A DNA stretch of 64,000 nucleotides, from contig PHCE01000001.1 in assembly GCA_002840765.1 (NCBI GenBank), positions 186,001-250,000 of the forward strand, written 5' to 3'. The notes beneath the pieces are model-generated. The model saw only the letters and a program-made list of their open reading frames with translations. It was not told the origin of the DNA and searched no databases. The position numbers and the translations under genes are program-made. Origin of the DNA: Betaproteobacteria bacterium HGW-Betaproteobacteria-7 (GTDB lineage: Bacteria; Pseudomonadota; Gammaproteobacteria; Burkholderiales; Rhodocyclaceae). Shown in pieces: positions 1-64,000 of this stretch; position 1 is the first letter of the stretch, and every line of letters begins with the position of its first letter.

Positions 1-1
1 C

Positions 2-1195
2 ATCTGCATGCAGCCGAACTCCGGCGCCCAGGGCGAGTATGCCGGCCTGGTGGCCATCGACCGCTATCACGCCAGCCGCGGTGAGGAACACCGCAACGTC
101 TGCCTGATCCCAAAATCGGCCCACGGCACCAACCCGGCCACCGCCCAGATGGCCAACATGAAGGTCGTCGTCGTGGACTGCGACGACAACGGCAACGTCG
201 ATGTCGCCGACCTCCGGGCCAAGGCCGAGGCGCACAAGGACGACCTGGCCTGCCTGATGATCACCTACCCATCCACGCACGGCGTGTTCGAGGAAGCGGT
301 GCGCGAGATCTGCGCCATCGTCCACCAGTACGGCGGCCAGGTGTACATGGACGGCGCCAATCTCAACGCCCAGGTCGGCCTGACCGCACCCGGCTTCATC
401 GGCGCCGACGTCAGCCACATGAACCTGCACAAGACCTTCGCCATCCCGCACGGCGGCGGCGGACCGGGCATGGGCCCGATCGGCCTGAAGGCCCATCTCG
501 CCCCGTTCATGGCCAACCACGTCGTCGCCCCGATCGACGGCCCGCACTATGGCCAGGGCGCGGTTTCCGCCGCCCCGTTTGGCTCGGCCTCGATCCTGAC
601 CATCTCCTGGATGTACCTGGCGATGCTCGGCGGCGCCGGCGTCAAAAAGGCCACCCAGGTCGCCATCCTCAACGCCAACTACGTCGCCAGCCGGCTGAAC
701 GAACACTACCCGGTGCTCTATGTTGGCAAGAATGGCCGCGTGGCGCACGAGTGCATCCTCGACATCCGTCCGATCAAGGCCGCCACCGGCATCGCCGAGA
801 TCGACATCGCCAAGCGCCTGATGGACTACGGCTTCCATGCGCCGACGGTCTCCTTCCCAGTGGCCGGCACGATCATGGTCGAGCCAACCGAATCGGAATC
901 GAAGGCCGAGCTGGACCGCTTCATCGCCGCGATGATCGCCATCCGCAACGAGATCCGCCGCATCGAGCAGGGCGAACTGCCGGCCGACGACAACCCGCTG
1001 AAGAATGCCCCGCACTCCCAGGCGGATGTCATCGAAGGCGAGTGGCAACGTCCCTACAGCCGCCAAGAGGCCGTCTTCCCACTGCCCTGGGTGGCGGCCA
1101 ACAAGTTCTGGCCGAGCGTCAATCGCATCGACGATGTGTATGGCGACCGCAACCTGAACTGCGCCTGCCCGCCGATGGAAGCGTACGCCGACTGA
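2..1195 (+). CDS. gcvP: glycine dehydrogenase (decarboxylating), P protein, C-terminal part
   Basis: This is the PLP-dependent P protein of the glycine cleavage system, which decarboxylates glycine and passes the aminomethyl group to the lipoyl H protein in the cytoplasm. The frame is open to the left edge, so only about 397 of roughly 950-960 usual residues are present. The PLP-lysine region [11 protein letters not shown] followed by the glycine-rich [12 protein letters not shown] is intact (about 410-480 nt), and the C-terminal stretch with PTESE and [11 protein letters not shown] is typical of the family. The stop overlaps the start of the next gene by one base (TGATG), suggesting co-translation. 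Identification is secure. Confidence 0.97.
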
Positions 1196-1737
1196 TGGCG
1201 GTCGATCTCTCTGCCATCGCCAAGTGGCCGAACGTTCCGGCCTGCTACGACTGGTTGTCGCTCGACCGGCGTGGCGACTGGCGATTGCAGGGAGAGCGCG
1301 TCACTCATCGCGGCCTGATCGAGTTCATCAACCGGCAGTACGGCAGCGATGCCGCCGGCTGCTGGTTCATGCAGAACGGGCCGCAACGTGTTTTCGTCAG
1401 GCTGGCCGGCACGCCCTGGGTGTTCCGCCGCGCTGGCGACGGCTTCATCAGCCACACCGGCGCGGTGGCTGGAGCCGTGCAGGAAGTCCTGCTCGATGAC
1501 GGCGGCAACATGCTGCTGGAAACCGAACTGGGCATCGGCCTGCTCGACGACCGCGATCTGCCGCAGTTCCTTGCCGAATGCTGCGACGATACCGGCGCGC
1601 CAGCCGGCGAGGCCACGCTACTGGCCTTGATGGCCGGCACGACGCCGCCGGTTTTCTGGCAAGGACATCGGCTGCAACCCATCTCCACCGCCGAACTGCC
1701 GCAGCGCTACGGTTTCAATCCCCGCCCTCAGCCCTGA
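1195..1737 (+). CDS. conserved hypothetical protein
   Basis: A 180-residue soluble protein that I do not recognise. It starts at the ATG that overlaps the gcvP stop; longer in-frame extensions run inside gcvP and are not credible. It has no signal peptide or membrane segment. The middle holds a block beginning WFMQNGPQRVFVRLAGTPW, and the C-terminus is rich in proline. A DUF2946-like family is possible but I cannot confirm it. Its stop overlaps the stop of the convergent arginase gene by 10 bp. Position suggests co-transcription with gcvP; function unknown. Confidence 0.75.
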   Translation: MAVDLSAIAKWPNVPACYDWLSLDRRGDWRLQGERVTHRGLIEFINRQYGSDAAGCWFMQNGPQRVFVRLAGTPWVFRRAGDGFISHTGAVAGAVQEVLLDDGGNMLLETELGIGLLDDRDLPQFLAECCDDTGAPAGEATLLALMAGTTPPVFWQGHRLQPISTAELPQRYGFNPRPQP

Positions 1738-2618
1738 AGCCGGTCGTTCAGGCCAGACAGCATTTCTGCAATAAGTTCGGCAATCAGCCGCGCCGTCCGC
1801 CCCTGCCAGTCACGGTCCGGGTTGTATTCGGCGATCTCGACGGCGCGCAGGCCGGGCAGCGTCGCCAATTGCGCCACAGCAGCCAGCACGTCGCCATCCC
1901 ACAGACCGTCCGGCTCGGGACTGCCAACCCCAGGCGCACAGCCCGGATCGATGGCATCCAGATCAAGCGTCAGGCCGAAGCCGGCCGGCGCCGCCGTGAC
2001 TATGGCCAGCGCCTCATGCAGACAGACAGCAAAACCGCGCTCGGCAATTTCGCTGCTCTCGATGATGCGCACGCCCATGGTCCGCAGGAAATCCATTTCT
2101 TCCGCTTCGTAGCTGCGCGGCCCGAGGACCACGGTATGCGCCGTGCTGACCTGTGCTCCGGGCCGGCCGATGCCGAGCAGCCGCTTGTCGCCGCGGCCGA
2201 GCAGACAGGCCAGCGGCATGCCGTGCACGGCGCCGGAATACGTTGTTTCCGGCGTGTGGCTGTCGAGATGCGCGTCGATCCACAGCAAACCGACCGGCGC
2301 CCCGGCCACGCGGGCGACGCCGCTCCAGGTGCCGATGGCAATCGAATGGTCGCCGCCGATGACCAGCGGGAATTCACCGGCCGCCTGGGCCAGCGCCACT
2401 TCGTCCGCCAGCCGCCGGCAGAGACCGGCAATCCGGCCGATTTCCGAGCGGCCCGGCGAATCGGCGGCGAACAGCATGCGCCCCCAGTCGATTTGCGGAT
2501 GATGTTCCAACTCATGCCAGGCCTGCGAACGGTGAAAAGCCAGCGGACCGTCTTCGCACCCCTGGTCCTGCGCCCCGAGACCACTGGCAGCACCGATGAT
2601 GCGGATCTTGTCGGTCAT
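1728..2618 (-). CDS. rocF: arginase (ureohydrolase family)
   Basis: A 296-residue Mn-dependent ureohydrolase, most likely arginase, which hydrolyses arginine to ornithine and urea. The manganese ligands are visible in three blocks: GGDHS, the DAHLDSH block, and DLDAIDPG near the C-terminus. The HGMPL block after the DAHxD motif is arginase-like. The start at 2618 (MTDKIRIIG) is preferred because it begins the conserved fold; the longer frame upstream runs into the dnaJ-like gene. Only 13 nt separate it from the dnaJ-like gene, so the two probably form an operon. Agmatinase or formimidoglutamase are the alternatives. Confidence 0.85.
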   Translation of the reverse strand: MTDKIRIIGAASGLGAQDQGCEDGPLAFHRSQAWHELEHHPQIDWGRMLFAADSPGRSEIGRIAGLCRRLADEVALAQAAGEFPLVIGGDHSIAIGTWSGVARVAGAPVGLLWIDAHLDSHTPETTYSGAVHGMPLACLLGRGDKRLLGIGRPGAQVSTAHTVVLGPRSYEAEEMDFLRTMGVRIIESSEIAERGFAVCLHEALAIVTAAPAGFGLTLDLDAIDPGCAPGVGSPEPDGLWDGDVLAAVAQLATLPGLRAVEIAEYNPDRDWQGRTARLIAELIAEMLSGLNDRLQG

Positions 2619-2631
2619 CGGCGCCCAGCCT

Positions 2632-3636
2632 TCAGGGCGGGAAATGCGTTTGCTGCCAGGCGTCGATTTCCGGCAGCGATTCGGCCAGCGTGTCAGCCAG
2701 GGCCGCATTGGCCTGCAGCAGCAGCTTCCGTTGCCGGGCATTCAGCTGGCGCGGAAAAACCGCCAGCAGCTCGATGAGCAGATCACCTGCCGAATTGCGG
2801 CCGCGCCCCGGGAAGCCCTTGCCGGCTACCCGCAGCTCGCGCCGTTCCGGCAATCCGGCATCCAGCTTGTAGGCCATGAAGCCATCGAGCAGCGGCAAAC
2901 GAATTTCGCCGCCGGCCATCAGTTGCAGCGCGCTGACCGGCATGCTGGCATGCAGATCGCGTCCAGACAGGCTAAATAGCGGATGCGAGCGGATGACGAT
3001 GGTCAGATACAGATCGCCGGCTGCCAAGTCGTCGGTCGCCATTTCACCCTGGCCGGCCAGGCGCAGTTCGTCGCCGGCAAGCATACCGGGCGGCACCTTG
3101 ATTTCCAGGCTGGCTTCGTAGGCATCGCGCCCGCTGCCGCCGCAATCCGGACAGATCTGCTCACTGAAGAAGCCACGTCCGCCACAGTCCGGACAGGGGA
3201 CCAGGTGACGGGCAGCATCGCGAATGCGCCCGCTGCCATGGCAGGCACCACAGAAGCGGGTACGCACCATGCCGGCCTTGCCCGAGCCGGCACAGGTAAC
3301 ACAAGCCTTGCCGCGTACATAGACGATGGTCTCGGCGCACCCGGCCGCCGCTTCGGCCAGTTCCAGTTCGAGATTCAGACGAATGTCGGCCGCCCGTGGC
3401 ACGCTGTTTTCGCTGGCGGCCGACTCCTCGTCGGCCGCCTCGGCCTCGTAGTCGACGGGTTCAGCTTCGATCAGCCGGTCATAGGCAGCACGAATTTCCT
3501 TGAATCGCTCGGTTGCGTGCGGATCGGTATTGCGATCGGGGTGCCAGCGCATGGCCAGCCGCCGGTAGGCACGCTTGACGGCATTGGCGTCGGCCCCTGG
3601 CTCGAGGCCGAGAGTGGCCCAGGCAACCTTACTCAT
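2632..3636 (-). CDS. DnaJ-like co-chaperone
   Basis: A 334-residue type I J-protein homologue. The N-terminal J domain has the HPD motif (in RWHPDRNTD). A zinc-binding region near residues 105-175 has four CxxCxG-type repeats (CVTCAGSG, CGACHGSG, CPDCGGRG, CPDCGGSG). A C-terminal substrate-binding domain with VPPGMLAGDELRL follows. The usual long Gly/Phe linker is replaced by an acidic, Glu/Ala-rich linker, so this is a DnaJ paralogue and not the canonical dnaJ beside dnaK. It would stimulate an Hsp70 ATPase in the cytoplasm. It lies just upstream of the arginase gene on the same strand. Confidence 0.85.
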   Translation of the reverse strand: MSKVAWATLGLEPGADANAVKRAYRRLAMRWHPDRNTDPHATERFKEIRAAYDRLIEAEPVDYEAEAADEESAASENSVPRAADIRLNLELELAEAAAGCAETIVYVRGKACVTCAGSGKAGMVRTRFCGACHGSGRIRDAARHLVPCPDCGGRGFFSEQICPDCGGSGRDAYEASLEIKVPPGMLAGDELRLAGQGEMATDDLAAGDLYLTIVIRSHPLFSLSGRDLHASMPVSALQLMAGGEIRLPLLDGFMAYKLDAGLPERRELRVAGKGFPGRGRNSAGDLLIELLAVFPRQLNARQRKLLLQANAALADTLAESLPEIDAWQQTHFPP

Positions 3637-3676
3637 GGCTGGCAGTGCAGCCCGATGATCCGGGAACGATGCCTGA

Positions 3677-4072
3677 TTACCAGAGCTTTTCCAGCGCCTT
3701 CAGGGCATCCCGGCGGGACAACTGGCCGACCAGCCTGCCCTGGGAAAGGACCGGATAGCAATGGAAGTGATTGGCGACGAACAGTTCGATGGCATCGGCC
3801 ATGGACGAGGATGCATCCAGCGTCTTCAGTTCGCGCGTCATGTACTGACCGACCGGGCCGCCCGGTTGTTCGTAGTACGAGGCATTGAGCGCCACGCGCA
3901 GGCCATCCTTCTCGGAGAAAAAACCAACCAGCGCTCCCCCGCCATCAACGACGGGAGCACCGGTCAAACGGTGTTCGAGCAATTGATGAACAGCCGTCAG
4001 CACATCCATCTCCGGCCGGAAGGCCAGGTGATCGGCCGTCATGTAGTCCTTAACCAGCAGTGCTTTCAGCAT
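3677..4072 (-). CDS. CBS-domain protein
   Basis: A 131-residue protein built from a CBS-domain pair (Bateman module), which usually binds adenine nucleotides. The first repeat has KDYMTADHLAF and GAPVVDGGGALVGFFSEKD. The second has YMTRELKTLD and CYPVLSQGRLVGQLSRRDAL. No catalytic domain is fused. It follows nqrM by two bases on the same strand, so it is probably the last gene of the nqr operon. A role in sensing cellular energy state is plausible but is only an inference from the domain. Confidence 0.85.
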   Translation of the reverse strand: MLKALLVKDYMTADHLAFRPEMDVLTAVHQLLEHRLTGAPVVDGGGALVGFFSEKDGLRVALNASYYEQPGGPVGQYMTRELKTLDASSSMADAIELFVANHFHCYPVLSQGRLVGQLSRRDALKALEKLW

Positions 4073-4074
4073 GC

Positions 4075-4284
4075 CTATTCCTTTTCTTCTTCCGCTTCCG
4101 CCTGCGCCTTCATGCGGGCCAGGCGCTTGTCACAGGGATTCTTGCAGCCGGCGGCACACTCGACATCGATGGCCTTGTAGCCGCCGCAACTGCCGGCGAT
4201 CGGCTTGCGGCCGAAGAGCACACCAATCGCCATGAGCAGGACCAGCAGGACGATGACCCCGAAGGTGACCAAAAACATTTCCAT
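4075..4284 (-). CDS. nqrM: Na+-NQR maturation protein NqrM
   Basis: A 69-residue membrane protein (DUF539 family) needed for assembly of the sodium-pumping NADH:quinone reductase, probably by delivering iron to the NqrD/NqrE cysteine site. One N-terminal membrane helix (residues about 4-25) is followed by a cysteine-rich tail, GSCGGYKAIDVECAAGCKNPC, which carries the four conserved cysteines. It sits 18 nt downstream of nqrF, the usual position of this gene. Confidence 0.93.
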   Translation of the reverse strand: MEMFLVTFGVIVLLVLLMAIGVLFGRKPIAGSCGGYKAIDVECAAGCKNPCDKRLARMKAQAEAEEEKE

Positions 4285-4302
4285 GAGGGTCCCTTTCCTG
4301 CC

Positions 4303-5529
4303 TTAGCCGCCGAAATCGTCGAGCATGATGTTTTCGCGCTCGACACCGAGATCCAGCAACATCTTGATCACTGCCGAGTTCATCATCGGCGGCCCGCACA
4401 TGTAGAACTCGCAGTCCTCCGGCGCAGGATGATCCTTCAGGTAGTGTTCGTAGAGCACGTTGTGGATGAAGCCCTTGTAGCCGGTCCAGTTGTCTTCCGG
4501 CAACGGATCGGACAACGCCAGGTGCCACTTGAAGTTCGGATTCTCGGCGGCCAGCTTGTCGAATTCCTCGACATAGAAGGCTTCGCGCATCGAGCGGGCG
4601 CCATACCAGAAGGTGATCTTGCGCTGCGACTTTAGACGCTTGAGCAGGTCGAAGATGTGCGAACGCATCGGCGCCATGCCGGCACCACCGCCGACGAATA
4701 CCATTTCGTTCTCCGTGTCGCGGGCGAAAAATTCGCCGAATGGACCGTAGACCGTAACCTTGTCGCCCGGTTTCAGATTGAAGACGAAAGAGGACATCTT
4801 GCCCGGTGGAATGTCGTCCCGATTGGGCGGTGGTGAAGCCACACGGATGTTGAACTTGACGACGCCCTTCTCGTCCGGATAGTTGGCCATCGAGTAGGCG
4901 CGAATCACCGTTTCATCGACTTTCGAGACGAAGCGCCACATGTTGAACTTGTCCCAGTCGCCGCGGTATTCGTCCTGGATGTCGAAATCCGAGTACTTGG
5001 CAACGTGCGGCGGACATTCGAGCTGAACGTAGCCGCCGGCACGGAAGTCAACGCTCTCGCCGTCCGGCAGGCGCAGCGTCAGTTCCTTGATGAAGGTGGC
5101 GACGTTCGGGTTGGACTCGACCGTGCATTCCCACTTCTTGACGCCGAACACCTCTTCCGGCACTTCGACCTTCATGTTTTGCTTGACTGGCGTCTGGCAA
5201 GAAAGGCGCCAGCCGGCCTTGGCATCGCGCTTGGTGAAATGCGACTCCTCGGTCGGCAGCATTTCGCCACCGCCCTCATGCACCTGACACTTGCACTGGG
5301 CGCAGGTACCGCCGCCGCCGCAGGCCGAGGACAGAAAGATGTTGTGGTTGGCCAGCGTCTGCAAGAGTTTGCCGCCAGCCGGCACGGTGATGGTGCGCTC
5401 GTGGTTGATTTCGATGGTCACGTCGCCGCTCGACACCAACCTGGCACGAGCAGCAATGATGAACACTGCCAAGGCCAGGACGATGCCGGTGAACATGCCG
5501 ATGGCGAGCAGGATTTCCTGAATATTCAT
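4303..5529 (-). CDS. nqrF: Na+-translocating NADH:quinone reductase subunit F
   Basis: The 408-residue electron-input subunit of Na+-NQR. An N-terminal membrane helix (residues about 5-27) is followed by a 2Fe-2S ferredoxin domain with cysteines in [14 protein letters not shown] and the distal LSCQTPV. A ferredoxin-reductase FAD/NADH domain follows, with RAYSMANYP as the FAD site, [10 protein letters not shown], and a C-terminal MCGPPMM. It oxidises NADH at the cytoplasmic face and passes electrons through FAD and the iron-sulfur cluster to the membrane subunits. Length and gene order match the family. Confidence 0.97.
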
Positions 5530-5541
5530 GCCTGCCCCTCC

Positions 5542-6150
5542 TTACAGTTGAACGCCGGAGAAGGACATGAAGCCCAGCGACATCAACCCGATGGTGATGA
5601 AGGTGATGCCCAGACCCTGCAGTCCTTCGGGCACGTCGCTGTACTTCAGTTTCTCGCGGATACCGGCGAGCAAGGCGATGGCCAGCGCCCAGGAGAACCC
5701 GGAGCCGAGGCCATAGACGACGCTTTCGCCAAAGTTGTAGTCACGCTCGACCATGAACAGCGAACCGGCCATGATCGCGCAATTAACCGTAATCAGTGGC
5801 AGGAATACGCCGAGCGCGTTGTAGAGACTGGGCACATATTTGTCGAGCAGCATTTCCAGAATCTGCACGATGGCCGCAATGACCCCGATGTAGGACAGCA
5901 GGCCGAGGAAGGAGAGGTCCACCTCCGGCATGCCGGCCCAGGCCAACGCCCCGTCACGCAACAGATAGGCGTAGATCAGGTAGTTGGCCGGGATGGTGAT
6001 GGTCTGCACGACGACAACGGCAACACCGAGGCCAATGGCGGTTTCGACCTTCTTCGAGATGGCGATGAAGGTGCACATGCCAAGGAAGAAGGCCAGCGCC
6101 ATGTTCTCGATGAACACGGCCCGAACGAACAGACTGATGAAATGTTCCAT
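5542..6150 (-). CDS. nqrE: Na+-NQR subunit E
   Basis: A 202-residue polytopic membrane subunit, homologous to RnfA and NqrD. The start [19 protein letters not shown] at 6150 is the conserved N-terminus; the frame extends upstream only through nqrD. The nqrD stop at 6152-6154 is one nucleotide away. The conserved cysteine in the VNCAIM segment helps hold the intramembrane iron site shared with NqrD. About six membrane helices are apparent. Confidence 0.96.
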
Positions 6151-6151
6151 A

Positions 6152-6820
6152 TCAGTAGGCCTCCTTCTCGATGACCTGGTGGGCCATGCGGAAAGCCGGT
6201 TCTTCCTTTTGTTCAACGCGCCAGGTGCGCAGCCCCCAGATGATCAGACCGATCAGGAAGAAGGCCGACGGCGGCAGCAGCAGCATGCCGTTGGGCACGT
6301 ACCAGCCACCATCCTTGACCAGATGCAGGATCTCGATGCCAAACAACTTGCCGGCACCAAACAGCTCGCGAACAACGCCAAGCGTGATCAGCATGACACT
6401 GTAGCCAAGACCATTGCCGATGCCGTCGAGGAAGGAAATCCACGGCGGATTCTGCATGGCGAAAGCTTCGGCGCGGCCCATGACGATACAGTTGGTGATG
6501 ATCAGGCCAACGAATACCGACAACTGCTTGGCCAGACTGAAGGCATAGGCCTTGAGTATCTGGTCGACGACGATGACCAGCGAGGCGATGATCACCATCT
6601 GCACGATCATCCGGATCGACGCCGGAATCTGCGTGCGGATCATGGCGATGAACAGGTTGGAGAAGCCGGTCACCAGGGTCAGCGCGATCGACATGACGAT
6701 TGCGGTGTTGAGATTGGAGGTAACCGCCAGCGCCGAACAGATGCCGAGAATCTGCAAGCCGATCGGGTTGTTGGCGAAAATGGGGTTAAGCAGTACTTCC
6801 TTGGCTGTGTGCTTGGACAT
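6152..6820 (-). CDS. nqrD: Na+-NQR subunit D
   Basis: A 222-residue polytopic membrane subunit paired with NqrE around the intramembrane Fe site. The [14 protein letters not shown] block carries the conserved cysteine. The ATG at 6820 ([11 protein letters not shown]) follows a GGGAG ribosome site and is preferred over a TTG two codons upstream. Only two bases separate it from the nqrC stop. Confidence 0.96.
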
Positions 6821-6822
6821 GA

Positions 6823-7605
6823 TCAAGCTCCCTGGCGCAGCTTGGCGAGGTAGGGCCCGAAGCCCTGCTCGCCGAGCCAGAATTGCAACAGACGGTCGAC
6901 ACCGTTACTGGTCAGCGTGGCGCCGGCCAGTGCATCGACCTGATGACCAGCATCCGGGCTGGCCGGATCAACGCCGCCCTTGACGATCTCGATGACTGGC
7001 TTGCCGGACTCGTCGAACAGCGTCTTGCCCGGCCAAATGCCACGCCATTTCGGGTTGTCGACTTCGCCGCCGAGACCAGGGGTTTCGGCATGCTGGTAGA
7101 AACCCAGGCCAACCACGGTGTTCAGGTCCGGCTTGATCGCCAGGAAGCCGTGCAGTGTGGACCAAAGGCCGTAGCCGCGAATGGGCAGGATCAGCGATTC
7201 AAGCTGACCGTCCTTTTCCACCATATAGACGGTGGTGAATTGCTCGCGGCGCTTGATCAGCGCCAGGTCCTCGCTACCCTTGAGCGCAGCGGAGGTCTTC
7301 GGATCCTTGGCTGCTTTCAGCGGATCGAAAGTCACCGGATCGAGGTCGTCGTTGTACTCGCCGGTGCTCAGATCAACGACGCGAGCCTTGATGCGACTGC
7401 TGAACAGATCCTTGACCTGGGCCGAAGAAAGGTCATCGTCACCCAGACCGGCGATGGCCAGGATGCTGCGCTGCTTGTCGAGCAGGCGGTTCTCGATCTG
7501 CACCGGTTTCAGCGCTATGGCGGAACCGGCAACGAAGACCGAAGCGACCAGACTGACGGCCAGTGCGACGAACAGCGTGCGGCCGGTCGATTCTTTATTG
7601 GACAT
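6823..7605 (-). CDS. nqrC: Na+-NQR subunit C (covalent FMN subunit)
   Basis: A 260-residue subunit with one N-terminal membrane helix (about residues 10-30) and a periplasmic FMN-binding domain. The flavinylation motif is AGATLTS near residues 240-246, where the second threonine receives FMN through a phosphoester bond. The start at 7605 (MSNKESTG) is preferred; the frame's upstream extension lies in nqrB. The start overlaps the nqrB stop by 11 bp. Confidence 0.96.
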
Positions 7606-8809
7606 GGCGTGCTGCCCTCCGCTTGATGTTGGCCGCAACCACAAAGTGGTCGATCAAGGGGGCACAGAGGTTGGCGAAGAGGATCGCCAGCATCATGCCC
7701 TCGGGGAAAGCTGGATTGACGACACGGATCAGCACCACCATGACGCCGATCAGCGCCCCGAAAATCCACTTGCCGGTATTGGTCATCGAGGCCGACACCG
7801 GATCGGTGGCCATGAAGATCATGCCGAAGGCAAAACCGCCGACGACCAGATGCCAGTACCAGGGCATGGCGAACATCGGGTTGCTTGTCGAGCCGATGCC
7901 GTTGAAGAGCACGCTCATGGCAATCATGCCGAGCATGACGCCGGTGACGATGCGCCACGAGGCGATCTTCATCAGCAACAGCACGGCACCGCCAATGAAG
8001 ATGGCCAGCGTACTGGTTTCACCGATCGAGCCCTGGATGTTGCCGAGGAAGGCATCCCACCAGGTGATGCCACCGGCCGTGATGAACTCGATGCCGCCAG
8101 CAGCCGCCAGACCCAGCGGCGTGGCGCTGGTGAAGCCATCGACGGCTGTCCAAACGGCATCGCCCGAAATCTGCGCCGGATAGGCGAAGAACAGGAAGGC
8201 CCGGCCCGTCAGCGCCGGATTGAGGAAGTTCTTGCCGGTACCGCCGAAGACTTCCTTGCCGATGACGACGCCGAAGCTGATGCCCAGTGCCACTTGCCAC
8301 AGAGGAATGGACGGCGGCAGGGTCAGGGCGAACAGCACCGAAGTGACGAAGAAGCCTTCATTGACCTCGTGCTTGCGGATCGAGGCGAACAGTACTTCCC
8401 AGAATCCACCGACGACGAAGGTCACCAGATAGATGGGCAGGAAGTAGGCCGCGCCATGCACCAGATTGTCCCAGACGCTGCCCGGACTGAAGCCGGCAAA
8501 CAGCGCGATCATGGCCAGGCGCCAGTTATCCTGAGTGGCCAGCAGATCGGGATTGGCAGCAAAAACCGTATTGGCCTGGAAGCCGACATTCCACATGCCG
8601 GCAAACATCACCGGGAAAGTGCACAACCAGACGGTGATCATCATGCGCTTGAGGTCGATACCGTCGCGCACATGGGCCGTCGTCTTGGTCACACTCTTGG
8701 GTTTAAACAGGCCGGTATCGATGGCCTCGTAGAGGGCGTACCACTTCTCATACTTGCCGCCCTTGTCAAAATGATGCTCGATGCTGTCGAGCCAGGAGCG
8801 CAGGCCCAT
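7595..8809 (-). CDS. nqrB: Na+-NQR subunit B
   Basis: The 404-residue polytopic subunit that carries covalent FMN and forms the sodium channel. The flavinylation region appears as [10 protein letters not shown] near residues 225-235, with the Thr in the S-A-T motif. The ATG at 8809 follows a strong GGAGGG site seven bases upstream and is preferred over a TTG two codons earlier. Two bases separate it from nqrA. Confidence 0.96.
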
Positions 8810-8811
8810 GC

Positions 8812-10155
<1,344 letters not shown>

Positions 10156-10244
10156 TTAAGCCCGAACGATGATTAAAGTCACCCGGCCACACGCCGAACC
10201 GCACTAACCGCAACGATCCCGACGGGCAAACCGAACCCGAACTC

Positions 10245-10262
10245 GGGCTGAATTTTCAGCCC
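10245..10262. repeat. 18-bp inverted repeat upstream of nqrA
   Basis: A perfect palindrome, GGGCTGAA-N2-TTCAGCCC, about 93 bp upstream of the nqrA start, between nqrA and the tRNA-Ser gene. It could be an operator or a 5'-UTR hairpin for the nqr operon; it lacks a clear T-tract in the nqr direction. No regulator can be named from sequence. Confidence 0.4.
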
Positions 10263-10378
10263 AAAACCCAGCGATTCTATAATACGAAGGACCTTGCCGG
10301 TACCCTTCAGGCAAATATTATTCACCACTGATATACCGAAATCATTGACGGCAGCAATCGGCGAAAACTTGCAGGCAA

Positions 10379-10403
10379 CAAAAAAGCGCCCCGAAAGGCG
10401 CTT
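10379..10403 (-). terminator. rho-independent terminator after tRNA-Ser
   Basis: On the minus strand the stem AAGCGCC/GGCGCTT with a 6-nt loop is followed by a run of T's, 15 nt beyond the CCA end of the tRNA. It would end the tRNA (and possibly lysC-tRNA) transcript. Confidence 0.8.
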
Positions 10404-10417
10404 GTTTGCTTGCTGCT

Positions 10418-10510
10418 TGGCGGACACGCAGGGATTCGAACCCTGGATCCAGGTTTTGCCCGGATGCACCCTTAGCAGGGGTGTGCCTTCGACCACTCGG
10501 CCACGTGTCC
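10418..10510 (-). tRNA. tRNA-Ser (anticodon GCU)
   Basis: A class II tRNA of 93 nt including an encoded CCA. Acceptor arms GGACACG/CGTGTCC pair fully, with a G discriminator. The anticodon loop reads CTGCTAA with GCT as anticodon. The long variable arm (CATCCGGGCAAAACCTGGATC region) and the T arm GGGTTCGAATCCC are typical of tRNA-Ser. It lies 48 nt downstream of lysC on the same strand. Confidence 0.96.
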
Positions 10511-10558
10511 AAGCCTGCTACAACGAGGCGCGGATAATATAGGCTCCGCGCCCTCAGG

Positions 10559-11785
10559 TCAAACTGCCTGATCGAGTCCGAAAGCGCGATGCAGCACGCG
10601 GACCGCCAGTTCCAGATATTTTTCGTCGATGACAACGGAAATCTTGATCTCGGAAGTCGAGATCATCTGGATATTGATGCCTTCATCGGCCAGCGCCTTG
10701 AACATTTTGGAGGCGACACCCGGATGCGAGCGCATGCCGACGCCGACGGCGGAAACTTTGCAGATCTTGTTGTCACCAGTGACTTCACGGGCGCCCAGGG
10801 TGACCTTGACGCCTTCCAGGATGCCTTGGGCCTTGGCGAAGTCGCCGCGATTGACGGTGAAGGAGAAATCCGTGGTGCCGTCGTGGCCAACGTTCTGGAT
10901 GATCATGTCAACGTCGACATTGGCATCGGCGATGGCGCCAAGGATTTGATAGGCGATGCCCGGGGTATCGGGAACGCCGAGCATGGTCAGCTTGGCTTCG
11001 TCGCGATTGAAGGCGATACCGGAAATGATCGGTTGTTCCATGTTCTTGTCTTCCTCAACAGTGATCAGCGTGCCTTCCCCTTCGTCCTGGAAGCTGGACA
11101 GCACGCGCAGTTTGACCTTGTACTTGCCGGCGAATTCGACCGAGCGGATCTGCAGCACCTTGGAACCGAGGCTGGCCATTTCCAGCATTTCCTCGAAGGT
11201 GATGGTATCGAGTTTGCGGGCTTCCGGCACGACACGCGGGTCAGTGGTGTAGACGCCATCGACATCGGTATAGATCTGGCACTCGTCGGCCTTCAGCGCG
11301 GCCGCCAGGGCGACGCCGGAGGTATCTGAGCCGCCGCGACCGAGGGTGGTGACGTTGCCGTCGGCATCGACCCCCTGGAAGCCGGCAACGACCACGACCA
11401 TGCCGGCATCGAGATCGCGGCGCATGTTGCTCTCGTCGATCGACAGAATGCGTGCCTTGGTGAAGGTGTTGTCGGTCAGGACCTTGACCTGGCCGCCGGT
11501 GTAGCTGCGGGCCGGGACACCGATGCTCTTCAGGGCCATGGAGAGCAGGCCGATGGTGACCTGTTCGCCGGTGGCGCAGATCTGATCCAGCTCACGCGGG
11601 TCGGGGCTGGCCTGAACTTCCTTGGCCAGGGCGATCAGCTTGTTGGTTTCGCCGCTCATTGCGGAAACGACGACCACGACCTGGTGGCCCTGCGCCTGGA
11701 ACCTGGCTACGCGCTTGGCGACATTCTTGATGCGCTCGGGGTTACCCACCGAGGTGCCGCCGTATTTCTGAACAATCAACGCCAT
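10559..11785 (-). CDS. lysC: aspartate kinase
   Basis: A 408-residue monofunctional aspartate kinase, which phosphorylates aspartate in the first step of lysine, threonine and methionine synthesis. The N-terminal kinase motif [11 protein letters not shown] and the later [20 protein letters not shown] substrate region are intact. Two C-terminal ACT domains (from about residue 265) carry the allosteric sites ([33 protein letters not shown]). There is no homoserine dehydrogenase fusion. It precedes tRNA-Ser on the same strand, an arrangement common in betaproteobacteria. Confidence 0.97.
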
Positions 11786-11893
11786 GGATTCATCCGTAAA
11801 AACGTTGGAAACATGAAAAAAGAGGGGCGAATTCTACCGCAGCCCACTCTTTTTCCAAACTGGGAACCCGCCTCATGCGAGACAGGCGCTGGA

Positions 11894-12820
11894 TCAGAGA
11901 TCGGCTAGCACCCGCAGGTGGGCGCCGACGCTGCGCGCCAGCGAAGTCATCACGTAACCGCCTTCAAGCATCGAGACAATACGCTTGTTGCACATCTCGT
12001 CAGCCAGTTTCTTCAGGAGATCGGTACACCAGGCGAAGTCTTTTTCAAGCAGCTTGAGGCCGCCCATGTCGTCTTCGTAGTGGCCATCGAAACCGGCCGA
12101 GATGAGGATCATCTGCGGCTTGAATTCTTTAAGGCGCGGCATCCATACCTGGAGCACGGCATCGCGGAATTCCTCACCGCCACAGCCGGCGGCCAGCGGC
12201 ACGTTGCACATGTTGGCGGCCGGTTTGTCCGTGCCCGAATACGGATAGAAGGGATGCTGGAAGATGCTGCACATCAGCACCCGCTCGTCGCCGGCAAAAC
12301 AGTCTTCGGTACCGTTGCCGTGATGCACGTCGAAATCGATGACGGCGACGCGCTCCAGGCCATGCACTTTGAGCGCATGGCGGGCAGCGACAGCGATGTT
12401 GTTGAAAAAGCAAAACCCCATCGGCGTCGTTTTCTCGCAGTGATGACCAGGCGGACGAACGGCACAGAAGGCGTTCTCACACTCGCCGCTCATCACCAGG
12501 TCGACGGCCAGACAACCGGCGCCGGCTGCCCGCAGGGCGGCCTGCCAGGTATGCGGATTCATCGCCGTATCGGGATCGAGATGGACCACGCCGAGCTCCG
12601 GCGACGCCCGCTTGATCCGTTCGAGGTGCGAAGCCGGATGGACACGCATGAGCTGTTCGAAAGTTGCCAGCGGCGCGTCGTGATAAACGAAATAGGCATC
12701 GATGCCCTGGGCGATCAGGTGATCATTGATGGCGGTAAGACGTTGCGGGCATTCGGGGTGATGCGAACCCATGTCGTGCAACTGGCAGTCGCGATGGGTG
12801 ATGAAAGCAGTGGTGGTCAC
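11894..12820 (-). CDS. histone deacetylase family protein
   Basis: A 308-residue zinc deacetylase of the class II HDAC / acetoin-utilisation-like family. The catalytic motifs are present: RPPGHHC (His pair), DFDVHHGNGTED (zinc Asp and His) and SAGFDGHYEDD. Substrates in bacteria may be acetyl-lysine proteins or acetylpolyamines; none can be named here. It is monocistronic and divergent from moxR. Confidence 0.9.
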   Translation of the reverse strand: MTTTAFITHRDCQLHDMGSHHPECPQRLTAINDHLIAQGIDAYFVYHDAPLATFEQLMRVHPASHLERIKRASPELGVVHLDPDTAMNPHTWQAALRAAGAGCLAVDLVMSGECENAFCAVRPPGHHCEKTTPMGFCFFNNIAVAARHALKVHGLERVAVIDFDVHHGNGTEDCFAGDERVLMCSIFQHPFYPYSGTDKPAANMCNVPLAAGCGGEEFRDAVLQVWMPRLKEFKPQMILISAGFDGHYEDDMGGLKLLEKDFAWCTDLLKKLADEMCNKRIVSMLEGGYVMTSLARSVGAHLRVLADL

Positions 12821-12946
12821 TTGTTCTCTTTCTCTCTCTGCGATCCGGCGCAGTGGTCGGCGCTCGTCGAACGGTCATTATCGTCCGATTCAACACACGG
12901 CTTCAAGCATTAGAATCCAGTGCTACAGCCATTTCCGGAATCCCGC

Positions 12947-13885
12947 ATGTTCGGCACTTCATCCCCTGTTCGCCCCGGCCCCTTCGACCCCGTACTCGCT
13001 TGCGCCAACGAAGTCATCCTCGGCAAGGCGCACGAAATCCGCCTCGCTGCAGCCTGCCTGCTCGCTGGTGGGCACCTGCTGATCGAAGATCTGCCAGGCC
13101 TCGGCAAGACTACCCTGGCCCATACGTTGGCCCGCCTGCTCGGCCTGCAATTTTCCCGCATCCAGTTCACCAGCGACCTGTTGCCGGCCGACATCACCGG
13201 CATCTCGATCTTCGACCGCGAGCGCAGCGAATTCCGTTTCCTGCCCGGCCCAGTCTTTTCGCAACTGATTCTCGCCGACGAAATCAACCGAGCCACCCCA
13301 AAAACCCAGAGTGCCCTGCTCGAAGCCATGGAGGAAGGCCAGGTCACCGCCGAGGGCGAAACGCGCCCCCTGCCTCGCCCTTTCTTTGTCATCGCCACGC
13401 AGAACCCGACGCATCAGATCGGTACCTTTCCCTTGCCGGAATCGCAGCTCGACCGTTTTCTGATGCGCCTCGAACTCGGTTATCCAGACCGCGCCGCCGA
13501 GCGTAGTCTGCTGGCTTCAGGCGGCCAGCGCGAGCGGGCCAGCCAGTTGGCAGCGCTGCTCGACGCCAGCGCCCTGCCCGGCCTGCAGCGTGAAGTCGCC
13601 GCGGTGCACGCCGCCGGACCACTGATCGACTACGTGCAGGCACTGATCGAAGCCAGTCGGCAAAACCCGGCCTTCCAGCACGGGCTCTCGCCGCGTGCCG
13701 GCCTCGGCCTGCTCGCTGCTGCCCGCGCCTGGGCCTGGCTGGCCGGCCGCAGCATGGTCCTGCCCGACGACGTGCAGGCAGTCCTCCCCGCCGTCGCCCG
13801 CCATCGGCTGCGCTCCGTCCAGGGCAGCGGCCATGCCTCGGCCGAGGACATCGCCACGCTGCTGCGCGGCGTCGCCATTCCCTGA
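12947..13885 (+). CDS. MoxR-family AAA+ ATPase
   Basis: A 312-residue MoxR AAA+ ATPase, a chaperone-like protein usually co-encoded with DUF58 proteins. It has Walker A (GLGKTTLAH), Walker B (LILADEINR), and the ATQNP sensor region. The ATG at 12947 begins MFGTSS; a GTG nine codons upstream is also possible, and neither has a strong ribosome site. The gene leads a MoxR-DUF58-TgpA-MltB cluster with very short or overlapping junctions. Confidence 0.93.
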   Translation: MFGTSSPVRPGPFDPVLACANEVILGKAHEIRLAAACLLAGGHLLIEDLPGLGKTTLAHTLARLLGLQFSRIQFTSDLLPADITGISIFDRERSEFRFLPGPVFSQLILADEINRATPKTQSALLEAMEEGQVTAEGETRPLPRPFFVIATQNPTHQIGTFPLPESQLDRFLMRLELGYPDRAAERSLLASGGQRERASQLAALLDASALPGLQREVAAVHAAGPLIDYVQALIEASRQNPAFQHGLSPRAGLGLLAAARAWAWLAGRSMVLPDDVQAVLPAVARHRLRSVQGSGHASAEDIATLLRGVAIP

Positions 13886-13891
13886 ACGGCC

Positions 13892-14842
13892 GTGGCCCTC
13901 ATCGCCAATCTCCGGCAACGCCTGTTCCGCTGGCAGAGCGACGGCACCGCGCCGACCCGCCTCGGCCAGCGCCGCGTCTTCATCCTGCCGGCAGGCAGCG
14001 GCCTGCTCTTCGCCATTGCCCTTGTCGTCATGCTGATCGGGGCCATCAACTATACGCTGGCCCTCGGTCATGCCCTGGTCTTCCTGCTGGCCGGCATTGG
14101 CCTGACCGGCATGGTGCACACCTTCCGCAACCTGCATGGCCTGACCATCTCGCCCGGCCGCTGCGAGCCGGTGTTCGCCGGCGAAACCGCCCACTTTCAA
14201 CTGATCCTCAGCAACGACCGGACGACCCCGCGGCTGGCCCTGGAACTGGAGGCCGAACCTGGCGCGGCGATACGCGCCGACATCCCGGCCGGCGAGATCG
14301 CCCGCATCAATGTGCCACTCGTTGCCCGCCAGCGCGGCTGGCTGGTGCTGCCGCGCGTACGCCTGTGGTCGCTCTATCCCCTTGGCCTGTTCCGGGCCTG
14401 GAGCTATCTGCAACCGGAAATGCGCTGCCTGGTCTATCCGGCACCGCTCCCCTCCCCGCTGCCTGAGCGCTCGCCGTCACTGGCCGGCGGCGAACAGGGC
14501 AGTGAAGGTGGTGAGGAGGATTTTGCCGGCTTCCGTCACCACCAGCCGGCCGACTCACCGCGTCACGTGGCCTGGAAGGCCAGCGCCCGCGACACCGACC
14601 GGCCGTTGCTGGTCAAGCAGTTCGCCGGTGGCGCCGAGGGTGAGCTGCGACTCGACTGGCAGTTGTTCGACCCGGCCCTGCCGACTGAAACGCGCCTGTC
14701 ATTGCTGACCGGCTGGGTGCTGGCCGCCGATGCCCAGGGGTGCAGCTACGCCCTGCGCCTGCCCGGCAGCGACATCGCTGGCGGCTTCGGCGAGCAGCAC
14801 CGCCGCCGCTGCCTGGAAGCCCTGGCGCTGTATCCGCAATGA
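13892..14842 (+). CDS. DUF58-domain protein
   Basis: A 316-residue protein with two N-terminal membrane helices (residues about 32-75) and a C-terminal DUF58 / vWA-like region containing RHVAWKASARDTDRPLLVKQF, the conserved block of the family. It starts with GTG six bases after the moxR stop. With MoxR and TgpA it forms a common membrane-associated gene trio of unknown exact function. Confidence 0.92.
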   Translation: MALIANLRQRLFRWQSDGTAPTRLGQRRVFILPAGSGLLFAIALVVMLIGAINYTLALGHALVFLLAGIGLTGMVHTFRNLHGLTISPGRCEPVFAGETAHFQLILSNDRTTPRLALELEAEPGAAIRADIPAGEIARINVPLVARQRGWLVLPRVRLWSLYPLGLFRAWSYLQPEMRCLVYPAPLPSPLPERSPSLAGGEQGSEGGEEDFAGFRHHQPADSPRHVAWKASARDTDRPLLVKQFAGGAEGELRLDWQLFDPALPTETRLSLLTGWVLAADAQGCSYALRLPGSDIAGGFGEQHRRRCLEALALYPQ

Positions 14843-16791
14843 GCACGCAAGCCCGCCAAGCGCTCGACCATTACGCCGTCCCCTGGCTGTTCGCCGCCGC
14901 CCTGCTGACGGTGGCGCCACACTTCGAACATCAGCCGCTGTGGCTCAGTCTTTTCTGCGGCGCTGTCTTTATCTGGGCCGCCTGGCTGTGGTGGAGCGAC
15001 CAGCGACTGCCCGGCCGCTGGCTGCTGATGCTGATCGTCGCCGGTGGCTGTGCGGCGATCTGGATCGAATTCCGCACCTTGTTCGGCCGTGACACGGGCG
15101 TTGCCCTGCTGGTCATGCTGATGGCCCTGAAGCTGATGGAATTGAAGAGCCGACGCGATGCCGTGGTCGTCGTCACGCTGGGCTATTTCCTGCTGCTCAC
15201 CCACTATTTCTATTCGCAGTCCATCGCCACCGGCCTGTGGCTGCTCGTCGCGCTGTGGATCGTCACCGCGACACTGATCCGCATCCACGGCGGCAGCGCC
15301 GCCAGTGTGCGCGGCACATTGCGCCATTCGGCCATTCTGGCCGGCCAGGCACTGCCCTTCATGCTCGTCCTCTATCTGCTTTTTCCCCGCGTCGCCGGCC
15401 CGCTCTGGGGCTTACCGCAGGATGCGCATGCCGGGCGCACCGGACTGTCGGAAACGATGGCCCCGGGCAACATTTCCAATCTGGCGCGCAGCGGCGAAAT
15501 CGCCTTTCGTGTCCTTTTCGACGGGGCACTGCCGCCACGCGACAAACTCTACTGGCGCGGCCCGGTGCTCGAGGAATTCGATGGCCGCACCTGGCGTCCC
15601 TACGCCGGCATCACGCCGCGCCCCCGCCTCGACCTGCAAAGTCCACCAATCGGCTACGAGACCACGCTCGAGGGACACAACCAGCGCTGGCTACTGGCCC
15701 TCGATGCCCCGAGCACCCTGCCCGCCGACAGCGTGCTCAGCGGCACGCTGACCGCCAATGCCCGCCAGCGGCTGAGCAACCGCCAGCGCTTCCGTTTCGC
15801 TTCGACAATCGATTTCCGTTTCAATGTCAGCGAAAACCAGCCGGTGCTCAATCGCAACCTGCAGTTGCCCAGCGGCCGCAACCCGCGCAGCCTGGAACTG
15901 GCCCGCCGCTGGCAAAGCGAGCAGGGCAGCCCGGAGGCAATCATCGACAAAGCCCTGGAGCTGTTCTCCGCACAATTCACCTATACCCTGCAGCCGCCGC
16001 TGCTTGGCGAGGATGGCATCGACGAGTTCCTGTTCGCCACGCAACGCGGCTTCTGCGAGCACTTTTCCGCTGCCTTCGTCGTCCTCATGCGCGCCGCCGG
16101 CATTCCTGCCCGGGTCGTCACCGGCTACCAGGGCGGCGACCGCAACCCGGTCGATGGCTACCTGATCGTCCGCCAATCCGATGCCCATGCCTGGGCCGAG
16201 GTCTGGCTGGCGGACCGTGGCTGGGTCCGCGTGGACCCGACCGCCGCCGTCTCGCCGCTGCGCATTGAAACCGGGATCGCCGGTGCCCTGGCCGAGGGCG
16301 AACCGCTGCCGGCACTGTTGCAGGTACGTACCGACTGGCTGCGCACCTTGCGCCATCGCTGGGAAGCCATCAACAATGCCTGGAACCAGCAGGTACTCGG
16401 CTTCGATCGCGAACGACAGCGCCGGATGCTGAGCGCCTTCGGCATTCCCGATGCCGACTGGCGCAACCTGGCGGTCGCCCTGGCCGTCGCCAGCAGTCTG
16501 CTGCTTCTGGCGATCATGGCCTGGGCTCTTTATCACCGCCCGCGCCGTGACCCGGCAGCCAGACTCTGGCACACGGCCCTGCGACATCTGGCACGAAGAC
16601 AAGTACACTGTCCCCCTTGGGAAACGCCACTCGCCCTGCTCGCCCGAGTTCGGGCCGAACAAGCGGAGCTGGCGGCTCCTCTCGCCCGCGTTGTCGATGC
16701 CTACCTCCAGGCACGCTACAGCCCGGCAAACGAAGACCTTGCAACCTTGCGCGATGCCGTCGCGCAACTCCGCCGCTGGAGAAATACTTGA
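14839..16791 (+). CDS. TgpA-like transmembrane transglutaminase
   Basis: A 650-residue protein related to TgpA of Pseudomonas. About six N-terminal membrane helices come first, then a periplasmic transglutaminase core with Cys in RGFCEHFSAAF, His in SDAHAWAEVWL and Asp in VRVDPTA. A last membrane helix (about residue 555-575) and a C-terminal DUF4129-like tail follow. The ATG overlaps the DUF58 stop (ATGA), which fixes the start. The protein is likely an envelope enzyme. Confidence 0.93.
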   Translation: MSTQARQALDHYAVPWLFAAALLTVAPHFEHQPLWLSLFCGAVFIWAAWLWWSDQRLPGRWLLMLIVAGGCAAIWIEFRTLFGRDTGVALLVMLMALKLMELKSRRDAVVVVTLGYFLLLTHYFYSQSIATGLWLLVALWIVTATLIRIHGGSAASVRGTLRHSAILAGQALPFMLVLYLLFPRVAGPLWGLPQDAHAGRTGLSETMAPGNISNLARSGEIAFRVLFDGALPPRDKLYWRGPVLEEFDGRTWRPYAGITPRPRLDLQSPPIGYETTLEGHNQRWLLALDAPSTLPADSVLSGTLTANARQRLSNRQRFRFASTIDFRFNVSENQPVLNRNLQLPSGRNPRSLELARRWQSEQGSPEAIIDKALELFSAQFTYTLQPPLLGEDGIDEFLFATQRGFCEHFSAAFVVLMRAAGIPARVVTGYQGGDRNPVDGYLIVRQSDAHAWAEVWLADRGWVRVDPTAAVSPLRIETGIAGALAEGEPLPALLQVRTDWLRTLRHRWEAINNAWNQQVLGFDRERQRRMLSAFGIPDADWRNLAVALAVASSLLLLAIMAWALYHRPRRDPAARLWHTALRHLARRQVHCPPWETPLALLARVRAEQAELAAPLARVVDAYLQARYSPANEDLATLRDAVAQLRRWRNT

Positions 16792-17816
16792 AGTACTTCC
16801 TCGCAGCCCTGCTGCTTGCTGGCCTGACCGGCCACAGCCTCGGCAATGATGCACAGCCCTCCTTTCTGGACGAACCGGCGGTGATTGATTTCGCCCGCGA
16901 CCTGGAACAGCGCCACGGTTTCAATACGGCGGAACTGCTCGGCCAGTTCGCCCGCACCCAGCCGAATGCGCGCGTCCTGCAACTGATCCAGCCGCCCAGT
17001 TCGCCTCAGCAACGCTCCTGGGAACGTTATCGGCCACGCTTTCTCAATGAGCGGCGTATCGAGGGCGGTGTCCGCTTCTGGCAGGAGAACCAGGAGACCC
17101 TGGCCCGCGCCCGGACTTTCTATGGTGTTCCCGAGGAAGTGATCGTCGCCATCATCGGCGTCGAAACGGAATACGGCCGCAACACCGGCGGTTTCAGCGT
17201 CCTCGAAGCGCTGGCCACGCTTGCCTTCCACTATCCGCGGCGGGCCGAGTTCTTCCGCACCGAGCTTGAACAGTTCCTGCTGCTGGCCCGCGAAAACCAG
17301 CTCGACCCGCTGGCCGTCAAGGGCTCCTTCGCCGGCGCCATCGGCATTCCGCAATTCATGCCGGGGAGCCAGCGGCGCTATGCCATCGATTTCGACGGCG
17401 ACCAGCGCGTCGACCTCAGCGGCAGCGTCGACGACGCCATCGGCAGCGTTGCCCGTTTCCTCGAACAGCATGGCTGGCAATCCGGTCAGCCAGTCGCCGT
17501 GCCGGCCGAGGTAGCTGGCGAGCCGGAACGAGCACTGTTGGCAGCCGGCATCCGGCCCAGCCTGCGCGTTGATCAGCTGGCCGGCCAGGGCATCGTGGCC
17601 GCCGCCCCACCGACGGCAACGGTCACTCTGGTCGATCTGGTTTCACCCGGCAAGGCGACGGAATACTGGCTCGGCTTCGACAACTTCTACGTAATCACCC
17701 GCTACAACCGATCAAGCTTCTATGCCATGTCGGTTTACCAGCTGGCGCAAGCCATCCGCCAGCGCATGCCGGACAATCTGGCGGCGAGCGGCACGGAGAT
17801 CCAGACGTCGCGTTAA
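16788..17816 (+). CDS. mltB: membrane-bound lytic murein transglycosylase B
   Basis: A 342-residue lytic transglycosylase that cleaves peptidoglycan to anhydromuropeptides. The likely start is a TTG at 16788 overlapping the tgpA stop (TTGA), with GGAG eight bases upstream. It gives a good signal peptide (KYFLAALLLAGLTGHSLG). No lipobox cysteine is seen, so it is probably periplasmic and soluble. The catalytic region includes IGVETEYGRNTGGF with the Glu general acid, then GSFAGAIGIPQFMPGS. The stop overlaps the convergent rpoS stop by 4 bp. Confidence 0.93.
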   Translation: MKYFLAALLLAGLTGHSLGNDAQPSFLDEPAVIDFARDLEQRHGFNTAELLGQFARTQPNARVLQLIQPPSSPQQRSWERYRPRFLNERRIEGGVRFWQENQETLARARTFYGVPEEVIVAIIGVETEYGRNTGGFSVLEALATLAFHYPRRAEFFRTELEQFLLLARENQLDPLAVKGSFAGAIGIPQFMPGSQRRYAIDFDGDQRVDLSGSVDDAIGSVARFLEQHGWQSGQPVAVPAEVAGEPERALLAAGIRPSLRVDQLAGQGIVAAAPPTATVTLVDLVSPGKATEYWLGFDNFYVITRYNRSSFYAMSVYQLAQAIRQRMPDNLAASGTEIQTSR

Positions 17817-18739
17817 AGCAGTGAATCGCGGGAGATGTTGCCGCGCTTGATGATCTTGCGCAGGCGATCGAGGCCTTCCATCTGGATCTGCCTGACCCGC
17901 TCACGGGTCAGGCCCAGTTCGTTGGCGATCAGATCGAGGGTGGCAACATCGGCGCCATTCAGCCCGTAGCGGCGCTCGATGACCAGGCGCTGGCGCTCGC
18001 TCAATTCGGCCAGCCAGTCGTCGACCAGATGGTCGATCTCGCTTGATTGCAGCAGGCTTTCCGGATCGGCACCGGTGTCGTCGGCAATCAATTCGGCCAT
18101 CGTGTGGTTGGGATCGATCTCCAACGGCGCGTCGAGCGAGGCAATGTGTTCATTCAGTGAAAGAATGCGACGAATATCGGCGACCGGCCGGTCGAGCAGG
18201 AGAGCCACGCTCTCCACCGTGGAGTCCCGGCGATCGGCCGACTCCAGGTGACGCATGGCGCGCAACACCATATTGATCTCCTTGACCACATGGACCGGCA
18301 GACGGATGGTCCGCGCCTGGTTCATGATGCCGCGCTCGATACTCTGGCGGATCCACCAGGTGGCATAGGTCGAGAAACGAAAACCGCGCTCCGGGTCGAA
18401 TTTTTCCAGGGCGTGAATCAGGCCGAGGTTGCCCTCTTCGATCAGGTCGAGCAGGGGAATACCGCGATTCAGGTAGTGCTTGGCAATATTCACGACCAGC
18501 CGCAGGTTGTGCTCGATCATTTTCTGTCGGGCGGCGAAATCACCCGCCCGTACCAGGCGCGCCGTGGCGAACTCCTGCTCCGGCGTTAGCAGTGGCTTGG
18601 CGCCGATTTCATTCAAGTAAAGCTGGGTAACGTCCTCGAGCAACTCTAGTTCCGGCTGCGGCGCTTCGCTTTCGGGCAGCAGCGCAGGATCCGCCGGCCC
18701 GTCGAACTCCTCGTCTTCGACGCCGTCGTCCGCGCTCAT
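17813..18739 (-). CDS. rpoS: RNA polymerase sigma factor RpoS
   Basis: A 308-residue stationary-phase/general stress sigma factor. Region 1.2 (DVTQLYLNEIGAKPLLTPEQE), region 2 (NLRLVVNIAKHYLNRGIPLLDLIEEGN and FRFSTYATWWIRQSIERGIMNQ), region 3 and region 4 (LDLIANELGLTRERVRQIQMEGL) are all present. The gene order surE-pcm-nlpD-rpoS is the classical proteobacterial one. The start overlaps the nlpD stop (ATGA). Confidence 0.97.
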   Translation of the reverse strand: MSADDGVEDEEFDGPADPALLPESEAPQPELELLEDVTQLYLNEIGAKPLLTPEQEFATARLVRAGDFAARQKMIEHNLRLVVNIAKHYLNRGIPLLDLIEEGNLGLIHALEKFDPERGFRFSTYATWWIRQSIERGIMNQARTIRLPVHVVKEINMVLRAMRHLESADRRDSTVESVALLLDRPVADIRRILSLNEHIASLDAPLEIDPNHTMAELIADDTGADPESLLQSSEIDHLVDDWLAELSERQRLVIERRYGLNGADVATLDLIANELGLTRERVRQIQMEGLDRLRKIIKRGNISRDSLL

Positions 18740-19629
18740 CGCCGGGGCAGGTACTGGGCAGGATCGACCGGCTTGCCCTGCTTGCGGATCTCGAAATGCA
18801 GCTTCACCGAATCGGCATCGGAATTGCCCATCTCGGCGATTTTCTGGCCACGGGCGACCTGTTGCCCTTCCTTGACCAGGATCTTCCGGTTATGGGCATA
18901 GGCCGAGAGGAAGGTGGCGTTGTGCTTGATGATCACCAGCTCGCCATAACCGCGCAGCCCCGATCCGGCATAGACCACCTTGCCGTCACCGGCGGCAATG
19001 ACCGGATCGCCTGCCTTGCCGGCAAAATCCAGGCCCTTGTTACCGGATTCGCTGTAGGGCGCCACGACCTTGCCCGCCGAGGGCCAGATCCATGGCACAT
19101 CATCCGGCGCGACAGCGGCAGCTGCTGGTGCCGGTTCGGGTTTCGCTTCAATGCGCGTTTCGGTTGGTGCGGGTGCGTTCTCCGCCCCACGGCCGAGACG
19201 GGCGTAGGCCTCGTCCGAATAAGGTTCCTTGCCGACCCGCGGCTCACGCTTGAGTCCTCTGGACGGCTCGGCCATTGCCGGCGCATCCAGTGAACGAACC
19301 TCGACCCCGCCACCGACAGCAATCGGTGTCGCCTGGACACCTACAGTGGCATCGCCAACAGTCACCGGAGGCGCCACTCGAAGAATCTGTCCTTCCTTGA
19401 TGGTCGCAGGATTGACGATATTGTTCCAGCCAGCGACATCGCGATAATCCTGGCCATGTTCCATGGCGATCCGGTACAGGGTGTCGCCCCGCTTCACCGT
19501 GTAATAGCCCGGACCCGATGGCTGGGTAGCCGCCTGAGCCGAGGCACCACGGTCAACCGCCGGCGCCGGTGGCTGGGAGAAACAGCCGGCCAACAGGGCC
19601 GACAAGCCAAAGATGAATAATCTGATCAT
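18736..19629 (-). CDS. nlpD: NlpD-like murein hydrolase activator lipoprotein
   Basis: A 297-residue lipoprotein. The signal peptide ends in the lipobox LLAGC. A LysM peptidoglycan-binding domain follows ([19 protein letters not shown], residues about 42-86). A C-terminal LytM/M23 domain (from about residue 180) has [18 protein letters not shown]. The usual zinc ligand HxH is not seen, consistent with a non-catalytic activator of amidases. It overlaps rpoS and pcm by four bases each. Confidence 0.95.
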
Positions 19630-20288
19630 TGCGTTCCTGCCAGCAGCGGGACAAAGCGGACAGCGTCGAGCCGCCGTTCGACAAAGCCCTGGGGCGTGTT
19701 CTCGATAAAACTCAGGTATTGCTCGGCAGTTCCCACCGGCAACACCAAGCGACCACCGGGCGCCAGTTGTTGCAATAGTGCCGGGGGCACACGCAAACCG
19801 GCAGCAGCCACGACAATGCTATCGAAGGGACCGGCTTCGGGCAATCCCAACTGGCCGTCGGCATGTTTCAGACGAACGTTAAACTGCTGCAGCACGCGCA
19901 TGTTCGCCTTGGCTTTTTCGAGCAAAGGGCCGATGCGCTCGACCGCATAAACCTCGCTGGTCATCTGCGCCAGAACCGCCGCTTGATAACCACAACCGGC
20001 ACCGACTTCCAGTGTCTTGCCGAGCGACGGCCGCCCGTCGAGCAGCAGTTCGATCATCCGGGCGACGATGTAGGGTTGGGAAATGGTCTGTCCCATGCCC
20101 AGCGGCAGCGCCGTATCCTCGTAAGCACGAGAGGCCAGCGCTTCCTCGACAAAGACATGACGCGGTACTGCAGCCATCGCCGCGAGCACCGATTCGTTGC
20201 GGATGCCCTTCTCGCGCAAACGCTCGATCATCCGTGTTCGCGTCCGTTGTGAGGTCATGCCGATGCCCTGCAGCACAGTACGCGTCAC
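19626..20288 (-). CDS. pcm: protein-L-isoaspartate O-methyltransferase
   Basis: A 220-residue (or 210-residue) SAM-dependent repair enzyme that methylates L-isoaspartyl residues in damaged proteins. The motifs [15 protein letters not shown] and [15 protein letters not shown] (SAM-binding) are diagnostic. A GTG at 20288 overlaps the surE stop (GTGA) and allows coupling. An ATG ten codons later ([10 protein letters not shown], 20258) matches the usual N-terminus better. The start is therefore open. Confidence 0.95.
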
Positions 20289-21025
20289 TTCATCCAGTTA
20301 CGCACGGCACCCAACTGGGCGGTGTGCGTCAGATCGATCTGCAGCGGCGTTATCGACGCGCAACCACGTTCGACGGCATTGAAATCGGTTCCCGGCCCGG
20401 CATCGGCTGCCGCTCCGGCAGCCCCCACCCAGAAAACCGTTTCGTTGCGCGGCGAGGTCATCCGAACCACCGGTTCCGCCTTGTGTCGCCGACCAAGACG
20501 CGTCACCTCCATGCCCTGCAATTGCTCATAGGGAATATCCGGGACATTCACATTGAGCAAGACGGGTTCGCGAATCGGATCACGAATAAAGCGCTCGACC
20601 AATTCGCGGGCTATCCGCCCGGCAGTAGCAAAATTGCGCCCCTCAAAACTGGTCAACGAAATGGCAATGGAAGGCAAGCCGAGTAGAAACCCCTCGGTAG
20701 CGGCAGCGACGGTCCCCGAATAAATGGTGTCGTCACCCATATTGGCGCCATGATTTATTCCCGACACCACAATATCGGGCAGATTATCGAGCATGCCGGT
20801 AACGGCAAGATGCACACAGTCTGTTGGCGTTCCATTGACGAAGTAATACCCGTTACTCGCCCGCTTGAGGAATAACGGGCGATCTAAGGTCAATGAATTG
20901 CTCGCACCGCTACGGTTTTGCTCCGGCGCGACGACGGTTATCTCACCCAAGCCAACCAGCGCTTCCGCCAGTTCGGCAAGGCCAGGGGCAAAATAGCCAT
21001 CATCGTTGCTGAGCAGAATCCGCAT
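20285..21025 (-). CDS. surE: 5'/3'-nucleotidase SurE
   Basis: A 246-residue metal-dependent survival protein SurE that dephosphorylates nucleoside monophosphates. The N-terminal [15 protein letters not shown] carries the Asp-Asp metal site, with [10 protein letters not shown] and [19 protein letters not shown] completing the active site. The ATG at 21025 is preferred over an upstream TTG. Two bases separate it from the H-NS-like gene stop. Confidence 0.96.
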
Positions 21026-21027
21026 GT

Positions 21028-21342
21028 TCAAACCAGAAGATTATCGAGAGCACCGCCATTGGCCAGCCACGATTCAACCCACTTCGGTTTGCGGCCACGG
21101 CCCGTCCATTCCAGAGTCGGATTTTCCGGATGGCGATATTTGACGGCCACCTTGGCACCAGGAGTCTTGACCACCGCTTCCCTGGCCAGCAATTCATCCA
21201 ACGTATAACCCAGCGTCTTGGCCATCTCGCGCAACTTATTCAGCGCTTCGGCTTTTTCGCGGGCTTCCCGTTTTTTCAATTCTGCGGGAATTCTCTGCTG
21301 CAAATCGCGCAATTGGGGAGCTGAGAGAGTCGACAAATCCAT
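21028..21342 (-). CDS. H-NS-like nucleoid-associated protein
   Basis: A 104-residue H-NS/BpH3-type protein. The N-terminal half is a charged coiled-coil oligomerisation region ([18 protein letters not shown]). The C-terminus has the AT-hook-like DNA-binding block [21 protein letters not shown]. The start at 21342 follows GGAGGTAATC, an excellent ribosome site. It lies two bases upstream of surE on the same strand and next to the integration site, so it may be expressed with surE. Confidence 0.92.
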
Positions 21343-21406
21343 GATTACCTCCAAAACATTAAGGGTGGCAATAATTTAGTTTGTCCGCCGGTATTTATCA
21401 ACGAAT

Positions 21407-21435
21407 AAAAATTAAAAAACCGGCAAGAGCCGGTT
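21407..21435 (-). terminator. rho-independent terminator of the tRNA-Pro gene
   Basis: On the minus strand AACCGGC/GCCGGTT with a 4-nt loop is followed by a T-rich run. It lies 8 nt beyond the CCA end of the tRNA-Pro fragment, so it is the host's original tRNA terminator. Confidence 0.75.
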
Positions 21436-21443
21436 AATTAATT

Positions 21444-21489
21444 TGGTCGGGGCGGCGGGATTCGAACTCGCGACCCCTTGCACCCCATG
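21444..21489 (-). other. attL: 3' fragment of tRNA-Pro (GGG)
   Basis: Forty-six bases match the 3' part of a tRNA-Pro: anticodon loop with GGG, T arm (GAGTTCGAATCCC), acceptor 3' strand CGCCCCG, A discriminator and CCA. Beyond 21489 the sequence diverges from any tRNA 5' half, so the gene is truncated. A tyrosine integrase starts 190 bp to the right. This fits insertion into the tRNA 3' end, with the intact tRNA restored at the far right end, outside this window. Confidence 0.85.
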
Positions 21490-21501
21490 AGGGTAAAAGC
21501 G

Positions 21502-21530
21502 CATCCCAGAGCATCCAACGACATCCCAGA
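21502..21530. repeat. direct repeats next to attL
   Basis: CATCCCAGA occurs at 21502-21510 and again at 21522-21530, a 20-bp period, with a related CATCCAACG between them. They lie 12-40 bp inside the element end and could be integrase arm or excisionase sites. This role is inferred from position only. Confidence 0.4.
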
Positions 21531-21618
21531 AACCATCTCAACACATTGTTTTGTATGTAGAAAAAAGCCTTTACGATTCCAGCATCGTCCCATACAATCC
21601 AACCACATCCGGCAAAGT

Positions 21619-21642
21619 TGTGGGGGGAAATGTGGGGGGAAT
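21619..21642. repeat. tandem 12-bp G-rich repeat before integrase
   Basis: Two adjacent copies of TGTGGGGGGAAA (second ends AAT) lie 38 bp upstream of the integrase start. They may be regulator or integrase binding sites, or a G-tract structure that affects integrase expression. Confidence 0.45.
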
Positions 21643-21679
21643 TTTACCCCAATGACCTCCCCCGGGCAAGGAGGCAAGC

Positions 21680-23125
21680 ATGGGTAAGCTGACCGTCAAG
21701 GAACTTGAGGCACTTGGCAACAAGGACCACGACAAGAAACTTCGCGAAGATGGTGGCCTGATTGGGTCGGTGCGCTGCGGCGCCAGCGGGGTGTCGGTCT
21801 ACTTCGATTGGCGCTACCGCTTCGACGGCAAGGTCAAGCAAATCGCTGTCGGTGCATGGCCCAAATTGTCTCTCGCATCGATCCGCTCCGAACGAGACCG
21901 GCTGAAAGTAGAGGTTGACGGTGGATCCGATCCAACAGAACGCCGCAAAGCGGAACGACTGAAGGTCAAAGTCGACCAGTTGGAAGAAATTGAAAAACAA
22001 CAGAAGCGGCTTGACGAAATTGTGGCCCAGCAGACAAGGCTCACCGTCCGAGGGCTATTTGAGCACTGGGCCGAGGTCGATCTTATACGCCGCAAAGACG
22101 GAGGAAAAGAAGTCCGGCGCATGTTCGAAAAAGATGTGCTACCGAAATTGGGTACCCTCCCCGTCACGGATGTCAAGAAGGGTCACATCACACTGGTCAC
22201 TGATCCTCTGCTAGCAAGAGGCGTGAACCGGATGGCCAAAGTTGTATTTTCTTTAATACGGCAGATGTTCCGGTTTGCCGTCGATCGAGACTACATCGAA
22301 GCCGATCCAACCGCCAGCATTCGAAAGGTCAAGATCGGCGGTCCGGACACTGAACGTGAGCGCGTTCTGAGCCGAGCCGAAATTCAAACGCTGCGCCACC
22401 AACTGCCCAGCGCAAGACTGATGCCGCAAACAGAGGCGGCGGTCTGGATCGTTCTTGCAACGCTCTGCCGCATCGGGGAGTTGTCGAGTGCCAAATGGTC
22501 TGACATTGATCTTGATAACCGACGCTGGCGCATCCCTGAAACCAAGAATGGCAAACCTCACGAAATCTACTTGTCGGACTTTGCTGTGGAGCACTTCCGT
22601 AAAGTGAAAGCACTTAGTAATCCCGATATCGCATGGGTTTACCCGGGCCGAGATTGCAAGAAGGCACTCTCCAGTAAGTCGATTACCAAACAGCTAGGTG
22701 ATAGGCAACGCAGTAGCGAACCGATGAAACGGCGCAGCAAATCCACCTCTGCCTTGGCGTTACCAGGTGGCAAATGGGGGCCTCATGACTTAAGGAGAAC
22801 TGGCGCCACAATGATGACGCAGCTACATGTGCTACCCGATGTCGTTGAGCATTGCCTGAACCATATCGAAGAGAATCGGACGAAGCGCGTTTACCAACGG
22901 CATACCTACGAGCACGAAATGGAGGCAGCTTGGAAAGCCCTTGGTAAGCATTTGACACGTCTGGCGGGACTCCATATGAACAACACTGCAGACTCCGCCG
23001 CCAAGAACATACCGCCCCCCAAGAAATCACCCGAGGCTCGCAAAAATGCCGCCTCTAGGACCGGCGCACCACGGCAGCTCCGTACACCGGCGCTGAAAAA
23101 CGCATCCACGGCACAGACGAACTGA
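21680..23125 (+). CDS. tyrosine integrase of the element
   Basis: A 481-residue site-specific recombinase of the P4/DUF4102-type family. The N-terminal arm-binding domain contains YRFDGKVKQIAVGAWPKLSLA. A coiled region (about residues 95-120) follows, then the catalytic domain with Arg264 (TLCRIGEL), His369-Arg372 (HDLRR) and the nucleophile Tyr405 (RVYQRHTY). The start follows AGGAGG seven bases upstream. It sits just inside attL and should catalyse integration into tRNA-Pro. Its last 33 codons overlap the convergent nuclease-like gene. Confidence 0.93.
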   Translation: MGKLTVKELEALGNKDHDKKLREDGGLIGSVRCGASGVSVYFDWRYRFDGKVKQIAVGAWPKLSLASIRSERDRLKVEVDGGSDPTERRKAERLKVKVDQLEEIEKQQKRLDEIVAQQTRLTVRGLFEHWAEVDLIRRKDGGKEVRRMFEKDVLPKLGTLPVTDVKKGHITLVTDPLLARGVNRMAKVVFSLIRQMFRFAVDRDYIEADPTASIRKVKIGGPDTERERVLSRAEIQTLRHQLPSARLMPQTEAAVWIVLATLCRIGELSSAKWSDIDLDNRRWRIPETKNGKPHEIYLSDFAVEHFRKVKALSNPDIAWVYPGRDCKKALSSKSITKQLGDRQRSSEPMKRRSKSTSALALPGGKWGPHDLRRTGATMMTQLHVLPDVVEHCLNHIEENRTKRVYQRHTYEHEMEAAWKALGKHLTRLAGLHMNNTADSAAKNIPPPKKSPEARKNAASRTGAPRQLRTPALKNASTAQTN

Positions 23126-23590
23126 GCGCGAACATCGGGGGGCCGCTCTTCCTATCAGAATCGATTCCCTCCGTTGGATCAATGCTCCCACCTCGACAAC
23201 ATTGAGCAATCCGACTCGGTGAACAACGCGGCGGCCCGATGGTCCTTGCACGATCACATAGGCATGCAAGGCCACCAGCCCTCCTGTCTCCGCCATAACA
23301 GCCACCCGCTGCGCGGAGAGTTCGATTACGTCTGAGGGGGACACGCGGTCACGCTGCCGATTTTTCAACTCGACAAGGATAATGATCCCGGCCGGGTCAC
23401 GGTATCCACGGTCGACCTTCGCCGTCAGGGTTATTAGGCCAGGTGACCGGAATAGTTTTTCTGCGTAGACAAGCGTCGACCGTCGCAACTCCCGCGGTAA
23501 CCAAGTTTGATCCCCTTGGCGCTCCAGACGACGAAGTGCCCAGATGAGCAAGAGGATCAAGAAGGCACCAGCGGTCATCAACTCAATCAT
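23027..23590 (-). CDS. membrane-anchored Cas4-like PD-(D/E)XK nuclease half (C-terminal part)
   Basis: A 187-residue protein that I assign tentatively. An N-terminal hydrophobic helix (GAFLILLLIWAL) is followed by a block resembling a PD-(D/E)XK nuclease core: DRGYRDPAGIIILVELKNRQ, with Glu-Leu-Lys, and SAQRVAV as a possible motif IV. The C-terminus has CRGCVFQRRC, the C-x2-C-x5-C spacing of the Fe-S cluster in Cas4/AddB-type nucleases. The N-terminal cluster cysteine of that family is missing here but is present in the overlapping upstream gene. ATGA overlap with that gene indicates coupling. Its last 99 bp overlap the integrase gene antisense. Confidence 0.55.
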   Translation of the reverse strand: MIELMTAGAFLILLLIWALRRLERQGDQTWLPRELRRSTLVYAEKLFRSPGLITLTAKVDRGYRDPAGIIILVELKNRQRDRVSPSDVIELSAQRVAVMAETGGLVALHAYVIVQGPSGRRVVHRVGLLNVVEVGALIQRRESILIGRAAPRCSRSVRLCRGCVFQRRCTELPWCAGPRGGIFASLG

Positions 23591-24042
23591 CGCCCTCCCC
23601 TCCACCTCTCCAACCCTGCCGCCATCCAGATAGCAGGGCGAAGCAGCGCACGCATCGCCCGAATCAGCCACGGATGCCCCGCGAGTATCCGGCACACGGC
23701 CGGTGCCGCACGGTAATAGGCTAGGATCACACCTCGGCCAAGCATCGAGCGACGCAGTACCCGATCGCGAAACGAGCGTAGTGCCGAGACCTCACGCCCC
23801 TCGCCATAGACGAGGGTAGCGATAAAGCACGGCCCCTTGCGGATAGGCTGCACCTGTCCTTCCCGAAAGAAACGCCGGTGCTCTCGGCCCCCTCGAGCCA
23901 TGTCCTTTCGCTGTTGGGCGGACCGCCGCTGACCATAACGATACTCGAATAGCACCAGACGCTCACAGACACCCATCTGGGCAAGTTCCGATGCGCTGAC
24001 ACGCTCGCGCCGGCCGGAGCGCGGCCGGCGATTGGCGCTCAC
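23587..24042 (-). CDS. hypothetical protein resembling a Cas4 N-terminus
   Basis: A 151-residue protein. Residues about 15-60 (VSASELAQMGVCERLVLFEYRYG, then ARGGREHRRFF) resemble the N-terminal part of Cas4-type nucleases, which supplies the first Fe-S cysteine and a helix. The second half has hydrophobic stretches (GVILAYYRAAPAVCRILAG; ALLRPAIWMAAGL) that may bind the membrane. It overlaps both neighbours by ATGA. With the downstream gene it may form one two-chain nuclease; this is inference. Confidence 0.5.
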   Translation of the reverse strand: MSANRRPRSGRRERVSASELAQMGVCERLVLFEYRYGQRRSAQQRKDMARGGREHRRFFREGQVQPIRKGPCFIATLVYGEGREVSALRSFRDRVLRRSMLGRGVILAYYRAAPAVCRILAGHPWLIRAMRALLRPAIWMAAGLERWRGGR

Positions 24043-24533
24043 CGCACTCCCCCCTGTCGGGTCCGCATCGCGTGCCAGCGGCGATACTCCCGGTCGATCA
24101 GGTAATCAATTCGCGCCGCGGCGCGCCGTCGATTCGCCTCGGGGATTCGGTACGTCAACAGCCAGTAAAGCAGCACGAAGCACAGCAAAGCTGGCAGGGC
24201 CATCCACCCCAAGGCGATCGCGAAGTATCCGGCAGTCGCCAAGATCACCAGCAGGTCACCTTCGCTGGGCCACCGCCGTCTCCCTTCGCGAACGGAGTTC
24301 GCCCCCTCGCCCGTCGTGCGGTCGACAAGAACCAACACGCGGCCAGGTCGCGTGCTTGCGACCACCACGCTCACCTCGTCCTCAAGCTTCATCGAACAAA
24401 GCATCTGATCCAAAGCGAGATCGGCCACTTGCCACTCGTCCTGTCTAACTCGCAGCCGATACCCGCTGCGCACATGATCGCGCACTATGTCGTCCACCCA
24501 GCCGTGGATGACCCGAAAATCTTTCTGATCCAT
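24039..24533 (-). CDS. hypothetical membrane protein
   Basis: A 164-residue protein I do not recognise. The first 90 residues look soluble, and a hydrophobic segment (LLVILATAGYFAIALGWMALPALLCFVLLYWLLT, split here by function only) forms one or two membrane helices, followed by a basic tail. The ATG at 24533 follows AGGAGG and is preferred to upstream starts. It belongs to the minus-strand operon begun by the actin-like gene. Confidence 0.65.
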   Translation of the reverse strand: MDQKDFRVIHGWVDDIVRDHVRSGYRLRVRQDEWQVADLALDQMLCSMKLEDEVSVVVASTRPGRVLVLVDRTTGEGANSVREGRRRWPSEGDLLVILATAGYFAIALGWMALPALLCFVLLYWLLTYRIPEANRRRAAARIDYLIDREYRRWHAMRTRQGGVR

Positions 24534-24561
24534 GGATATCCTCCTGATCCGCACTGCTGGA

Positions 24562-24867
24562 TCAACGATCGGTGATTGGTTCGCCGAATACCTCAGAGGC
24601 GAACGGCATGGCGATCGCTGGCGCCGCCGGCAACTCGGCGGCGGTGCTGTTCACAGTTGACACCTGGACCAGGCGCGGCACCATGCCGCCCCCAGCAAGG
24701 CTCAATTGACCAATCACCCCTTCGCGCGCCAGCAAGCGCAACCGGTTGATCCGCTTCGTCCCCTTCTTGAAGCGGATCAGGTCGTCGTACAGTTGCGGGT
24801 CGTCCGCCCGGTCCAACTCGAACAGCAAGCGGATCGTCTCGTGCTCTGGCGTCTTCTTCTCGCTCAT
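24562..24867 (-). CDS. small protein downstream of the actin-like gene (StbB-position)
   Basis: A 101-residue charged protein with no recognised motif. It begins in an overlap with the stop of the actin-like gene (TGATG). It includes KKGTKRINRLRLLAREGVIG, which could be a DNA-contacting helix pair. In plasmid partition loci the gene after the ParM/StbA actin usually encodes the adaptor that binds centromere DNA, so that role is plausible from position only. Confidence 0.65.
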   Translation of the reverse strand: MSEKKTPEHETIRLLFELDRADDPQLYDDLIRFKKGTKRINRLRLLAREGVIGQLSLAGGGMVPRLVQVSTVNSTAAELPAAPAIAMPFASEVFGEPITDR

Positions 24868-25895
24868 CACGCACCACCCTGGGCCGCATTGGCTGTGCCG
24901 CTGAAGATTTTGTCCACGTGGTTCATGCCTGCAATCTGGAAGCCACGGACGTTGGCGTGCAGGGGATCCTTCACTTCCAGGATTCGGTGCTTCGGGAACG
25001 CCTCTTTCACCGCCTTCTTGAAGAGATAGGCTCCCCCACCCACCAGGATGATGTTCTGGAAGCTGTAGCTTGCTTCGATCCAGCGCATCATCGACGCCAC
25101 GGCCTGCTGCGCGATCGAGTGCGCCATGGGCATGGCCCGCGAGATGTCATAGGGCTTCTGGTAGATCACCGGGTTTTTGCCGGTCCGCAAGGCCAGATCG
25201 ATAGCATCGATATCGTTGTAAGGCGTGCCGATGTCGTGCCCGATCTCCGCTGAAATGGCTTGAAGGATGTCGAACACCCCCCGGTTCACCGAATGGCTCT
25301 TGTTCTGCACCAGGCGCATGCCCCGCGCCACAAGCCAGTCGAAGGTACGAGAACCCGGGTCAAGGATCAGGCTTTGCTCCCGCTCGATGCTGGCCATCTT
25401 TCCGTGCTGCACGGCAAAATCGACCAGTGCCCCCTGGGGCTGCGCGATGGCCAACGCCTTGCGAACCACGATGCTCTTGCCGTTTCCAATGTCGTGCGTT
25501 CCAATCACCGCCTTCTCAAGGGCGGCTTTCTTGGCAGTAAGCGCGGCCACTGGCAAGCCCACGACCAGCAGGTCGATGGCGGGCTGCTTCATCAAGGCCA
25601 AGGCCCCTCGTAGGAGCGCCATGTACTCCGGCGTCTCGGTGTAGCGATCATGCATCTGGGTCGCGCGGAAGGTGTCCGCAGCCAGTTCGACTTCGGGACC
25701 GACCTCGTAGAAGAGGCCGTTGATCGGAATCGCGACGGTTTTTCGCCGCTCGTAGCCGGGCTGGCCCGACGGCTCGCGCATGGTGGGGTATGCGACCGAC
25801 GGGAAGCTGGCGCAACGGATGTCACCGCCGGCCACGCTGCTGACGTACTTGGTGTTGCCAAAACCGACATCCACCGCTCTGACGACATAGTCCAT
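24867..25895 (-). CDS. actin-like ParM/StbA family protein (PRTRC system protein D)
   Basis: A 342-residue actin-fold ATPase of the ParM/StbA type, matching PRTRC protein D in its setting. Motifs include VDVGFGNTKY (phosphate 1), DPGSRTFDW (phosphate 2) and NIILVGGGAYLF (adenosine). The start at 25895 (MDYVVRAVDVG) follows AGGAG; upstream in-frame codons are not supported. Such proteins form filaments that segregate plasmids. It leads a five-gene operon and stands apart from the main PRTRC operon, separated by a recombinase gene. Confidence 0.88.
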   Translation of the reverse strand: MDYVVRAVDVGFGNTKYVSSVAGGDIRCASFPSVAYPTMREPSGQPGYERRKTVAIPINGLFYEVGPEVELAADTFRATQMHDRYTETPEYMALLRGALALMKQPAIDLLVVGLPVAALTAKKAALEKAVIGTHDIGNGKSIVVRKALAIAQPQGALVDFAVQHGKMASIEREQSLILDPGSRTFDWLVARGMRLVQNKSHSVNRGVFDILQAISAEIGHDIGTPYNDIDAIDLALRTGKNPVIYQKPYDISRAMPMAHSIAQQAVASMMRWIEASYSFQNIILVGGGAYLFKKAVKEAFPKHRILEVKDPLHANVRGFQIAGMNHVDKIFSGTANAAQGGA

Positions 25896-26159
25896 GTGAG
25901 ACTCCTGTATAGATTTTCGATTGACCAGCATCGGCATCCCGATACGGCCCGTCCACGCAAAATCCGTTCTGCTTTGTCCGCCTATCGCAATCAGCCTCGA
26001 CCGCATTCGAAGTCCAGTCGAGATGAGCTACGATGAAAGTCGAGTTCCTGCGCGGGGTACCGAAACGCCTTCCGCGTCGCACTACGCTCTCACTGGATCG
26101 TGGTGCGTCAAGGGCTCATTTCCAGCGGTGATCTAAGGGAAAACTGCGGCATGGGATCG

Positions 26160-27068
26160 AAACGCTCACGGTGGAAACCAGAGGCCGAGTTAGCGCCCGT
26201 CAAGCCCTGATTCCGCCTTGGTTTGGTCGTCGCCCGAAAAATAAACGCACCCTGAGTTTCAATTTCAAGTGCCACCCGCAAGCCCCGGCATTCAGGCTCC
26301 GTCAACGGGTTCGCCCATTGACCTTCTCTCGCTCCAGGTGTGAACTACAGCCTCCCGAGGCCTCCTGGCCTGCTCCATCGCGGAGCAAAAGGCGTTGCGG
26401 TCGTTACCCGCCTCTTCAGTTCCCGACCTCGAGTCGGGTTGGCATGGTCCCCGAGACCGTGCCCGAAACTGTTTCACCCGTAGTGCAACGCTAGCCCTTG
26501 CCGACAGTTCCCTGTCGGACGCTCCTCGAGTGCGTGTCTTGCGTTCGGTTCAACTGGCCGGCACCCGATGCCGCGCTATTGCTTCCCGTCATCGTTCGAG
26601 CACGCGCATTGCGCAGCACACGTCGTGTGGCCCTCATGGGCTCCGCGTGTGAAGCCGCTCGTACGCCTGTACTGCCCTGGACTTTCGGTCAGGGGCGGAC
26701 CCATGCAGGTGGATGACGCTACGAATCGAGGACTGATCCCCCTATAGCGCAAGGCGAGACCTTCGCGCCGATGTTGTCCCCGCCTTCGAGGCGAGATTGC
26801 ATCACCAAGCCCGACGAACGCAGAAATGCGGAAGCGGACGGATCACTGTTTCATTTTTAAGACCGACCGAGTTGGAGGCCGCGCATAAGGCGCGACACCG
26901 GCAAACCCTGGGTAGGTACGGCGTGCTCGTGGTCGCACGCCGTACCGAAGCACTCGACCACGCTTTGCGTACGCGATGGAATCCGCGCCCGCGACGAGCC
27001 GATGGATTCCACCAATACATCTGCTGTGGGCTGACGGGACAGCGCACGGCTCGCTTCGGAGATTTGCC
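26160..27068 (+). ncRNA. structured non-coding leader before second recombinase
   Basis: No credible gene is seen between the actin-like gene (25895) and the recombinase (27069). The stretch is rich in inverted repeats: GCGG-N7-CCGC at 26397-26411, CCCGAC/GTCGGG at 26423-26439, CCGACAG/CTGTCGG at 26501-26518, a perfect 12-bp stem GGTACGGCGTGC/GCACGCCGTACC at 26915-26946, and GGAATCC/GGATTCC at 26978-27010. The 26397 hairpin matches the core hairpin of the leaders at 37677, 44149 and 47129, with compensatory changes (GCAG/CTGC to GCGG/CCGC). Ends are approximate; the 5' part (25896-26160) probably holds divergent promoters. Confidence 0.5.
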
Positions 27069-28268
27069 ATGTCTGATTTCAACGCTCGCCATACCCGTCG
27101 GCGGTTCCAAGGCTCCATCGGCGCCGGCCGCGCCGCCAAACACCAACCGCCACGCCGTCAGGAATGGGCATCAATGACGCCTGCCGAGATCCTGGGACGC
27201 TACCGTCCGGGCAAGGCCGACCCACTGCTGGTGCTCGATGTCCTGCTGGAGCTATTCAACTCACTGCACACCGCGCTGGAGAAGACGGTCTCGCACAAAA
27301 CGCGGCAGGAACGGGCCGACTTCCTGCGCCGATTCTTCCGCGATCTCAAGCTGAAGGCCAGATTCGCCACCGTGCCTGACCCCCGCAATCTGGGCGACCG
27401 CCACATCCGGGCCATGATCAAGGTCTGGCAGCAGGACCAACTCGCCCCCGCCACCATCCAGACCTACCTCAGTTTCCTGCGAGGACTCGCGCTATGGCTA
27501 GGCAAGCCGGGATTCATTCGCACGCCGGCTCATTACGGGCTGACACCGGCCGAATACCAGCGCCATGAATATGCCCAGCGCGACAAGAGCTGGACGGCGG
27601 CGGGCATCGACATCGATGCGCTGATCGAGCAGATCAGCGCTTATGACCGCTACGTCGGCGCTTCGCTACGGCTCATCCGAGCGATGGGGCTGCGACGCAA
27701 AGAGTCGGTGATGTTCCGGCCCAACCAATGCGTGATCCCCTTCGAGGCAACGGGGCTACCGCTCGGCCAGCGACAAGCGGATCGCTACGTGCGAATCAAG
27801 GAAGGCGCGAAGGGAGGAAGGCTGCGCTTCGTGCCACTGGATTCTGAGCAACGCATTGCTGCTTTGGCGTTCGCCCAGGCAGTCGTTCAGGAAGATGACG
27901 CGCACCTGGGCGATCCGCGCCACAGTCTGAAACACAACCTGCGACGTTTCGACTACGTGATGGCCCGCTTTGGCATCACGGCAGAGGGATTGGGGGCCAC
28001 GGCGCACGGATTGCGCCACGAAGCGATGATCGACCACTACACCGACAAGGCCGGCGTCGCGCCGCCAGTGCGAGGCGGCGGCGATGTGCCTGCCGACGTG
28101 GATGCTACGGCAAGACTCTCCGCCGCCCGTCTCGCAGGGCATAACCGGACAAGAGCTTCCGGCGCCTACCTTGGCGGTTTACTTGATCGACAAGCGGCGC
28201 TGAGGGCACAGCAACAAGGCAATGCGCCGGGCGCATCCGATGATGAAGGCTTACCCAAGGAGCGTTGA
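27069..28268 (+). CDS. plasmid/ICE-type tyrosine recombinase
   Basis: A 399-residue phage-integrase-family protein with a SAM-like N-terminal domain (KVWQQDQLAPATIQTYLSFLRGL) and a catalytic domain with RAMGLRRKE (Arg), AHGLRHEAM (HxxR) and a candidate Tyr in RASGAYLG. It is unlike the element integrase at 21680. Such recombinases accompany PRTRC loci in proteobacterial plasmids and ICEs and may resolve multimers. The ATG at 27069 follows GGAG; the longer frame lies in the structured leader. Confidence 0.85.
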   Translation: MSDFNARHTRRRFQGSIGAGRAAKHQPPRRQEWASMTPAEILGRYRPGKADPLLVLDVLLELFNSLHTALEKTVSHKTRQERADFLRRFFRDLKLKARFATVPDPRNLGDRHIRAMIKVWQQDQLAPATIQTYLSFLRGLALWLGKPGFIRTPAHYGLTPAEYQRHEYAQRDKSWTAAGIDIDALIEQISAYDRYVGASLRLIRAMGLRRKESVMFRPNQCVIPFEATGLPLGQRQADRYVRIKEGAKGGRLRFVPLDSEQRIAALAFAQAVVQEDDAHLGDPRHSLKHNLRRFDYVMARFGITAEGLGATAHGLRHEAMIDHYTDKAGVAPPVRGGGDVPADVDATARLSAARLAGHNRTRASGAYLGGLLDRQAALRAQQQGNAPGASDDEGLPKER

Positions 28269-28304
28269 GCCTGGGCCTGCATCCGGCCTACTCAAGAAAG
28301 GAGC

Positions 28305-28327
28305 GGGGGCTTTGCAGCCCCCATTTT
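28305..28327 (+). terminator. rho-independent terminator after recombinase
   Basis: GGGGGCT-ttgc-AGCCCCC followed by ATTTTG, 36 bp past the recombinase stop. It may also act against read-through from the opposite operon. Confidence 0.7.
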
Positions 28328-28337
28328 GCCCCGTCGA

Positions 28338-28547
28338 TCACGGTCGTATTCCCGTGCGGCCTCGAAGTCCCTCGCGGTAGAGCACCGCGCCGATGTGGCA
28401 GAGAAGCGCTTGATCATCCTCGGAAAGTTCGAGACCATCCATCCAGGTGGCAAGTTGCACGATGGCCTCGTCGATGGCTTCAACGCTGCCGCTGATGTCC
28501 AGCAGTTCGGCATGGGCCTCGAACTGCTTGATGATGGGGTGATCCAT
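28338..28547 (-). CDS. small hypothetical protein
   Basis: A 69-residue acidic helical protein (MDHPIIKQFEAHAELLDISG start) at the end of the PRTRC operon. The ATG at 28547 has GGAGG twelve bases upstream. No known domain is visible. The DGLELSEDDQALLCHIGAVLYREG block looks like a folded helical hairpin. Confidence 0.6.
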   Translation of the reverse strand: MDHPIIKQFEAHAELLDISGSVEAIDEAIVQLATWMDGLELSEDDQALLCHIGAVLYREGLRGRTGIRP

Positions 28548-28650
28548 GATCCGGCCTCCGCTTTCGAGGGAATGGGCATCATCATAGACCCATCGCACAG
28601 AATGCCGCACACCCGATTCACCTTTACACCGACCGCCTTGTCCCATGCCG

Positions 28651-28845
28651 TCAGCCGGCGGGCGTTACGTCGAAATCCTCGTCCGGGTAGATGACGCAGG
28701 CGTCCGGTTTGCAAGGCGCTCCGGCCAGTTCCTCTTCCGTCACGCTGTAGCGCGATAGCGCCGTGCAACGGGCGAGCGATTCGCTCGATTCCGCGACTTG
28801 CCCCAGGCGCAACGCCGACCCTCGCGCATCACGCGGACATTCCAT
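28651..28845 (-). CDS. small hypothetical protein (PRTRC operon)
   Basis: A 64-residue ORF between thiF and the 69-residue gene. It ends in CVIYPDEDFDVTPAG and has three cysteines. No good ribosome site precedes the ATG, and 27 nt separate it from the thiF stop. It may be real as part of the operon, but support is weak. Confidence 0.4.
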   Translation of the reverse strand: MECPRDARGSALRLGQVAESSESLARCTALSRYSVTEEELAGAPCKPDACVIYPDEDFDVTPAG

Positions 28846-28872
28846 GTTCTGTGTGCCATGTCTCCCTTCCGC

Positions 28873-29700
28873 TCAGGCTACTTCCGCCAACGTTTCATCC
28901 TCGTCTTGGCGCTCATCGGCCATGACGCAACCGAAACGCGCCCAGGTCTTCGGACCAACCTCGATGGGGCCGGTCCGTTTCGAGTCGAGATTGACTACCA
29001 CGCCATGCTGGTCGAGCCGCCCTTTGGAAAAGAGTTCATAGAGCAACTGCGCCGCGAAACGCACCGCCACGTCGTTGATGAACAGGCCTTGGGAAGCCAG
29101 TGACACCCGGACCGAACACGAAGGCCGGTTGTCGTCTGGAGCATTGGTATCCAGCAATTCGGGGAAGAGTTCGGTGACGCAGGGCAGGCGCATACTCCTC
29201 TCGCTCCTTGTCCGGTGCGGCCCCTGCCCCAATATCACCTGAGCGCTTGCCTCGGTGTTGCCGAGGTCCAGCCAGTAGCGATAGCGCCCGCCCCCGTCGA
29301 ACACTGCCTCATGCAGCATTCGACGCGCGAAGCGGCTGTCCACGCAACTTACCAGGATATCGGCACTCGGCAGCGAGTAGCGGTTGGTCTCGAAGGCCTC
29401 GTAGCGAACGGGATGGGCGATCCAGTCCAGTCCGTAGAACTGGTTGAGGCGGTGAATGGTCACAATGGCCTTGTGCCGACCGATGTCGGCAGGGCTGTAG
29501 AGTTGCCGGCCCACGTTGGCCTCGCTTACCCGGTCGGCGTCGAACGCGGTGACGTGCAGGCCGTGGGGATGACCGAGCGCCTTCATGGCGATGTCGAGCC
29601 GGGCGAGGCAGGCGGCCATTTGCGCGCCGTTGCCGCCGACACCGACCAGATGGATGCTGACGCGACGGTCGAGCAGTGCGGGGTCGATCAGGTGTTCCAC
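28873..29700 (-). CDS. PRTRC system ThiF family protein (E1-like)
   Basis: A 275-residue ThiF/E1-like adenylating enzyme. The Rossmann motif VGVGGNGAQMA (residues 18-28) and the block FDADRVSEANVGRQLY carry nucleotide-binding and Arg/Asp features of E1 enzymes. No CxxC zinc motif is seen. In this gene set it would activate the C-terminus of the ubiquitin-like PRTRC C protein. The GTG at 29700 is preceded by AGGAGG and overlaps the PRTRC A stop by 13 bp. Confidence 0.9.
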   Translation of the reverse strand: MEHLIDPALLDRRVSIHLVGVGGNGAQMAACLARLDIAMKALGHPHGLHVTAFDADRVSEANVGRQLYSPADIGRHKAIVTIHRLNQFYGLDWIAHPVRYEAFETNRYSLPSADILVSCVDSRFARRMLHEAVFDGGGRYRYWLDLGNTEASAQVILGQGPHRTRSERSMRLPCVTELFPELLDTNAPDDNRPSCSVRVSLASQGLFINDVAVRFAAQLLYELFSKGRLDQHGVVVNLDSKRTGPIEVGPKTWARFGCVMADERQDEDETLAEVA

Positions 29701-30392
29701 GGTCCGAACCTCCTTCCTTGGTAGAAACTCAGTATCCGGCGCAGCAGGCCCGGTTCAAGGTCGGGTTCCGGGTAGTGTGCCGCCGTGGTGTCAGCCTGCC
29801 ACGGATGCGGCAAGGGGAGGAACCGGCCATTGACCACCAGCCGGAACAGGGCGCTGGGCTTAGGCTGATGCAGGCAACCAAGCACCCCGGCCACCTTGAT
29901 GCCCTGATCATCGCGGTCGTCCTTGGCCGACCAGAATGGCAAGCCGTGGCCGTGGGTATGCAGGTCCACGGCCAGTGTCTCGTCGGCATCCATCGCTGGC
30001 ATCCGGTAATCGATCTGGTGCGGCGACACATCGAGGGGTTCGCACAGCGCGAGCCGCAAGCTCCGGCTGCGCCGGGAGTAGATCAGCGCTCCGGCCACCT
30101 CGTTGGGCAAGCCCCGGCGACCGGCTTCGATGAACGCCTCGATCAGCCGGATGGGCAATACGCCGAAAGTGAAAGTCAGCCGCTCCTCGATGCCGCCGTA
30201 GGGCAGCGGGATCGGCAACGCGGGGGAGAGCCGCTGGATGCAGTCCAGCCAGTCGAGTTTGACCTGCACGAAAACGCCGTTGGCCGCGAGAATGATCCTT
30301 TGGCCGTTCACCATGTCGGGCAAGGGGCCAAAACGCGGCGCGGCGATGACCGGGCAAGCCGCCTGTAGGGCAATGTCGCGCACATCCATCAT
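29688..30392 (-). CDS. PRTRC system protein A (JAB/MPN metalloprotease-like)
   Basis: A 234-residue protein. Near residue 155 it contains HTHGHGLPFWSAKDD, matching the JAMM pattern H-x-H-x7-S-x2-D that binds zinc in deubiquitinases and Prok-JAB proteins. The upstream Glu may be in the AGALIYSRRSR/LCEPLD region. It starts at ATGATGG overlapping the stop of protein B, after GGAGGGG. The expected role is proteolytic processing or removal of the ubiquitin-like partner. Longer frames upstream run antisense-like through gene B and are rejected. Confidence 0.88.
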   Translation of the reverse strand: MMDVRDIALQAACPVIAAPRFGPLPDMVNGQRIILAANGVFVQVKLDWLDCIQRLSPALPIPLPYGGIEERLTFTFGVLPIRLIEAFIEAGRRGLPNEVAGALIYSRRSRSLRLALCEPLDVSPHQIDYRMPAMDADETLAVDLHTHGHGLPFWSAKDDRDDQGIKVAGVLGCLHQPKPSALFRLVVNGRFLPLPHPWQADTTAAHYPEPDLEPGLLRRILSFYQGRRFGPWNT

Positions 30393-31129
30393 GTCCCCTC
30401 CGTGATGCCCAACAGACCACCCAGGGTCATCTTTACATCGACCAGCACCCGCTCGGGGAAACGCCGGAATCGTCCATCGAGCATCTCTCGCCAGAAGGCG
30501 TAAGCGCCGCCGCGATAGCGCACCAGTTTGCCGGGGCCGTTCGGGTGGGTGAAATAGCTGCGCAGGAAGGCATCGTTCCACGCGGCGATCTTCTCGACCG
30601 TCGTGCCCTCGGGCACCGGCGCGTTGCCCTGGCAAATGTTGCCCCGCACGTCGACGTTGAAGTAAGGCACTTGGTACAAGGCCGTGGCCGGCGTCGGGCG
30701 GCTTGCCCCCTTCACCGCCCATACCCGCCAGACACGACTGGAGGCCGCAAAAACCAGTCCCGGATGGGGTACACTCTCGCCGCGTTCGCGCCCACCAAAG
30801 GCCTCGGCGTGTTCCTCGTCGACACGGAAGGCGATGTGGCAGCGGGCTGGCGGCACCCACCAGACGATCAGGTCGCCATCCATGTAGAGCACCGTCTCCG
30901 GCAGAAATCCGCCGTGGGCAGTTCGCTTGAGCAGGGCGCGGGCGAGGTCCATCGCCGCACGGGGCGTCATCGCCTGCCCGGCACCGATGACGGCTTCGCC
31001 ATCGACTTCCTCGATGTCATGCACGGTAGCCAGCGCACTACCCTGCTGGCCGTCGTAGATCAGGACCGCCCGGCGCAGATGCACGGTGCCCGCGCTCGGG
31101 GCCTGAATGGAAAACTCGGCTTGGTTCAT
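30389..31129 (-). CDS. PRTRC system protein B (Prok-E2 family D-like)
   Basis: A 246-residue protein. Family knowledge links PRTRC B to prokaryotic E2-like (UBC-fold) proteins. The block PYFNVDVRGNICQGNAPVPEG contains a single Cys in a Gly-Asn-x-Cys-x-Gly setting that could be the E2-type catalytic cysteine. The ATG at 31129 follows AGGAGGTAACAACC, which settles the start. It ends overlapping protein A. Thioester activity has not been shown from this sequence. Confidence 0.85.
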   Translation of the reverse strand: MNQAEFSIQAPSAGTVHLRRAVLIYDGQQGSALATVHDIEEVDGEAVIGAGQAMTPRAAMDLARALLKRTAHGGFLPETVLYMDGDLIVWWVPPARCHIAFRVDEEHAEAFGGRERGESVPHPGLVFAASSRVWRVWAVKGASRPTPATALYQVPYFNVDVRGNICQGNAPVPEGTTVEKIAAWNDAFLRSYFTHPNGPGKLVRYRGGAYAFWREMLDGRFRRFPERVLVDVKMTLGGLLGITEGT

Positions 31130-31149
31130 GGTTGTTACCTCCTCCACGA

Positions 31150-32169
31150 TCAGTTTCCCGCCGAGAGGTGATGAATCAAGCGGTCGATCCGCCGGATGGC
31201 CTCGAAGCGGCTGGCCATCGCCCGCTGCCACGCGCCGAAGGCACCGGGATCGTCCAGCGGCACCCGGACCTCGCCCATGTGCTCGCAGTATTCGCCTTGA
31301 TGGGCGAGTTCAAGAAGATCGTCGTAGATGCGCGTGGTCACGTCCCCGTCGCGCCATGACAGCACGGCGCCGAAGCCGACGAATTCGCCGTCGATGTCGG
31401 GACGAAAACTATCGTCGATGTCCAGGCCGGCCAGCGCCAGCGCATCCTCGGCCACCGCCTTGGCGCCCGGATCGGACAGCCGCTTGATCGCCCGGCGCAG
31501 GAATCGGGCGCACTGCGCCAGTTCCAGCCCGCGCGGCCAGCGCCGGGTCCATGCCGGAAAGGACGCTTCCAGCGTGGCCTTGCTGACCATTTCCGTCCGC
31601 ATCGCTTCGCGCTCTTCTTCATCCTCGCCACAGTGCATGTCCAGTGCGGCTTCCTCGTCTTCTTCGCCGCACCAGTAAAGATAGGTCGCCGCGTCGCAGG
31701 CAATGTCGGGCGTGAACAGCGGATAGACGAAAGCGCTCTGGCGGCACAACACATGCAGGACGACGCTCCCCAAGCCGGGCACGCGGGCACTCAGGGCCTC
31801 CAGCCCCGCCCCCACCGGCCATTCCTGCTCATGGTATTCACACCATGAGGCTTCCACCGCACCGAAGTCGAAGTCTTTCGGCGGCTGGCCGCCGTAGTAG
31901 CGGTAGTAGTCGCCATCGCGAGAGACCATATGCAGGGCAAAGCGCGGTGTCAGGCAATGCAGCGCGCCGATCTGGCGCTTGAGCCAGCCATCGAGCGCCT
32001 GCCGGCAGGCATCGAGGGAGTCGCTCCAGGTCGCTGGGATGTCGCTCTCGTCGAAGGCCTCGGCTTCAATCAAGAAGCGCGACACCGTGGCATTGGCCGC
32101 CAGCAGCGGCCCCGGCGCGATGGTGCGCGGTACCTGCGGATTGATACGGGGCAGGGCCAAGGCCATCAT
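31150..32169 (-). CDS. PRTRC system protein F
   Basis: A 339-residue protein of the PRTRC F family, function unknown. It has a Trp/Tyr-rich middle (YYRYYGGQPPKDFDFG) and an acidic patch (CGEEDEEAALDMHCGEDEEE, about residues 195-215). The ATG overlaps the stop of PRTRC C (ATGATGG), which gives tight coupling. I assign it by size, composition and place in the operon. Confidence 0.75.
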   Translation of the reverse strand: MMALALPRINPQVPRTIAPGPLLAANATVSRFLIEAEAFDESDIPATWSDSLDACRQALDGWLKRQIGALHCLTPRFALHMVSRDGDYYRYYGGQPPKDFDFGAVEASWCEYHEQEWPVGAGLEALSARVPGLGSVVLHVLCRQSAFVYPLFTPDIACDAATYLYWCGEEDEEAALDMHCGEDEEEREAMRTEMVSKATLEASFPAWTRRWPRGLELAQCARFLRRAIKRLSDPGAKAVAEDALALAGLDIDDSFRPDIDGEFVGFGAVLSWRDGDVTTRIYDDLLELAHQGEYCEHMGEVRVPLDDPGAFGAWQRAMASRFEAIRRIDRLIHHLSAGN

Positions 32170-32600
32170 GGTAGCGGGGCCAACATGTCGCTGGTCGGCA
32201 GGACGCGGGCTGTATGGCGTTCCGTCGCATCGCGCCGGGTGCGCAACACGAAGGCACCCCAAGCGCTGCCGCATGCCTGCGTGCCGCGCCGGGTCAGTGC
32301 TTTGGCGAGTTTGCCGGTGATATCCGAGCGCCCCTCGGATTCAACCGTCACAGCAGCCATGAGGGTGGTCAGCCGCTCCCCTTCATCGCCACTCCCACCC
32401 TTGGTTCCGACCGCCTTGCGGAAGGTATATTCCTGCACGCCGTCCCGGACCTCACCTGCCTCGATCTCGGCGCTGATGAGTTCGGGGTATTGGGTGCTGT
32501 AGAGATCGCGGACCTCCTTCGGTTCCATACCCGGCACGTCGGGCAACTGCATGCCGTTGTAGCGGAAGACCCGCCGGATTTCGTTGATTGCAATGCTCAT
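32166..32600 (-). CDS. PRTRC system protein C (ubiquitin-like) with C-terminal extension
   Basis: A 144-residue protein. Residues 1-68 (MSIAINEIRRVFRYNGMQL, then YPELISAEIEAGEVRDG and YTFRKAVGTKGG) match the small beta-grasp, ubiquitin-like PRTRC C family, which usually ends near the GTKG motif at about 70 residues. Here translation continues for some 75 residues rich in Thr, Arg and Ala. The start at 32600 follows AGGAG. The tail must be removed if the diglycine-like end is to be activated by the ThiF protein, or the tail is a separate function. Confidence 0.82.
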   Translation of the reverse strand: MSIAINEIRRVFRYNGMQLPDVPGMEPKEVRDLYSTQYPELISAEIEAGEVRDGVQEYTFRKAVGTKGGSGDEGERLTTLMAAVTVESEGRSDITGKLAKALTRRGTQACGSAWGAFVLRTRRDATERHTARVLPTSDMLAPLP

Positions 32601-32689
32601 CGTTGGACTCCTGTCGTCTGGACGGCCTCCCGAAGGGAAGGCCCTTGCCATCAGTCTCTCGCCGCCCTGCCCGCTTTCAAGGCCGGAAC

Positions 32690-33163
32690 TCAGCCGAACA
32701 GGTCGTAGTGATCGCCACTGGCAGCGGTCACAGAGGCCTGTGGTAGCGCATTGCCACCCTCTTCGGCATCGCCCAAGTCAGCGGTCGTGTCGGATTGTTC
32801 CTTGACCGGGGCTTTCGTCGTGGCCGGTGCGGGGGCGGGCTTGACCGCCTTGGTCATCGCCTCGCCCGCCTTCTTCGCCGATGCCACCTTGGCTGCTTGC
32901 AGCACTTCCTGCGTAGCTTCGGCCTGCTCGGCGAGGCTCTGGCGGACTTCCCGGTAGCCCTTCAATACATCCACGAAACCGGCGTCGAATTCGGCGGGCG
33001 TCGCCGTCAGGCTCAGGGCCTTGGTCAGTGCCGCTTCGTCCACATCCTTCTTCGGCTTGGGAATCACGTTGATCGTCATCCGCCCGGTTTTTTCGTCGGC
33101 ACTGAGCACCATCGTCAAGGTGGCGCTGGTCGCCAAAGCAAACAGTTCTTCGAACATCGTCAT
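32690..33163 (-). CDS. PRTRC system protein E
   Basis: A 157-residue protein. The N-terminal half (FEELFALATSATLTMVLSADEKTGRMTINVIPKPK) is predicted beta-rich. The rest is a long charged helix (EVRQSLAEQAEATQEVLQAAK) and a Pro/Ala-rich tail ending in GDHYDLFG. It matches PRTRC E by size, order and composition. The start MTMFEEL follows GGAGCG. Confidence 0.78.
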   Translation of the reverse strand: MTMFEELFALATSATLTMVLSADEKTGRMTINVIPKPKKDVDEAALTKALSLTATPAEFDAGFVDVLKGYREVRQSLAEQAEATQEVLQAAKVASAKKAGEAMTKAVKPAPAPATTKAPVKEQSDTTADLGDAEEGGNALPQASVTAASGDHYDLFG

Positions 33164-33240
33164 GTCACGCTCCTTCAAAAAAGAAATGCCTTCGAGACCA
33201 TGCTACGAAGGCATTGGGGGTTTTCCAGTGGCTGCGGTGC

Positions 33241-34992
33241 TCAGGCAGCGAGGGCTTCTTCTTCGGCTGTTTCGACCGGCGCAACGGGGAGTTCGTCGCC
33301 TGTCAGACCGATGGATGCTGCGGAAACGGTGCGGCGCGGGTACTGCATGACGACGGGCACGGTGCCCTCGTAGACAAAGGCCGGCACTGCCAGTAGCGAT
33401 TTGATGAAGTCACCCTTCTTCTTCGCCCGCGCCAGCTTGAAAGCCGCCCCCATCTTCGCTTTCAGGCCGATCTCTTCCGACAGGGATTCCAACTCGCTCA
33501 TGGTGAACAGTTCGAGGAACTCTGTGCTCCATTTGAAGTGGCGCCCCTCGTCGACCTCGAGATAGTTGAGCAAGGCTTCCAGATCGCGCAAACCGACGCC
33601 GAAAGCCGCCGAGGCGGTAACCGCCAGCATCAATTGCTCCAGATGCTGCGCGTCGATGGCATCAGCCTCGGGCAGCGCCACCGCGAAATCGAGGCGCTCA
33701 AGCACGCACGGCCCCGCGATCCGCTTGGCCGCTGCTCCAAATTCGATGCTACGGACATCGCCGGCATGGCCGCAGCGGGCCAGCGCGATCATCACGCGTC
33801 GGTTGCGCTCGGGCTTGGCCATCAACTCCTTTGCCGCCCACTTACGCCACTCAGTCACCCGGAAGTCTTTCACCCGCTGCGGAGTCTGGTTCGAGGGCCG
33901 GGCAACGGTCACGTCGGGCTGGTCACGCTTGGCCAGGGTCTTGGCGGTTTTCGGGGGAAGCGGTGGCTCATTCTCGCGCTGCGCCTTGCGCCAAGCAGCA
34001 ACCTTCTGAGTATTGCAGGCGGCGTCGAAGCATTGCGAGAGCGTCACATCGCCGTAGCTACCGGGCAGCGCCGACACCGCGCAACCAAACGAGGCGCAGC
34101 CTTGACAGGCGGCATACTGCGCGGCCCCAACGCCCAACTCACCTTCCGCCGCGATTGGAAGGTAGGCGCTGCCATCGCTCAATTTCACGATCTGCACCAA
34201 CGGATACTGGTCGCGCAAGCCATGGGCCTTGGCCACGACGGCTTGCAGGGTCAATTCGTCGAAATGGGTAGGATGCTGGCAGTAGCCCTCGCCGAGGGAT
34301 TCGTCGAATAGGCCCGCCTGCCGGGCGGAATTATGCGGGCAGGCCGAGCACTGCGCGGTGTCGAAGATGGCGGCGGCCAGTTGGCGGGCGAAGCGTCCCA
34401 ACTGTTCTTTCAGCACACCTACCGGCACCTTGTGTGCAAGCACGCCGGTCAGCACGCTGCTCTGCTTGTCGGGAGGAATGCCGGCCAGCAGTTCGGCGTG
34501 ACCGAGTTGAATCTGGCGGCGCGTGAGCGCGGCCAGGACGGCAGGCGTGCAGGACAGGAGCGCCAACCGCCGCTCCAAGAGTTCCGGCTTCCAGCCGAGG
34601 CTCGCCGCCGCCTCTTCCTTGTCGCCCTTGTGGCGCAGCAACTGGCGCTTGGCGGCCTGCGCTTCCTCGGCATGGGACATGGGGGCGCGGTGGTGGTTCT
34701 CGATGACGGCGATGGCCTCGGCCTCCTCGTCGTTCAAGGCTTCGATGACCACCGGCATGCCGTAGTCGTTGCCGAAGACGTTCTTCGCGGCTCGCCAGCG
34801 GCGCTCGCCGGCCACGATCTCGTAGAGGTCGGAGCCGGGGATGGGACGGACGAGGATGGGCTGGACGACGCGACCGGCGGCGCGCAGACCCGCCTCGAGG
34901 TCGGCCATTTCCACCGGATCGAAGTATTCGCGGGGGTTCTTGCCTTGTACGATGCGATTGATCGGCAAGGTGGGAGTGGCGGGTGTTTCCAT
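33241..34992 (-). CDS. PRTRC system ParB family protein
   Basis: A 583-residue ParB-like protein. It has the N-terminal CTPase/sulfiredoxin-type ParB domain (NPREYFDPVEMADLEAGLR, IVAGERRWRAA, VIENHHRAPMSHAEEAQA) and a central HTH region. Two cysteine clusters follow (CSACPHNSAR to YCQHP, about residues 215-240; CQGCASFGC near 300), possibly metal sites. A long C-terminal domain is specific to PRTRC ParB. Expected to bind element DNA in maintenance. Ribosome site AGGAGAC is upstream. Confidence 0.9.
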   Translation of the reverse strand: METPATPTLPINRIVQGKNPREYFDPVEMADLEAGLRAAGRVVQPILVRPIPGSDLYEIVAGERRWRAAKNVFGNDYGMPVVIEALNDEEAEAIAVIENHHRAPMSHAEEAQAAKRQLLRHKGDKEEAAASLGWKPELLERRLALLSCTPAVLAALTRRQIQLGHAELLAGIPPDKQSSVLTGVLAHKVPVGVLKEQLGRFARQLAAAIFDTAQCSACPHNSARQAGLFDESLGEGYCQHPTHFDELTLQAVVAKAHGLRDQYPLVQIVKLSDGSAYLPIAAEGELGVGAAQYAACQGCASFGCAVSALPGSYGDVTLSQCFDAACNTQKVAAWRKAQRENEPPLPPKTAKTLAKRDQPDVTVARPSNQTPQRVKDFRVTEWRKWAAKELMAKPERNRRVMIALARCGHAGDVRSIEFGAAAKRIAGPCVLERLDFAVALPEADAIDAQHLEQLMLAVTASAAFGVGLRDLEALLNYLEVDEGRHFKWSTEFLELFTMSELESLSEEIGLKAKMGAAFKLARAKKKGDFIKSLLAVPAFVYEGTVPVVMQYPRRTVSAASIGLTGDELPVAPVETAEEEALAA

Positions 34993-35094
34993 AAAGGTCT
35001 CCTGCTGTTGGATACCTTCATGCTCTCGTAAGATGGACGGCCTTCAAGGGCATGCCCGGACCGGAAAACGCTCACTACCCGCTCGGGCCACCCG

Positions 35095-35340
35095 TCAAGT
35101 CTGGGCTGGGTTGCCTGCGCCCTTCGCCAGTTCGACCAGGTCTTCCGCAGCCTGCTTGCCCCACCGCAGGCAATGCGCCAGCGAGCTTTCTTCGTGGTGC
35201 ACGCCGTTCAGTTCGCACTGCTTGCCGCTCTCGATCCGATTCCAAGCCTGTTGCGCCTGGTTGAGCAAGTGATGGACCTCGATCAGCGCCACGCGCTCCT
35301 CCCAGGTGATTCGGTCGATCAGGTGTTTTTCCAGAGGCAT
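35095..35340 (-). CDS. small hypothetical protein
   Basis: An 81-residue helical protein beginning MPLEKHLIDRITWEERVALIEVHHLL. It contains HHEESSLAHCLRWGKQAAEDLVELA. Its start overlaps the ART-like gene end (TGAAATG), with GAGGGC upstream. No family is recognised. It sits between the ART-like gene and parB in one operon, so it could be an immunity or partner protein; this is a guess from position. Confidence 0.6.
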   Translation of the reverse strand: MPLEKHLIDRITWEERVALIEVHHLLNQAQQAWNRIESGKQCELNGVHHEESSLAHCLRWGKQAAEDLVELAKGAGNPAQT

Positions 35341-35341
35341 T

Positions 35342-35917
35342 TCAGGCCCTCGTCGAGTGAGTACAGCCAACAAAGCGCTTCAGGCGCGTCATCAACTGCT
35401 GGCGGTGATCGGGAAACCGGGAGAGGTTCGGATCGGTGGCATCCTGCTTCCACCAGAGGCTCGCGTAATCGGAGACAACACCGTTGTAGCCACACTGCGG
35501 CCCGTCCTCATCGAACTCGGCGCACAGGCGTCGGATCGCCTCGCGGTGGCTCAAGCGAGTGATGGACACCAGCGTGCCCGGGTTCCACACCACCCAGACG
35601 TTGCCGCCGAAGCCGCACACCGCATCCATGCCCGAGTCGGCAAAGAAAGCGTCCCAGACATCGCCCTGCGTGTTCCGCCCGTCGAGGCGATCCGTCCAAC
35701 GAGCCGACGGTGCAAGTCGCGCTTCCAGCACGCAACCGCCCGTCTCATACATGCCGTATTCGTAGGCAAGGGTCAGCGACTCGCTCAGGCAGATGCCGGT
35801 GCCGGTGTAGTTGCGGGAACGTGAGCGCCGGAAGCCTTCGCGCAAGATGATGCGGGCGGCAGTATCGCGGGTGCCGTGGTAGAGCGGGCCGATCAAGCGA
35901 GTCGTCGAGGTATCCAT
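35342..35917 (-). CDS. ADP-ribosyltransferase-like protein
   Basis: A 191-residue protein whose N-terminus has the pattern of small ART-fold enzymes: LYHGTRDTAARIILREGF (residues 12-29, candidate H-G-T motif) followed by GTGICLSESLTLAYEYG (about 39-55, candidate S/Y motif with Ala-x-x-Tyr). A third catalytic Glu/Gln cannot be chosen with confidence; ARLAPSARW or CAEFDED are options. It is the first gene of the PRTRC operon. It could modify a host or phage target. A search by structure would be needed to confirm it. Confidence 0.6.
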   Translation of the reverse strand: MDTSTTRLIGPLYHGTRDTAARIILREGFRRSRSRNYTGTGICLSESLTLAYEYGMYETGGCVLEARLAPSARWTDRLDGRNTQGDVWDAFFADSGMDAVCGFGGNVWVVWNPGTLVSITRLSHREAIRRLCAEFDEDGPQCGYNGVVSDYASLWWKQDATDPNLSRFPDHRQQLMTRLKRFVGCTHSTRA

Positions 35918-36064
35918 CCCCCCAGCGTCTCATCCGATCATTCATTTACAAGGCCTGGTCTGGATCAGAACGACTCATCGGATATGGAAAAAGTGAGCAA
36001 CGATAGGCTTTTTCCGGGGTACGTGACACGAAAACTGTATCAATCTGAAAATCACGGAGCCCGA

Positions 36065-37423
36065 CTAATAGCAGCGGGAAGATTGCATAAGTTCATCGAA
36101 GGTGTCGCTGTGCCGTAGGTAAAGGCCCTTCGTCAAAGCGATGTTCTGGGCGGGCTTCCGCCCAACGGCGGCGCATGTTGCCACGATGTCCCGATAGACC
36201 TTCTCGGGAATTGTTTGTCTCCCGGCATAGTTCATGAAGTAGTCAGGCATCTGCGTACTGACCCGGTCACCTCGCGGGACCATGATGACGCTCGGCTGGC
36301 TTCCATGGGCGGCAAACGTCAGGTACTGCCAACTTGGCTCCGGTACACCTCGATCCGGCACGGCATCGATGGAAAGCGCCAGGTCCCCACCGTGCGTCAA
36401 GGCGAGGTAGGCTTCTCGTGCGTGCTTTCCCATCTCGGCGATCAGAATGCATGCCTTGCTTGGCTCGTAGTATTCATGCCTTACCTGAAAACCCAGGATG
36501 TCCAGCAAGCGGTCGAATTTTCCCGGCGGCAGGGCCTGCCGCCCGGCGATCATCCAATTGATCTCCTTGACGGTGACCTTGATCGAATCGGCGATTGCTT
36601 TTTTGCCACCAGGCCAGCAGTGGATCATGCTGCTGACCTCGTTGCTTGCCGTGCTATCGAAATACTCCGTAGGCTCCTTAGCAGGGATATCTCCACTGTT
36701 CGGATCGGCCATCGCCTCATCCGCATCACCTGAGAAGAGCCAGTTTTTCAGTTTTGGATCGTTCGATGCGTCCCAGTAGCGCGGGATATTTGCAGGGACG
36801 TTCATTTGCCAAGCAGATAACCAATCCCCCTGCGTCCAGTCCAGGTTATCGGACACGTCGACCTTTGGCTCAACGAACGGAAGTTCTTTCCAATGCTCGG
36901 CGAGTTGGCGCTGGCCGACTCTGCTGAAATGCTGGCAACGAAAACTGAAAGCCTTGTCTGCAATTTTGTGGAGTTCATCTAGCGATTTCGGCAAGTAGAA
37001 CTGGAGTTGCCTGGCATCCTTCTGCCCGTTTCGCAGTACCGCAGCATGAGACTTATCGTTTGATGCGGCGATCTCGACCGTGATGCCCGCGCCTTGAAGC
37101 ACCTCGATAAAGCCCTGATCGGCGGCCGCGCAGTTGCGGCTGATCCGCAAGCGTTCAGGCTTACCTCGCATCTCCGGCAGGCAATTCCAGAACTCGGTCA
37201 GGACATCGATGATCGGGCGCGGGACGTCGAGGCGCACAAATCGGACGGCAGTAGCCGGCAATCCTGGCAAGGAAACGCCATACATGATCAACGGCAAGAA
37301 TCCGACCTTTTCGGCCTCGGCCAGAGGTAAAGCATCGGCGGTAAAAATCACGCCGCGAGATGGATGCAAAAAGACGTGGCGCGCAGTGGCTAGCGTGAAA
37401 TTGTGTTCCCTGACGATCGTCAT
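36065..37423 (-). CDS. hypothetical protein with HTH-like segment
   Basis: A 452-residue soluble protein I do not recognise. Around residues 270-310 the stretch KKAIADSIKVTVKEINWMI followed by GRQALPPGKFDRLLDILGF resembles a Cro/C1-type helix-turn-helix. The N-terminal 90 residues are beta-rich. The gene is divergent from the long leader of the methylase-helicase gene. A regulator of the element is possible. Confidence 0.6.
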   Translation of the reverse strand: MTIVREHNFTLATARHVFLHPSRGVIFTADALPLAEAEKVGFLPLIMYGVSLPGLPATAVRFVRLDVPRPIIDVLTEFWNCLPEMRGKPERLRISRNCAAADQGFIEVLQGAGITVEIAASNDKSHAAVLRNGQKDARQLQFYLPKSLDELHKIADKAFSFRCQHFSRVGQRQLAEHWKELPFVEPKVDVSDNLDWTQGDWLSAWQMNVPANIPRYWDASNDPKLKNWLFSGDADEAMADPNSGDIPAKEPTEYFDSTASNEVSSMIHCWPGGKKAIADSIKVTVKEINWMIAGRQALPPGKFDRLLDILGFQVRHEYYEPSKACILIAEMGKHAREAYLALTHGGDLALSIDAVPDRGVPEPSWQYLTFAAHGSQPSVIMVPRGDRVSTQMPDYFMNYAGRQTIPEKVYRDIVATCAAVGRKPAQNIALTKGLYLRHSDTFDELMQSSRCY

Positions 37424-37528
37424 CGTTGCTCCCGATTACCCTGGCGGATTGTCTTGTCGGGAATTATGACGGAAAAGACCTCCGGCGCATCGAAGGGTAT
37501 TTGCCTTGCCCTCGTAACAAGCTCCGCC

Positions 37529-37959
37529 AATTCCAAGCGCTTGAGCTTGGCAAATTTCACTGCACTCTTGAGCCCTTACTTGCTCGCCGCCAAACTGTAA
37601 GGGCTATCCGCGGGCATGGTGTCCGCACAGCCTTCACGGCGAAAACCATCGCTTTGAAGCCAGCCCTGCTGGCGCCGCAGTCGTTACCTGCCTGCCTTGA
37701 CGGTCCACCGCCGCCCTGTCCGGGGTCCGCACTTCATCCCGAACTGAGACCCACGCCGGCCGACATCCGTCGACCGGTTCCTTGAACCCAGGCACATCCA
37801 CTTTGCCCACGCCGTCGACTTCACCCTGAAGTCCGACGCAGCTTTTTCGCGCCTGTCCGTGACCGAAGCATCGGTCATGGACAGGCCTTTGCCATCCCAC
37901 CGGGGAGCACGCCTCCCCTCGGGACCGGTGTGTTCCCCATTTTTCTTTGGAGAACACCC
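37529..37959 (+). ncRNA. long structured leader of the methylase-helicase gene
   Basis: A 431-nt non-coding stretch collinear with the leader at 43998-44440. Shared parts are AATTCCAAGCGCTTG (37529-37543), CGCACAGCCTTCA (37624-37636), core hairpin GCAG-TCGTTAC-CTGC (37677-37691) and a 3' module. The module is ATCCC at 37894, hairpin GGGGAG/CTCCCC (37902-37918), GGGA, and GTGTTC (37930) paired to GAACAC (37952) around the TTTGGAG ribosome site. A strong extra hairpin, CCTGTCC...GGACAGG with internal TGACCGA/TCGGTCA, is at 37852-37885. The 3' stem would occlude the ribosome site. Confidence 0.7.
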
Positions 37960-40900
37960 ATGGCCCGTCGTTCCACTGCGCCTTCCCTATGGCTGCCCGG
38001 ATTCGATCCGGACGAGCCCCCTATCCTGCCGGAACTGGCAACCCCCATCGTCGTTCCATCGGTGGAAGCAGCCCTGGCGGAATGCATCGAAGCGTCTCGG
38101 ATTGAGACACCCGAACCCGCCGTAGTCGCCCGCGCCAGTTGGCGCACGACTAGCCAGGTCGTCGAGGCCGCACCGCGCATCCTGTGGCCGCGCCTCACCA
38201 GTGCCGGCCGGCTCTATCCGGTCGGCGCCGTTGCGAAGTTCGAGGCCAATCTGGTGGCCATCGACACCCTGCAACGGATCGAGAACGAAAACCGCGCCCC
38301 CGCTGCGGAAGAGCGCCAAGCCCTCCAGCGCCACACCGGCTGGGGCGGTCTGCCGGCGAGCTTCAACCTCAACACCGACGAACCCGCTTGGGCCGAACGT
38401 GCCCGCCGGTTGCAGGACCTGCTGCCGCCCGAGGATTACGCCTCTGCACGGGCCTCCGTGAACAACAGCCACTACACCGAGATTCACGTGATCGAGGCCA
38501 TGTGGCAGGCGATCCTCGGCTTCGGTTTCAGCGGCGGCCGCGTCCTCGAACCCGCGGCCGGCATCGGCCATTTCATCGGCGCCATGCCGGAGAACCTGGC
38601 GGAGCGCAGCACCGTCACCGCCATCGAGATCGACCACCTCTCGGGTCGCATCCTGCAAGCGCTCTATGCTCCTGGCGGCGCGGACGTACGCATCGCGCCC
38701 TTCGAGAAGACGCCGCTGCCCGAGAACTGGTTCGACCTGGTGATCGGCAACGTTCCTTTCGGCAAATACCAGGTCGCCGACCAGAGCAACCGGGCCTACG
38801 CCCACTACAGCATCCACAACTACTTCCTCGGGCGCGCCCTCGATCTGGTGCGTCCCGGCGGGCTGGTCTGCCTCATCACCAGCAGCCACACGCTGGAATC
38901 CAGGCAAGAGACGGTACGCCAGTACCTCGCGAGCCAGGCCCATCTGCTGGGGGCTATCCGGCTCCCCAAGGGGGCCTTCGCCGGCATCGCCGCCACCGAG
39001 GCGCAGACCGACATCCTGTTCCTGCGCAAGCGGCAACGCTCGGAGACGGTCGAAGCCGAGTGGCTGGACATCACCGCGGTGCCGAACGAATTGAGACATC
39101 CCTTGGCGCCGCCGAATCGCTACCTGCCGATCAACGAATGGTACATGCGGCACCCTGAGTTCTGCATCGGTCGCATCCGTAGCGAGAGCAACGGCTACGA
39201 GGAAGTCCCGATGGCGGTTTTCGAGGGCGATTTGGAAGCTACCCTGCTTGAGCGCATCGCCTTGCTGCCCACCGATGTTTTTGAGCCAGTGAAGCATGCG
39301 GCGGCGGCGCTGCGGGTGGTCGTACCGGCCGAGGCCGGCGCCCGCCCCGGCAGCTTCCGCCTGCATCAAGGGCGGGTGCATCGGGTCGAAGGCAGCGAAC
39401 AGGTCGATGTCCATGATCTGTTCAACGCCACGCAGCGGGCCAGGATCACGGGGATGTGCGCCATCCGCGACCATGCCCGGGCCCTGCTCGATGCACAGCT
39501 CGAGGATGAGAGCGATGGCCCGCTTGGACACCTGCGGGCGATGCTCAACGGCACCTACGACCGTTTCGTCGCCAAGTACGACTGCCTTACGGCCCGGGCC
39601 AACGCGTTAGCATTTCGGCGCGATCCGGACTATCCGCTGCTCTTGTCCCTGGAGCATTACGACGAAGAGTCGGGGACGGCGCGCAAGGCGGCGTTGTTCA
39701 CCCAGCGCACCCTGAGCCGGGTGGTCGAACCCGACCGCGCCGGCGAACCGTGCGAGGCCTTGGCCGCCTCGGTGCAGTGGCGTGGCCGAGTAGATCCGGC
39801 TTACATGGCCGGGCTTCTCGAAGCACCGGAAGCGGAGGTCCTGGATGTACTGGCCAACGCCGGTCACATCTTCCGGGACCCGATGGACGGAAGTTGGAAG
39901 ACCGCCGACGACTACCTGTCGGGCAACGTGAAAACGAAGCTAAAGCAGGCGGTGCTGTCGGGAGCAGCGTATCGGCGCAACGTCGAGGCGTTGGAGAAGG
40001 TGCAACCGGAGGATCTGCCGCCGGCGGCCATTGAGCCGCGTCTGGGCGCGGTATGGGTTCCGGCCCATGACGTCGAGAGCTTCGTCCAGGAAGTACTGGA
40101 ACTGAAGGACTGCCAGGTTGGCTACTCGGCCGAGGCTGGCGCCTGGTCGGTAAAGTATGGCGAATGGGAAGCCCGGCAGAACGTCAAGGTGACCCAGGAA
40201 TTCGGCACCTCGCGCATGAACGCCATCGAACTGGTGCAGTGCGCGCTGAACGTCCAGGTGCCGACGGTCCGTGACCGTGACCAGGAGACCGACAAGTACT
40301 ACGTCAATGCCGCCGAGACCTTGGCCGCCCGGGAAAAGTTGGGCCTGGTCAAGGAGCGTTTCGCGACCTGGGCTTTTTCGGAGACCGAGCGCCGCGAGCG
40401 CTTGTGCCGCATCTACAACGACTTGTTCAACGCGACGCGGCCACGGCACTTCGACGGCTCGCATCTGAAGCTACCCGGCTTCTCGCGTTGCTTCGATCTG
40501 CATCCGCATCAGCCGAACGCGGTGTGGCGCATCGTGCAGTCGGGCAATACCGGCCTCTTTCACGTGGTCGGCGCCGGCAAAACGGCGGTTTGCGTCATTG
40601 CCAGCATGGAACTGCGCCGCCTGGGGTTTGCCAACAAGCCCTGCCATGTGGTCCCCAACCACATGCTGGCCCAGTACACCGCGGAGTTCGTCCGGCTCTA
40701 CCCTAACGCCTCGGTGCTGATGGCGACGAAGGAGGACCTGGAGGGCAATCGCCGGCGCGAGCTGGTGTCGCGCATCGCCACGGGCGACTGGGACGCGGTG
40801 GTCATCACGCATTCGAGCTTCGAGCGCATCAAGCTCTCGCCGCAATTCACCGAGGGCTACATCAAGGAGATCATCCATGAAATAGAAATGGCAGTACGTG

Positions 40901-42963
40901 CCGAGAAGAGCAACGACCGGTCGAACCGGATCGTCAAGCAACTCGAGGCGATGAAGAAAAGCTGGCAGGCCCGGCTGGAAAAGCTGTCCGCCGACAACAA
41001 GAAGGACGACCTGCTGACCTGGGAGCAACTGGGCGTCGACTGGCTGTTCGTCGATGAAGCCCACTTGCACAAGAACCTCTACCGGTTCACCAAGATGACC
41101 CGGGTGGCCGGGCTGCCGCTGACCAGTTCGGAACGCGCCTTCGATCTGTACCTGAAGACGCGCTACACCATGCAGCGCCACGGCAATGCGCAGCGCGGCG
41201 TGGTGTTCGCGACGGCGACGCCGGTGGCCAACACCATGGCCGAAGTCCACACCATGATGCGCTACCTGCAGCCCAAGCGGCTGGAGGAACTCGGGCTGCA
41301 GCAGTTCGATGCCTGGGCGGCGACCTTCGGGGAGAGCGTGACGGCGCTGGAGATTGCGCCGGACGGCAGCGGCTACCGCATGCACACGCGCTTCGCGCGC
41401 TTCATCAACGTGCCCGAGTTGATGGCGGTGTTCGGCGAAGTGGCCGACATCCGCACGGCTGAGATGCTGGATTTGCCAGTGCCGACGCTGCGTGGCGGCA
41501 AGCCACGTATTGTCGCCTGCCCGGCCAGCCCGTCGCTGAAGGCCTTCGTTCAGACCCTGGTGTTGCGGGCGGAAGCCATCCGCAACGGCGAGGTCGATCC
41601 GAAGGACGACAACATGCTGGCGGTGACCACCGACGGTCGCAAGGCCGCACTGGACTTCCGGCTGGTGGCGCCCACGGCACGCTTTGATGAAAACGGCAAG
41701 GTGGCCGCCTGCGTGCGGGAAGTACATGCCATCTGGCAGCGCACGATGGATTTCCGGGGGGCACAGTTGGTGTTCTGCGACTTGTCGTCCCCCAAGGGCG
41801 GCAAGGCGTTCAGCGTCTACGACGACTTGCGGGCGCGGCTCATGGCGGCGGGCATTCCTGAAAAGGAAATCGCCTTCATCCATGGCGCCGAGACCGATGC
41901 CCAGAAGGCCGCGCTGTTCAAGGCGGTACGGGAAGGCCGGGTGCGGGTGCTGCTGGGGTCCACTGCCAAGATGGGGGTGGGCACCAACGTGCAAACGCAC
42001 CTCGTGGCTCTGCATCACCTTGACGCCCCATGGCGTCCCTGCGATGTGGAGCAGCGGGAGGGCCGTATCCTGCGCCAGGGCAACCTGAGCGAGGAAGTGG
42101 AGATCTTCCGCTACGTCACCCAGCAAAGCTTCGACAGTTACTCGTGGCAGACGCTGGAGACCAAGGCGCGTTTCATCGCCCAGGTCATGGCGGGCGACAA
42201 GGGCATCCGCTCGCTGGAGGATGTGGAACTGGCGGCACTGTCCTATGCCGAGGTGAAAGCTTTGGCGTCGGGCAATCCGCTGGTGATCGAGAAGGCCGGC
42301 GTGGATGCGGAGGTGGCCCGGCTCTCAACTTTGTTCTCGGTGTGGCGCAACCAGCGCTACGCCAACGAGAGCGAGGTAGGCCGGTTGCCGATGATGCTGG
42401 AGTCGCTGGAGAAGAAATTGGCACTGTACGCAGAGGACGCCACTCGCATTGAACCGCAGACCATGCAAAGCATCGCGGTGGAACTGGCGGGTCGCAAGAT
42501 CGCGGGTCCCGATGCGGTGGGCGAAGCGCTACGCGGCTTGGTGAAGTCGGCCAAGGAAGAAGTGCGCACGGCCAGCCGGATGATCGAGCGGGTCGTCGGC
42601 CGCTTTGGCGGTTTCGACCTCGGCATCCTCGCCGCCCGCGGCGACGAGACGCCCAGTCTGTACCTGGCGGGACACTGCCTGTACAACGCCGAGCCCTATC
42701 AAACGGGTCCGGCCCTGGTGGCGGCCTTGCTGGGAGCGCTGGGATCGGTCGGCAAGCACCACGTCGATACCGTGGCGCAGTTGGCGACCCGCCGCAAGCG
42801 GCTGGAGGATCTGCGGCTGGAACTGGCCCGGCCCTTCGAGCACGAAGGCCGGCTCACCGATCTGCTGGTCCGGCAACGAGAACTGCTCAAGCAACTCGAC
42901 CTGGACAAGGATGAAGCGGGCAGTGCGAAGGCAGACGCCGAAGAAATTCGGCAAGCCGCATGA
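37960..42963 (+). CDS. N6-adenine methylase fused to a SNF2/DEAH-type helicase
   Basis: A 1667-residue protein of the large mobile-element methylase-helicase family. The SAM-dependent methylase part (about residues 170-400) has LEPAAGIGHFIG (SAM motif I) and GNVPFGKYQ, an Asn264-Val-Pro-Phe catalytic motif IV. The helicase part has Walker A VGAGKT at 871, the DEAH box FVDEAH at 1032-1035, and motif VI in EQREGRILRQGN (about 1365). A coiled C-terminus follows. The start at 37960 follows the leader's hairpin-flanked ribosome site. The usual proposed role is modifying or protecting element DNA during transfer. Confidence 0.9.
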   Translation: MARRSTAPSLWLPGFDPDEPPILPELATPIVVPSVEAALAECIEASRIETPEPAVVARASWRTTSQVVEAAPRILWPRLTSAGRLYPVGAVAKFEANLVAIDTLQRIENENRAPAAEERQALQRHTGWGGLPASFNLNTDEPAWAERARRLQDLLPPEDYASARASVNNSHYTEIHVIEAMWQAILGFGFSGGRVLEPAAGIGHFIGAMPENLAERSTVTAIEIDHLSGRILQALYAPGGADVRIAPFEKTPLPENWFDLVIGNVPFGKYQVADQSNRAYAHYSIHNYFLGRALDLVRPGGLVCLITSSHTLESRQETVRQYLASQAHLLGAIRLPKGAFAGIAATEAQTDILFLRKRQRSETVEAEWLDITAVPNELRHPLAPPNRYLPINEWYMRHPEFCIGRIRSESNGYEEVPMAVFEGDLEATLLERIALLPTDVFEPVKHAAAALRVVVPAEAGARPGSFRLHQGRVHRVEGSEQVDVHDLFNATQRARITGMCAIRDHARALLDAQLEDESDGPLGHLRAMLNGTYDRFVAKYDCLTARANALAFRRDPDYPLLLSLEHYDEESGTARKAALFTQRTLSRVVEPDRAGEPCEALAASVQWRGRVDPAYMAGLLEAPEAEVLDVLANAGHIFRDPMDGSWKTADDYLSGNVKTKLKQAVLSGAAYRRNVEALEKVQPEDLPPAAIEPRLGAVWVPAHDVESFVQEVLELKDCQVGYSAEAGAWSVKYGEWEARQNVKVTQEFGTSRMNAIELVQCALNVQVPTVRDRDQETDKYYVNAAETLAAREKLGLVKERFATWAFSETERRERLCRIYNDLFNATRPRHFDGSHLKLPGFSRCFDLHPHQPNAVWRIVQSGNTGLFHVVGAGKTAVCVIASMELRRLGFANKPCHVVPNHMLAQYTAEFVRLYPNASVLMATKEDLEGNRRRELVSRIATGDWDAVVITHSSFERIKLSPQFTEGYIKEIIHEIEMAVRAEKSNDRSNRIVKQLEAMKKSWQARLEKLSADNKKDDLLTWEQLGVDWLFVDEAHLHKNLYRFTKMTRVAGLPLTSSERAFDLYLKTRYTMQRHGNAQRGVVFATATPVANTMAEVHTMMRYLQPKRLEELGLQQFDAWAATFGESVTALEIAPDGSGYRMHTRFARFINVPELMAVFGEVADIRTAEMLDLPVPTLRGGKPRIVACPASPSLKAFVQTLVLRAEAIRNGEVDPKDDNMLAVTTDGRKAALDFRLVAPTARFDENGKVAACVREVHAIWQRTMDFRGAQLVFCDLSSPKGGKAFSVYDDLRARLMAAGIPEKEIAFIHGAETDAQKAALFKAVREGRVRVLLGSTAKMGVGTNVQTHLVALHHLDAPWRPCDVEQREGRILRQGNLSEEVEIFRYVTQQSFDSYSWQTLETKARFIAQVMAGDKGIRSLEDVELAALSYAEVKALASGNPLVIEKAGVDAEVARLSTLFSVWRNQRYANESEVGRLPMMLESLEKKLALYAEDATRIEPQTMQSIAVELAGRKIAGPDAVGEALRGLVKSAKEEVRTASRMIERVVGRFGGFDLGILAARGDETPSLYLAGHCLYNAEPYQTGPALVAALLGALGSVGKHHVDTVAQLATRRKRLEDLRLELARPFEHEGRLTDLLVRQRELLKQLDLDKDEAGSAKADAEEIRQAA

Positions 42964-42973
42964 ATCGATTCAA

Positions 42974-43007
42974 CCCCCATGGCCGCAAGGCTGTGGGGGA
43001 TTTTTTT
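42974..43007 (+). terminator. rho-independent terminator after methylase-helicase
   Basis: CCCCCA-tg-GCC-gcaa-GGC-tg-TGGGGG with a following run of seven T's, 11 bp after the stop codon. Confidence 0.88.
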
Positions 43008-43088
43008 GGCGACGTTGGATCGCACAGGCTGCACTCTTGTGCAGAGCAAATGAGAAATCGCCCAACATTTCGGCAACTATTTTCCTCC

Positions 43089-43127
43089 TTGACGAACAGG
43101 GCCACTATGGATATCTTTAAGATATCC
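43089..43127 (+). promoter_or_regulatory. toxin-antitoxin promoter with palindromic operator
   Basis: TTGACG (43089-43094) and TATCTT (43112-43117) with 17-bp spacing form a plausible sigma-70 promoter. A 19-bp palindrome, GGATATCTT-T-AAGATATCC (43109-43127), overlaps the -10. This is the usual layout for autorepression by an antitoxin. Confidence 0.6.
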
Positions 43128-43145
43128 AAATAGAGGGATATTGCC

Positions 43146-43433
43146 ATGACTGCCCGCGCTGCCGCCAACCAGATCGCATTTCGCTATCGCACGGTCGATA
43201 GCGCCACCGGAATTACGCGTGATACCGCCAAACGTCTGGCGGAATACCTGGGCGTGGATGAAACCCAGGCGATACATCAAGCGCTGCATGAACTGGCCAT
43301 CAAGGTGCTGCCGCAATACGAAGCCGACGATGGCCCGCTGACTGCCGTTCAGGTCCGTCAGATCAAGAAACACGTTCCCCAAGGCAGCAAGCGCTCGGTA
43401 CGTTCGAGTTTGTTCGAAGCAGAAACTGCATGA
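43146..43433 (+). CDS. antitoxin of a PemK-like toxin-antitoxin pair
   Basis: A 95-residue protein just upstream of, and overlapping by four bases, a PemK/MazF-like toxin gene. The N-terminal region (YRTVDSATGITRDTAKRLAEYLGVDETQAIHQALHELA) looks like a ribbon-helix-helix or similar DNA-binding fold. The basic C-terminus (QIKKHVPQGSKRSVRSSLFE) may wrap the toxin. It likely represses its promoter through the palindrome at 43109-43127. Ribosome site GAGGG precedes the ATG. Confidence 0.75.
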   Translation: MTARAAANQIAFRYRTVDSATGITRDTAKRLAEYLGVDETQAIHQALHELAIKVLPQYEADDGPLTAVQVRQIKKHVPQGSKRSVRSSLFEAETA

Positions 43434-43840
43434 CGCCCCAGTGGTGGGGAGAACCTACCGCTGGCGAAATCGTCTGGTGCCATTTCCCGGACAACATTAA
43501 CCCCCGGCCAAAGCCGCGGCCAGCCTTGGTCTTGGTGGTCTTTGACGACGATGCGCCGCACTTCGAGGTACGTGTTGCGTACGGCACCAGCCAGCGGACG
43601 ACAACATTGCATCGGGGCGAGTTCTCGATCCTGCGCGACCGTAACCATGCCGCCTACGAGGCGGCTGGATTGAGCTACGACACCAAGTTCGACCTGAAAC
43701 AGGCCATCGATTTACCTTTTACCACCGAGTGGTTTTCGGTGCCGCCAGCCGCACCCCATGGGCAAACACCCAAGTTGGGCACCCTCCACCCCTCGCTGGT
43801 ACGCGCCGTACAGGCCGCATTTCAAGCAGCGGGCGAATGA
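43430..43840 (+). CDS. PemK/MazF-like toxin
   Basis: A 136-residue protein with the CcdB/PemK barrel start GEIVWCHFPDN, then PRPKPRPALVLVVFDDD and VRVAYGTSQR, typical of MazF/PemK endoribonuclease toxins (GDIV...RPALV...TSQ). The start overlaps the antitoxin stop. It would cut mRNA when the antitoxin is lost, stabilising the element. Confidence 0.78.
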   Translation: MTPQWWGEPTAGEIVWCHFPDNINPRPKPRPALVLVVFDDDAPHFEVRVAYGTSQRTTTLHRGEFSILRDRNHAAYEAAGLSYDTKFDLKQAIDLPFTTEWFSVPPAAPHGQTPKLGTLHPSLVRAVQAAFQAAGE

Positions 43841-43997
43841 GCAACTGCACGACTGCCCTCACGGAACAAATAGTCCTGCCGTCGCACCTCCTGACCGTTA
43901 ACTTCCTTTCATTCGAAAGGCAGGGTAATGAACGCATCCTGTTCCCCTATGGATGGACGGTCCGTAAGCAATGAATGCATGGCGTAACGCACACCTA

Positions 43998-44440
43998 AAT
44001 TCCAAGCGCTTGGGTATGGCAAAAGCAATCATGGCCTTGAACCCAGGCTAAGCACAGCGCGATACTACAAGTGCTTTCTGTGGACATCGTGTTCGCACAG
44101 CCTTCATCGGCGACTCCGGTCGCCCTGAGGTCCAGCCTAGCTGGCGTCGCAGTCGTCACCTGCCTTCCGAATACCCGACCACCATCGGGTCTGGCCGTTC
44201 ATTTGGCCGAGAGTACTGTTCAGCCATCAGGCTGAATGTTGCGTTTCGCCGCCGTTCGACCTGCGGGTTGATCGGCATTGAACGAAGGCTCTGTTCGCAA
44301 GAACCGTAGGCCGTCATCCTGCACATGCCAGTTGGCATGTCCTGAGCCGCTCTGCCGATCCGGGCAGAGCATCCCGAACGGGGAACCCCAAGTTCCCCGC
44401 CAGGGATCGGTGTTCCCTTTCATTCCAGAAGGAGAACACC
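43998..44440 (+). ncRNA. long structured leader of the 57-residue ORF
   Basis: A 443-nt non-coding stretch collinear with 37529-37959: AATTCCAAGCGCTTG (43998), CGCACAGCCTTCA (44094) and core hairpin GCAG-TCGTCAC-CTGC (44149-44163). Other strong hairpins are TTCAGCC/GGCTGAA (44219-44236), ACATGCCA/TGGCATGT (44323-44340) and GCTCTGCC/GGCAGAGC (44349-44370). The 3' module is ATCCC/GGGAT (44371, 44403) enclosing GGGGAA/TTCCCC (44380-44398), then GGTGTTC (44409) paired with GAACACC (44434-44440), which ends at the ATG and covers the GGAG. Confidence 0.72.
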
Positions 44441-44614
44441 ATGTTCGCAACCTCTGTGACCAAAACGTCGCGTCCAGTTGCCGTGCTGTTGGGTGGTTCC
44501 GGGTATGCCCGGCCTGCCCCACGCACACCAGCCGTACCAGCGTTGTTGAAGCCGCCACCGATCGTCTCCGGACGGACAGACTGCGCTTCCGAGCCTCATG
44601 CGGTGGGAGTCTGA
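44441..44614 (+). CDS. 57-residue ORF after the conserved leader
   Basis: A short ORF that starts directly after the RBS-flanking stem (AAGGAGAACACC-ATG) and stops two bases before the next start. The product is Pro/Ala/Val-rich with no recognised motif (MFATSVTKTSRPVAVLLGG at the start). Its exact placement relative to the leader suggests it is translated, perhaps as a leader peptide for the next gene. Confidence 0.5.
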   Translation: MFATSVTKTSRPVAVLLGGSGYARPAPRTPAVPALLKPPPIVSGRTDCASEPHAVGV

Positions 44615-44616
44615 TC

Positions 44617-44838
44617 ATGCCGATCAGCCTCTACCGCCGGCGCATTGCCGCCACCGTGATTCAACTGGCCAAGGACGATCCATCCCTGGTCAAGGAGGTC
44701 ATCGCCCGCTTACGAGAGTCGGGCGAGATCGAAGTCGATGATCTGGTCTATCTGGACCGGATCGCCGACCGCTGGATTGGGATTGCCGAGGAGAACAGCA
44801 AGGCCGTATCAGCGTACCCGCGTCAAGCGTGCGGGTAG
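44617..44838 (+). CDS. small hypothetical protein
   Basis: A 73-residue protein beginning MPISLYRRRIAATVIQLAKDD. It is helical and charged, with a VKEVIARLRESGEIEVDDL block. GGGAG lies upstream and the 57-residue ORF ends two bases before it, so coupling is likely. No known family. Its 3' end overlaps the convergent 44809-45039 gene by 30 bp. Confidence 0.6.
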   Translation: MPISLYRRRIAATVIQLAKDDPSLVKEVIARLRESGEIEVDDLVYLDRIADRWIGIAEENSKAVSAYPRQACG

Positions 44839-45039
44839 CGGGATGCCTTTGGCATTGACCAGTTCTACAGCGATCTTTTCCAGCAGATTCGGACGTTCGT
44901 CGTTCAGCGTATCGGCCCACCGGGTCAATACCTGTTCGATGTCGTCCGGCGTTCGCGCCCCGTCGAAGTCGAGACCGAGTTTTCGGAAGTCCTCGATTTC
45001 GTCGGGCGTGAACCGTAGTGCGTTGCCTGCACGCAGCAT
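44809..45039 (-). CDS. small hypothetical protein
   Basis: A 76-residue acidic protein (MLRAGNALRFTPDEIEDFR start). The block GLDFDGARTPDDIEQVLTRWADTL looks like a folded helical domain. The ATG at 45039 has AAAGGTG upstream; a second ATG six codons earlier (45057) is possible. Convergent with the preceding gene. Confidence 0.5.
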   Translation of the reverse strand: MLRAGNALRFTPDEIEDFRKLGLDFDGARTPDDIEQVLTRWADTLNDERPNLLEKIAVELVNAKGIPLPARLTRVR

Positions 45040-45096
45040 GCTGTGGGCACCTTTCATGTGTGAGCGTTTAGCTTAGCAGCGCCACATGTCCGTGCA

Positions 45097-45166
45097 CCCC
45101 CGGGGAGTCTACCGCTTCCCCGACCGGGGACAGGTGTTCCCTCTGTTCGCCTTTGGAGATAACACC
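45097..45166 (+). ncRNA. short two-hairpin leader
   Basis: Only the 3' module of the leader family is present: CCCC (45097) paired with GGGG (45126) around GGGGAG/TTCCCC (45102-45121), then GGTGTT (45133) paired with AACACC (45161-45166) ending at the ATG. The TTTGGAG ribosome site lies between the last two arms. Confidence 0.6.
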
Positions 45167-45667
45167 ATGTCAATCGAGAAGTCCCGTCCTCGTCCGCGGC
45201 GCTCCAGCCTCGAGTCTGAGGAAGAACGTGCTTGGGTTGGCTTCTACCAACGCGTCGGCCGGGATCCGGCCATCGCTAGCGAAGTCCTGGCCCAGTTGGA
45301 GTCCGATCCTGAAATGAAGCGCTGCCATCTGGCGCTCTACCTGTGCTGCAGGGAATCCCTGCGCCAGCACAAGGCCCGCCAGGCGCGGCACAAGCGGATC
45401 GGTCAGTTCATCCGCGGGCTGTGCATCGGGTTGTTCATCCAGCCACTGCGCAACCTGCAGACGATGTGGCGCCATGGCAGCTACCTTGCTGTCGAATGCC
45501 TGCCCGAAGCAGCCAAGGAACCGGCCGCCGCCCAGGTGCGTCGCCTGCCCCGGGAAGCCAAGTTCGCGACGGCCCGCGCGGCTTTCGAGCGCCAGGCCGC
45601 CTTGGTCCCCGCAGCCACCGAAGACCAGGCCTCGTCGGCCGATAAAGCACCGCGCACGGCCGCCTGA
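45167..45667 (+). CDS. hypothetical protein
   Basis: A 166-residue basic protein I do not recognise. It begins MSIEKSRPRPRRSSLESEEE. A central region with two cysteines (LALYLCCRESLRQHKARQARHKR) is followed by a possibly amphipathic segment (FIRGLCIGLFIQPLRNLQ) and a C-terminal Ala/Arg-rich tail. The start is fixed by the leader module. Function unknown. Confidence 0.65.
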   Translation: MSIEKSRPRPRRSSLESEEERAWVGFYQRVGRDPAIASEVLAQLESDPEMKRCHLALYLCCRESLRQHKARQARHKRIGQFIRGLCIGLFIQPLRNLQTMWRHGSYLAVECLPEAAKEPAAAQVRRLPREAKFATARAAFERQAALVPAATEDQASSADKAPRTAA

Positions 45668-45913
45668 CCCTTCCGGTCCGGCCTGCGATGCAACGGCTCC
45701 GACCGTCGTATCCGGATCGCCGAATGCCCGCGCCCGCGCTTCAGTTCGCGGTGCGTGCGGCGCTCGCTTCGATCCCACCCATGCGTGCCGATACGCCCCG
45801 AGGCAGCCTCGCACGACCAGATCCCGCATTGCCGACCCGCGTTCACCTTCCCCCGTCCGCCGGTGGGCATCGGCATGCCCATCCCCGTCTCAAGCCATGA
45901 AAGGAAGCCATCG

Positions 45914-46153
45914 ATGATCACCGTCACCGCAATCCTGAATGCCATCGAAGCCCATGCCAACCGCGCCATCGTCCAAGAACTTCGCCTCATCAAGAAAGAG
46001 GTCGAAAAACTGCGTTCGTCCCTGTGCCCGGATGACCAAGACCACGCGGACGCCCTGCTGCTGAAACTGGACCGTCTGATATTCGACCAGATCGTCGTCG
46101 CCGATGACATGGTCGTTGAGCAAGTATTCCAGCCGGTAGCGCAAACGGCCTGA
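45914..46153 (+). CDS. small hypothetical helical protein
   Basis: A 79-residue protein beginning MITVTAILNAIEAH. It looks like an alpha-helical hairpin (ELRLIKKEVEKLRSSL; ADALLLKLDRLIFDQIVV). GAAAGGAAG lies upstream. No family recognised. Confidence 0.6.
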   Translation: MITVTAILNAIEAHANRAIVQELRLIKKEVEKLRSSLCPDDQDHADALLLKLDRLIFDQIVVADDMVVEQVFQPVAQTA

Positions 46154-46263
46154 ATTACCGCGCAACGACACGCCCGCCGTACTCCGGCCCGGCGAACCAA
46201 CACCCCCGTGGGGCTCACACCCATGGGGTATCGGGCTCCACGCCATGTCGAAAGGAACCCGAG

Positions 46264-46935
46264 ATGAACAAGATCAGCATCAATGCGGAACAGCAACTCT
46301 ATGTCATCGATTGCGGCGAGGGCTATACCTGCTTCGGCTTTGCCAACGCCCGCGACCATGCCAACCTGATTGCCCACAAACTGGGCCGAGCCGACCTCGC
46401 CTTCACGGACGAGGACTATGCCACTCTCGCTGGTTACGAGAAGTATTGCCATGCCGTCCAGGCCTGGAGCCAATCGCCGCTGACGCGCACGACGTACTTC
46501 GATCCAGGTACCGACACCAGGGCCGCCAAGATTCTGGAGTCCTGTCGGACCCACGAACAAAAGATTCGCCTGATTCTTGGCGACACGCTTACCGGCGAAC
46601 CATGGCTGGAAGAGCACGATGTCGTCGGCCGGATTGGCCGCTCGATCGGAACCCTGAAAGTTCCACTGCTGATTGAGCCTGGCGAACATGGCGGCAACGC
46701 CATTCTGTGCGCCTGCATCCTGGCCATCGTTGACTGGGCGTCCGGTAATTTCCTGTACCGCCATGACGCTTATCGGGAAGCCGAATTGAGTATCAAACCG
46801 TCGGCCGATGCCGAGCGCCCCTGGGACGTACTCCGGCACGAAGAAGTCGTCGCCAGTTTCCGGGATATCGGCCAGGCCGGCGCCTACCTCGCCTTCATGC
46901 GCGGGGCGACAATCGAGCCGCGCGTCTTCCGCTGA
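46264..46935 (+). CDS. hypothetical ICE/plasmid protein
   Basis: A 223-residue soluble protein beginning MNKISINAEQQLYVIDCGEGYTCFGF-like, rich in aromatic and acidic residues, with LLIEPGEHGGNAILCACILAIVDWASG. I do not recognise a named family. AAAGGAACCCGAG precedes the ATG, and an imperfect stem (CGGGCTCC/GGAACCCG) spans the ribosome site, a possible degenerate version of the two-hairpin leader. Confidence 0.65.
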   Translation: MNKISINAEQQLYVIDCGEGYTCFGFANARDHANLIAHKLGRADLAFTDEDYATLAGYEKYCHAVQAWSQSPLTRTTYFDPGTDTRAAKILESCRTHEQKIRLILGDTLTGEPWLEEHDVVGRIGRSIGTLKVPLLIEPGEHGGNAILCACILAIVDWASGNFLYRHDAYREAELSIKPSADAERPWDVLRHEEVVASFRDIGQAGAYLAFMRGATIEPRVFR

Positions 46936-46960
46936 CGCCGCCAAAGCAAGTCCATGGAGC

Positions 46961-47259
46961 ATGGTTCTCGCACAACTCATCGATAACGCTATCCAAAATC
47001 GACCGGAATCAGACCGGCTTGAGCATGGCGGCGCTACCAGCCCATTGAAGCCTGCTACCCGATGCGAGAAACTAACCAAGCCTAAATGCATTCCGTTGTG
47101 GAATGTCACCCGGTTTCTGGCCGGCGTCGCAGTCGATACCTGCCTCACTCGTCTTGCCGACTGTTACTTGTACATTCGTCCGTACCTTCATCCCAAACGG
47201 GGACCTCGTCCCCGTCGGGATCGGCGTTCCCGCTTTTTCAATTTATAGAGGAGAACGCC
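46961..47259 (+). ncRNA. structured leader of the RadC gene
   Basis: A third long leader. It has the core hairpin GCAG-TCGATAC-CTGC (47129-47143) and the full 3' module: ATCCC/GGGAT (47190, 47217) around GGGGAC/GTCCCC (47199-47213), then GGCGTTC (47223) paired with GAACGCC (47253-47259) ending at the ATG. The last stem has C-G where the copy at 44409 has T-A, which preserves pairing. The 5' limit is approximate. Confidence 0.7.
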
Positions 47260-47841
47260 ATGAATATGTCCGTCCTGTCCCGCGCCGACCTCGTCCGCGA
47301 ATTACTCGCGCCCGCAGTTTGCGCATCAAGTGCCATCCCCTTGCATGTCAGCGATGCCGCTGCGCCAATCGCCATGAACGACATGGCCGATAGCGTACTG
47401 GCCCACCGCCTGGGTGTAGCGCGTGAACTGCTGTTGCGTGACTTGCGCGAGCAGATGAGTAACAGTCCGGTAATGTCCTCACCGCAAGTTCTGCGCGACT
47501 GGCTACGCCTGCACTGCGCAGGCCTTCAACATGAGGTGTTCCTGGTGCTTTACCTGGATGCCCACCATCGCCTGATCGAGGCTGAAGAACTGTTCCGCGG
47601 AACCCTGACCCAGACCTCAGTCTATCCCCGGGAAGTGGTCAAGGGAGCGCTGACTCGAAATGCTGCGGCGCTGGCGTTGGCCCACAATCATCCGTCGGGC
47701 GAAGCCGAGCCCTCGCGGGCCGATGAACTGCTGACGCAAACCCTGAAGTCGGCACTAGGCCTGGTGGACGTGCGGATCATCGACCATTTCATCGTGGCCG
47801 GTGACAAAGTCGTTTCGTTTGCCGAACTTGGGTTGATCTAG
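47260..47841 (+). CDS. radC: RadC-family JAB/MPN protein
   Basis: A 193-residue RadC-like protein typical of mobile elements. The JAB1/MPN-like core has [23 protein letters not shown] and the metal motif [15 protein letters not shown] (H-x-H-P-S-G with later Ser/Asp), then [18 protein letters not shown]. The short N-terminus lacks a full HhH domain. The start follows AGAGGAG in the leader's last stem. True DNA-repair function is doubtful for this family. Confidence 0.9.
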
Positions 47842-47942
47842 CGTCATGAACCGCCCGCTTTCCATGCTGAGTCCGATCCGGAGGTGCTTCTCCGAGGCTC
47901 CCGGTTGGACTTCAACAATTGATTTGTGAAGGGAAAATAGCG

Positions 47943-48152
47943 ATGACATCCACTTCACATTGCCCGTTCTGCGCAGGTGATGGCGTCCCCCTGGGGATAC
48001 TCGGACGCCTGCGCTGGTTCCGTTGCCGCAACTGCGGCATGACTTACCGCCGTCAAACTGGCAGGCAAACGAAGACCAGGTCGACGCTCTCTCAAAAAGA
48101 AGGAGACACGCATGGAAAACACTTCCGTGACACACTTGAGAACACTGGCTGA
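47943..48152 (+). CDS. small zinc-ribbon protein
   Basis: A 69-residue protein (MTSTSHCPFCAGDGVPLG start) with a CPFC...CRNC pair, a likely zinc ribbon. The ribosome site (AAGGGA) is weak. The last 41 bp overlap the next gene in another frame. Confidence 0.5.
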   Translation: MTSTSHCPFCAGDGVPLGILGRLRWFRCRNCGMTYRRQTGRQTKTRSTLSQKEGDTHGKHFRDTLENTG

Positions 48153-48420
48153 ATCCCTGGCCGCAATCTCGCTCTCGCATCTCAGCTCGAATACCCGCCT
48201 GAAACTGGCCAACGACGACCTGTCAGTCAACGCCTATCCGACCGACTGCGGCGGCATCCTCTACGTCGGCGCGCCGCGCCATCGGATCCCGACTGAAAGC
48301 GACTTGGCAGCGATTTTCGAGATCGCCGAGTTGGCCGGCATTGTCTGGCTGAAATTCGACAGCGAAGCGGCCGTAATCGACGGACTGCCGACTTTCGAAA
48401 CGCCGGAACTGGCATCATGA
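48112..48420 (+). CDS. hypothetical protein
   Basis: A 102-residue protein (MENTSVTHLRTLAESLAAIS start) with AAGGAGACACGC upstream. It looks like a small alpha/beta protein with YVGAPRHRIPTESDLAAIF. It overlaps the next gene by four bases. Function unknown. Confidence 0.65.
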   Translation: MENTSVTHLRTLAESLAAISLSHLSSNTRLKLANDDLSVNAYPTDCGGILYVGAPRHRIPTESDLAAIFEIAELAGIVWLKFDSEAAVIDGLPTFETPELAS

Positions 48421-48740
48421 GCCGGCATAACATCCGGCTCATGTACGCGGGCCAGCAAGTTTTGGTAGTGGCCGGCTATGACCGGCCACTACGCGAACTA
48501 TTTCTGCAGGTATTTCGCTGCCAGGAAAGCGTGCTCGCTGGTGAGGACGAGATCGTCTACGACAGTCTCCATGAGCCAGCCCTCGACTGGACGATCATCA
48601 GCACGCTGACCGGTAAACTCGATGCATTGGGCATCAAGGTCCCGGCAACCATGATAGAAGCTGTCTATCTGGACCAGCGCTTCACTGCGGGCAATATTGT
48701 GGTTTGGCACCATGCCAATCACTCGCCGGCTGAAGTTTGA
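48417..48740 (+). CDS. hypothetical protein
   Basis: A 107-residue protein coupled (ATGA) to the preceding gene. It contains DEIVYDSLHEPALDWTIISTL and looks globular alpha/beta. It is the last plus-strand gene before the minus-strand defence region. Unknown function. Confidence 0.6.
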   Translation: MSRHNIRLMYAGQQVLVVAGYDRPLRELFLQVFRCQESVLAGEDEIVYDSLHEPALDWTIISTLTGKLDALGIKVPATMIEAVYLDQRFTAGNIVVWHHANHSPAEV

Positions 48741-48831
48741 CTATTGCGGAGAAAATTCACTGTGGGGCAGCATGCCGATAGACGGTGCCTCGCAGTCACT
48801 CCTCAACAGAGGGATGTGGTGTCTGAGTAGT

Positions 48832-49044
48832 TCAAACAGTGTCGCCACTGTTTCTAAGCGCCATTATTGCCCGCTCAAAACCAACCCAAACCCCTGCCTG
48901 ATCCAACCCACGATTGGCCAGTTCTTCCCTCGCCAAGAGATTCAGATCGATATCCCCCTTCGCCGAGGCGACCAGAATGCGCGCCGGAACAACTTGAATA
49001 AATCCAAGTTCATCAATTGTAAAGCGGCCGAGTGTGTATGCCAT
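48832..49044 (-). CDS. small hypothetical protein with hairpin-held ribosome site
   Basis: A 70-residue protein (MAYTLGRFTIDELGFIQVV start) with DINLNLLAREELANRG-type features (KGDIDLNLLAREELANRG) and ending in WVGFERAIMALRNSGDTV. The AGGAGA ribosome site is strong and sits in a TCTCC-GAAA-GGAGA hairpin just ahead of the ATG. No domain is named. Confidence 0.7.
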   Translation of the reverse strand: MAYTLGRFTIDELGFIQVVPARILVASAKGDIDLNLLAREELANRGLDQAGVWVGFERAIMALRNSGDTV

Positions 49045-49130
49045 GTTCTGTTCTCCTTTCGGAGACAGTCTCCCGGCATATTTTCGCCATTCAACCCTGC
49101 TAAAGAATCATATCCCACCAACTTCTGAAT

Positions 49131-52100
49131 CTATGCATTGGGTTCCAACGCCTGGACTTGAATTCGCCTTGCTCGAGGGGAGGTTCGATCCCGAAAATAG
49201 CCATCACCTCGTCCTTTCAACGCGGTCAGCGCCTCGGGTTCCATATGGACGTTAGGCGCATTTTTCTTAGCCTCTCTCATGTCCATCGGTTTTAGTACCA
49301 ACCATGTCGCAGCGTTCGCCTTCACCTCAGAACCAAAGTGATCGCTCATTTGAGACGCGAGTATCATGCCGAGCCCAAACTTTCTGGCTTCAGTAAATAG
49401 TAGATTCAAGATTCGGTCAGCCGCATCAGGATCCCCTCCTCCGGTCGCGAGAATCTTGGCTTCATCGATAATTACAAATAACCGGAAACGTTGTCGGTCA
49501 TCTGCCGGCTGTACCGGAATCGGCCCCTTGAGGCGAAGCACACGGAAAATCTTTCGCAGCAACGTTTCTGCGGCGATGTATCGAACTTCATCAGGCAATT
49601 TACTGAGGTCGAGTCTGACATTTGTCGACAAAATCTCGTCCGTGGAAACGTGCTCCTGCCGTTGGAAGATCGGGTGCTCGAAGATCTCCTGTACGGCAGC
49701 CAAACACCCCTCTATCGCGGAACGCTGACTCTTGCGGGAATCATCCTCGGACCATCCGGACAAGATGCGTTCAACGTCGGCAAACGTTGGCGGCGTATTG
49801 CGCCAGGTCAGCGGATCGCCATCGTCAAAACCAGCCGTCTGGTAGGCTTCCTCGATGGCATCGCGAAGAATTGCATTCTGCCGATGGCCGAGTGCCGGTA
49901 CAGCATTGCGAACCATGTCCCGTATCACTTTTCGCTGGTCGTAGAGACCTGTCTCTTCGGCACTCTGGGAGTCCAATTCCATCGGATTGACGCCAGTGGT
50001 ACTCGACGTACCGGATGAGAGCAAAACCGATCGAAGACCTGGGAAATTGACATCACCATGAAAATCGAGGACCAACACAGGCACGCCGTAATCAACAATT
50101 CCCTTGCCAAGCACCTTGAGAGTCTCGGTCTTGCCGGACCCGGATGCTCCAAGAATCAACAAAAACCCATTACTTTGCCGACCAGGCAACCAAGCCACCG
50201 AATTCTTGGTATTGAGTTCTTGGCCTAAGAACAATTCCAACGACTGCTGAGTAGGGGCGGCACCCCCAACCTCAACGGCATGACTCGTCGCATCGATCCG
50301 GACCACCGCGCTCTCTGACGCATATTTTTTGATTTTGTCTTCGCCCGCGCCGGAGATTTCCTGGTCGTTCGCAACTGCGCTTGCCGCCTGCACCGACTTC
50401 TGATCAGTAACCAGAAGCTGGAACGCCTGGACGGGATCAATCGACGCGGAAACATGCCCAGCCACGCCAACCGGCTCGCGGTTCATGGGAGCATCCTCCC
50501 GCACCAATTTGGTCGCGGTCAGCACCAAGCCGACATCCGTCCCCGCCAAGGTATTAATTTCCAGCGGGATGCCGCTTTCGCTGTGGACAGTCACTGGACT
50601 CGTGGTCGCCACACTGGCCAGTTGTACGTGAACGATACGGCCGGTAAGGCGAACCTTGAGATTGCCATTGAAGAGGTCTTGCAACAGACCATGCCAACGC
50701 TCTATATATTTAGGATCAAGATCGCGAAGCAGAGCGGTATAAAGGTGCTCACGGATCACTTCCCGACGTGGTTTTGCCAATGGTGAAACCCCTTGCCCAC
50801 CAAAAACCTCTGCCAAGGCATGAAGCGTAGCAAGAACTTGATCGACCGCGTGTCCCGTAACGACACCGTCGCGGATGGTGTACGGCACATTGTCATCGTG
50901 TGTCTTGACTTCGATCACGTCTATGATCAGGTCGCCACCTTCCTCTCGAAGCCCCAGGAGATCAGCCTGCTCATTGGAATGTCTACCGGCACTAAGCCAG
51001 CGGCGAGCGTTTTGAGTATCGAGGCTAACCGCAAGGCCGCTCGGGTCCGCTCGACGATACCAGCGCATGGCGATCAATTTTCCAAGCGCTCCCTTGACGT
51101 GCTTGCCCTTATCCCCCCCAACCAAGCCGAGAATTCCGTTCGGTTCCATCGCCACCAAATCGCGGACGAGTTCTTCCAGTGTCGCCGGGTCGGCCACAAA
51201 ATGCGTTTTGCGCAATTGCTGATCCAAACGACGCACGAAGGGACTCAGATCGCGGCCAAAAGTCGTGATCTGACGGGCGTTTTCGATCCGCCTGTCGATA
51301 ACCTCGGCCTCGCCGAGACGCGGCACCAGCACCCGATGGGGGTCGGCGACAACAGTCCATGTACTGCTTTCAGCCAGTTGGTCTAGCCAACTCTTCACGG
51401 ACGCCACCTGGGGTTGATGTGTTGCCGTGCTTTGCTTCAATTCACGATGGACCAGTGTTGCGGTCGCGAAATAGGTCGCAAAGATCTCCTCTTCGGCAAC
51501 CGGGACGATCATGATCTGCTTCTTGAGCTTGTTGTAGCGATATTCGCAACTCGGCATCCAAGGACTAAGGTCATGCAGACCAGCTCGCGCGACGAGCGCG
51601 GTTCGAACCTCGAAGGGGTCAAAGACAACCGTCAGGTGTGCAGGCAATGCCTGGGTTTCATCGATGAGTTCCGGCCACTTCATAATTTCAGGGTTGATCG
51701 ATAAACTGATCAATCCACGCTCTTGTCCAGCACGAATGCGGTCCTTCAGTTGATCGTCAAGTTCTTCGAGTTCCGACGTCCAGCCACGAGTGTCGTCCGA
51801 GGTGTAGCGGAAGCGCAAATGCACGCCCCAAAACGTATCCTCAGCCGTTTCGTTATCGAGATCCAATGCCTCCAATACCGATTCGAGGAAGCGAGCCGGA
51901 CGCGGTGCATTGATGAAGAGAACCTGCAAGCCTGGCCGTGCGAAGGGACGAAGGTGCGCAATCAGCGTCGACAGGATGCCGACGCTCCTGAGCCCATCCG
52001 GCTCCAATACACCTCGCGGCGCCTCCTTGAATAGCGGCAGGTGCGCGATTGCTCCAGCATGGCCCAAGAGAGCGGGCTGCGTATTCAGCGATTCGATTTT

Positions 52101-53816
52101 CGGCAAAACGAGGACGTTAAGCAATTGCAAATCTTCAGCAGACGCCGCGACCAGCGTCTGACGCTCGGTCTCCGACAACTTTCCGCCGAGCGACTGCAGA
52201 TCGCGAACGATCGCAACACTGCGCCATAGATTCAGCGGGTGCACAGGCGACAGGAGGACTTCCGTCACGCCATCCCGACGATAAACGTACAACTCCATTG
52301 CGAGCAACCAGTGAACCAAGCGTTCGGCTTCATCACCGGCTTGGGCGTACATTTCCTGATAGGCTGACTGAAGTTGGCGCAGCAACTGGTCGTAGGCCTT
52401 GAGATAGGCCTCAGCTGCTTCAAAAATATCCTTCCGCCCGGCAAGAACCGTGACTGGCGAAACGGTCAGCTCTGCAATATGCGCCAGCAAGCGGTTCCTC
52501 GTTGCGGCCAACGAATCTGCAAGTTCAATGCAGAGTTGCGGCGCCAATTCAGCCTCAACGAACTCTTCGATCCATGACTTGAACTCCTGAAACAGGAATG
52601 GCCGCCATGCTTTGAAGGCCGTCACTTCTGTCAGTGCATCAAGACGGTCAGCCTCGATATCGATGACCCCGCCCCATTCGCTCGTCGTCGACCGAGACTT
52701 CGCCAAACCGATAACATTGGCGTTAACGCTAGTCACGGGCAGCGCCGCAGGAGAACTGTCCCCGCCGCCGGTATCGTTTGTACCAAGGGGTTCATCATCG
52801 CCGACGGTCTGATTGTTCTCCGCCTGGTCTGTCAGGACCGAGATTTGTTCGGCCAAATCGGCTAGTTTCTCATCTCCACCATCAAGCAGCAGTTCCGCGA
52901 CGAGCGACTCAACCGGAACCTTGCCGCCATCCTTGCCGTTCCCGTTTTGGCCATTGCTGGAAGCCGATGCAGCGAGTTTGCCTCGCCACAGCGTCAGCAC
53001 ATCGGCGAGTTCGACATACTTTAGATCCTCCGAACTACGCTGGTTGATCCCCCTGAGCCGCTTTCGAATCGCATTGAATCTGGCCTTTTCCTTGGCCGGC
53101 AATTGCCGGCAAAAGGTCGTCATGCGATCCCAGTCTTCGGGAGTGGCATTACTCACCATATTCAAAGCATCTGAATTTGCCTTCAGTCGACGAATGATTC
53201 GTCCTTCGGTCGCCTCGTCAGCAAGGTGCAAATCGGGGAATAGACCAAGTGCGTAAAGATGGGTTGGCGCCTTCACCGAGCGGTCCACCGGGCTCAAACT
53301 CTGTAGCGCCTTTGAGAAGGTGGCAATGGCATGCAGCGACAAACTAGGCCCCCGTGTCGACTTAAGGGCATCCCATAGGGTCCGCAGCCTCAACACCTCG
53401 GCCCGATCCCGTTCTTCCTCGCAAAGCAGTTTGATCAGGCTATGTTCGCCCAAAGAGCGAAAGTCTTTCAAGGAAGCCTGTTTGCTGAGAGGCCCGTTGG
53501 CGATCACGACGATGGTTTTTAGCTTCTGGTTCCGCCATTGCACAGCCGTTTCCTCATCAGAGGCTACGAACTCTGCGAACTTTGGATACAAACCCTGAAA
53601 GTTCGCGATATCGTCACGTTCGCCGACAAGGGAAATGCGCAGGCGCCCTTTCGTTTTTGCGAGCAAGTCCGGCAGCATCGCCAGGAAATGCTGCTTGTCA
53701 AACATGGCCACATCCTGGGCGACAACGCCGAACTCTTCGCGATGGACGGCAGTTTCAAATTCGGCCAACAGCAGTTCCGCTACGCGTTCATTAACCGCAT
53801 CTCGCTCGTCATTCAT
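49131..53816 (-). CDS. HerA/DptH-like ATPase with PD-(D/E)XK-type motif
   Basis: A 1561-residue protein, third gene of the putative defence operon. The C-terminal third is a HerA/FtsK-type ATPase: Walker A GASGSGKT (1223-1230), VLDFHGDVNFPG, Walker B LFVIIDEAK (Asp1451), and ILASQMSDHF (sensor). Residues 952-971 hold Asp952-x16-Glu969-Val-Lys971 in ADLLGLREEGG and IEVKT, a PD-(D/E)XK pattern. Length, order and layout match DptH of phosphorothioation-dependent restriction. The ATG at 53816 follows GGAGG and overlaps the previous stop; a longer frame to 53876 is less likely. Confidence 0.82.
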   Translation of the reverse strand: MNDERDAVNERVAELLLAEFETAVHREEFGVVAQDVAMFDKQHFLAMLPDLLAKTKGRLRISLVGERDDIANFQGLYPKFAEFVASDEETAVQWRNQKLKTIVVIANGPLSKQASLKDFRSLGEHSLIKLLCEEERDRAEVLRLRTLWDALKSTRGPSLSLHAIATFSKALQSLSPVDRSVKAPTHLYALGLFPDLHLADEATEGRIIRRLKANSDALNMVSNATPEDWDRMTTFCRQLPAKEKARFNAIRKRLRGINQRSSEDLKYVELADVLTLWRGKLAASASSNGQNGNGKDGGKVPVESLVAELLLDGGDEKLADLAEQISVLTDQAENNQTVGDDEPLGTNDTGGGDSSPAALPVTSVNANVIGLAKSRSTTSEWGGVIDIEADRLDALTEVTAFKAWRPFLFQEFKSWIEEFVEAELAPQLCIELADSLAATRNRLLAHIAELTVSPVTVLAGRKDIFEAAEAYLKAYDQLLRQLQSAYQEMYAQAGDEAERLVHWLLAMELYVYRRDGVTEVLLSPVHPLNLWRSVAIVRDLQSLGGKLSETERQTLVAASAEDLQLLNVLVLPKIESLNTQPALLGHAGAIAHLPLFKEAPRGVLEPDGLRSVGILSTLIAHLRPFARPGLQVLFINAPRPARFLESVLEALDLDNETAEDTFWGVHLRFRYTSDDTRGWTSELEELDDQLKDRIRAGQERGLISLSINPEIMKWPELIDETQALPAHLTVVFDPFEVRTALVARAGLHDLSPWMPSCEYRYNKLKKQIMIVPVAEEEIFATYFATATLVHRELKQSTATHQPQVASVKSWLDQLAESSTWTVVADPHRVLVPRLGEAEVIDRRIENARQITTFGRDLSPFVRRLDQQLRKTHFVADPATLEELVRDLVAMEPNGILGLVGGDKGKHVKGALGKLIAMRWYRRADPSGLAVSLDTQNARRWLSAGRHSNEQADLLGLREEGGDLIIDVIEVKTHDDNVPYTIRDGVVTGHAVDQVLATLHALAEVFGGQGVSPLAKPRREVIREHLYTALLRDLDPKYIERWHGLLQDLFNGNLKVRLTGRIVHVQLASVATTSPVTVHSESGIPLEINTLAGTDVGLVLTATKLVREDAPMNREPVGVAGHVSASIDPVQAFQLLVTDQKSVQAASAVANDQEISGAGEDKIKKYASESAVVRIDATSHAVEVGGAAPTQQSLELFLGQELNTKNSVAWLPGRQSNGFLLILGASGSGKTETLKVLGKGIVDYGVPVLVLDFHGDVNFPGLRSVLLSSGTSSTTGVNPMELDSQSAEETGLYDQRKVIRDMVRNAVPALGHRQNAILRDAIEEAYQTAGFDDGDPLTWRNTPPTFADVERILSGWSEDDSRKSQRSAIEGCLAAVQEIFEHPIFQRQEHVSTDEILSTNVRLDLSKLPDEVRYIAAETLLRKIFRVLRLKGPIPVQPADDRQRFRLFVIIDEAKILATGGGDPDAADRILNLLFTEARKFGLGMILASQMSDHFGSEVKANAATWLVLKPMDMREAKKNAPNVHMEPEALTALKGRGDGYFRDRTSPRARRIQVQALEPNA

Positions 53817-55296
53817 GAGTTGCCTCCAGCAGACCGACAACGGCGACACTGTCCGCCAGGCGTCGGGCAAGTCCAAGGGATTCGAGGCGGCTCAGAAACC
53901 GCTCGCTATTTTCGCTGAGCAAACGCACTGGCACGGTCGCACCGAGATGAGCCAGCAATGCTGCATCCTCGACCCTGCCACCGACGACTATCGCCCATTT
54001 CTGGCGCAGGAGTTCCAGGAAGTCGCGGTATTCCATTGGCTGAGCACTGACATCGATGGTTGAGGCAACTAGAACCTCGAGCGTTCGGTCGGCCGGATTC
54101 AGGCGCTTGTTAGGATTTTTTTGCGTCGGGTACAGAAAACCAGAACGGATACCAAGAAGGCGAAGATAACCATCGAGCCCACGACGAGACGTTCCTTCTG
54201 CCTGGCGAAGGAGTTCTTCTGCCACTTCACGACGGACTTCGTCCAGATCAGTATTGTCTTGGACAATTTCTTCGATACGACGGACCAGTGGATTGTTCAC
54301 CTCCAGGGGCGCCTGCCCGACGCTCTCGAACAAGGAGTTTATCGCCGCCAGCGGAGCGCTCGGCCAGTCCAAGATTTGCTCGGTTAAAAGGTCATCCAAC
54401 ACGGAGACCATGTAGTTACAGGCATCATTGATGAGTTGTGTGACGCAGCGCGTACTGGCCTGTGCAATCGCCGAATAGTGGTCGCCCGACGCATCCAGCA
54501 GGAGAATGCGTGCAGGATGTCCGGCGCGTTCATGTGCCCGGGTTGCCGCGTGCATAAACACTGACAGAGCAGCAAGTAACACGACGCGCTGCAAACTCGC
54601 AATGGGATTAGGATTGAGTTTCCGTTCGTAGGCACATAAACAATTAGCCGCGGACCGCAACGCTTCTTCCAGAGGCGAATAGCCACTTCCCAAATCCTCG
54701 GCCGTGACGACAGCCGGTTGCCGTTTTTTTGTAGAGTCGACCAAGGGCGCCAACAAGGCTGACAGATCGTCCATATGCGCTGGATCCTTATCAGGCGAAC
54801 TCAGTTCTGCCAGCAGGTCAAGGATAGGCAGCCGGACAGCAGCATCGTGAGCACCCCACAAGCGATGCACAAAAGCCCCGGCACCGTCATCCGATGGATC
54901 GCCGGTAACGGTCAAGGCCGTCGGCGAAGAAAACGACGAAAATTCCGGGGAGTTTCCGAATGCGGCACCATCGGTGCCCAATAGCGTGCGAATCAGCGGC
55001 AAAACCTTGGTCATCAACAAGGACGACTTGATATCTGACGACTGCCCCAAGGCACCCCAGCGATCACGCTGACTATCCAGCATCGAGCGCACGGCATTGA
55101 TGCGTGCATCCATACTGTTTTTGGGTAAAGTGGCCACAAACAGTTGCTCGAGCACTGTCATTCGACCAGTGCATTGGTGCTCGCTGCGCATCAGCGCGTT
55201 GGCAATGTGGACCGGCTTTATCTTTGCCTCCATCACCTTGTAGCCATGCCGGCGATGCAGTTCGTCAGTGAGCGCCTTGCGGAGTTGTTTACTCAT
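53809..55296 (-). CDS. DptG-like protein (by position)
   Basis: A 495-residue, mostly helical soluble protein beginning MSKQLRKALTDELHRRHGYK. No catalytic motif is obvious. It lies between the DptF-like and DptH-like genes and has the size expected of DptG, so I name it by context. GAGG lies upstream of the ATG, eight bases after the first gene. The TGA overlaps the next ATG (ATGAATGA). Confidence 0.65.
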   Translation of the reverse strand: MSKQLRKALTDELHRRHGYKVMEAKIKPVHIANALMRSEHQCTGRMTVLEQLFVATLPKNSMDARINAVRSMLDSQRDRWGALGQSSDIKSSLLMTKVLPLIRTLLGTDGAAFGNSPEFSSFSSPTALTVTGDPSDDGAGAFVHRLWGAHDAAVRLPILDLLAELSSPDKDPAHMDDLSALLAPLVDSTKKRQPAVVTAEDLGSGYSPLEEALRSAANCLCAYERKLNPNPIASLQRVVLLAALSVFMHAATRAHERAGHPARILLLDASGDHYSAIAQASTRCVTQLINDACNYMVSVLDDLLTEQILDWPSAPLAAINSLFESVGQAPLEVNNPLVRRIEEIVQDNTDLDEVRREVAEELLRQAEGTSRRGLDGYLRLLGIRSGFLYPTQKNPNKRLNPADRTLEVLVASTIDVSAQPMEYRDFLELLRQKWAIVVGGRVEDAALLAHLGATVPVRLLSENSERFLSRLESLGLARRLADSVAVVGLLEATHE

Positions 55297-55304
55297 GGGA
55301 AACC

Positions 55305-58300
55305 TCAGTTCGCGGAGTCGTAACGACGATTTACCAGATCAACGACTACCGTCGTTCTCAGTTCGCTCTGCGGGTCTACGACATCCACCGTACGGACATC
55401 GGAACTCTTATCTCCGTACTGCGAGAGAGTGTCATTGAATTGACCCAGTCGCCGGCTGATCTCGCTTTGCCCATCGGCAATCGAGCCATGCAGCAGACCT
55501 TCCAGCAGTTCGGTATCGACGACCAGCCTCGCAAATCGGGGATCGTCCGCCGAGGCAAGCAAAAGGTGGCCGGTCGGCTGCTCGCCAAACGCCTTTCTCA
55601 GCACCGGTGCCAACTCCTGCTTGTAGAGCCGCAGGCGGTTTCGGTTGACTGCCAGGCCGGAAACCATGGCCTGACTTCTTGATCTCGGTTGGTATGAAAG
55701 GCGTGTCCACAACCGCAGGGCATCCCCCTTGGACTCCCCTCCGCGATTCCACCAGCGGTTGATTAACGTAATCAACCGGCTGAGCCGGATCGCCATCGCG
55801 ACTGATGTATCCTGTAGTTCCTCAAATAACCGATTTGCCTCGGAGAAATCGAGGAGGTGTCCTTCCTTGTGTTCGAAATACCAGCGGCGCTTGAGGGCAG
55901 TGAATTCATCGGCCAAGTTGCGTTGCTCCCGCTCGGCAAGTTCGTCGAGGTTACGCTGCAGCGCCGGTAGCATCGAATTTCCGACGAAGTCGGAAGGATT
56001 GAAAATTCCCCGCCACAAGTTCTCGTCGATCTGCGGGTTCGTTTGCTTCAGCGGATCGATCCCGCGTGACAACAATTCAAAAATAGCCCCTTCGCCTTCG
56101 AAGGCGTTCCAGTAATAACGCGTTTCCTCACTGGTCCCCAACTCCTTCAGTTCTTCACACGTCTTTCCGGCAAACAAAGCGTAGGAGACGAAAGCCAGTG
56201 CCTCGCGAAACGTCACCTTCGCGCCGGTTTTTCCGACCGTCGTCAGTAACTTGACCATGCGCTGGCGCGGCAACTCTGAGCGCAGCATGGTCCGATTGTA
56301 GGTCACGGCGCAGGTCGTGTTTGCTCGGCATTTGCTGCATCCTTGGTACCAGTGGTCATCGGTCAACTTCTCGATAATCGCGGCAATAAGGTCAGCGGAC
56401 AACACACGGCGGTGACTCAAGTCGACAATGACTGGTTCGCCAGCGGATGGTTTCCAGTTCTCGGCATCACCAGTCTGCAAACTTTCGAGCGGCTTGTAGC
56501 CAACAAGGCGCAGCAACTGCCCTCGAATATCTTCCAGCCAGGGCTGAGTCTGACGGTGTTCCCGAACTAGGTCCACCAGCGGCCCCTCATTGATCGCGAT
56601 ACAGAACGGGCGTTTCTCGTCTCGCGCAAGTTGCCAGCGCGCGGCGATATCCGCTGAAGTCAGTTCGCTTGCATCGGTGACCACTTCGGCCCCCTTCAAT
56701 TCCTTCCTCATGAGAAGAATCGCATGGGTCTTGCCGTCGCCAGCGTTGCCAGTAATGACCACCGAACCGCCGTTGCGGACTACCTTGCGTACAACCTCCT
56801 CAAGATTGGTCTTGATATTCAACTCTTTTAACCGAGTGAGGCTGACGTGATCGCTGAACGCGCTCTCGTTTCGGTACAGCAGCCGAATAAACTGTAGCCG
56901 TTCGTCGGTCATGATTTCGGTCTGCATGTCGATCCTATCTCCTTTGACTGTTCTGAACGGCAGTTGACCTTGCGGTGCAGAATCGGCCGGTCGCTCGGGT
57001 ATCAATCGTGAAACACGCTCGGTCAGTGGCGTCGACTTGGCGACTGCCTCCAGGGATGGGAGGTGATCGAGACGAGAAGCAAGCCATCGCTGAATCCAGT
57101 AACTGCCGATGCTCTGTTCAGCACCAGCCTCGGATGGGTCAATGGCGTAGGTAGGTTCTTCGTCGATGCCCAGCAGCACACGAGGAAGGTTTTTGACCAG
57201 GGGGACACCGTAGATGATACGTGGGGAACCATGTTGCAGCAGATTGGTTTGATTCAGGCCAAGGCCTGTAAATCCTTCGCGCAATTGCCGAAGTTTCGGG
57301 CTTTGACCTTCACCAAACACAAAATTGACGTTGCGAAAACCGACGGCTGCCTCCGCAATCGCGGCTAGGCCGAGTTCGGTTTCAGCCGACAGATTTGGGG
57401 AGCCAAAGCCTTCGGTTCGTCCAAGTTGGGTATATTCAATACTCGACGATTGACCAGGAACGGTCCCCGGGGGCAACTTCACCCGGTTGTATTGCGACGA
57501 GTGGTCCGTATAAAGGCTAGTCGTACCAAGAAATGCCAGATGCGGTTCCTTGCTGATGGGACGTCCGGCCATCTGGCTGGCAATGATGCTTACCATTCCC
57601 TCGTAGCGCTCGCGGTAGTCATTTACGACACGGGGACTCATCATCATTAGGCAGACGAGTTTTCCACCCAGCAAATGGTTGTACGGCGCTACCGCGCCGC
57701 ACACGGTCAGTTCCATCATGCTGGTTGCGGAATAGCGTTTCTTGATTTGCTTCAGGGCTACATTCAGTGCCCAGGTTCCGTAGTCGGTTGCCGCCAGGTC
57801 ACGAAGACTGCAACGCCAAGTCGCGATCGTGCGGTAGGCACGCAAAATTTCGCGGGTCGCACGCGCTCTCTTCGAGCGGAATAGAGGGGTTTTTGTCAGA
57901 TGGACCAGCCGTTCAGGAGCCAGATCTTCGACCCTCTTATTGGCATTTTCGTCGTCGCCTTTGAGCGAGTCCGTACGGTCGCGGATCGAATCCTGTTCAA
58001 TCACAGCCAGCCGGCTCAGTGTCTCGTCGTCAACACTGTGGTCAATTCGACGGGCAACAGGCAGGTCGTCTCGATAGATTTGCTCGAAGTCTTGCTCCAG
58101 TCGCCCCCGTAGCGCTCGAAGCACTTCGCTATCGGTAAATTCACCCCGACCGCAAAGACCTAACATGCCTTCGAGTGTCCAGCCAAGGGCCAGATCTCGG
58201 GGTGTCAATTGCATCACGGTATTGCCCAGCGCAGTGATGCCGATAACAGGATGGTTCGGCTGCGCCGCATCCCGAACCAGATAGAACAGATTGCGGCCGG

Positions 58301-58973
58301 GTGACGAACGATACCGCGTGCTCCAACTGTGTCGGAAGTAGCGCCAGATATCAATCAAACGGATATTCGTGAATTCGTCCCGTTCGTCGCTGACCAGTTG
58401 CAGGTACGGCCGACAGACGCGCTCAAGTAGTGCCGCACGTTGTTCTTTCGGCATAGCCGCGATGGGACGAAGTTGCTCAGCAAGCCGCCGACCATCCGCG
58501 ATCAACTCAGTGACGGGCTTGCACGACGAATACTTCGAAGGCCGCTCCATCGTGAAGAGAAACCGCCGGTGCGAGTCGTCAAGAAGTTGGTCATCTCGCC
58601 CATAGAGCAACTGCTGCCGGATAAAGGCCTTGCGCGCCACCCGGTCCTTTGGAGTGGGTGGGCGAACATAAATATGATGTGCATTGACAAGTACCTCCCA
58701 GCCAATGTGCAGCAAATCCCGCAACAGGGTTGCCGAAACCCGCGTCTTCAATGCTTGCGTTCCCTGTGTCTGGGCTTGTGCATTGGCGAACGCCGACAGC
58801 CTTGCTACAGATTCCTCATGGGGAAGTTTCGCAAGGCGCCGGAGCATCGAATAAGCAGTACCGTCATCATCGATGCTAGGCATGAACAAACGCCAGTCAT
58901 CATCTTGAGGAGCGCTTCGTGGATTTTTTTCGGGAGCGCGTGGCTTCGAAGGTTGAGAAACAGTAATCTCCAA
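55305..58973 (-). CDS. fusion of DruA-like (DUF4338) domain and DptF-like ATPase
   Basis: A 1222-residue protein. Residues about 60-620 resemble the Druantia DruA/DUF4338 family: GRNLFYLVRDAAQPNHPVIG and QLTPRDLALGWT (225-265), YNHLLGGKLVCLMMMSP (near 430), LGTTSLYTDHSSQYNRVKLP (near 490) and LGRTEGFG. The second half is a P-loop ATPase with Walker A GNAGDGKT (742-749), an AINEGPLVDLV block (near 795) and a cysteine cluster C879-x2-C-x5-C888 (SKCRANTTC), both DptF-like. The start is a TTG (58973) after AAGAAG; an ATG 30 codons on lacks a ribosome site. I know of no described gene with this fusion. Confidence 0.75.
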   Translation of the reverse strand: MEITVSQPSKPRAPEKNPRSAPQDDDWRLFMPSIDDDGTAYSMLRRLAKLPHEESVARLSAFANAQAQTQGTQALKTRVSATLLRDLLHIGWEVLVNAHHIYVRPPTPKDRVARKAFIRQQLLYGRDDQLLDDSHRRFLFTMERPSKYSSCKPVTELIADGRRLAEQLRPIAAMPKEQRAALLERVCRPYLQLVSDERDEFTNIRLIDIWRYFRHSWSTRYRSSPGRNLFYLVRDAAQPNHPVIGITALGNTVMQLTPRDLALGWTLEGMLGLCGRGEFTDSEVLRALRGRLEQDFEQIYRDDLPVARRIDHSVDDETLSRLAVIEQDSIRDRTDSLKGDDENANKRVEDLAPERLVHLTKTPLFRSKRARATREILRAYRTIATWRCSLRDLAATDYGTWALNVALKQIKKRYSATSMMELTVCGAVAPYNHLLGGKLVCLMMMSPRVVNDYRERYEGMVSIIASQMAGRPISKEPHLAFLGTTSLYTDHSSQYNRVKLPPGTVPGQSSSIEYTQLGRTEGFGSPNLSAETELGLAAIAEAAVGFRNVNFVFGEGQSPKLRQLREGFTGLGLNQTNLLQHGSPRIIYGVPLVKNLPRVLLGIDEEPTYAIDPSEAGAEQSIGSYWIQRWLASRLDHLPSLEAVAKSTPLTERVSRLIPERPADSAPQGQLPFRTVKGDRIDMQTEIMTDERLQFIRLLYRNESAFSDHVSLTRLKELNIKTNLEEVVRKVVRNGGSVVITGNAGDGKTHAILLMRKELKGAEVVTDASELTSADIAARWQLARDEKRPFCIAINEGPLVDLVREHRQTQPWLEDIRGQLLRLVGYKPLESLQTGDAENWKPSAGEPVIVDLSHRRVLSADLIAAIIEKLTDDHWYQGCSKCRANTTCAVTYNRTMLRSELPRQRMVKLLTTVGKTGAKVTFREALAFVSYALFAGKTCEELKELGTSEETRYYWNAFEGEGAIFELLSRGIDPLKQTNPQIDENLWRGIFNPSDFVGNSMLPALQRNLDELAEREQRNLADEFTALKRRWYFEHKEGHLLDFSEANRLFEELQDTSVAMAIRLSRLITLINRWWNRGGESKGDALRLWTRLSYQPRSRSQAMVSGLAVNRNRLRLYKQELAPVLRKAFGEQPTGHLLLASADDPRFARLVVDTELLEGLLHGSIADGQSEISRRLGQFNDTLSQYGDKSSDVRTVDVVDPQSELRTTVVVDLVNRRYDSAN

Positions 58974-59117
58974 AATATTCTTCTTTAGCAGCCGGCGACG
59001 TCGAATGAGTCACACCAACCCACCTGGGTTATCCCATTTCGAACAATGGCTGTGCTAGACATGTACTTAGCGGTTGATTCAAATTCCATATTTCTTTCCA
59101 AATTTTCTTTGCCGACT

Positions 59118-60026
59118 TCAAGCATCAGCCAGGGCTCTTTCGGTGTCTGGATAGCCAGGTGCTAGAGCAGCACTTTCCACACCATAAAGCGTTTGCGGAT
59201 TTCTCAGCCATAGATGATGGGAGGCGGGGTCGAGAGAGTGATCTGGCGAGGAATCAATAGACCAGCGGCGCAGTATGTAGCCGGCCACAGCTGCTCGCAC
59301 CTTTACACGTACGACGCCATCCTGCATCCCGTAGTCAGCTTCTATCGCCTTGGACCAGGTAATTCCAGGATGCGGCACTAGTTCCAATTCGAGGATACGG
59401 GCCCACTGCTCGTCGGCCACCAAGAGTTCACACTCCCCGCCTTTGGCGGTCAATTCTCGAAACTTCGTGATCCTGGTCAGGACAAAATCGCCAAATCTTT
59501 CCTTGCTTCGGTCGAACGCCCGCACATGCCAACGCAGTCCATCATCGGCCAGTGCCACCGGCACGATCTCGCGACGCGTTGGTCCTGACTGCAAGGAAAG
59601 ATAATTGATACGTAATACCCGCTTTGCACACAAGGCACGCGTCACCGCGGCAAGCGTCGACAAATCGAGTTTTCGCAGCCCCCCCGGCCCTTCGCAGGGC
59701 GCAACCTGCTTTAGCTTCACATCCAAGCCGTCGCCAAAACCCTGCTGAAGCCAAGTCAATACCCGCTCAGCCTGGATCTCGAAAAGCGGCTTGTATTCAG
59801 CCGTTGGTCGATAGCACCGGGCGGCAGCGTCATAGTCGAGGTTGTTAGGCGCCAGGTCGCGATATGCGCTCAGATCTCTGGACGAAGCTGCAGGCTTGAT
59901 ACCGAAACGAGCTTCAATTTCCGAACGCCTGATTTCGCCCGTGAAGAAGGCCCGCATTTCCAGCGAAGCCAGTCGTTCACGTTGTGCCTGCGAAAGATCT
60001 TGGATGCTGCTCTTGGCGGTGGGCAT
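59118..60026 (-). CDS. WYL-domain transcriptional regulator (BrxR/CapW-like)
   Basis: A 302-residue regulator. The N-terminal winged-helix part (RERLASLEMRAFFTGEIRRSEIEARFGIKPAASSRDLSAYR) is followed by a WYL domain (LRINYLSLQSGPTRREIVPVAL, then GLRWHVRAFDRSK) and a C-terminal WCX-type region. Proteins of this layout sit upstream of many defence operons and repress them. It is 144 nt upstream of the DruA-DptF gene on the same strand. A promoter with an inverted repeat lies upstream of its own start. Confidence 0.88.
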   Translation of the reverse strand: MPTAKSSIQDLSQAQRERLASLEMRAFFTGEIRRSEIEARFGIKPAASSRDLSAYRDLAPNNLDYDAAARCYRPTAEYKPLFEIQAERVLTWLQQGFGDGLDVKLKQVAPCEGPGGLRKLDLSTLAAVTRALCAKRVLRINYLSLQSGPTRREIVPVALADDGLRWHVRAFDRSKERFGDFVLTRITKFRELTAKGGECELLVADEQWARILELELVPHPGITWSKAIEADYGMQDGVVRVKVRAAVAGYILRRWSIDSSPDHSLDPASHHLWLRNPQTLYGVESAALAPGYPDTERALADA

Positions 60027-60085
60027 TTATCGCTACTCTGCTGGCTCGGTCGAAAAGGTTGATAGATCAAGAAGACTGATGTTGC

Positions 60086-60109
60086 TTCATCATTTTGATG
60101 AATATTATA
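60086..60109 (-). promoter_or_regulatory. WYL-gene promoter -10 and operator-like repeat
   Basis: Read on the minus strand, TATAAT (60104-60109) is followed at once by the 17-bp inverted repeat TTCATCA-N3-TGATGAA (60086-60102), which would cover the transcription start, 60 nt upstream of the WYL ATG. No good -35 hexamer was found. The layout fits autorepression. Confidence 0.6.
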
Positions 60110-60299
60110 CACGCGCATGCTCAATGAATGCGCGCGACCTGAGTGCAATTGAGGGAGAACTGTGGCCATCTTTGATGAGCGGGTGTCGGCTACACCCGAT
60201 CACAATGGGTATAGCGCCTCAAAAAAGCACGGGCGCCTGGAAAGACAGGTTCGGCAGACCAGCCCTAGCCTTTGCGAAAATGACGAGGTCACCTGTGCA

Positions 60300-62771
60300 T
60301 CACGCTGACTGTTGGCTTCTTGACAACTCCGCGCAGACCTCCAAATCGATCACGGCATCAGCCATAGCGGTCAGTTCCGGTGTCTGGGAGACAAAGAACT
60401 CCCGCTGATAGCCCCCCAGACAAAGCACTGCCCGTTTCATCGCCATAAACATGCGCTTGCGCTCCGGATCCAGCGGCCCATCGGCTTCGTCCGAGAACAA
60501 AGCGCCATAACGACGTCCCGTGTTCTGGGCGAGATACAGCGCCACCGCCCGGATCAGGCACTCGTTGATCCACACCCGTTCGCCACCGCTCATCAGGCCG
60601 ACGCTCTTGCTTTCGCCAGAGTCGCCGTCGTGTACCTGGATGTCGAAACCTTCCTTCTGTTCGCCCTTGACGGTCTCCACCTGAGTCAGGATGGAGACCG
60701 TGAAACGGGAACCGTAGGAAGCAAGCAGGAGATCGTTGGCCAGTCCCGCCAGGGCGGGTCCGGCATCGTCGATGGCCAGGGCGATCAAGCCATCATTGCT
60801 CATGCACTTGGCGAACAAGGTCCAGTTACCCAACTCGGACTGGATCTTGGCGATACGGCCCGCCACCTGCGCCTGACGAGTAGCCAAGGCTGCTGCCTGC
60901 TGCGTCAGGACAGCGAAGTTTTCGGCATCCCGCACAGTGCCCAGGTAAGTCTTCTCGGCGGCAGCGACCATCTGCGCCGCTTCTTCCATTTTTATGCGCG
61001 ACTCGATCAGACGCTGCTCGTCGCTGGATGGAGGCAAGGACGCCAACGTCTGCTTGAGCCGTTCCAGCGTGACGCGGTAGTACTTGGCCTGTTGTTCGCA
61101 TTGGGCTGCAATCGCCTGCCGCGCGGTGCCGATTTGTTGGCGCTCGGCCAACTCATCCGGTGTTTCCGCCCCTTGCTGGCAGGATGACGTTTCGCTACCC
61201 AGCACAGCCAATTCCCCCTCAATCTCGGCGAGTGCGTTCTTCGCCCGGGCCTGTTCTCCCGCATTGGCTGCCAGTAGCGCATACCGCGAGCTTCTCGCGC
61301 CTGCCACCTCGGCACGATGTTCAGCCCACGCCAGGTTCTGGGGCGCGGCGGCAATTCCTTCGTACTGCCCGCCAAGCGCAGCCAACTCCTTTTGTGCTGC
61401 CGCCTTTTGGTCTGCCAGGCGCTTGATGGCAGCCTGGGCGCCGGGAACCAGTGCCTGGGCTTCCCGCGCATCCCCCAAAAGCTGGCATTGCCCCTGCAGG
61501 TCAGTACCCGCACAGGGCACCACCCCGGCAAGACCGAAGCGCCGTGCCAATTCCTCGGCTTTGAGCGCGGCCTGCCCGGCCTCGCGCTCGATCCCGGACA
61601 ATCTTTGCCGGACCAGGTGCTCGGAAGCTTTACACTGGGTCAGGCGCTGAGCCTGCTGGCGCCAGTGGCCGACCCGAGACAGACGCAGCGACAGGACCTG
61701 TTCGGCCATGGGCAGACGGGCCTCGGCATGCCGCACGGTCGACGCACTAGCCAACACCTTGAGATACTGTTGGCGCTGATTCTGCAAAGTCTGCCGGCGA
61801 TTTCGCTCCTGGGTCAGGCGTTGCACGATACGCTGCTCCAGCCGTTCCAGACGCTGAGACTCGCCCTGCTCCTGGGCCTTCAAGGCTTCAATGGCCTCGG
61901 TGCCAGCCTGGATCACAGCGCTGCATTCGCCCTGGAGTTGCGTCCGACGTGCCTCAACACTCTGTGATTGCTCCCGTTCGGCCGCCAATTGCGCATGCTG
62001 GCTTCGGGCAACCTCCAGGCTCGCCTGAGCCCCTTGGCGTGCCGTCAGACTCTGGGCGACGCGTCCCACAGCGCCCTCAAGCCGTTGCAGTTCACCGCCG
62101 ATGCGCTGCGCATCATCATCCAGTCCTGACTGCTCCTGCCATATCGCCGCCAGACCAATCTTGAGTAGTCGCGCCGTTTCGCCTGCCTTCTGGCCCAACA
62201 CCCGGATTTCTTCCTGCCCCAACAGATCAGCGAGCAGCGTCTTGATCTCGGCATTGCGGTAGGCACTCAACTGCCGTTTGCCCTGAGCGGAAAATACCGA
62301 CGTGAAGAAGGTATCGGCATTGCCACAGATCGCCTCGACACAGCGGGTATAGGTCTCGACCTTGCCGTCCGCAACGGTGCCATCTTCGATTGCCACGGGT
62401 TTCCACGCGCCGTCGTCAGAAAGAGCAAACAGGAATGCCTCGGTCTTGCGCCGGCCGTTGAGGCGGATCACCACCTGCGAACGGTAGGTTCGGCCAGCAT
62501 GGGACCACACCAGGTCCTTCTCGTTTTCCGGAAGGCAGACGTGGTCGTAATAGGAAAAGCCGCCTGGACCTGCCGTCGCCGCCCGCGAGGGCATGGTGAG
62601 ATAGGGGTGCATATTCTCCATCACGGTGGTCTTGCCGCGCCCATTGGCGCCGGCAATGGCGACCAACTCGGCACCGTCGGCCAGTTGCTCGAAATCCAGA
62701 GTGAGGACATCGCATCCCAGACCGGCGCGGATGCCGCGAAAACCTTTGAGCGTGAGTGAAAGCGGTTGCAT
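60300..62771 (-). CDS. SbcC/Rad50-like ATPase
   Basis: An 823-residue ATPase of the SbcC/Rad50 type. N-terminal Walker A is GANGRGKTT (LVAIAGANGRGKTTVMENM). A long central coiled coil (about 210-640) carries a possible zinc-hook-like pair in VPCAGTDLQGQCQLL. The C-terminus has the ABC signature LMSGGERVWI and Walker B ALFSDEADGPLD. It is shorter than E. coli SbcC (about 1050 residues). It would partner with the SbcD-like nuclease encoded 67 nt upstream. Confidence 0.85.
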   Translation of the reverse strand: MQPLSLTLKGFRGIRAGLGCDVLTLDFEQLADGAELVAIAGANGRGKTTVMENMHPYLTMPSRAATAGPGGFSYYDHVCLPENEKDLVWSHAGRTYRSQVVIRLNGRRKTEAFLFALSDDGAWKPVAIEDGTVADGKVETYTRCVEAICGNADTFFTSVFSAQGKRQLSAYRNAEIKTLLADLLGQEEIRVLGQKAGETARLLKIGLAAIWQEQSGLDDDAQRIGGELQRLEGAVGRVAQSLTARQGAQASLEVARSQHAQLAAEREQSQSVEARRTQLQGECSAVIQAGTEAIEALKAQEQGESQRLERLEQRIVQRLTQERNRRQTLQNQRQQYLKVLASASTVRHAEARLPMAEQVLSLRLSRVGHWRQQAQRLTQCKASEHLVRQRLSGIEREAGQAALKAEELARRFGLAGVVPCAGTDLQGQCQLLGDAREAQALVPGAQAAIKRLADQKAAAQKELAALGGQYEGIAAAPQNLAWAEHRAEVAGARSSRYALLAANAGEQARAKNALAEIEGELAVLGSETSSCQQGAETPDELAERQQIGTARQAIAAQCEQQAKYYRVTLERLKQTLASLPPSSDEQRLIESRIKMEEAAQMVAAAEKTYLGTVRDAENFAVLTQQAAALATRQAQVAGRIAKIQSELGNWTLFAKCMSNDGLIALAIDDAGPALAGLANDLLLASYGSRFTVSILTQVETVKGEQKEGFDIQVHDGDSGESKSVGLMSGGERVWINECLIRAVALYLAQNTGRRYGALFSDEADGPLDPERKRMFMAMKRAVLCLGGYQREFFVSQTPELTAMADAVIDLEVCAELSRSQQSA

Positions 62772-62838
62772 GAATGGACTCCAACTAAGTCACCTGAACA
62801 GTCTGCGACACCAACAAAGGTCAGCAAGCCCGCTCAAG

Positions 62839-64000
62839 TCAGAACAGCGATACGGTTTCGAGATCGGTCATTGGCTCGGCATTGGCGCTGCTCACGTCAC
62901 AGGGAATATCCTGCCTCCGTAACACATGCTCGACGATGGCTTCGGGCTCCTGAGTTGAAAGCGTCTGGAGGCAGGTGAGCATTGGTTCCAGTTGGACCTC
63001 GGTTACCTGCGCCCACACCCGTACTTTGTCTGCCAGATGCGCCAACTGCGAAATTCCTGCCGCCCGTGTCCGCACCACCGGCACGATGCGTCCCTCCAAC
63101 TTGGTTTCCGCCGCGCCCTCCAGCAAGCGCTCAATCGCCCTACGGTCGACTTCATGACGATCTTCATCAGCAACCGTCCAGCGTACGCGCACGAAGGCAC
63201 CGGCGACGTCCTGTTGGGAGACAGTAGTTCGGAGCGTGTCGAGGTCCGGCTTGCCGTCAAATACGATATCAATCGTTCGTCGCGCCGGCGTCGGCTCCAC
63301 TGCAAAGTGCGCCTGATCGGCATCGACTTCCCACACCAGAAATCCCTTCTCGCCTTCTTCGCCGTAGTGAAAACGACCAATGGAACCGGGATAGGCAACG
63401 CACTGCCGCCCAGTTCTACTCTCCCGTTCCCAGAACTGATGCCGATGGATATGTCCGAGCATGAAAGCCTGCGCCTCGGCGGCGAACAGCGCACCAGTCG
63501 TGAATTCATGATCGAAGCCTGCCATTGGCACGCCGTGCTCGCTCAGGCAGCCGAATACGGTGCCGTGCGAGACGCCGATGGTGGGCAGGCCTTTCAATCT
63601 CGCCGCCCGATTGATCGGCACAAAACCGCGCACCAGGATGGCCAGATGCTCGCCAACCGCCTGTGCCGCGTCCGCAGCACCGACCGCTGTGGCAACCGCC
63701 GCTTTGTTCACCGTGGGCACGCAGGAGAACAAAGCACGAGCACCGGCCGGCAGTTGGTCGAAGCACCAGCCCGCCGAAACAAGCCATTGCCCCTGGGCGG
63801 TGAGTGCCACCTGTTCAATACGCTCGGCCACATGCACCGGATAGCGGCCGCCCAGCAGCTTGAAAATCGCCAGGGTGCCCGGTGGCTCGTGGGAAAACGT
63901 GCCCTGCAACATAAGCACTGGGCAATGGTCGGCCAGTCGCCGCACCTGGGCGAACAGTCGTTCGGCGGCCGGCGCGTGCAAGTCCAGTGCATGGTCAGTG
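62839..64000 (-). CDS. SbcD/Mre11-like phosphoesterase, N-terminus outside window
   Basis: At least 387 codons of a calcineurin-like phosphoesterase; the frame is open to the right edge, so the N-terminus with the first metal site lies outside. Visible motifs are QGTFSHEP (position of GNHD, so altered), GVSHGTVFG, LGHIHRHQFW (GHxH) and YPGSIGRFHYGEEGEKGF. It is the partner of the SbcC-like ATPase. The first in-frame start in the window (TTG at 63981) is unlikely to be the real one. Confidence 0.82.
   Translation of the reverse strand, partial: TDHALDLHAPAAERLFAQVRRLADHCPVLMLQGTFSHEPPGTLAIFKLLGGRYPVHVAERIEQVALTAQGQWLVSAGWCFDQLPAGARALFSCVPTVNKAAVATAVGAADAAQAVGEHLAILVRGFVPINRAARLKGLPTIGVSHGTVFGCLSEHGVPMAGFDHEFTTGALFAAEAQAFMLGHIHRHQFWERESRTGRQCVAYPGSIGRFHYGEEGEKGFLVWEVDADQAHFAVEPTPARRTIDIVFDGKPDLDTLRTTVSQQDVAGAFVRVRWTVADEDRHEVDRRAIERLLEGAAETKLEGRIVPVVRTRAAGISQLAHLADKVRVWAQVTEVQLEPMLTCLQTLSTQEPEAIVEHVLRRQDIPCDVSSANAEPMTDLETVSLF

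Follow-up and report, generated by a model that had tools for sequence, protein, structure and literature searches.

We identified a three-gene operon on the minus strand that encodes a fusion of DruA to DptF followed by homologs of DptG and DptH. We give about even credence to the reading that this operon is a stand-alone DptFGH-type defense machine, acting without phosphorothioation, in which DruA is a built-in module of DptF and a co-effector acyltransferase. The operon lies in the window, i.e., the whole 64,000-nucleotide stretch of DNA analyzed, and the three open reading frames were verified at the coordinates in Table 1. The fusion gene is separated from the dptG-like gene by 8 nt, while the dptG-like and dptH-like genes overlap by 8 nt; an alternative upstream TTG at 53876 would extend the DptH-like protein to 1581 aa. 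An earlier note on this DNA had described three tightly coupled minus-strand genes for a protein with a DruA/DUF4338-like N-terminal half and a P-loop, DptF-like half with three sequence blocks, a 495-residue DptG-like protein, and a HerA-type, DptH-like ATPase, in the order F-G-H, and our profile searches and motif assignments bore out this description.

TABLE 1 Features of the operon and of the genes upstream of it
Feature	Coordinates	Strand	Evidence
DruA-DptF fusion, 1222 aa, TTG start	55305..58973	-	PADLOC PDLC00001 (DruA), E 4e-150, residues 44-656; PADLOC SspF, E 1.9e-18; Pfam DruA PF14236, E 7.7e-29; AF2 model of residues 1-690, pLDDT 88
DruA half, residues 1-660; GNAT-like fold, long helical insert between third and fourth core strands	56994..58973	-	PADLOC, Pfam, AF2 model
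DruA motifs LLGGKL (residues 434-439) and SSQYNR (residues 492-497)	57483..57674	-	Conservation in aligned DruAs
DptF/SspF half, residues 691-1222, P-loop kinase-like core	55308..56903	-	SspF match over residues 703-948; motifs
Walker A GNAGDGKT, residues 742-749	56727-56750	-	Sequence motif
Asn-type Walker B INEGPL, residues 794-799	56577-56594	-	Sequence motif
Cys cluster C-x2-C-x5-C, residues 879-888	56310-56339	-	Sequence motif
DptG/SspG-like protein, 495 aa	53809..55296	-	PADLOC SspG, E 1.1e-15, residues 235-487; hhalign to G proteins
DptH-like protein, putative nuclease and HerA ATPase, 1561 aa from ATG	49131..53816	-	PADLOC DndH, E 1.5e-29, over HerA end; PDB DptH 7es4, E 2.6e-6; hhalign 99.3%
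DptH PD-(D/E)xK-type nuclease motif, ADLL...D-x-IEVKT	50901..50969	-	D ... E-x-K aligned in 10/10 H proteins (ESK in L030)
DptH HerA ATPase, Walker A GASGSGKT (50127-50150) to Walker B LFVIIDE (49461-49481)	49461..50150	-	Pfam DUF87, E 4.2e-10
WYL-domain regulator, associated with operon, core membership not implied	59118..60026	-	Pfam WYL, E 7.1e-10
SbcC-like and SbcD-like pair, kept in closely related island L002	60300..63981	-	Sub-cutoff Pfam matches; L002 synteny

The AF2 model predicts a GNAT-like fold for the DruA half, with a helical insert of ~160 residues (257-417); the Pfam DruA match was best over residues 412-601. The two conserved DruA motifs occupy GNAT active-site positions, where LLGGKL is a candidate acyl-CoA loop and Tyr495 in SSQYNR a candidate general acid. 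L435, G437, K438, L439, Q494, and Y495 are invariant in all 84 aligned long DruAs, and G436 is present in 73 of the 84; among four short DruAs, LLGGKL occurs in three, LLCGKL in one, and SS-x-YNR in all four. From motif conservation, acyl-CoA binding and transfer would be the candidate function. A literature search found no experimental account of DruA function, and DruA is given as a protein of unknown function in passages of a 2020 paper (PMC7251935). We consider it unlikely, yet deserving of serious weight, that the GNAT fold is catalytically dead and that DruA is a recognition or scaffold domain recruiting DptF (alternatively DruE or a GHKL ATPase) to the target. A plain Foldseek search with the DruA model gave no significant match and thus missed the GNAT fold, the modeled helical insert could be a binding surface, and the DruA loop departs from the textbook GNAT motif, all of which we counted for such a scaffold. 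However, the blocks with the putative acyl-CoA loop and general acid are among the most conserved in long and short DruAs, which is unusual for a mere scaffold. A search of PDB sequences with the DruA profile returned nothing useful (best E 0.077, ribosomal L18), and PDB sequences compared with the whole fusion gave no match up to E 1.

In the second half of the fusion, both an intact Walker A and an Asn-type Walker B, the features that define a DptF core, are present; in 65 aligned fusion relatives, GNAGDGKT is conserved in 64 and INEG-x-L in 63. Asn in Walker B is given as a rule for DptF/DndF in the passages on these proteins by Rakesh, Aravind, and Krishnan (NAR 2024, PMC10853773). The DndF model matched this half more weakly (E 5.6e-4) than the SspF model. 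The 495-aa protein matched MAD7 at E 3.8e-6, far under the curated cutoff of that model, and hhalign aligned its C-terminal 88 columns with G proteins from four loci, three of MADS type and one of Ssp type, at 79% probability (E 1.6e-5). By published family analysis, DptG proteins are DNA binding with a triple wHTH, a fold that the DptG-like protein of the window, matched to this family by sequence, may share. In a profile-profile comparison of H proteins, five DruA-linked DptHs aligned over 1016 columns (E 1.4e-20) with three of MADS type and one of Ssp type. Based on its motifs, the third protein is predicted to pair a PD-(D/E)xK nuclease with a HerA/FtsK ATPase, as defines DptH, and the F, G, and H homologs stand in that order in one operon.

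In the reading that we prefer, DptG and the target-recognition part of DptH would engage invading DNA, and the P-loop domain of DptF, the sensor/ATPase subunit carrying DruA, would bind nucleotide and serve as a gate. DptH would translocate on DNA by its HerA ATPase and cut with its PD-(D/E)xK nuclease. The same gate would free DruA, as a GNAT-fold enzyme, to transfer an acyl group from acyl-CoA onto a macromolecule, most likely the host or phage translation or replication machinery, in a second, co-effector blow. It is quite unlikely, in our judgment, that DruA is a writer placing acyl groups on a nucleobase of DNA (or RNA) and that DptFGH cuts unmarked DNA, which would make the operon an acylation-based restriction-modification system. 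If DruA marked or sensed nucleic acid by acylation, this would amount to an acylation-based restriction-modification chemistry, which, to our knowledge, has not previously been described. In this compact three-gene system, DruA is tied to components whose functions are partly known, and the large DruE helicase is absent, making the role of DruA directly testable.

The DruA-DptF fusion and its gene order are far beyond chance, because at least 502 proteins matched the fusion query at E ≤ 1e-3 (7995 candidates scored), PF14236 was present in 120 of 120 among the matches listed, and the gene order was found again in other loci. The fusion query matched in 4 of 199 genomes of the family sample, own genome included, with a full-length match only in the window's own, and in 9 of 398 genomes of the phylum sample, again own included, with three others at E < 1e-89. 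The order sample gave matches at E ≤ 1e-20 in 2 of 399 genomes (own and G846), and the sample of the class of G269 gave matches at E ≤ 1e-30 in 2 of 385, both to DruA without DptF. No fusion match was found in 50,697 phage records; passages of a 2026 paper (PMC12774648) report six Synechococcus phages with DruA-like folds at 12.7-17.1% identity. A tree of 115 sequences was built from loci and from every second member of two sets, 109 proteins of fused length and 97 of stand-alone length. In it, the fused proteins shared a single clade with a 703-residue protein, probably cut short, from a contig of 4.3 kb. In a 13-sequence tree, the Hymenobacter fusion grouped with DruE-linked DruAs (support 0.81; the rest at 0.32-0.64). 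The two trees disagree on whether the fusion arose only once. DruA-linked members were apart from MADS and the Ssp-type locus L030 in the DptF and DptH trees, with support of only 0.77 and 0.78, whereas the DptG tree had no such separation, and L030 fell among the DruA-linked members.

On haloarchaeal plasmids, DruE adjoins unfused DruA-DptF-DptG-DptH, and four of five haloarchaeal loci have DruE beside these four parts; the relative L018 carries DruE1 (1568 bits). These loci point to a module shared and exchanged between Druantia and DptFGH, rather than to two separate inventions. A broader proposal, decidedly doubtful at present, is that DruA is the shared ATPase-gated acyltransferase core of a defense superfamily, partnered either by DptF, with DptGH cutting, or by a GHKL MutL-like ATPase, with or without DruE, one haloarchaeal locus joining DruE and DptGH around the same DruA. 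From the clean swap of DptF versus the GHKL ATPase, one would predict that an ATPase gate controls DruA.

The operon sits on an apparent integrative element with ParB-like, ParM-like, and integrase genes, and the host region looks like a mobile island; considering tRNA-Ser as its attachment site, we found no repeat of tRNA-Ser in the window and the next 16 kb. While these genes would fit an operon for island stability or movement (plasmid-like partition, HerA pump) rather than defense, such a role is very improbable, as the three gene families are PADLOC defense models and relatives occur elsewhere, both on other plasmids and in other genomes. The gap between the fusion gene and the WYL gene upstream of it is 144 nt. 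The same gene is present in L002, which has 18.6 kb in common with the window at 93.5%; L003 has another WYL gene, not alike at BLAST E 1e-3; and a search for relatives of the window's WYL found none in the remaining DptF-type loci (window and L002 only, n = 15). Thus, a WYL regulator does stand in front of the operon, as noted earlier, but is not supported as a fixed part of the system; different WYL genes may occur in those remaining loci. The upstream pair matched SbcC_Walker_B, AAA_23, and Metallophos_2 weakly, each below the Pfam cutoff. We do not count SbcC-SbcD as a system part because SbcC, the gene counted, is confined to the window and the closely similar L002 among 23 loci, together with fragment L005, which is identical to window positions 57649-61751 and hence also contains part of the SbcC-SbcD region.

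Druantia type I has DruA as its marker gene. The genome of the window has no full DruE, only three matches, each 186-198 nt long and lying in a frame of 472-517 aa (E no better than 3.4e-6), and the DruB, DruC, DruD, and DruE models had no match up to E 1 in the six proteins of 49131-63981; the operon is therefore not a Druantia system. DruE matches were found in three of five other genomes: G200 has a DruE relative (2104-aa frame) on a different contig from its fusion, which lies at a contig end, and G846 (two matches) and G269 have short helicase fragments only; G235 and G1181 gave nothing. A truncated Druantia type I locus with DruE supplied from elsewhere in the genome would fit the haloarchaeal loci and G200 but is scarcely credible given the lack of a full DruE in the window genome, the mere fragments in G846, and the absence of any match in G235. 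DndC had no match in the window genome or in any of these five genomes, and two PF01507 matches in the window genome were taken, from their neighbors, as assimilatory cysH and cysD. Since this search (DndC and PF01507) found no phosphorothioation writer, the operon does not serve here as the restriction arm of a Dnd/Dpt modification system. MADS was also rejected: the fusion had no kinase domain among Pfam matches up to E 1 and no mad6 match, and the MTase-helicase at 37930-42963, with a weak mad2 match (8.3e-14), is 6 kb from the operon on the opposite strand.

A DUF4338 (GNAT)-DndF N-terminal fusion is mentioned in one phrase in PMC10853773; in the passages concerned, it has no system name and no test and is not connected with Druantia, and the text there has DUF4338 once and Druantia not at all. 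Those passages argue that the DndFGH set is stand-alone from DndABCDE and describe the fusion type and gene set seen here, along with the Asn Walker B and the REase and HerA in DndH; the DruE-linked archaeal loci and the alternative GHKL partner are not seen in them. Accordingly, of the new defense system proposed earlier, the fusion was already in print in 2024, the system had no name in those passages, and the link to Druantia and the partner swapping of its marker look unreported. The merging of Druantia and Dpt parts is supported, most plainly by the haloarchaeal plasmids, whereas neither a Druantia system as such nor a phosphorothioation restriction arm held up; the Dpt-type parts are indeed F, G, and H homologs, with F and G scoring better against SspF and SspG than against the Dnd models. 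Compared with the SspABCD-SspFGH system of PMC8092258, the operon thus resembles SspFGH in its best-scoring models but has no recognized DndC/SspD-type writer and has DruA fused to F. With Druantia type I (DruABCDE), it shares a DruA of the long PADLOC type, as L018 additionally shares DruE1, and differs in the Dru partners described above. MADS (mad6 kinase-DptF, mad7, H-like; loci L027-L029) likewise has an F-G-H cassette whose F carries an additional enzymatic domain; there, this domain is a kinase-type N terminus (mad6 E 4.9e-108 or better, 3/3), and in the window it is DruA.

The earlier note had proposed an operon of a DruA-DptF fusion with DptG- and DptH-like genes as a candidate new defence system; the observation was confirmed, and the interpretation is partly supported. 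The three minus-strand genes are tightly arrayed. Using PADLOC models, we found that residues 44-656 of the fusion match the long DruA PDLC00001 (E 4e-150), and the N-terminal half also matches Pfam DruA (E 7.7e-29), called DUF4338 in older releases. The C-terminal half is an SspF/DptF core (SspF, E 1.9e-18, vs just 5.6e-4 for DndF) with GNAGDGKT from residue 742, INEGPL from residue 794 and C-x2-C-x5-C from residue 879; among 65 aligned fusion relatives, GNAGDGKT, INEG-x-L and C-x2-C-x5-C are kept in 64, 63 and 64, respectively. The second protein matches SspG (PADLOC, E 1.1e-15), and hhalign links its family to G proteins over the C-terminal 88 columns with 79% probability. In the third, the HerA end gives a DndH-type match (PADLOC, E 1.5e-29), and the protein matches PDB DptH 7es4 (E 2.6e-6). 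Its family aligns over 1,016 columns (99.3% probability) with the H proteins of three MADS-type loci and one Ssp-type locus, and a D...E-x-K nuclease motif is aligned in all 10 H proteins compared.

Coordinates of the operon and of other features in the window and compared loci (L-numbers)
Feature	Locus	Coordinates	Strand	Residues	Arrangement
DruA-DptF fusion	window	55305-58973	minus	1222	
SspG/DptG-like protein	window	53809-55296	minus	495	8 nt gap to fusion gene
DptH relative	window	49131-53816	minus	1561	8 nt overlap with 495-residue gene
Tyrosine-recombinase-type gene	window	21680-23125			near left island edge
Tyrosine-recombinase-type gene	window	26976-28268			near left island edge
Methyltransferase-helicase	window	37930-42963	opposite to operon	1677	same island
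SbcC-like and SbcD-like pair	window	60300-63981			upstream of operon
DUF262 protein	L018	20812-23253			one gene downstream of DptH
DptH with RuvB-like end	L024	6214-10965			fusion locus
DptG, IS3 transposase, DptH	L020	13268-21895			transposase between DptG and DptH
Stand-alone long DruA	L021, L022, L026, L040, L041, L044, L045, L046				downstream of MzaB-like GHKL ATPase gene

Because DruE matches in the window genome are limited to helicase fragments, DndC has no match, and the two PAPS-reductase matches lie next to genes that we take to be cysI and cysN, the operon is not Druantia type I and, as far as tested, lies outside any phosphorothioation system. Chromosomal genes seem to give way near 21 kb to the island, which would open with a tyrosine integrase; among its genes are ParM-, ParB- and RadC-like ones, and its right end was not found. 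Beside the two tyrosine-recombinase-type genes there is no tRNA, and an attachment site was not found. The methyltransferase-helicase has Eco57I/N6_Mtase and Helicase_C domains and weak DrmD and mad2 matches. The SbcC-like and SbcD-like matches are weak, below Pfam cut-offs, and the pair is present in L002.

Full-length relatives are rare among the sampled genomes but numerous in a large protein collection, in which at least 502 proteins match the fusion at E ≤ 1e-3. From position 45901 on, the window shares 18.6 kb at 93.5% with a Rhodocyclaceae MAG (L002), and 4.1 kb are 100% identical in a Zoogloeaceae MAG contig (L005). We uniformly re-scanned 23 loci with a DruA of the fusion's family (the window, L002, L003, L039 [the same place as L004], L018-L022, L024-L026, L034-L036, and L040-L047); these are partly close kin, and several stretches (L025, L039, L047) stop at contig edges. 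Outside this set are plasmid matches from Roseivivax THAF40 and Leisingera, a second Halobaculum-plasmid DruA place and the fragment L005. DptF is fused to or adjoins DruA in 15 of the 23 loci, including L047, in which the open frame has the C-terminal DruA part alone preceding DptF; in the other 8, an MzaB-like ATPase (HATPase_c_3 in both proteins scanned) lies immediately upstream of DruA. No locus has both or neither. Within the fetched stretches, DruE is present in 4/15 DptF-type loci, all haloarchaeal plasmids, and in 3/8 MzaB-like-ATPase loci; whole genomes were searched for some loci, and elsewhere a distant DruE would escape these counts.

Both the exchange of ATPases and the existence of GHKL-DruA loci that have no DruE favour DruA being an enzyme controlled by an ATPase and not a back-up domain specific to DndF. 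Invading DNA would be recognised by DptG and DptH, nucleotide-binding DptF would act as the gate, DptH would move along the DNA and then cut it, and DruA may be an ATPase-gated acyltransferase co-effector. We give this whole mechanism an even chance. DruA could instead be a dead GNAT scaffold, which we consider unlikely, or, with somewhat less probability still, a writer acylating nucleic acid. An operon with no defence role is improbable. Least credible is a Druantia remnant dependent on DruE in trans: some DptF-type loci do carry DruE, but the window genome has only the helicase fragments.

On haloarchaeal plasmids, DruE is joined with unfused DruA, DptF, DptG and DptH in L018, L019, L034 and L035, which are Druantia-DptFGH composite loci. 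The plasmids of Haloplanus sp. GDY1, Halalkaliarchaeum sp. AArc-CO and Natrialbaceae archaeon AArc-T1-2 have a common order: full-length DruE1 (1,568 bits for the Haloplanus copy), a 611-residue weakly DruD-like protein (1.4e-6), a third protein, and then, in divergent orientation, DruA, DptF, DptG and DptH as separate genes. In Natribaculum longum, DruE is convergent toward DptH. All four of these genes occur in Halobaculum litoreum, with DruA broken and G and H in pieces, and the stretch fetched for this species contains no DruE. The DUF262 protein of L018 matches HEC-06 and Orf5 best in PADLOC and SspE more weakly; L034 has a DUF262 gene in the same position.

A DruA tree of 115 sequences unites the fused proteins in one clade, joined by one probably cut protein, and in it archaeal DruAs group weakly with stand-alone DruAs (support 0.83); a smaller tree places the Hymenobacter member differently. 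DruA-linked DptF and DptH separate from the MADS loci and one Ssp-type locus (support 0.77 and 0.78, respectively), whereas DruA-linked DptG proteins are not set apart from these. Because of this disagreement between DruA trees, these support values and the discordant DptG, it is plausible rather than firm that the DruA-DptFGH cassettes descend from one ancestor.

The claim of novelty stood in part. The DruA(DUF4338)-DndF fusion itself was already published, in one phrase of Rakesh, Aravind and Krishnan (NAR 2024, PMC10853773), a text from which "Druantia" is absent. In the literature searched, DUF4338 occurs in just three papers. Druantia is mentioned together with SspF or DndH in PMC12904381, PMC10273834, PMC12926258 and PMC12602166. 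No report of a Druantia-DptFGH composite was found in the titles and abstract openings searched. Within that scope, three points appear new: the link to Druantia, the composites of DruE with DptFGH, and the swap of ATPases.

In Hymenobacter canadensis (L020), which also has a TmtA gene upstream (PADLOC, 4.9e-262), DptH looks split. In L024, the end of DptH is a RuvB-like AAA+ ATPase (Pfam AAA, 3.3e-13; RuvB_N, 2.7e-9), with no HerA/FtsK match there; this end is an extension of the published 'capture' theme.
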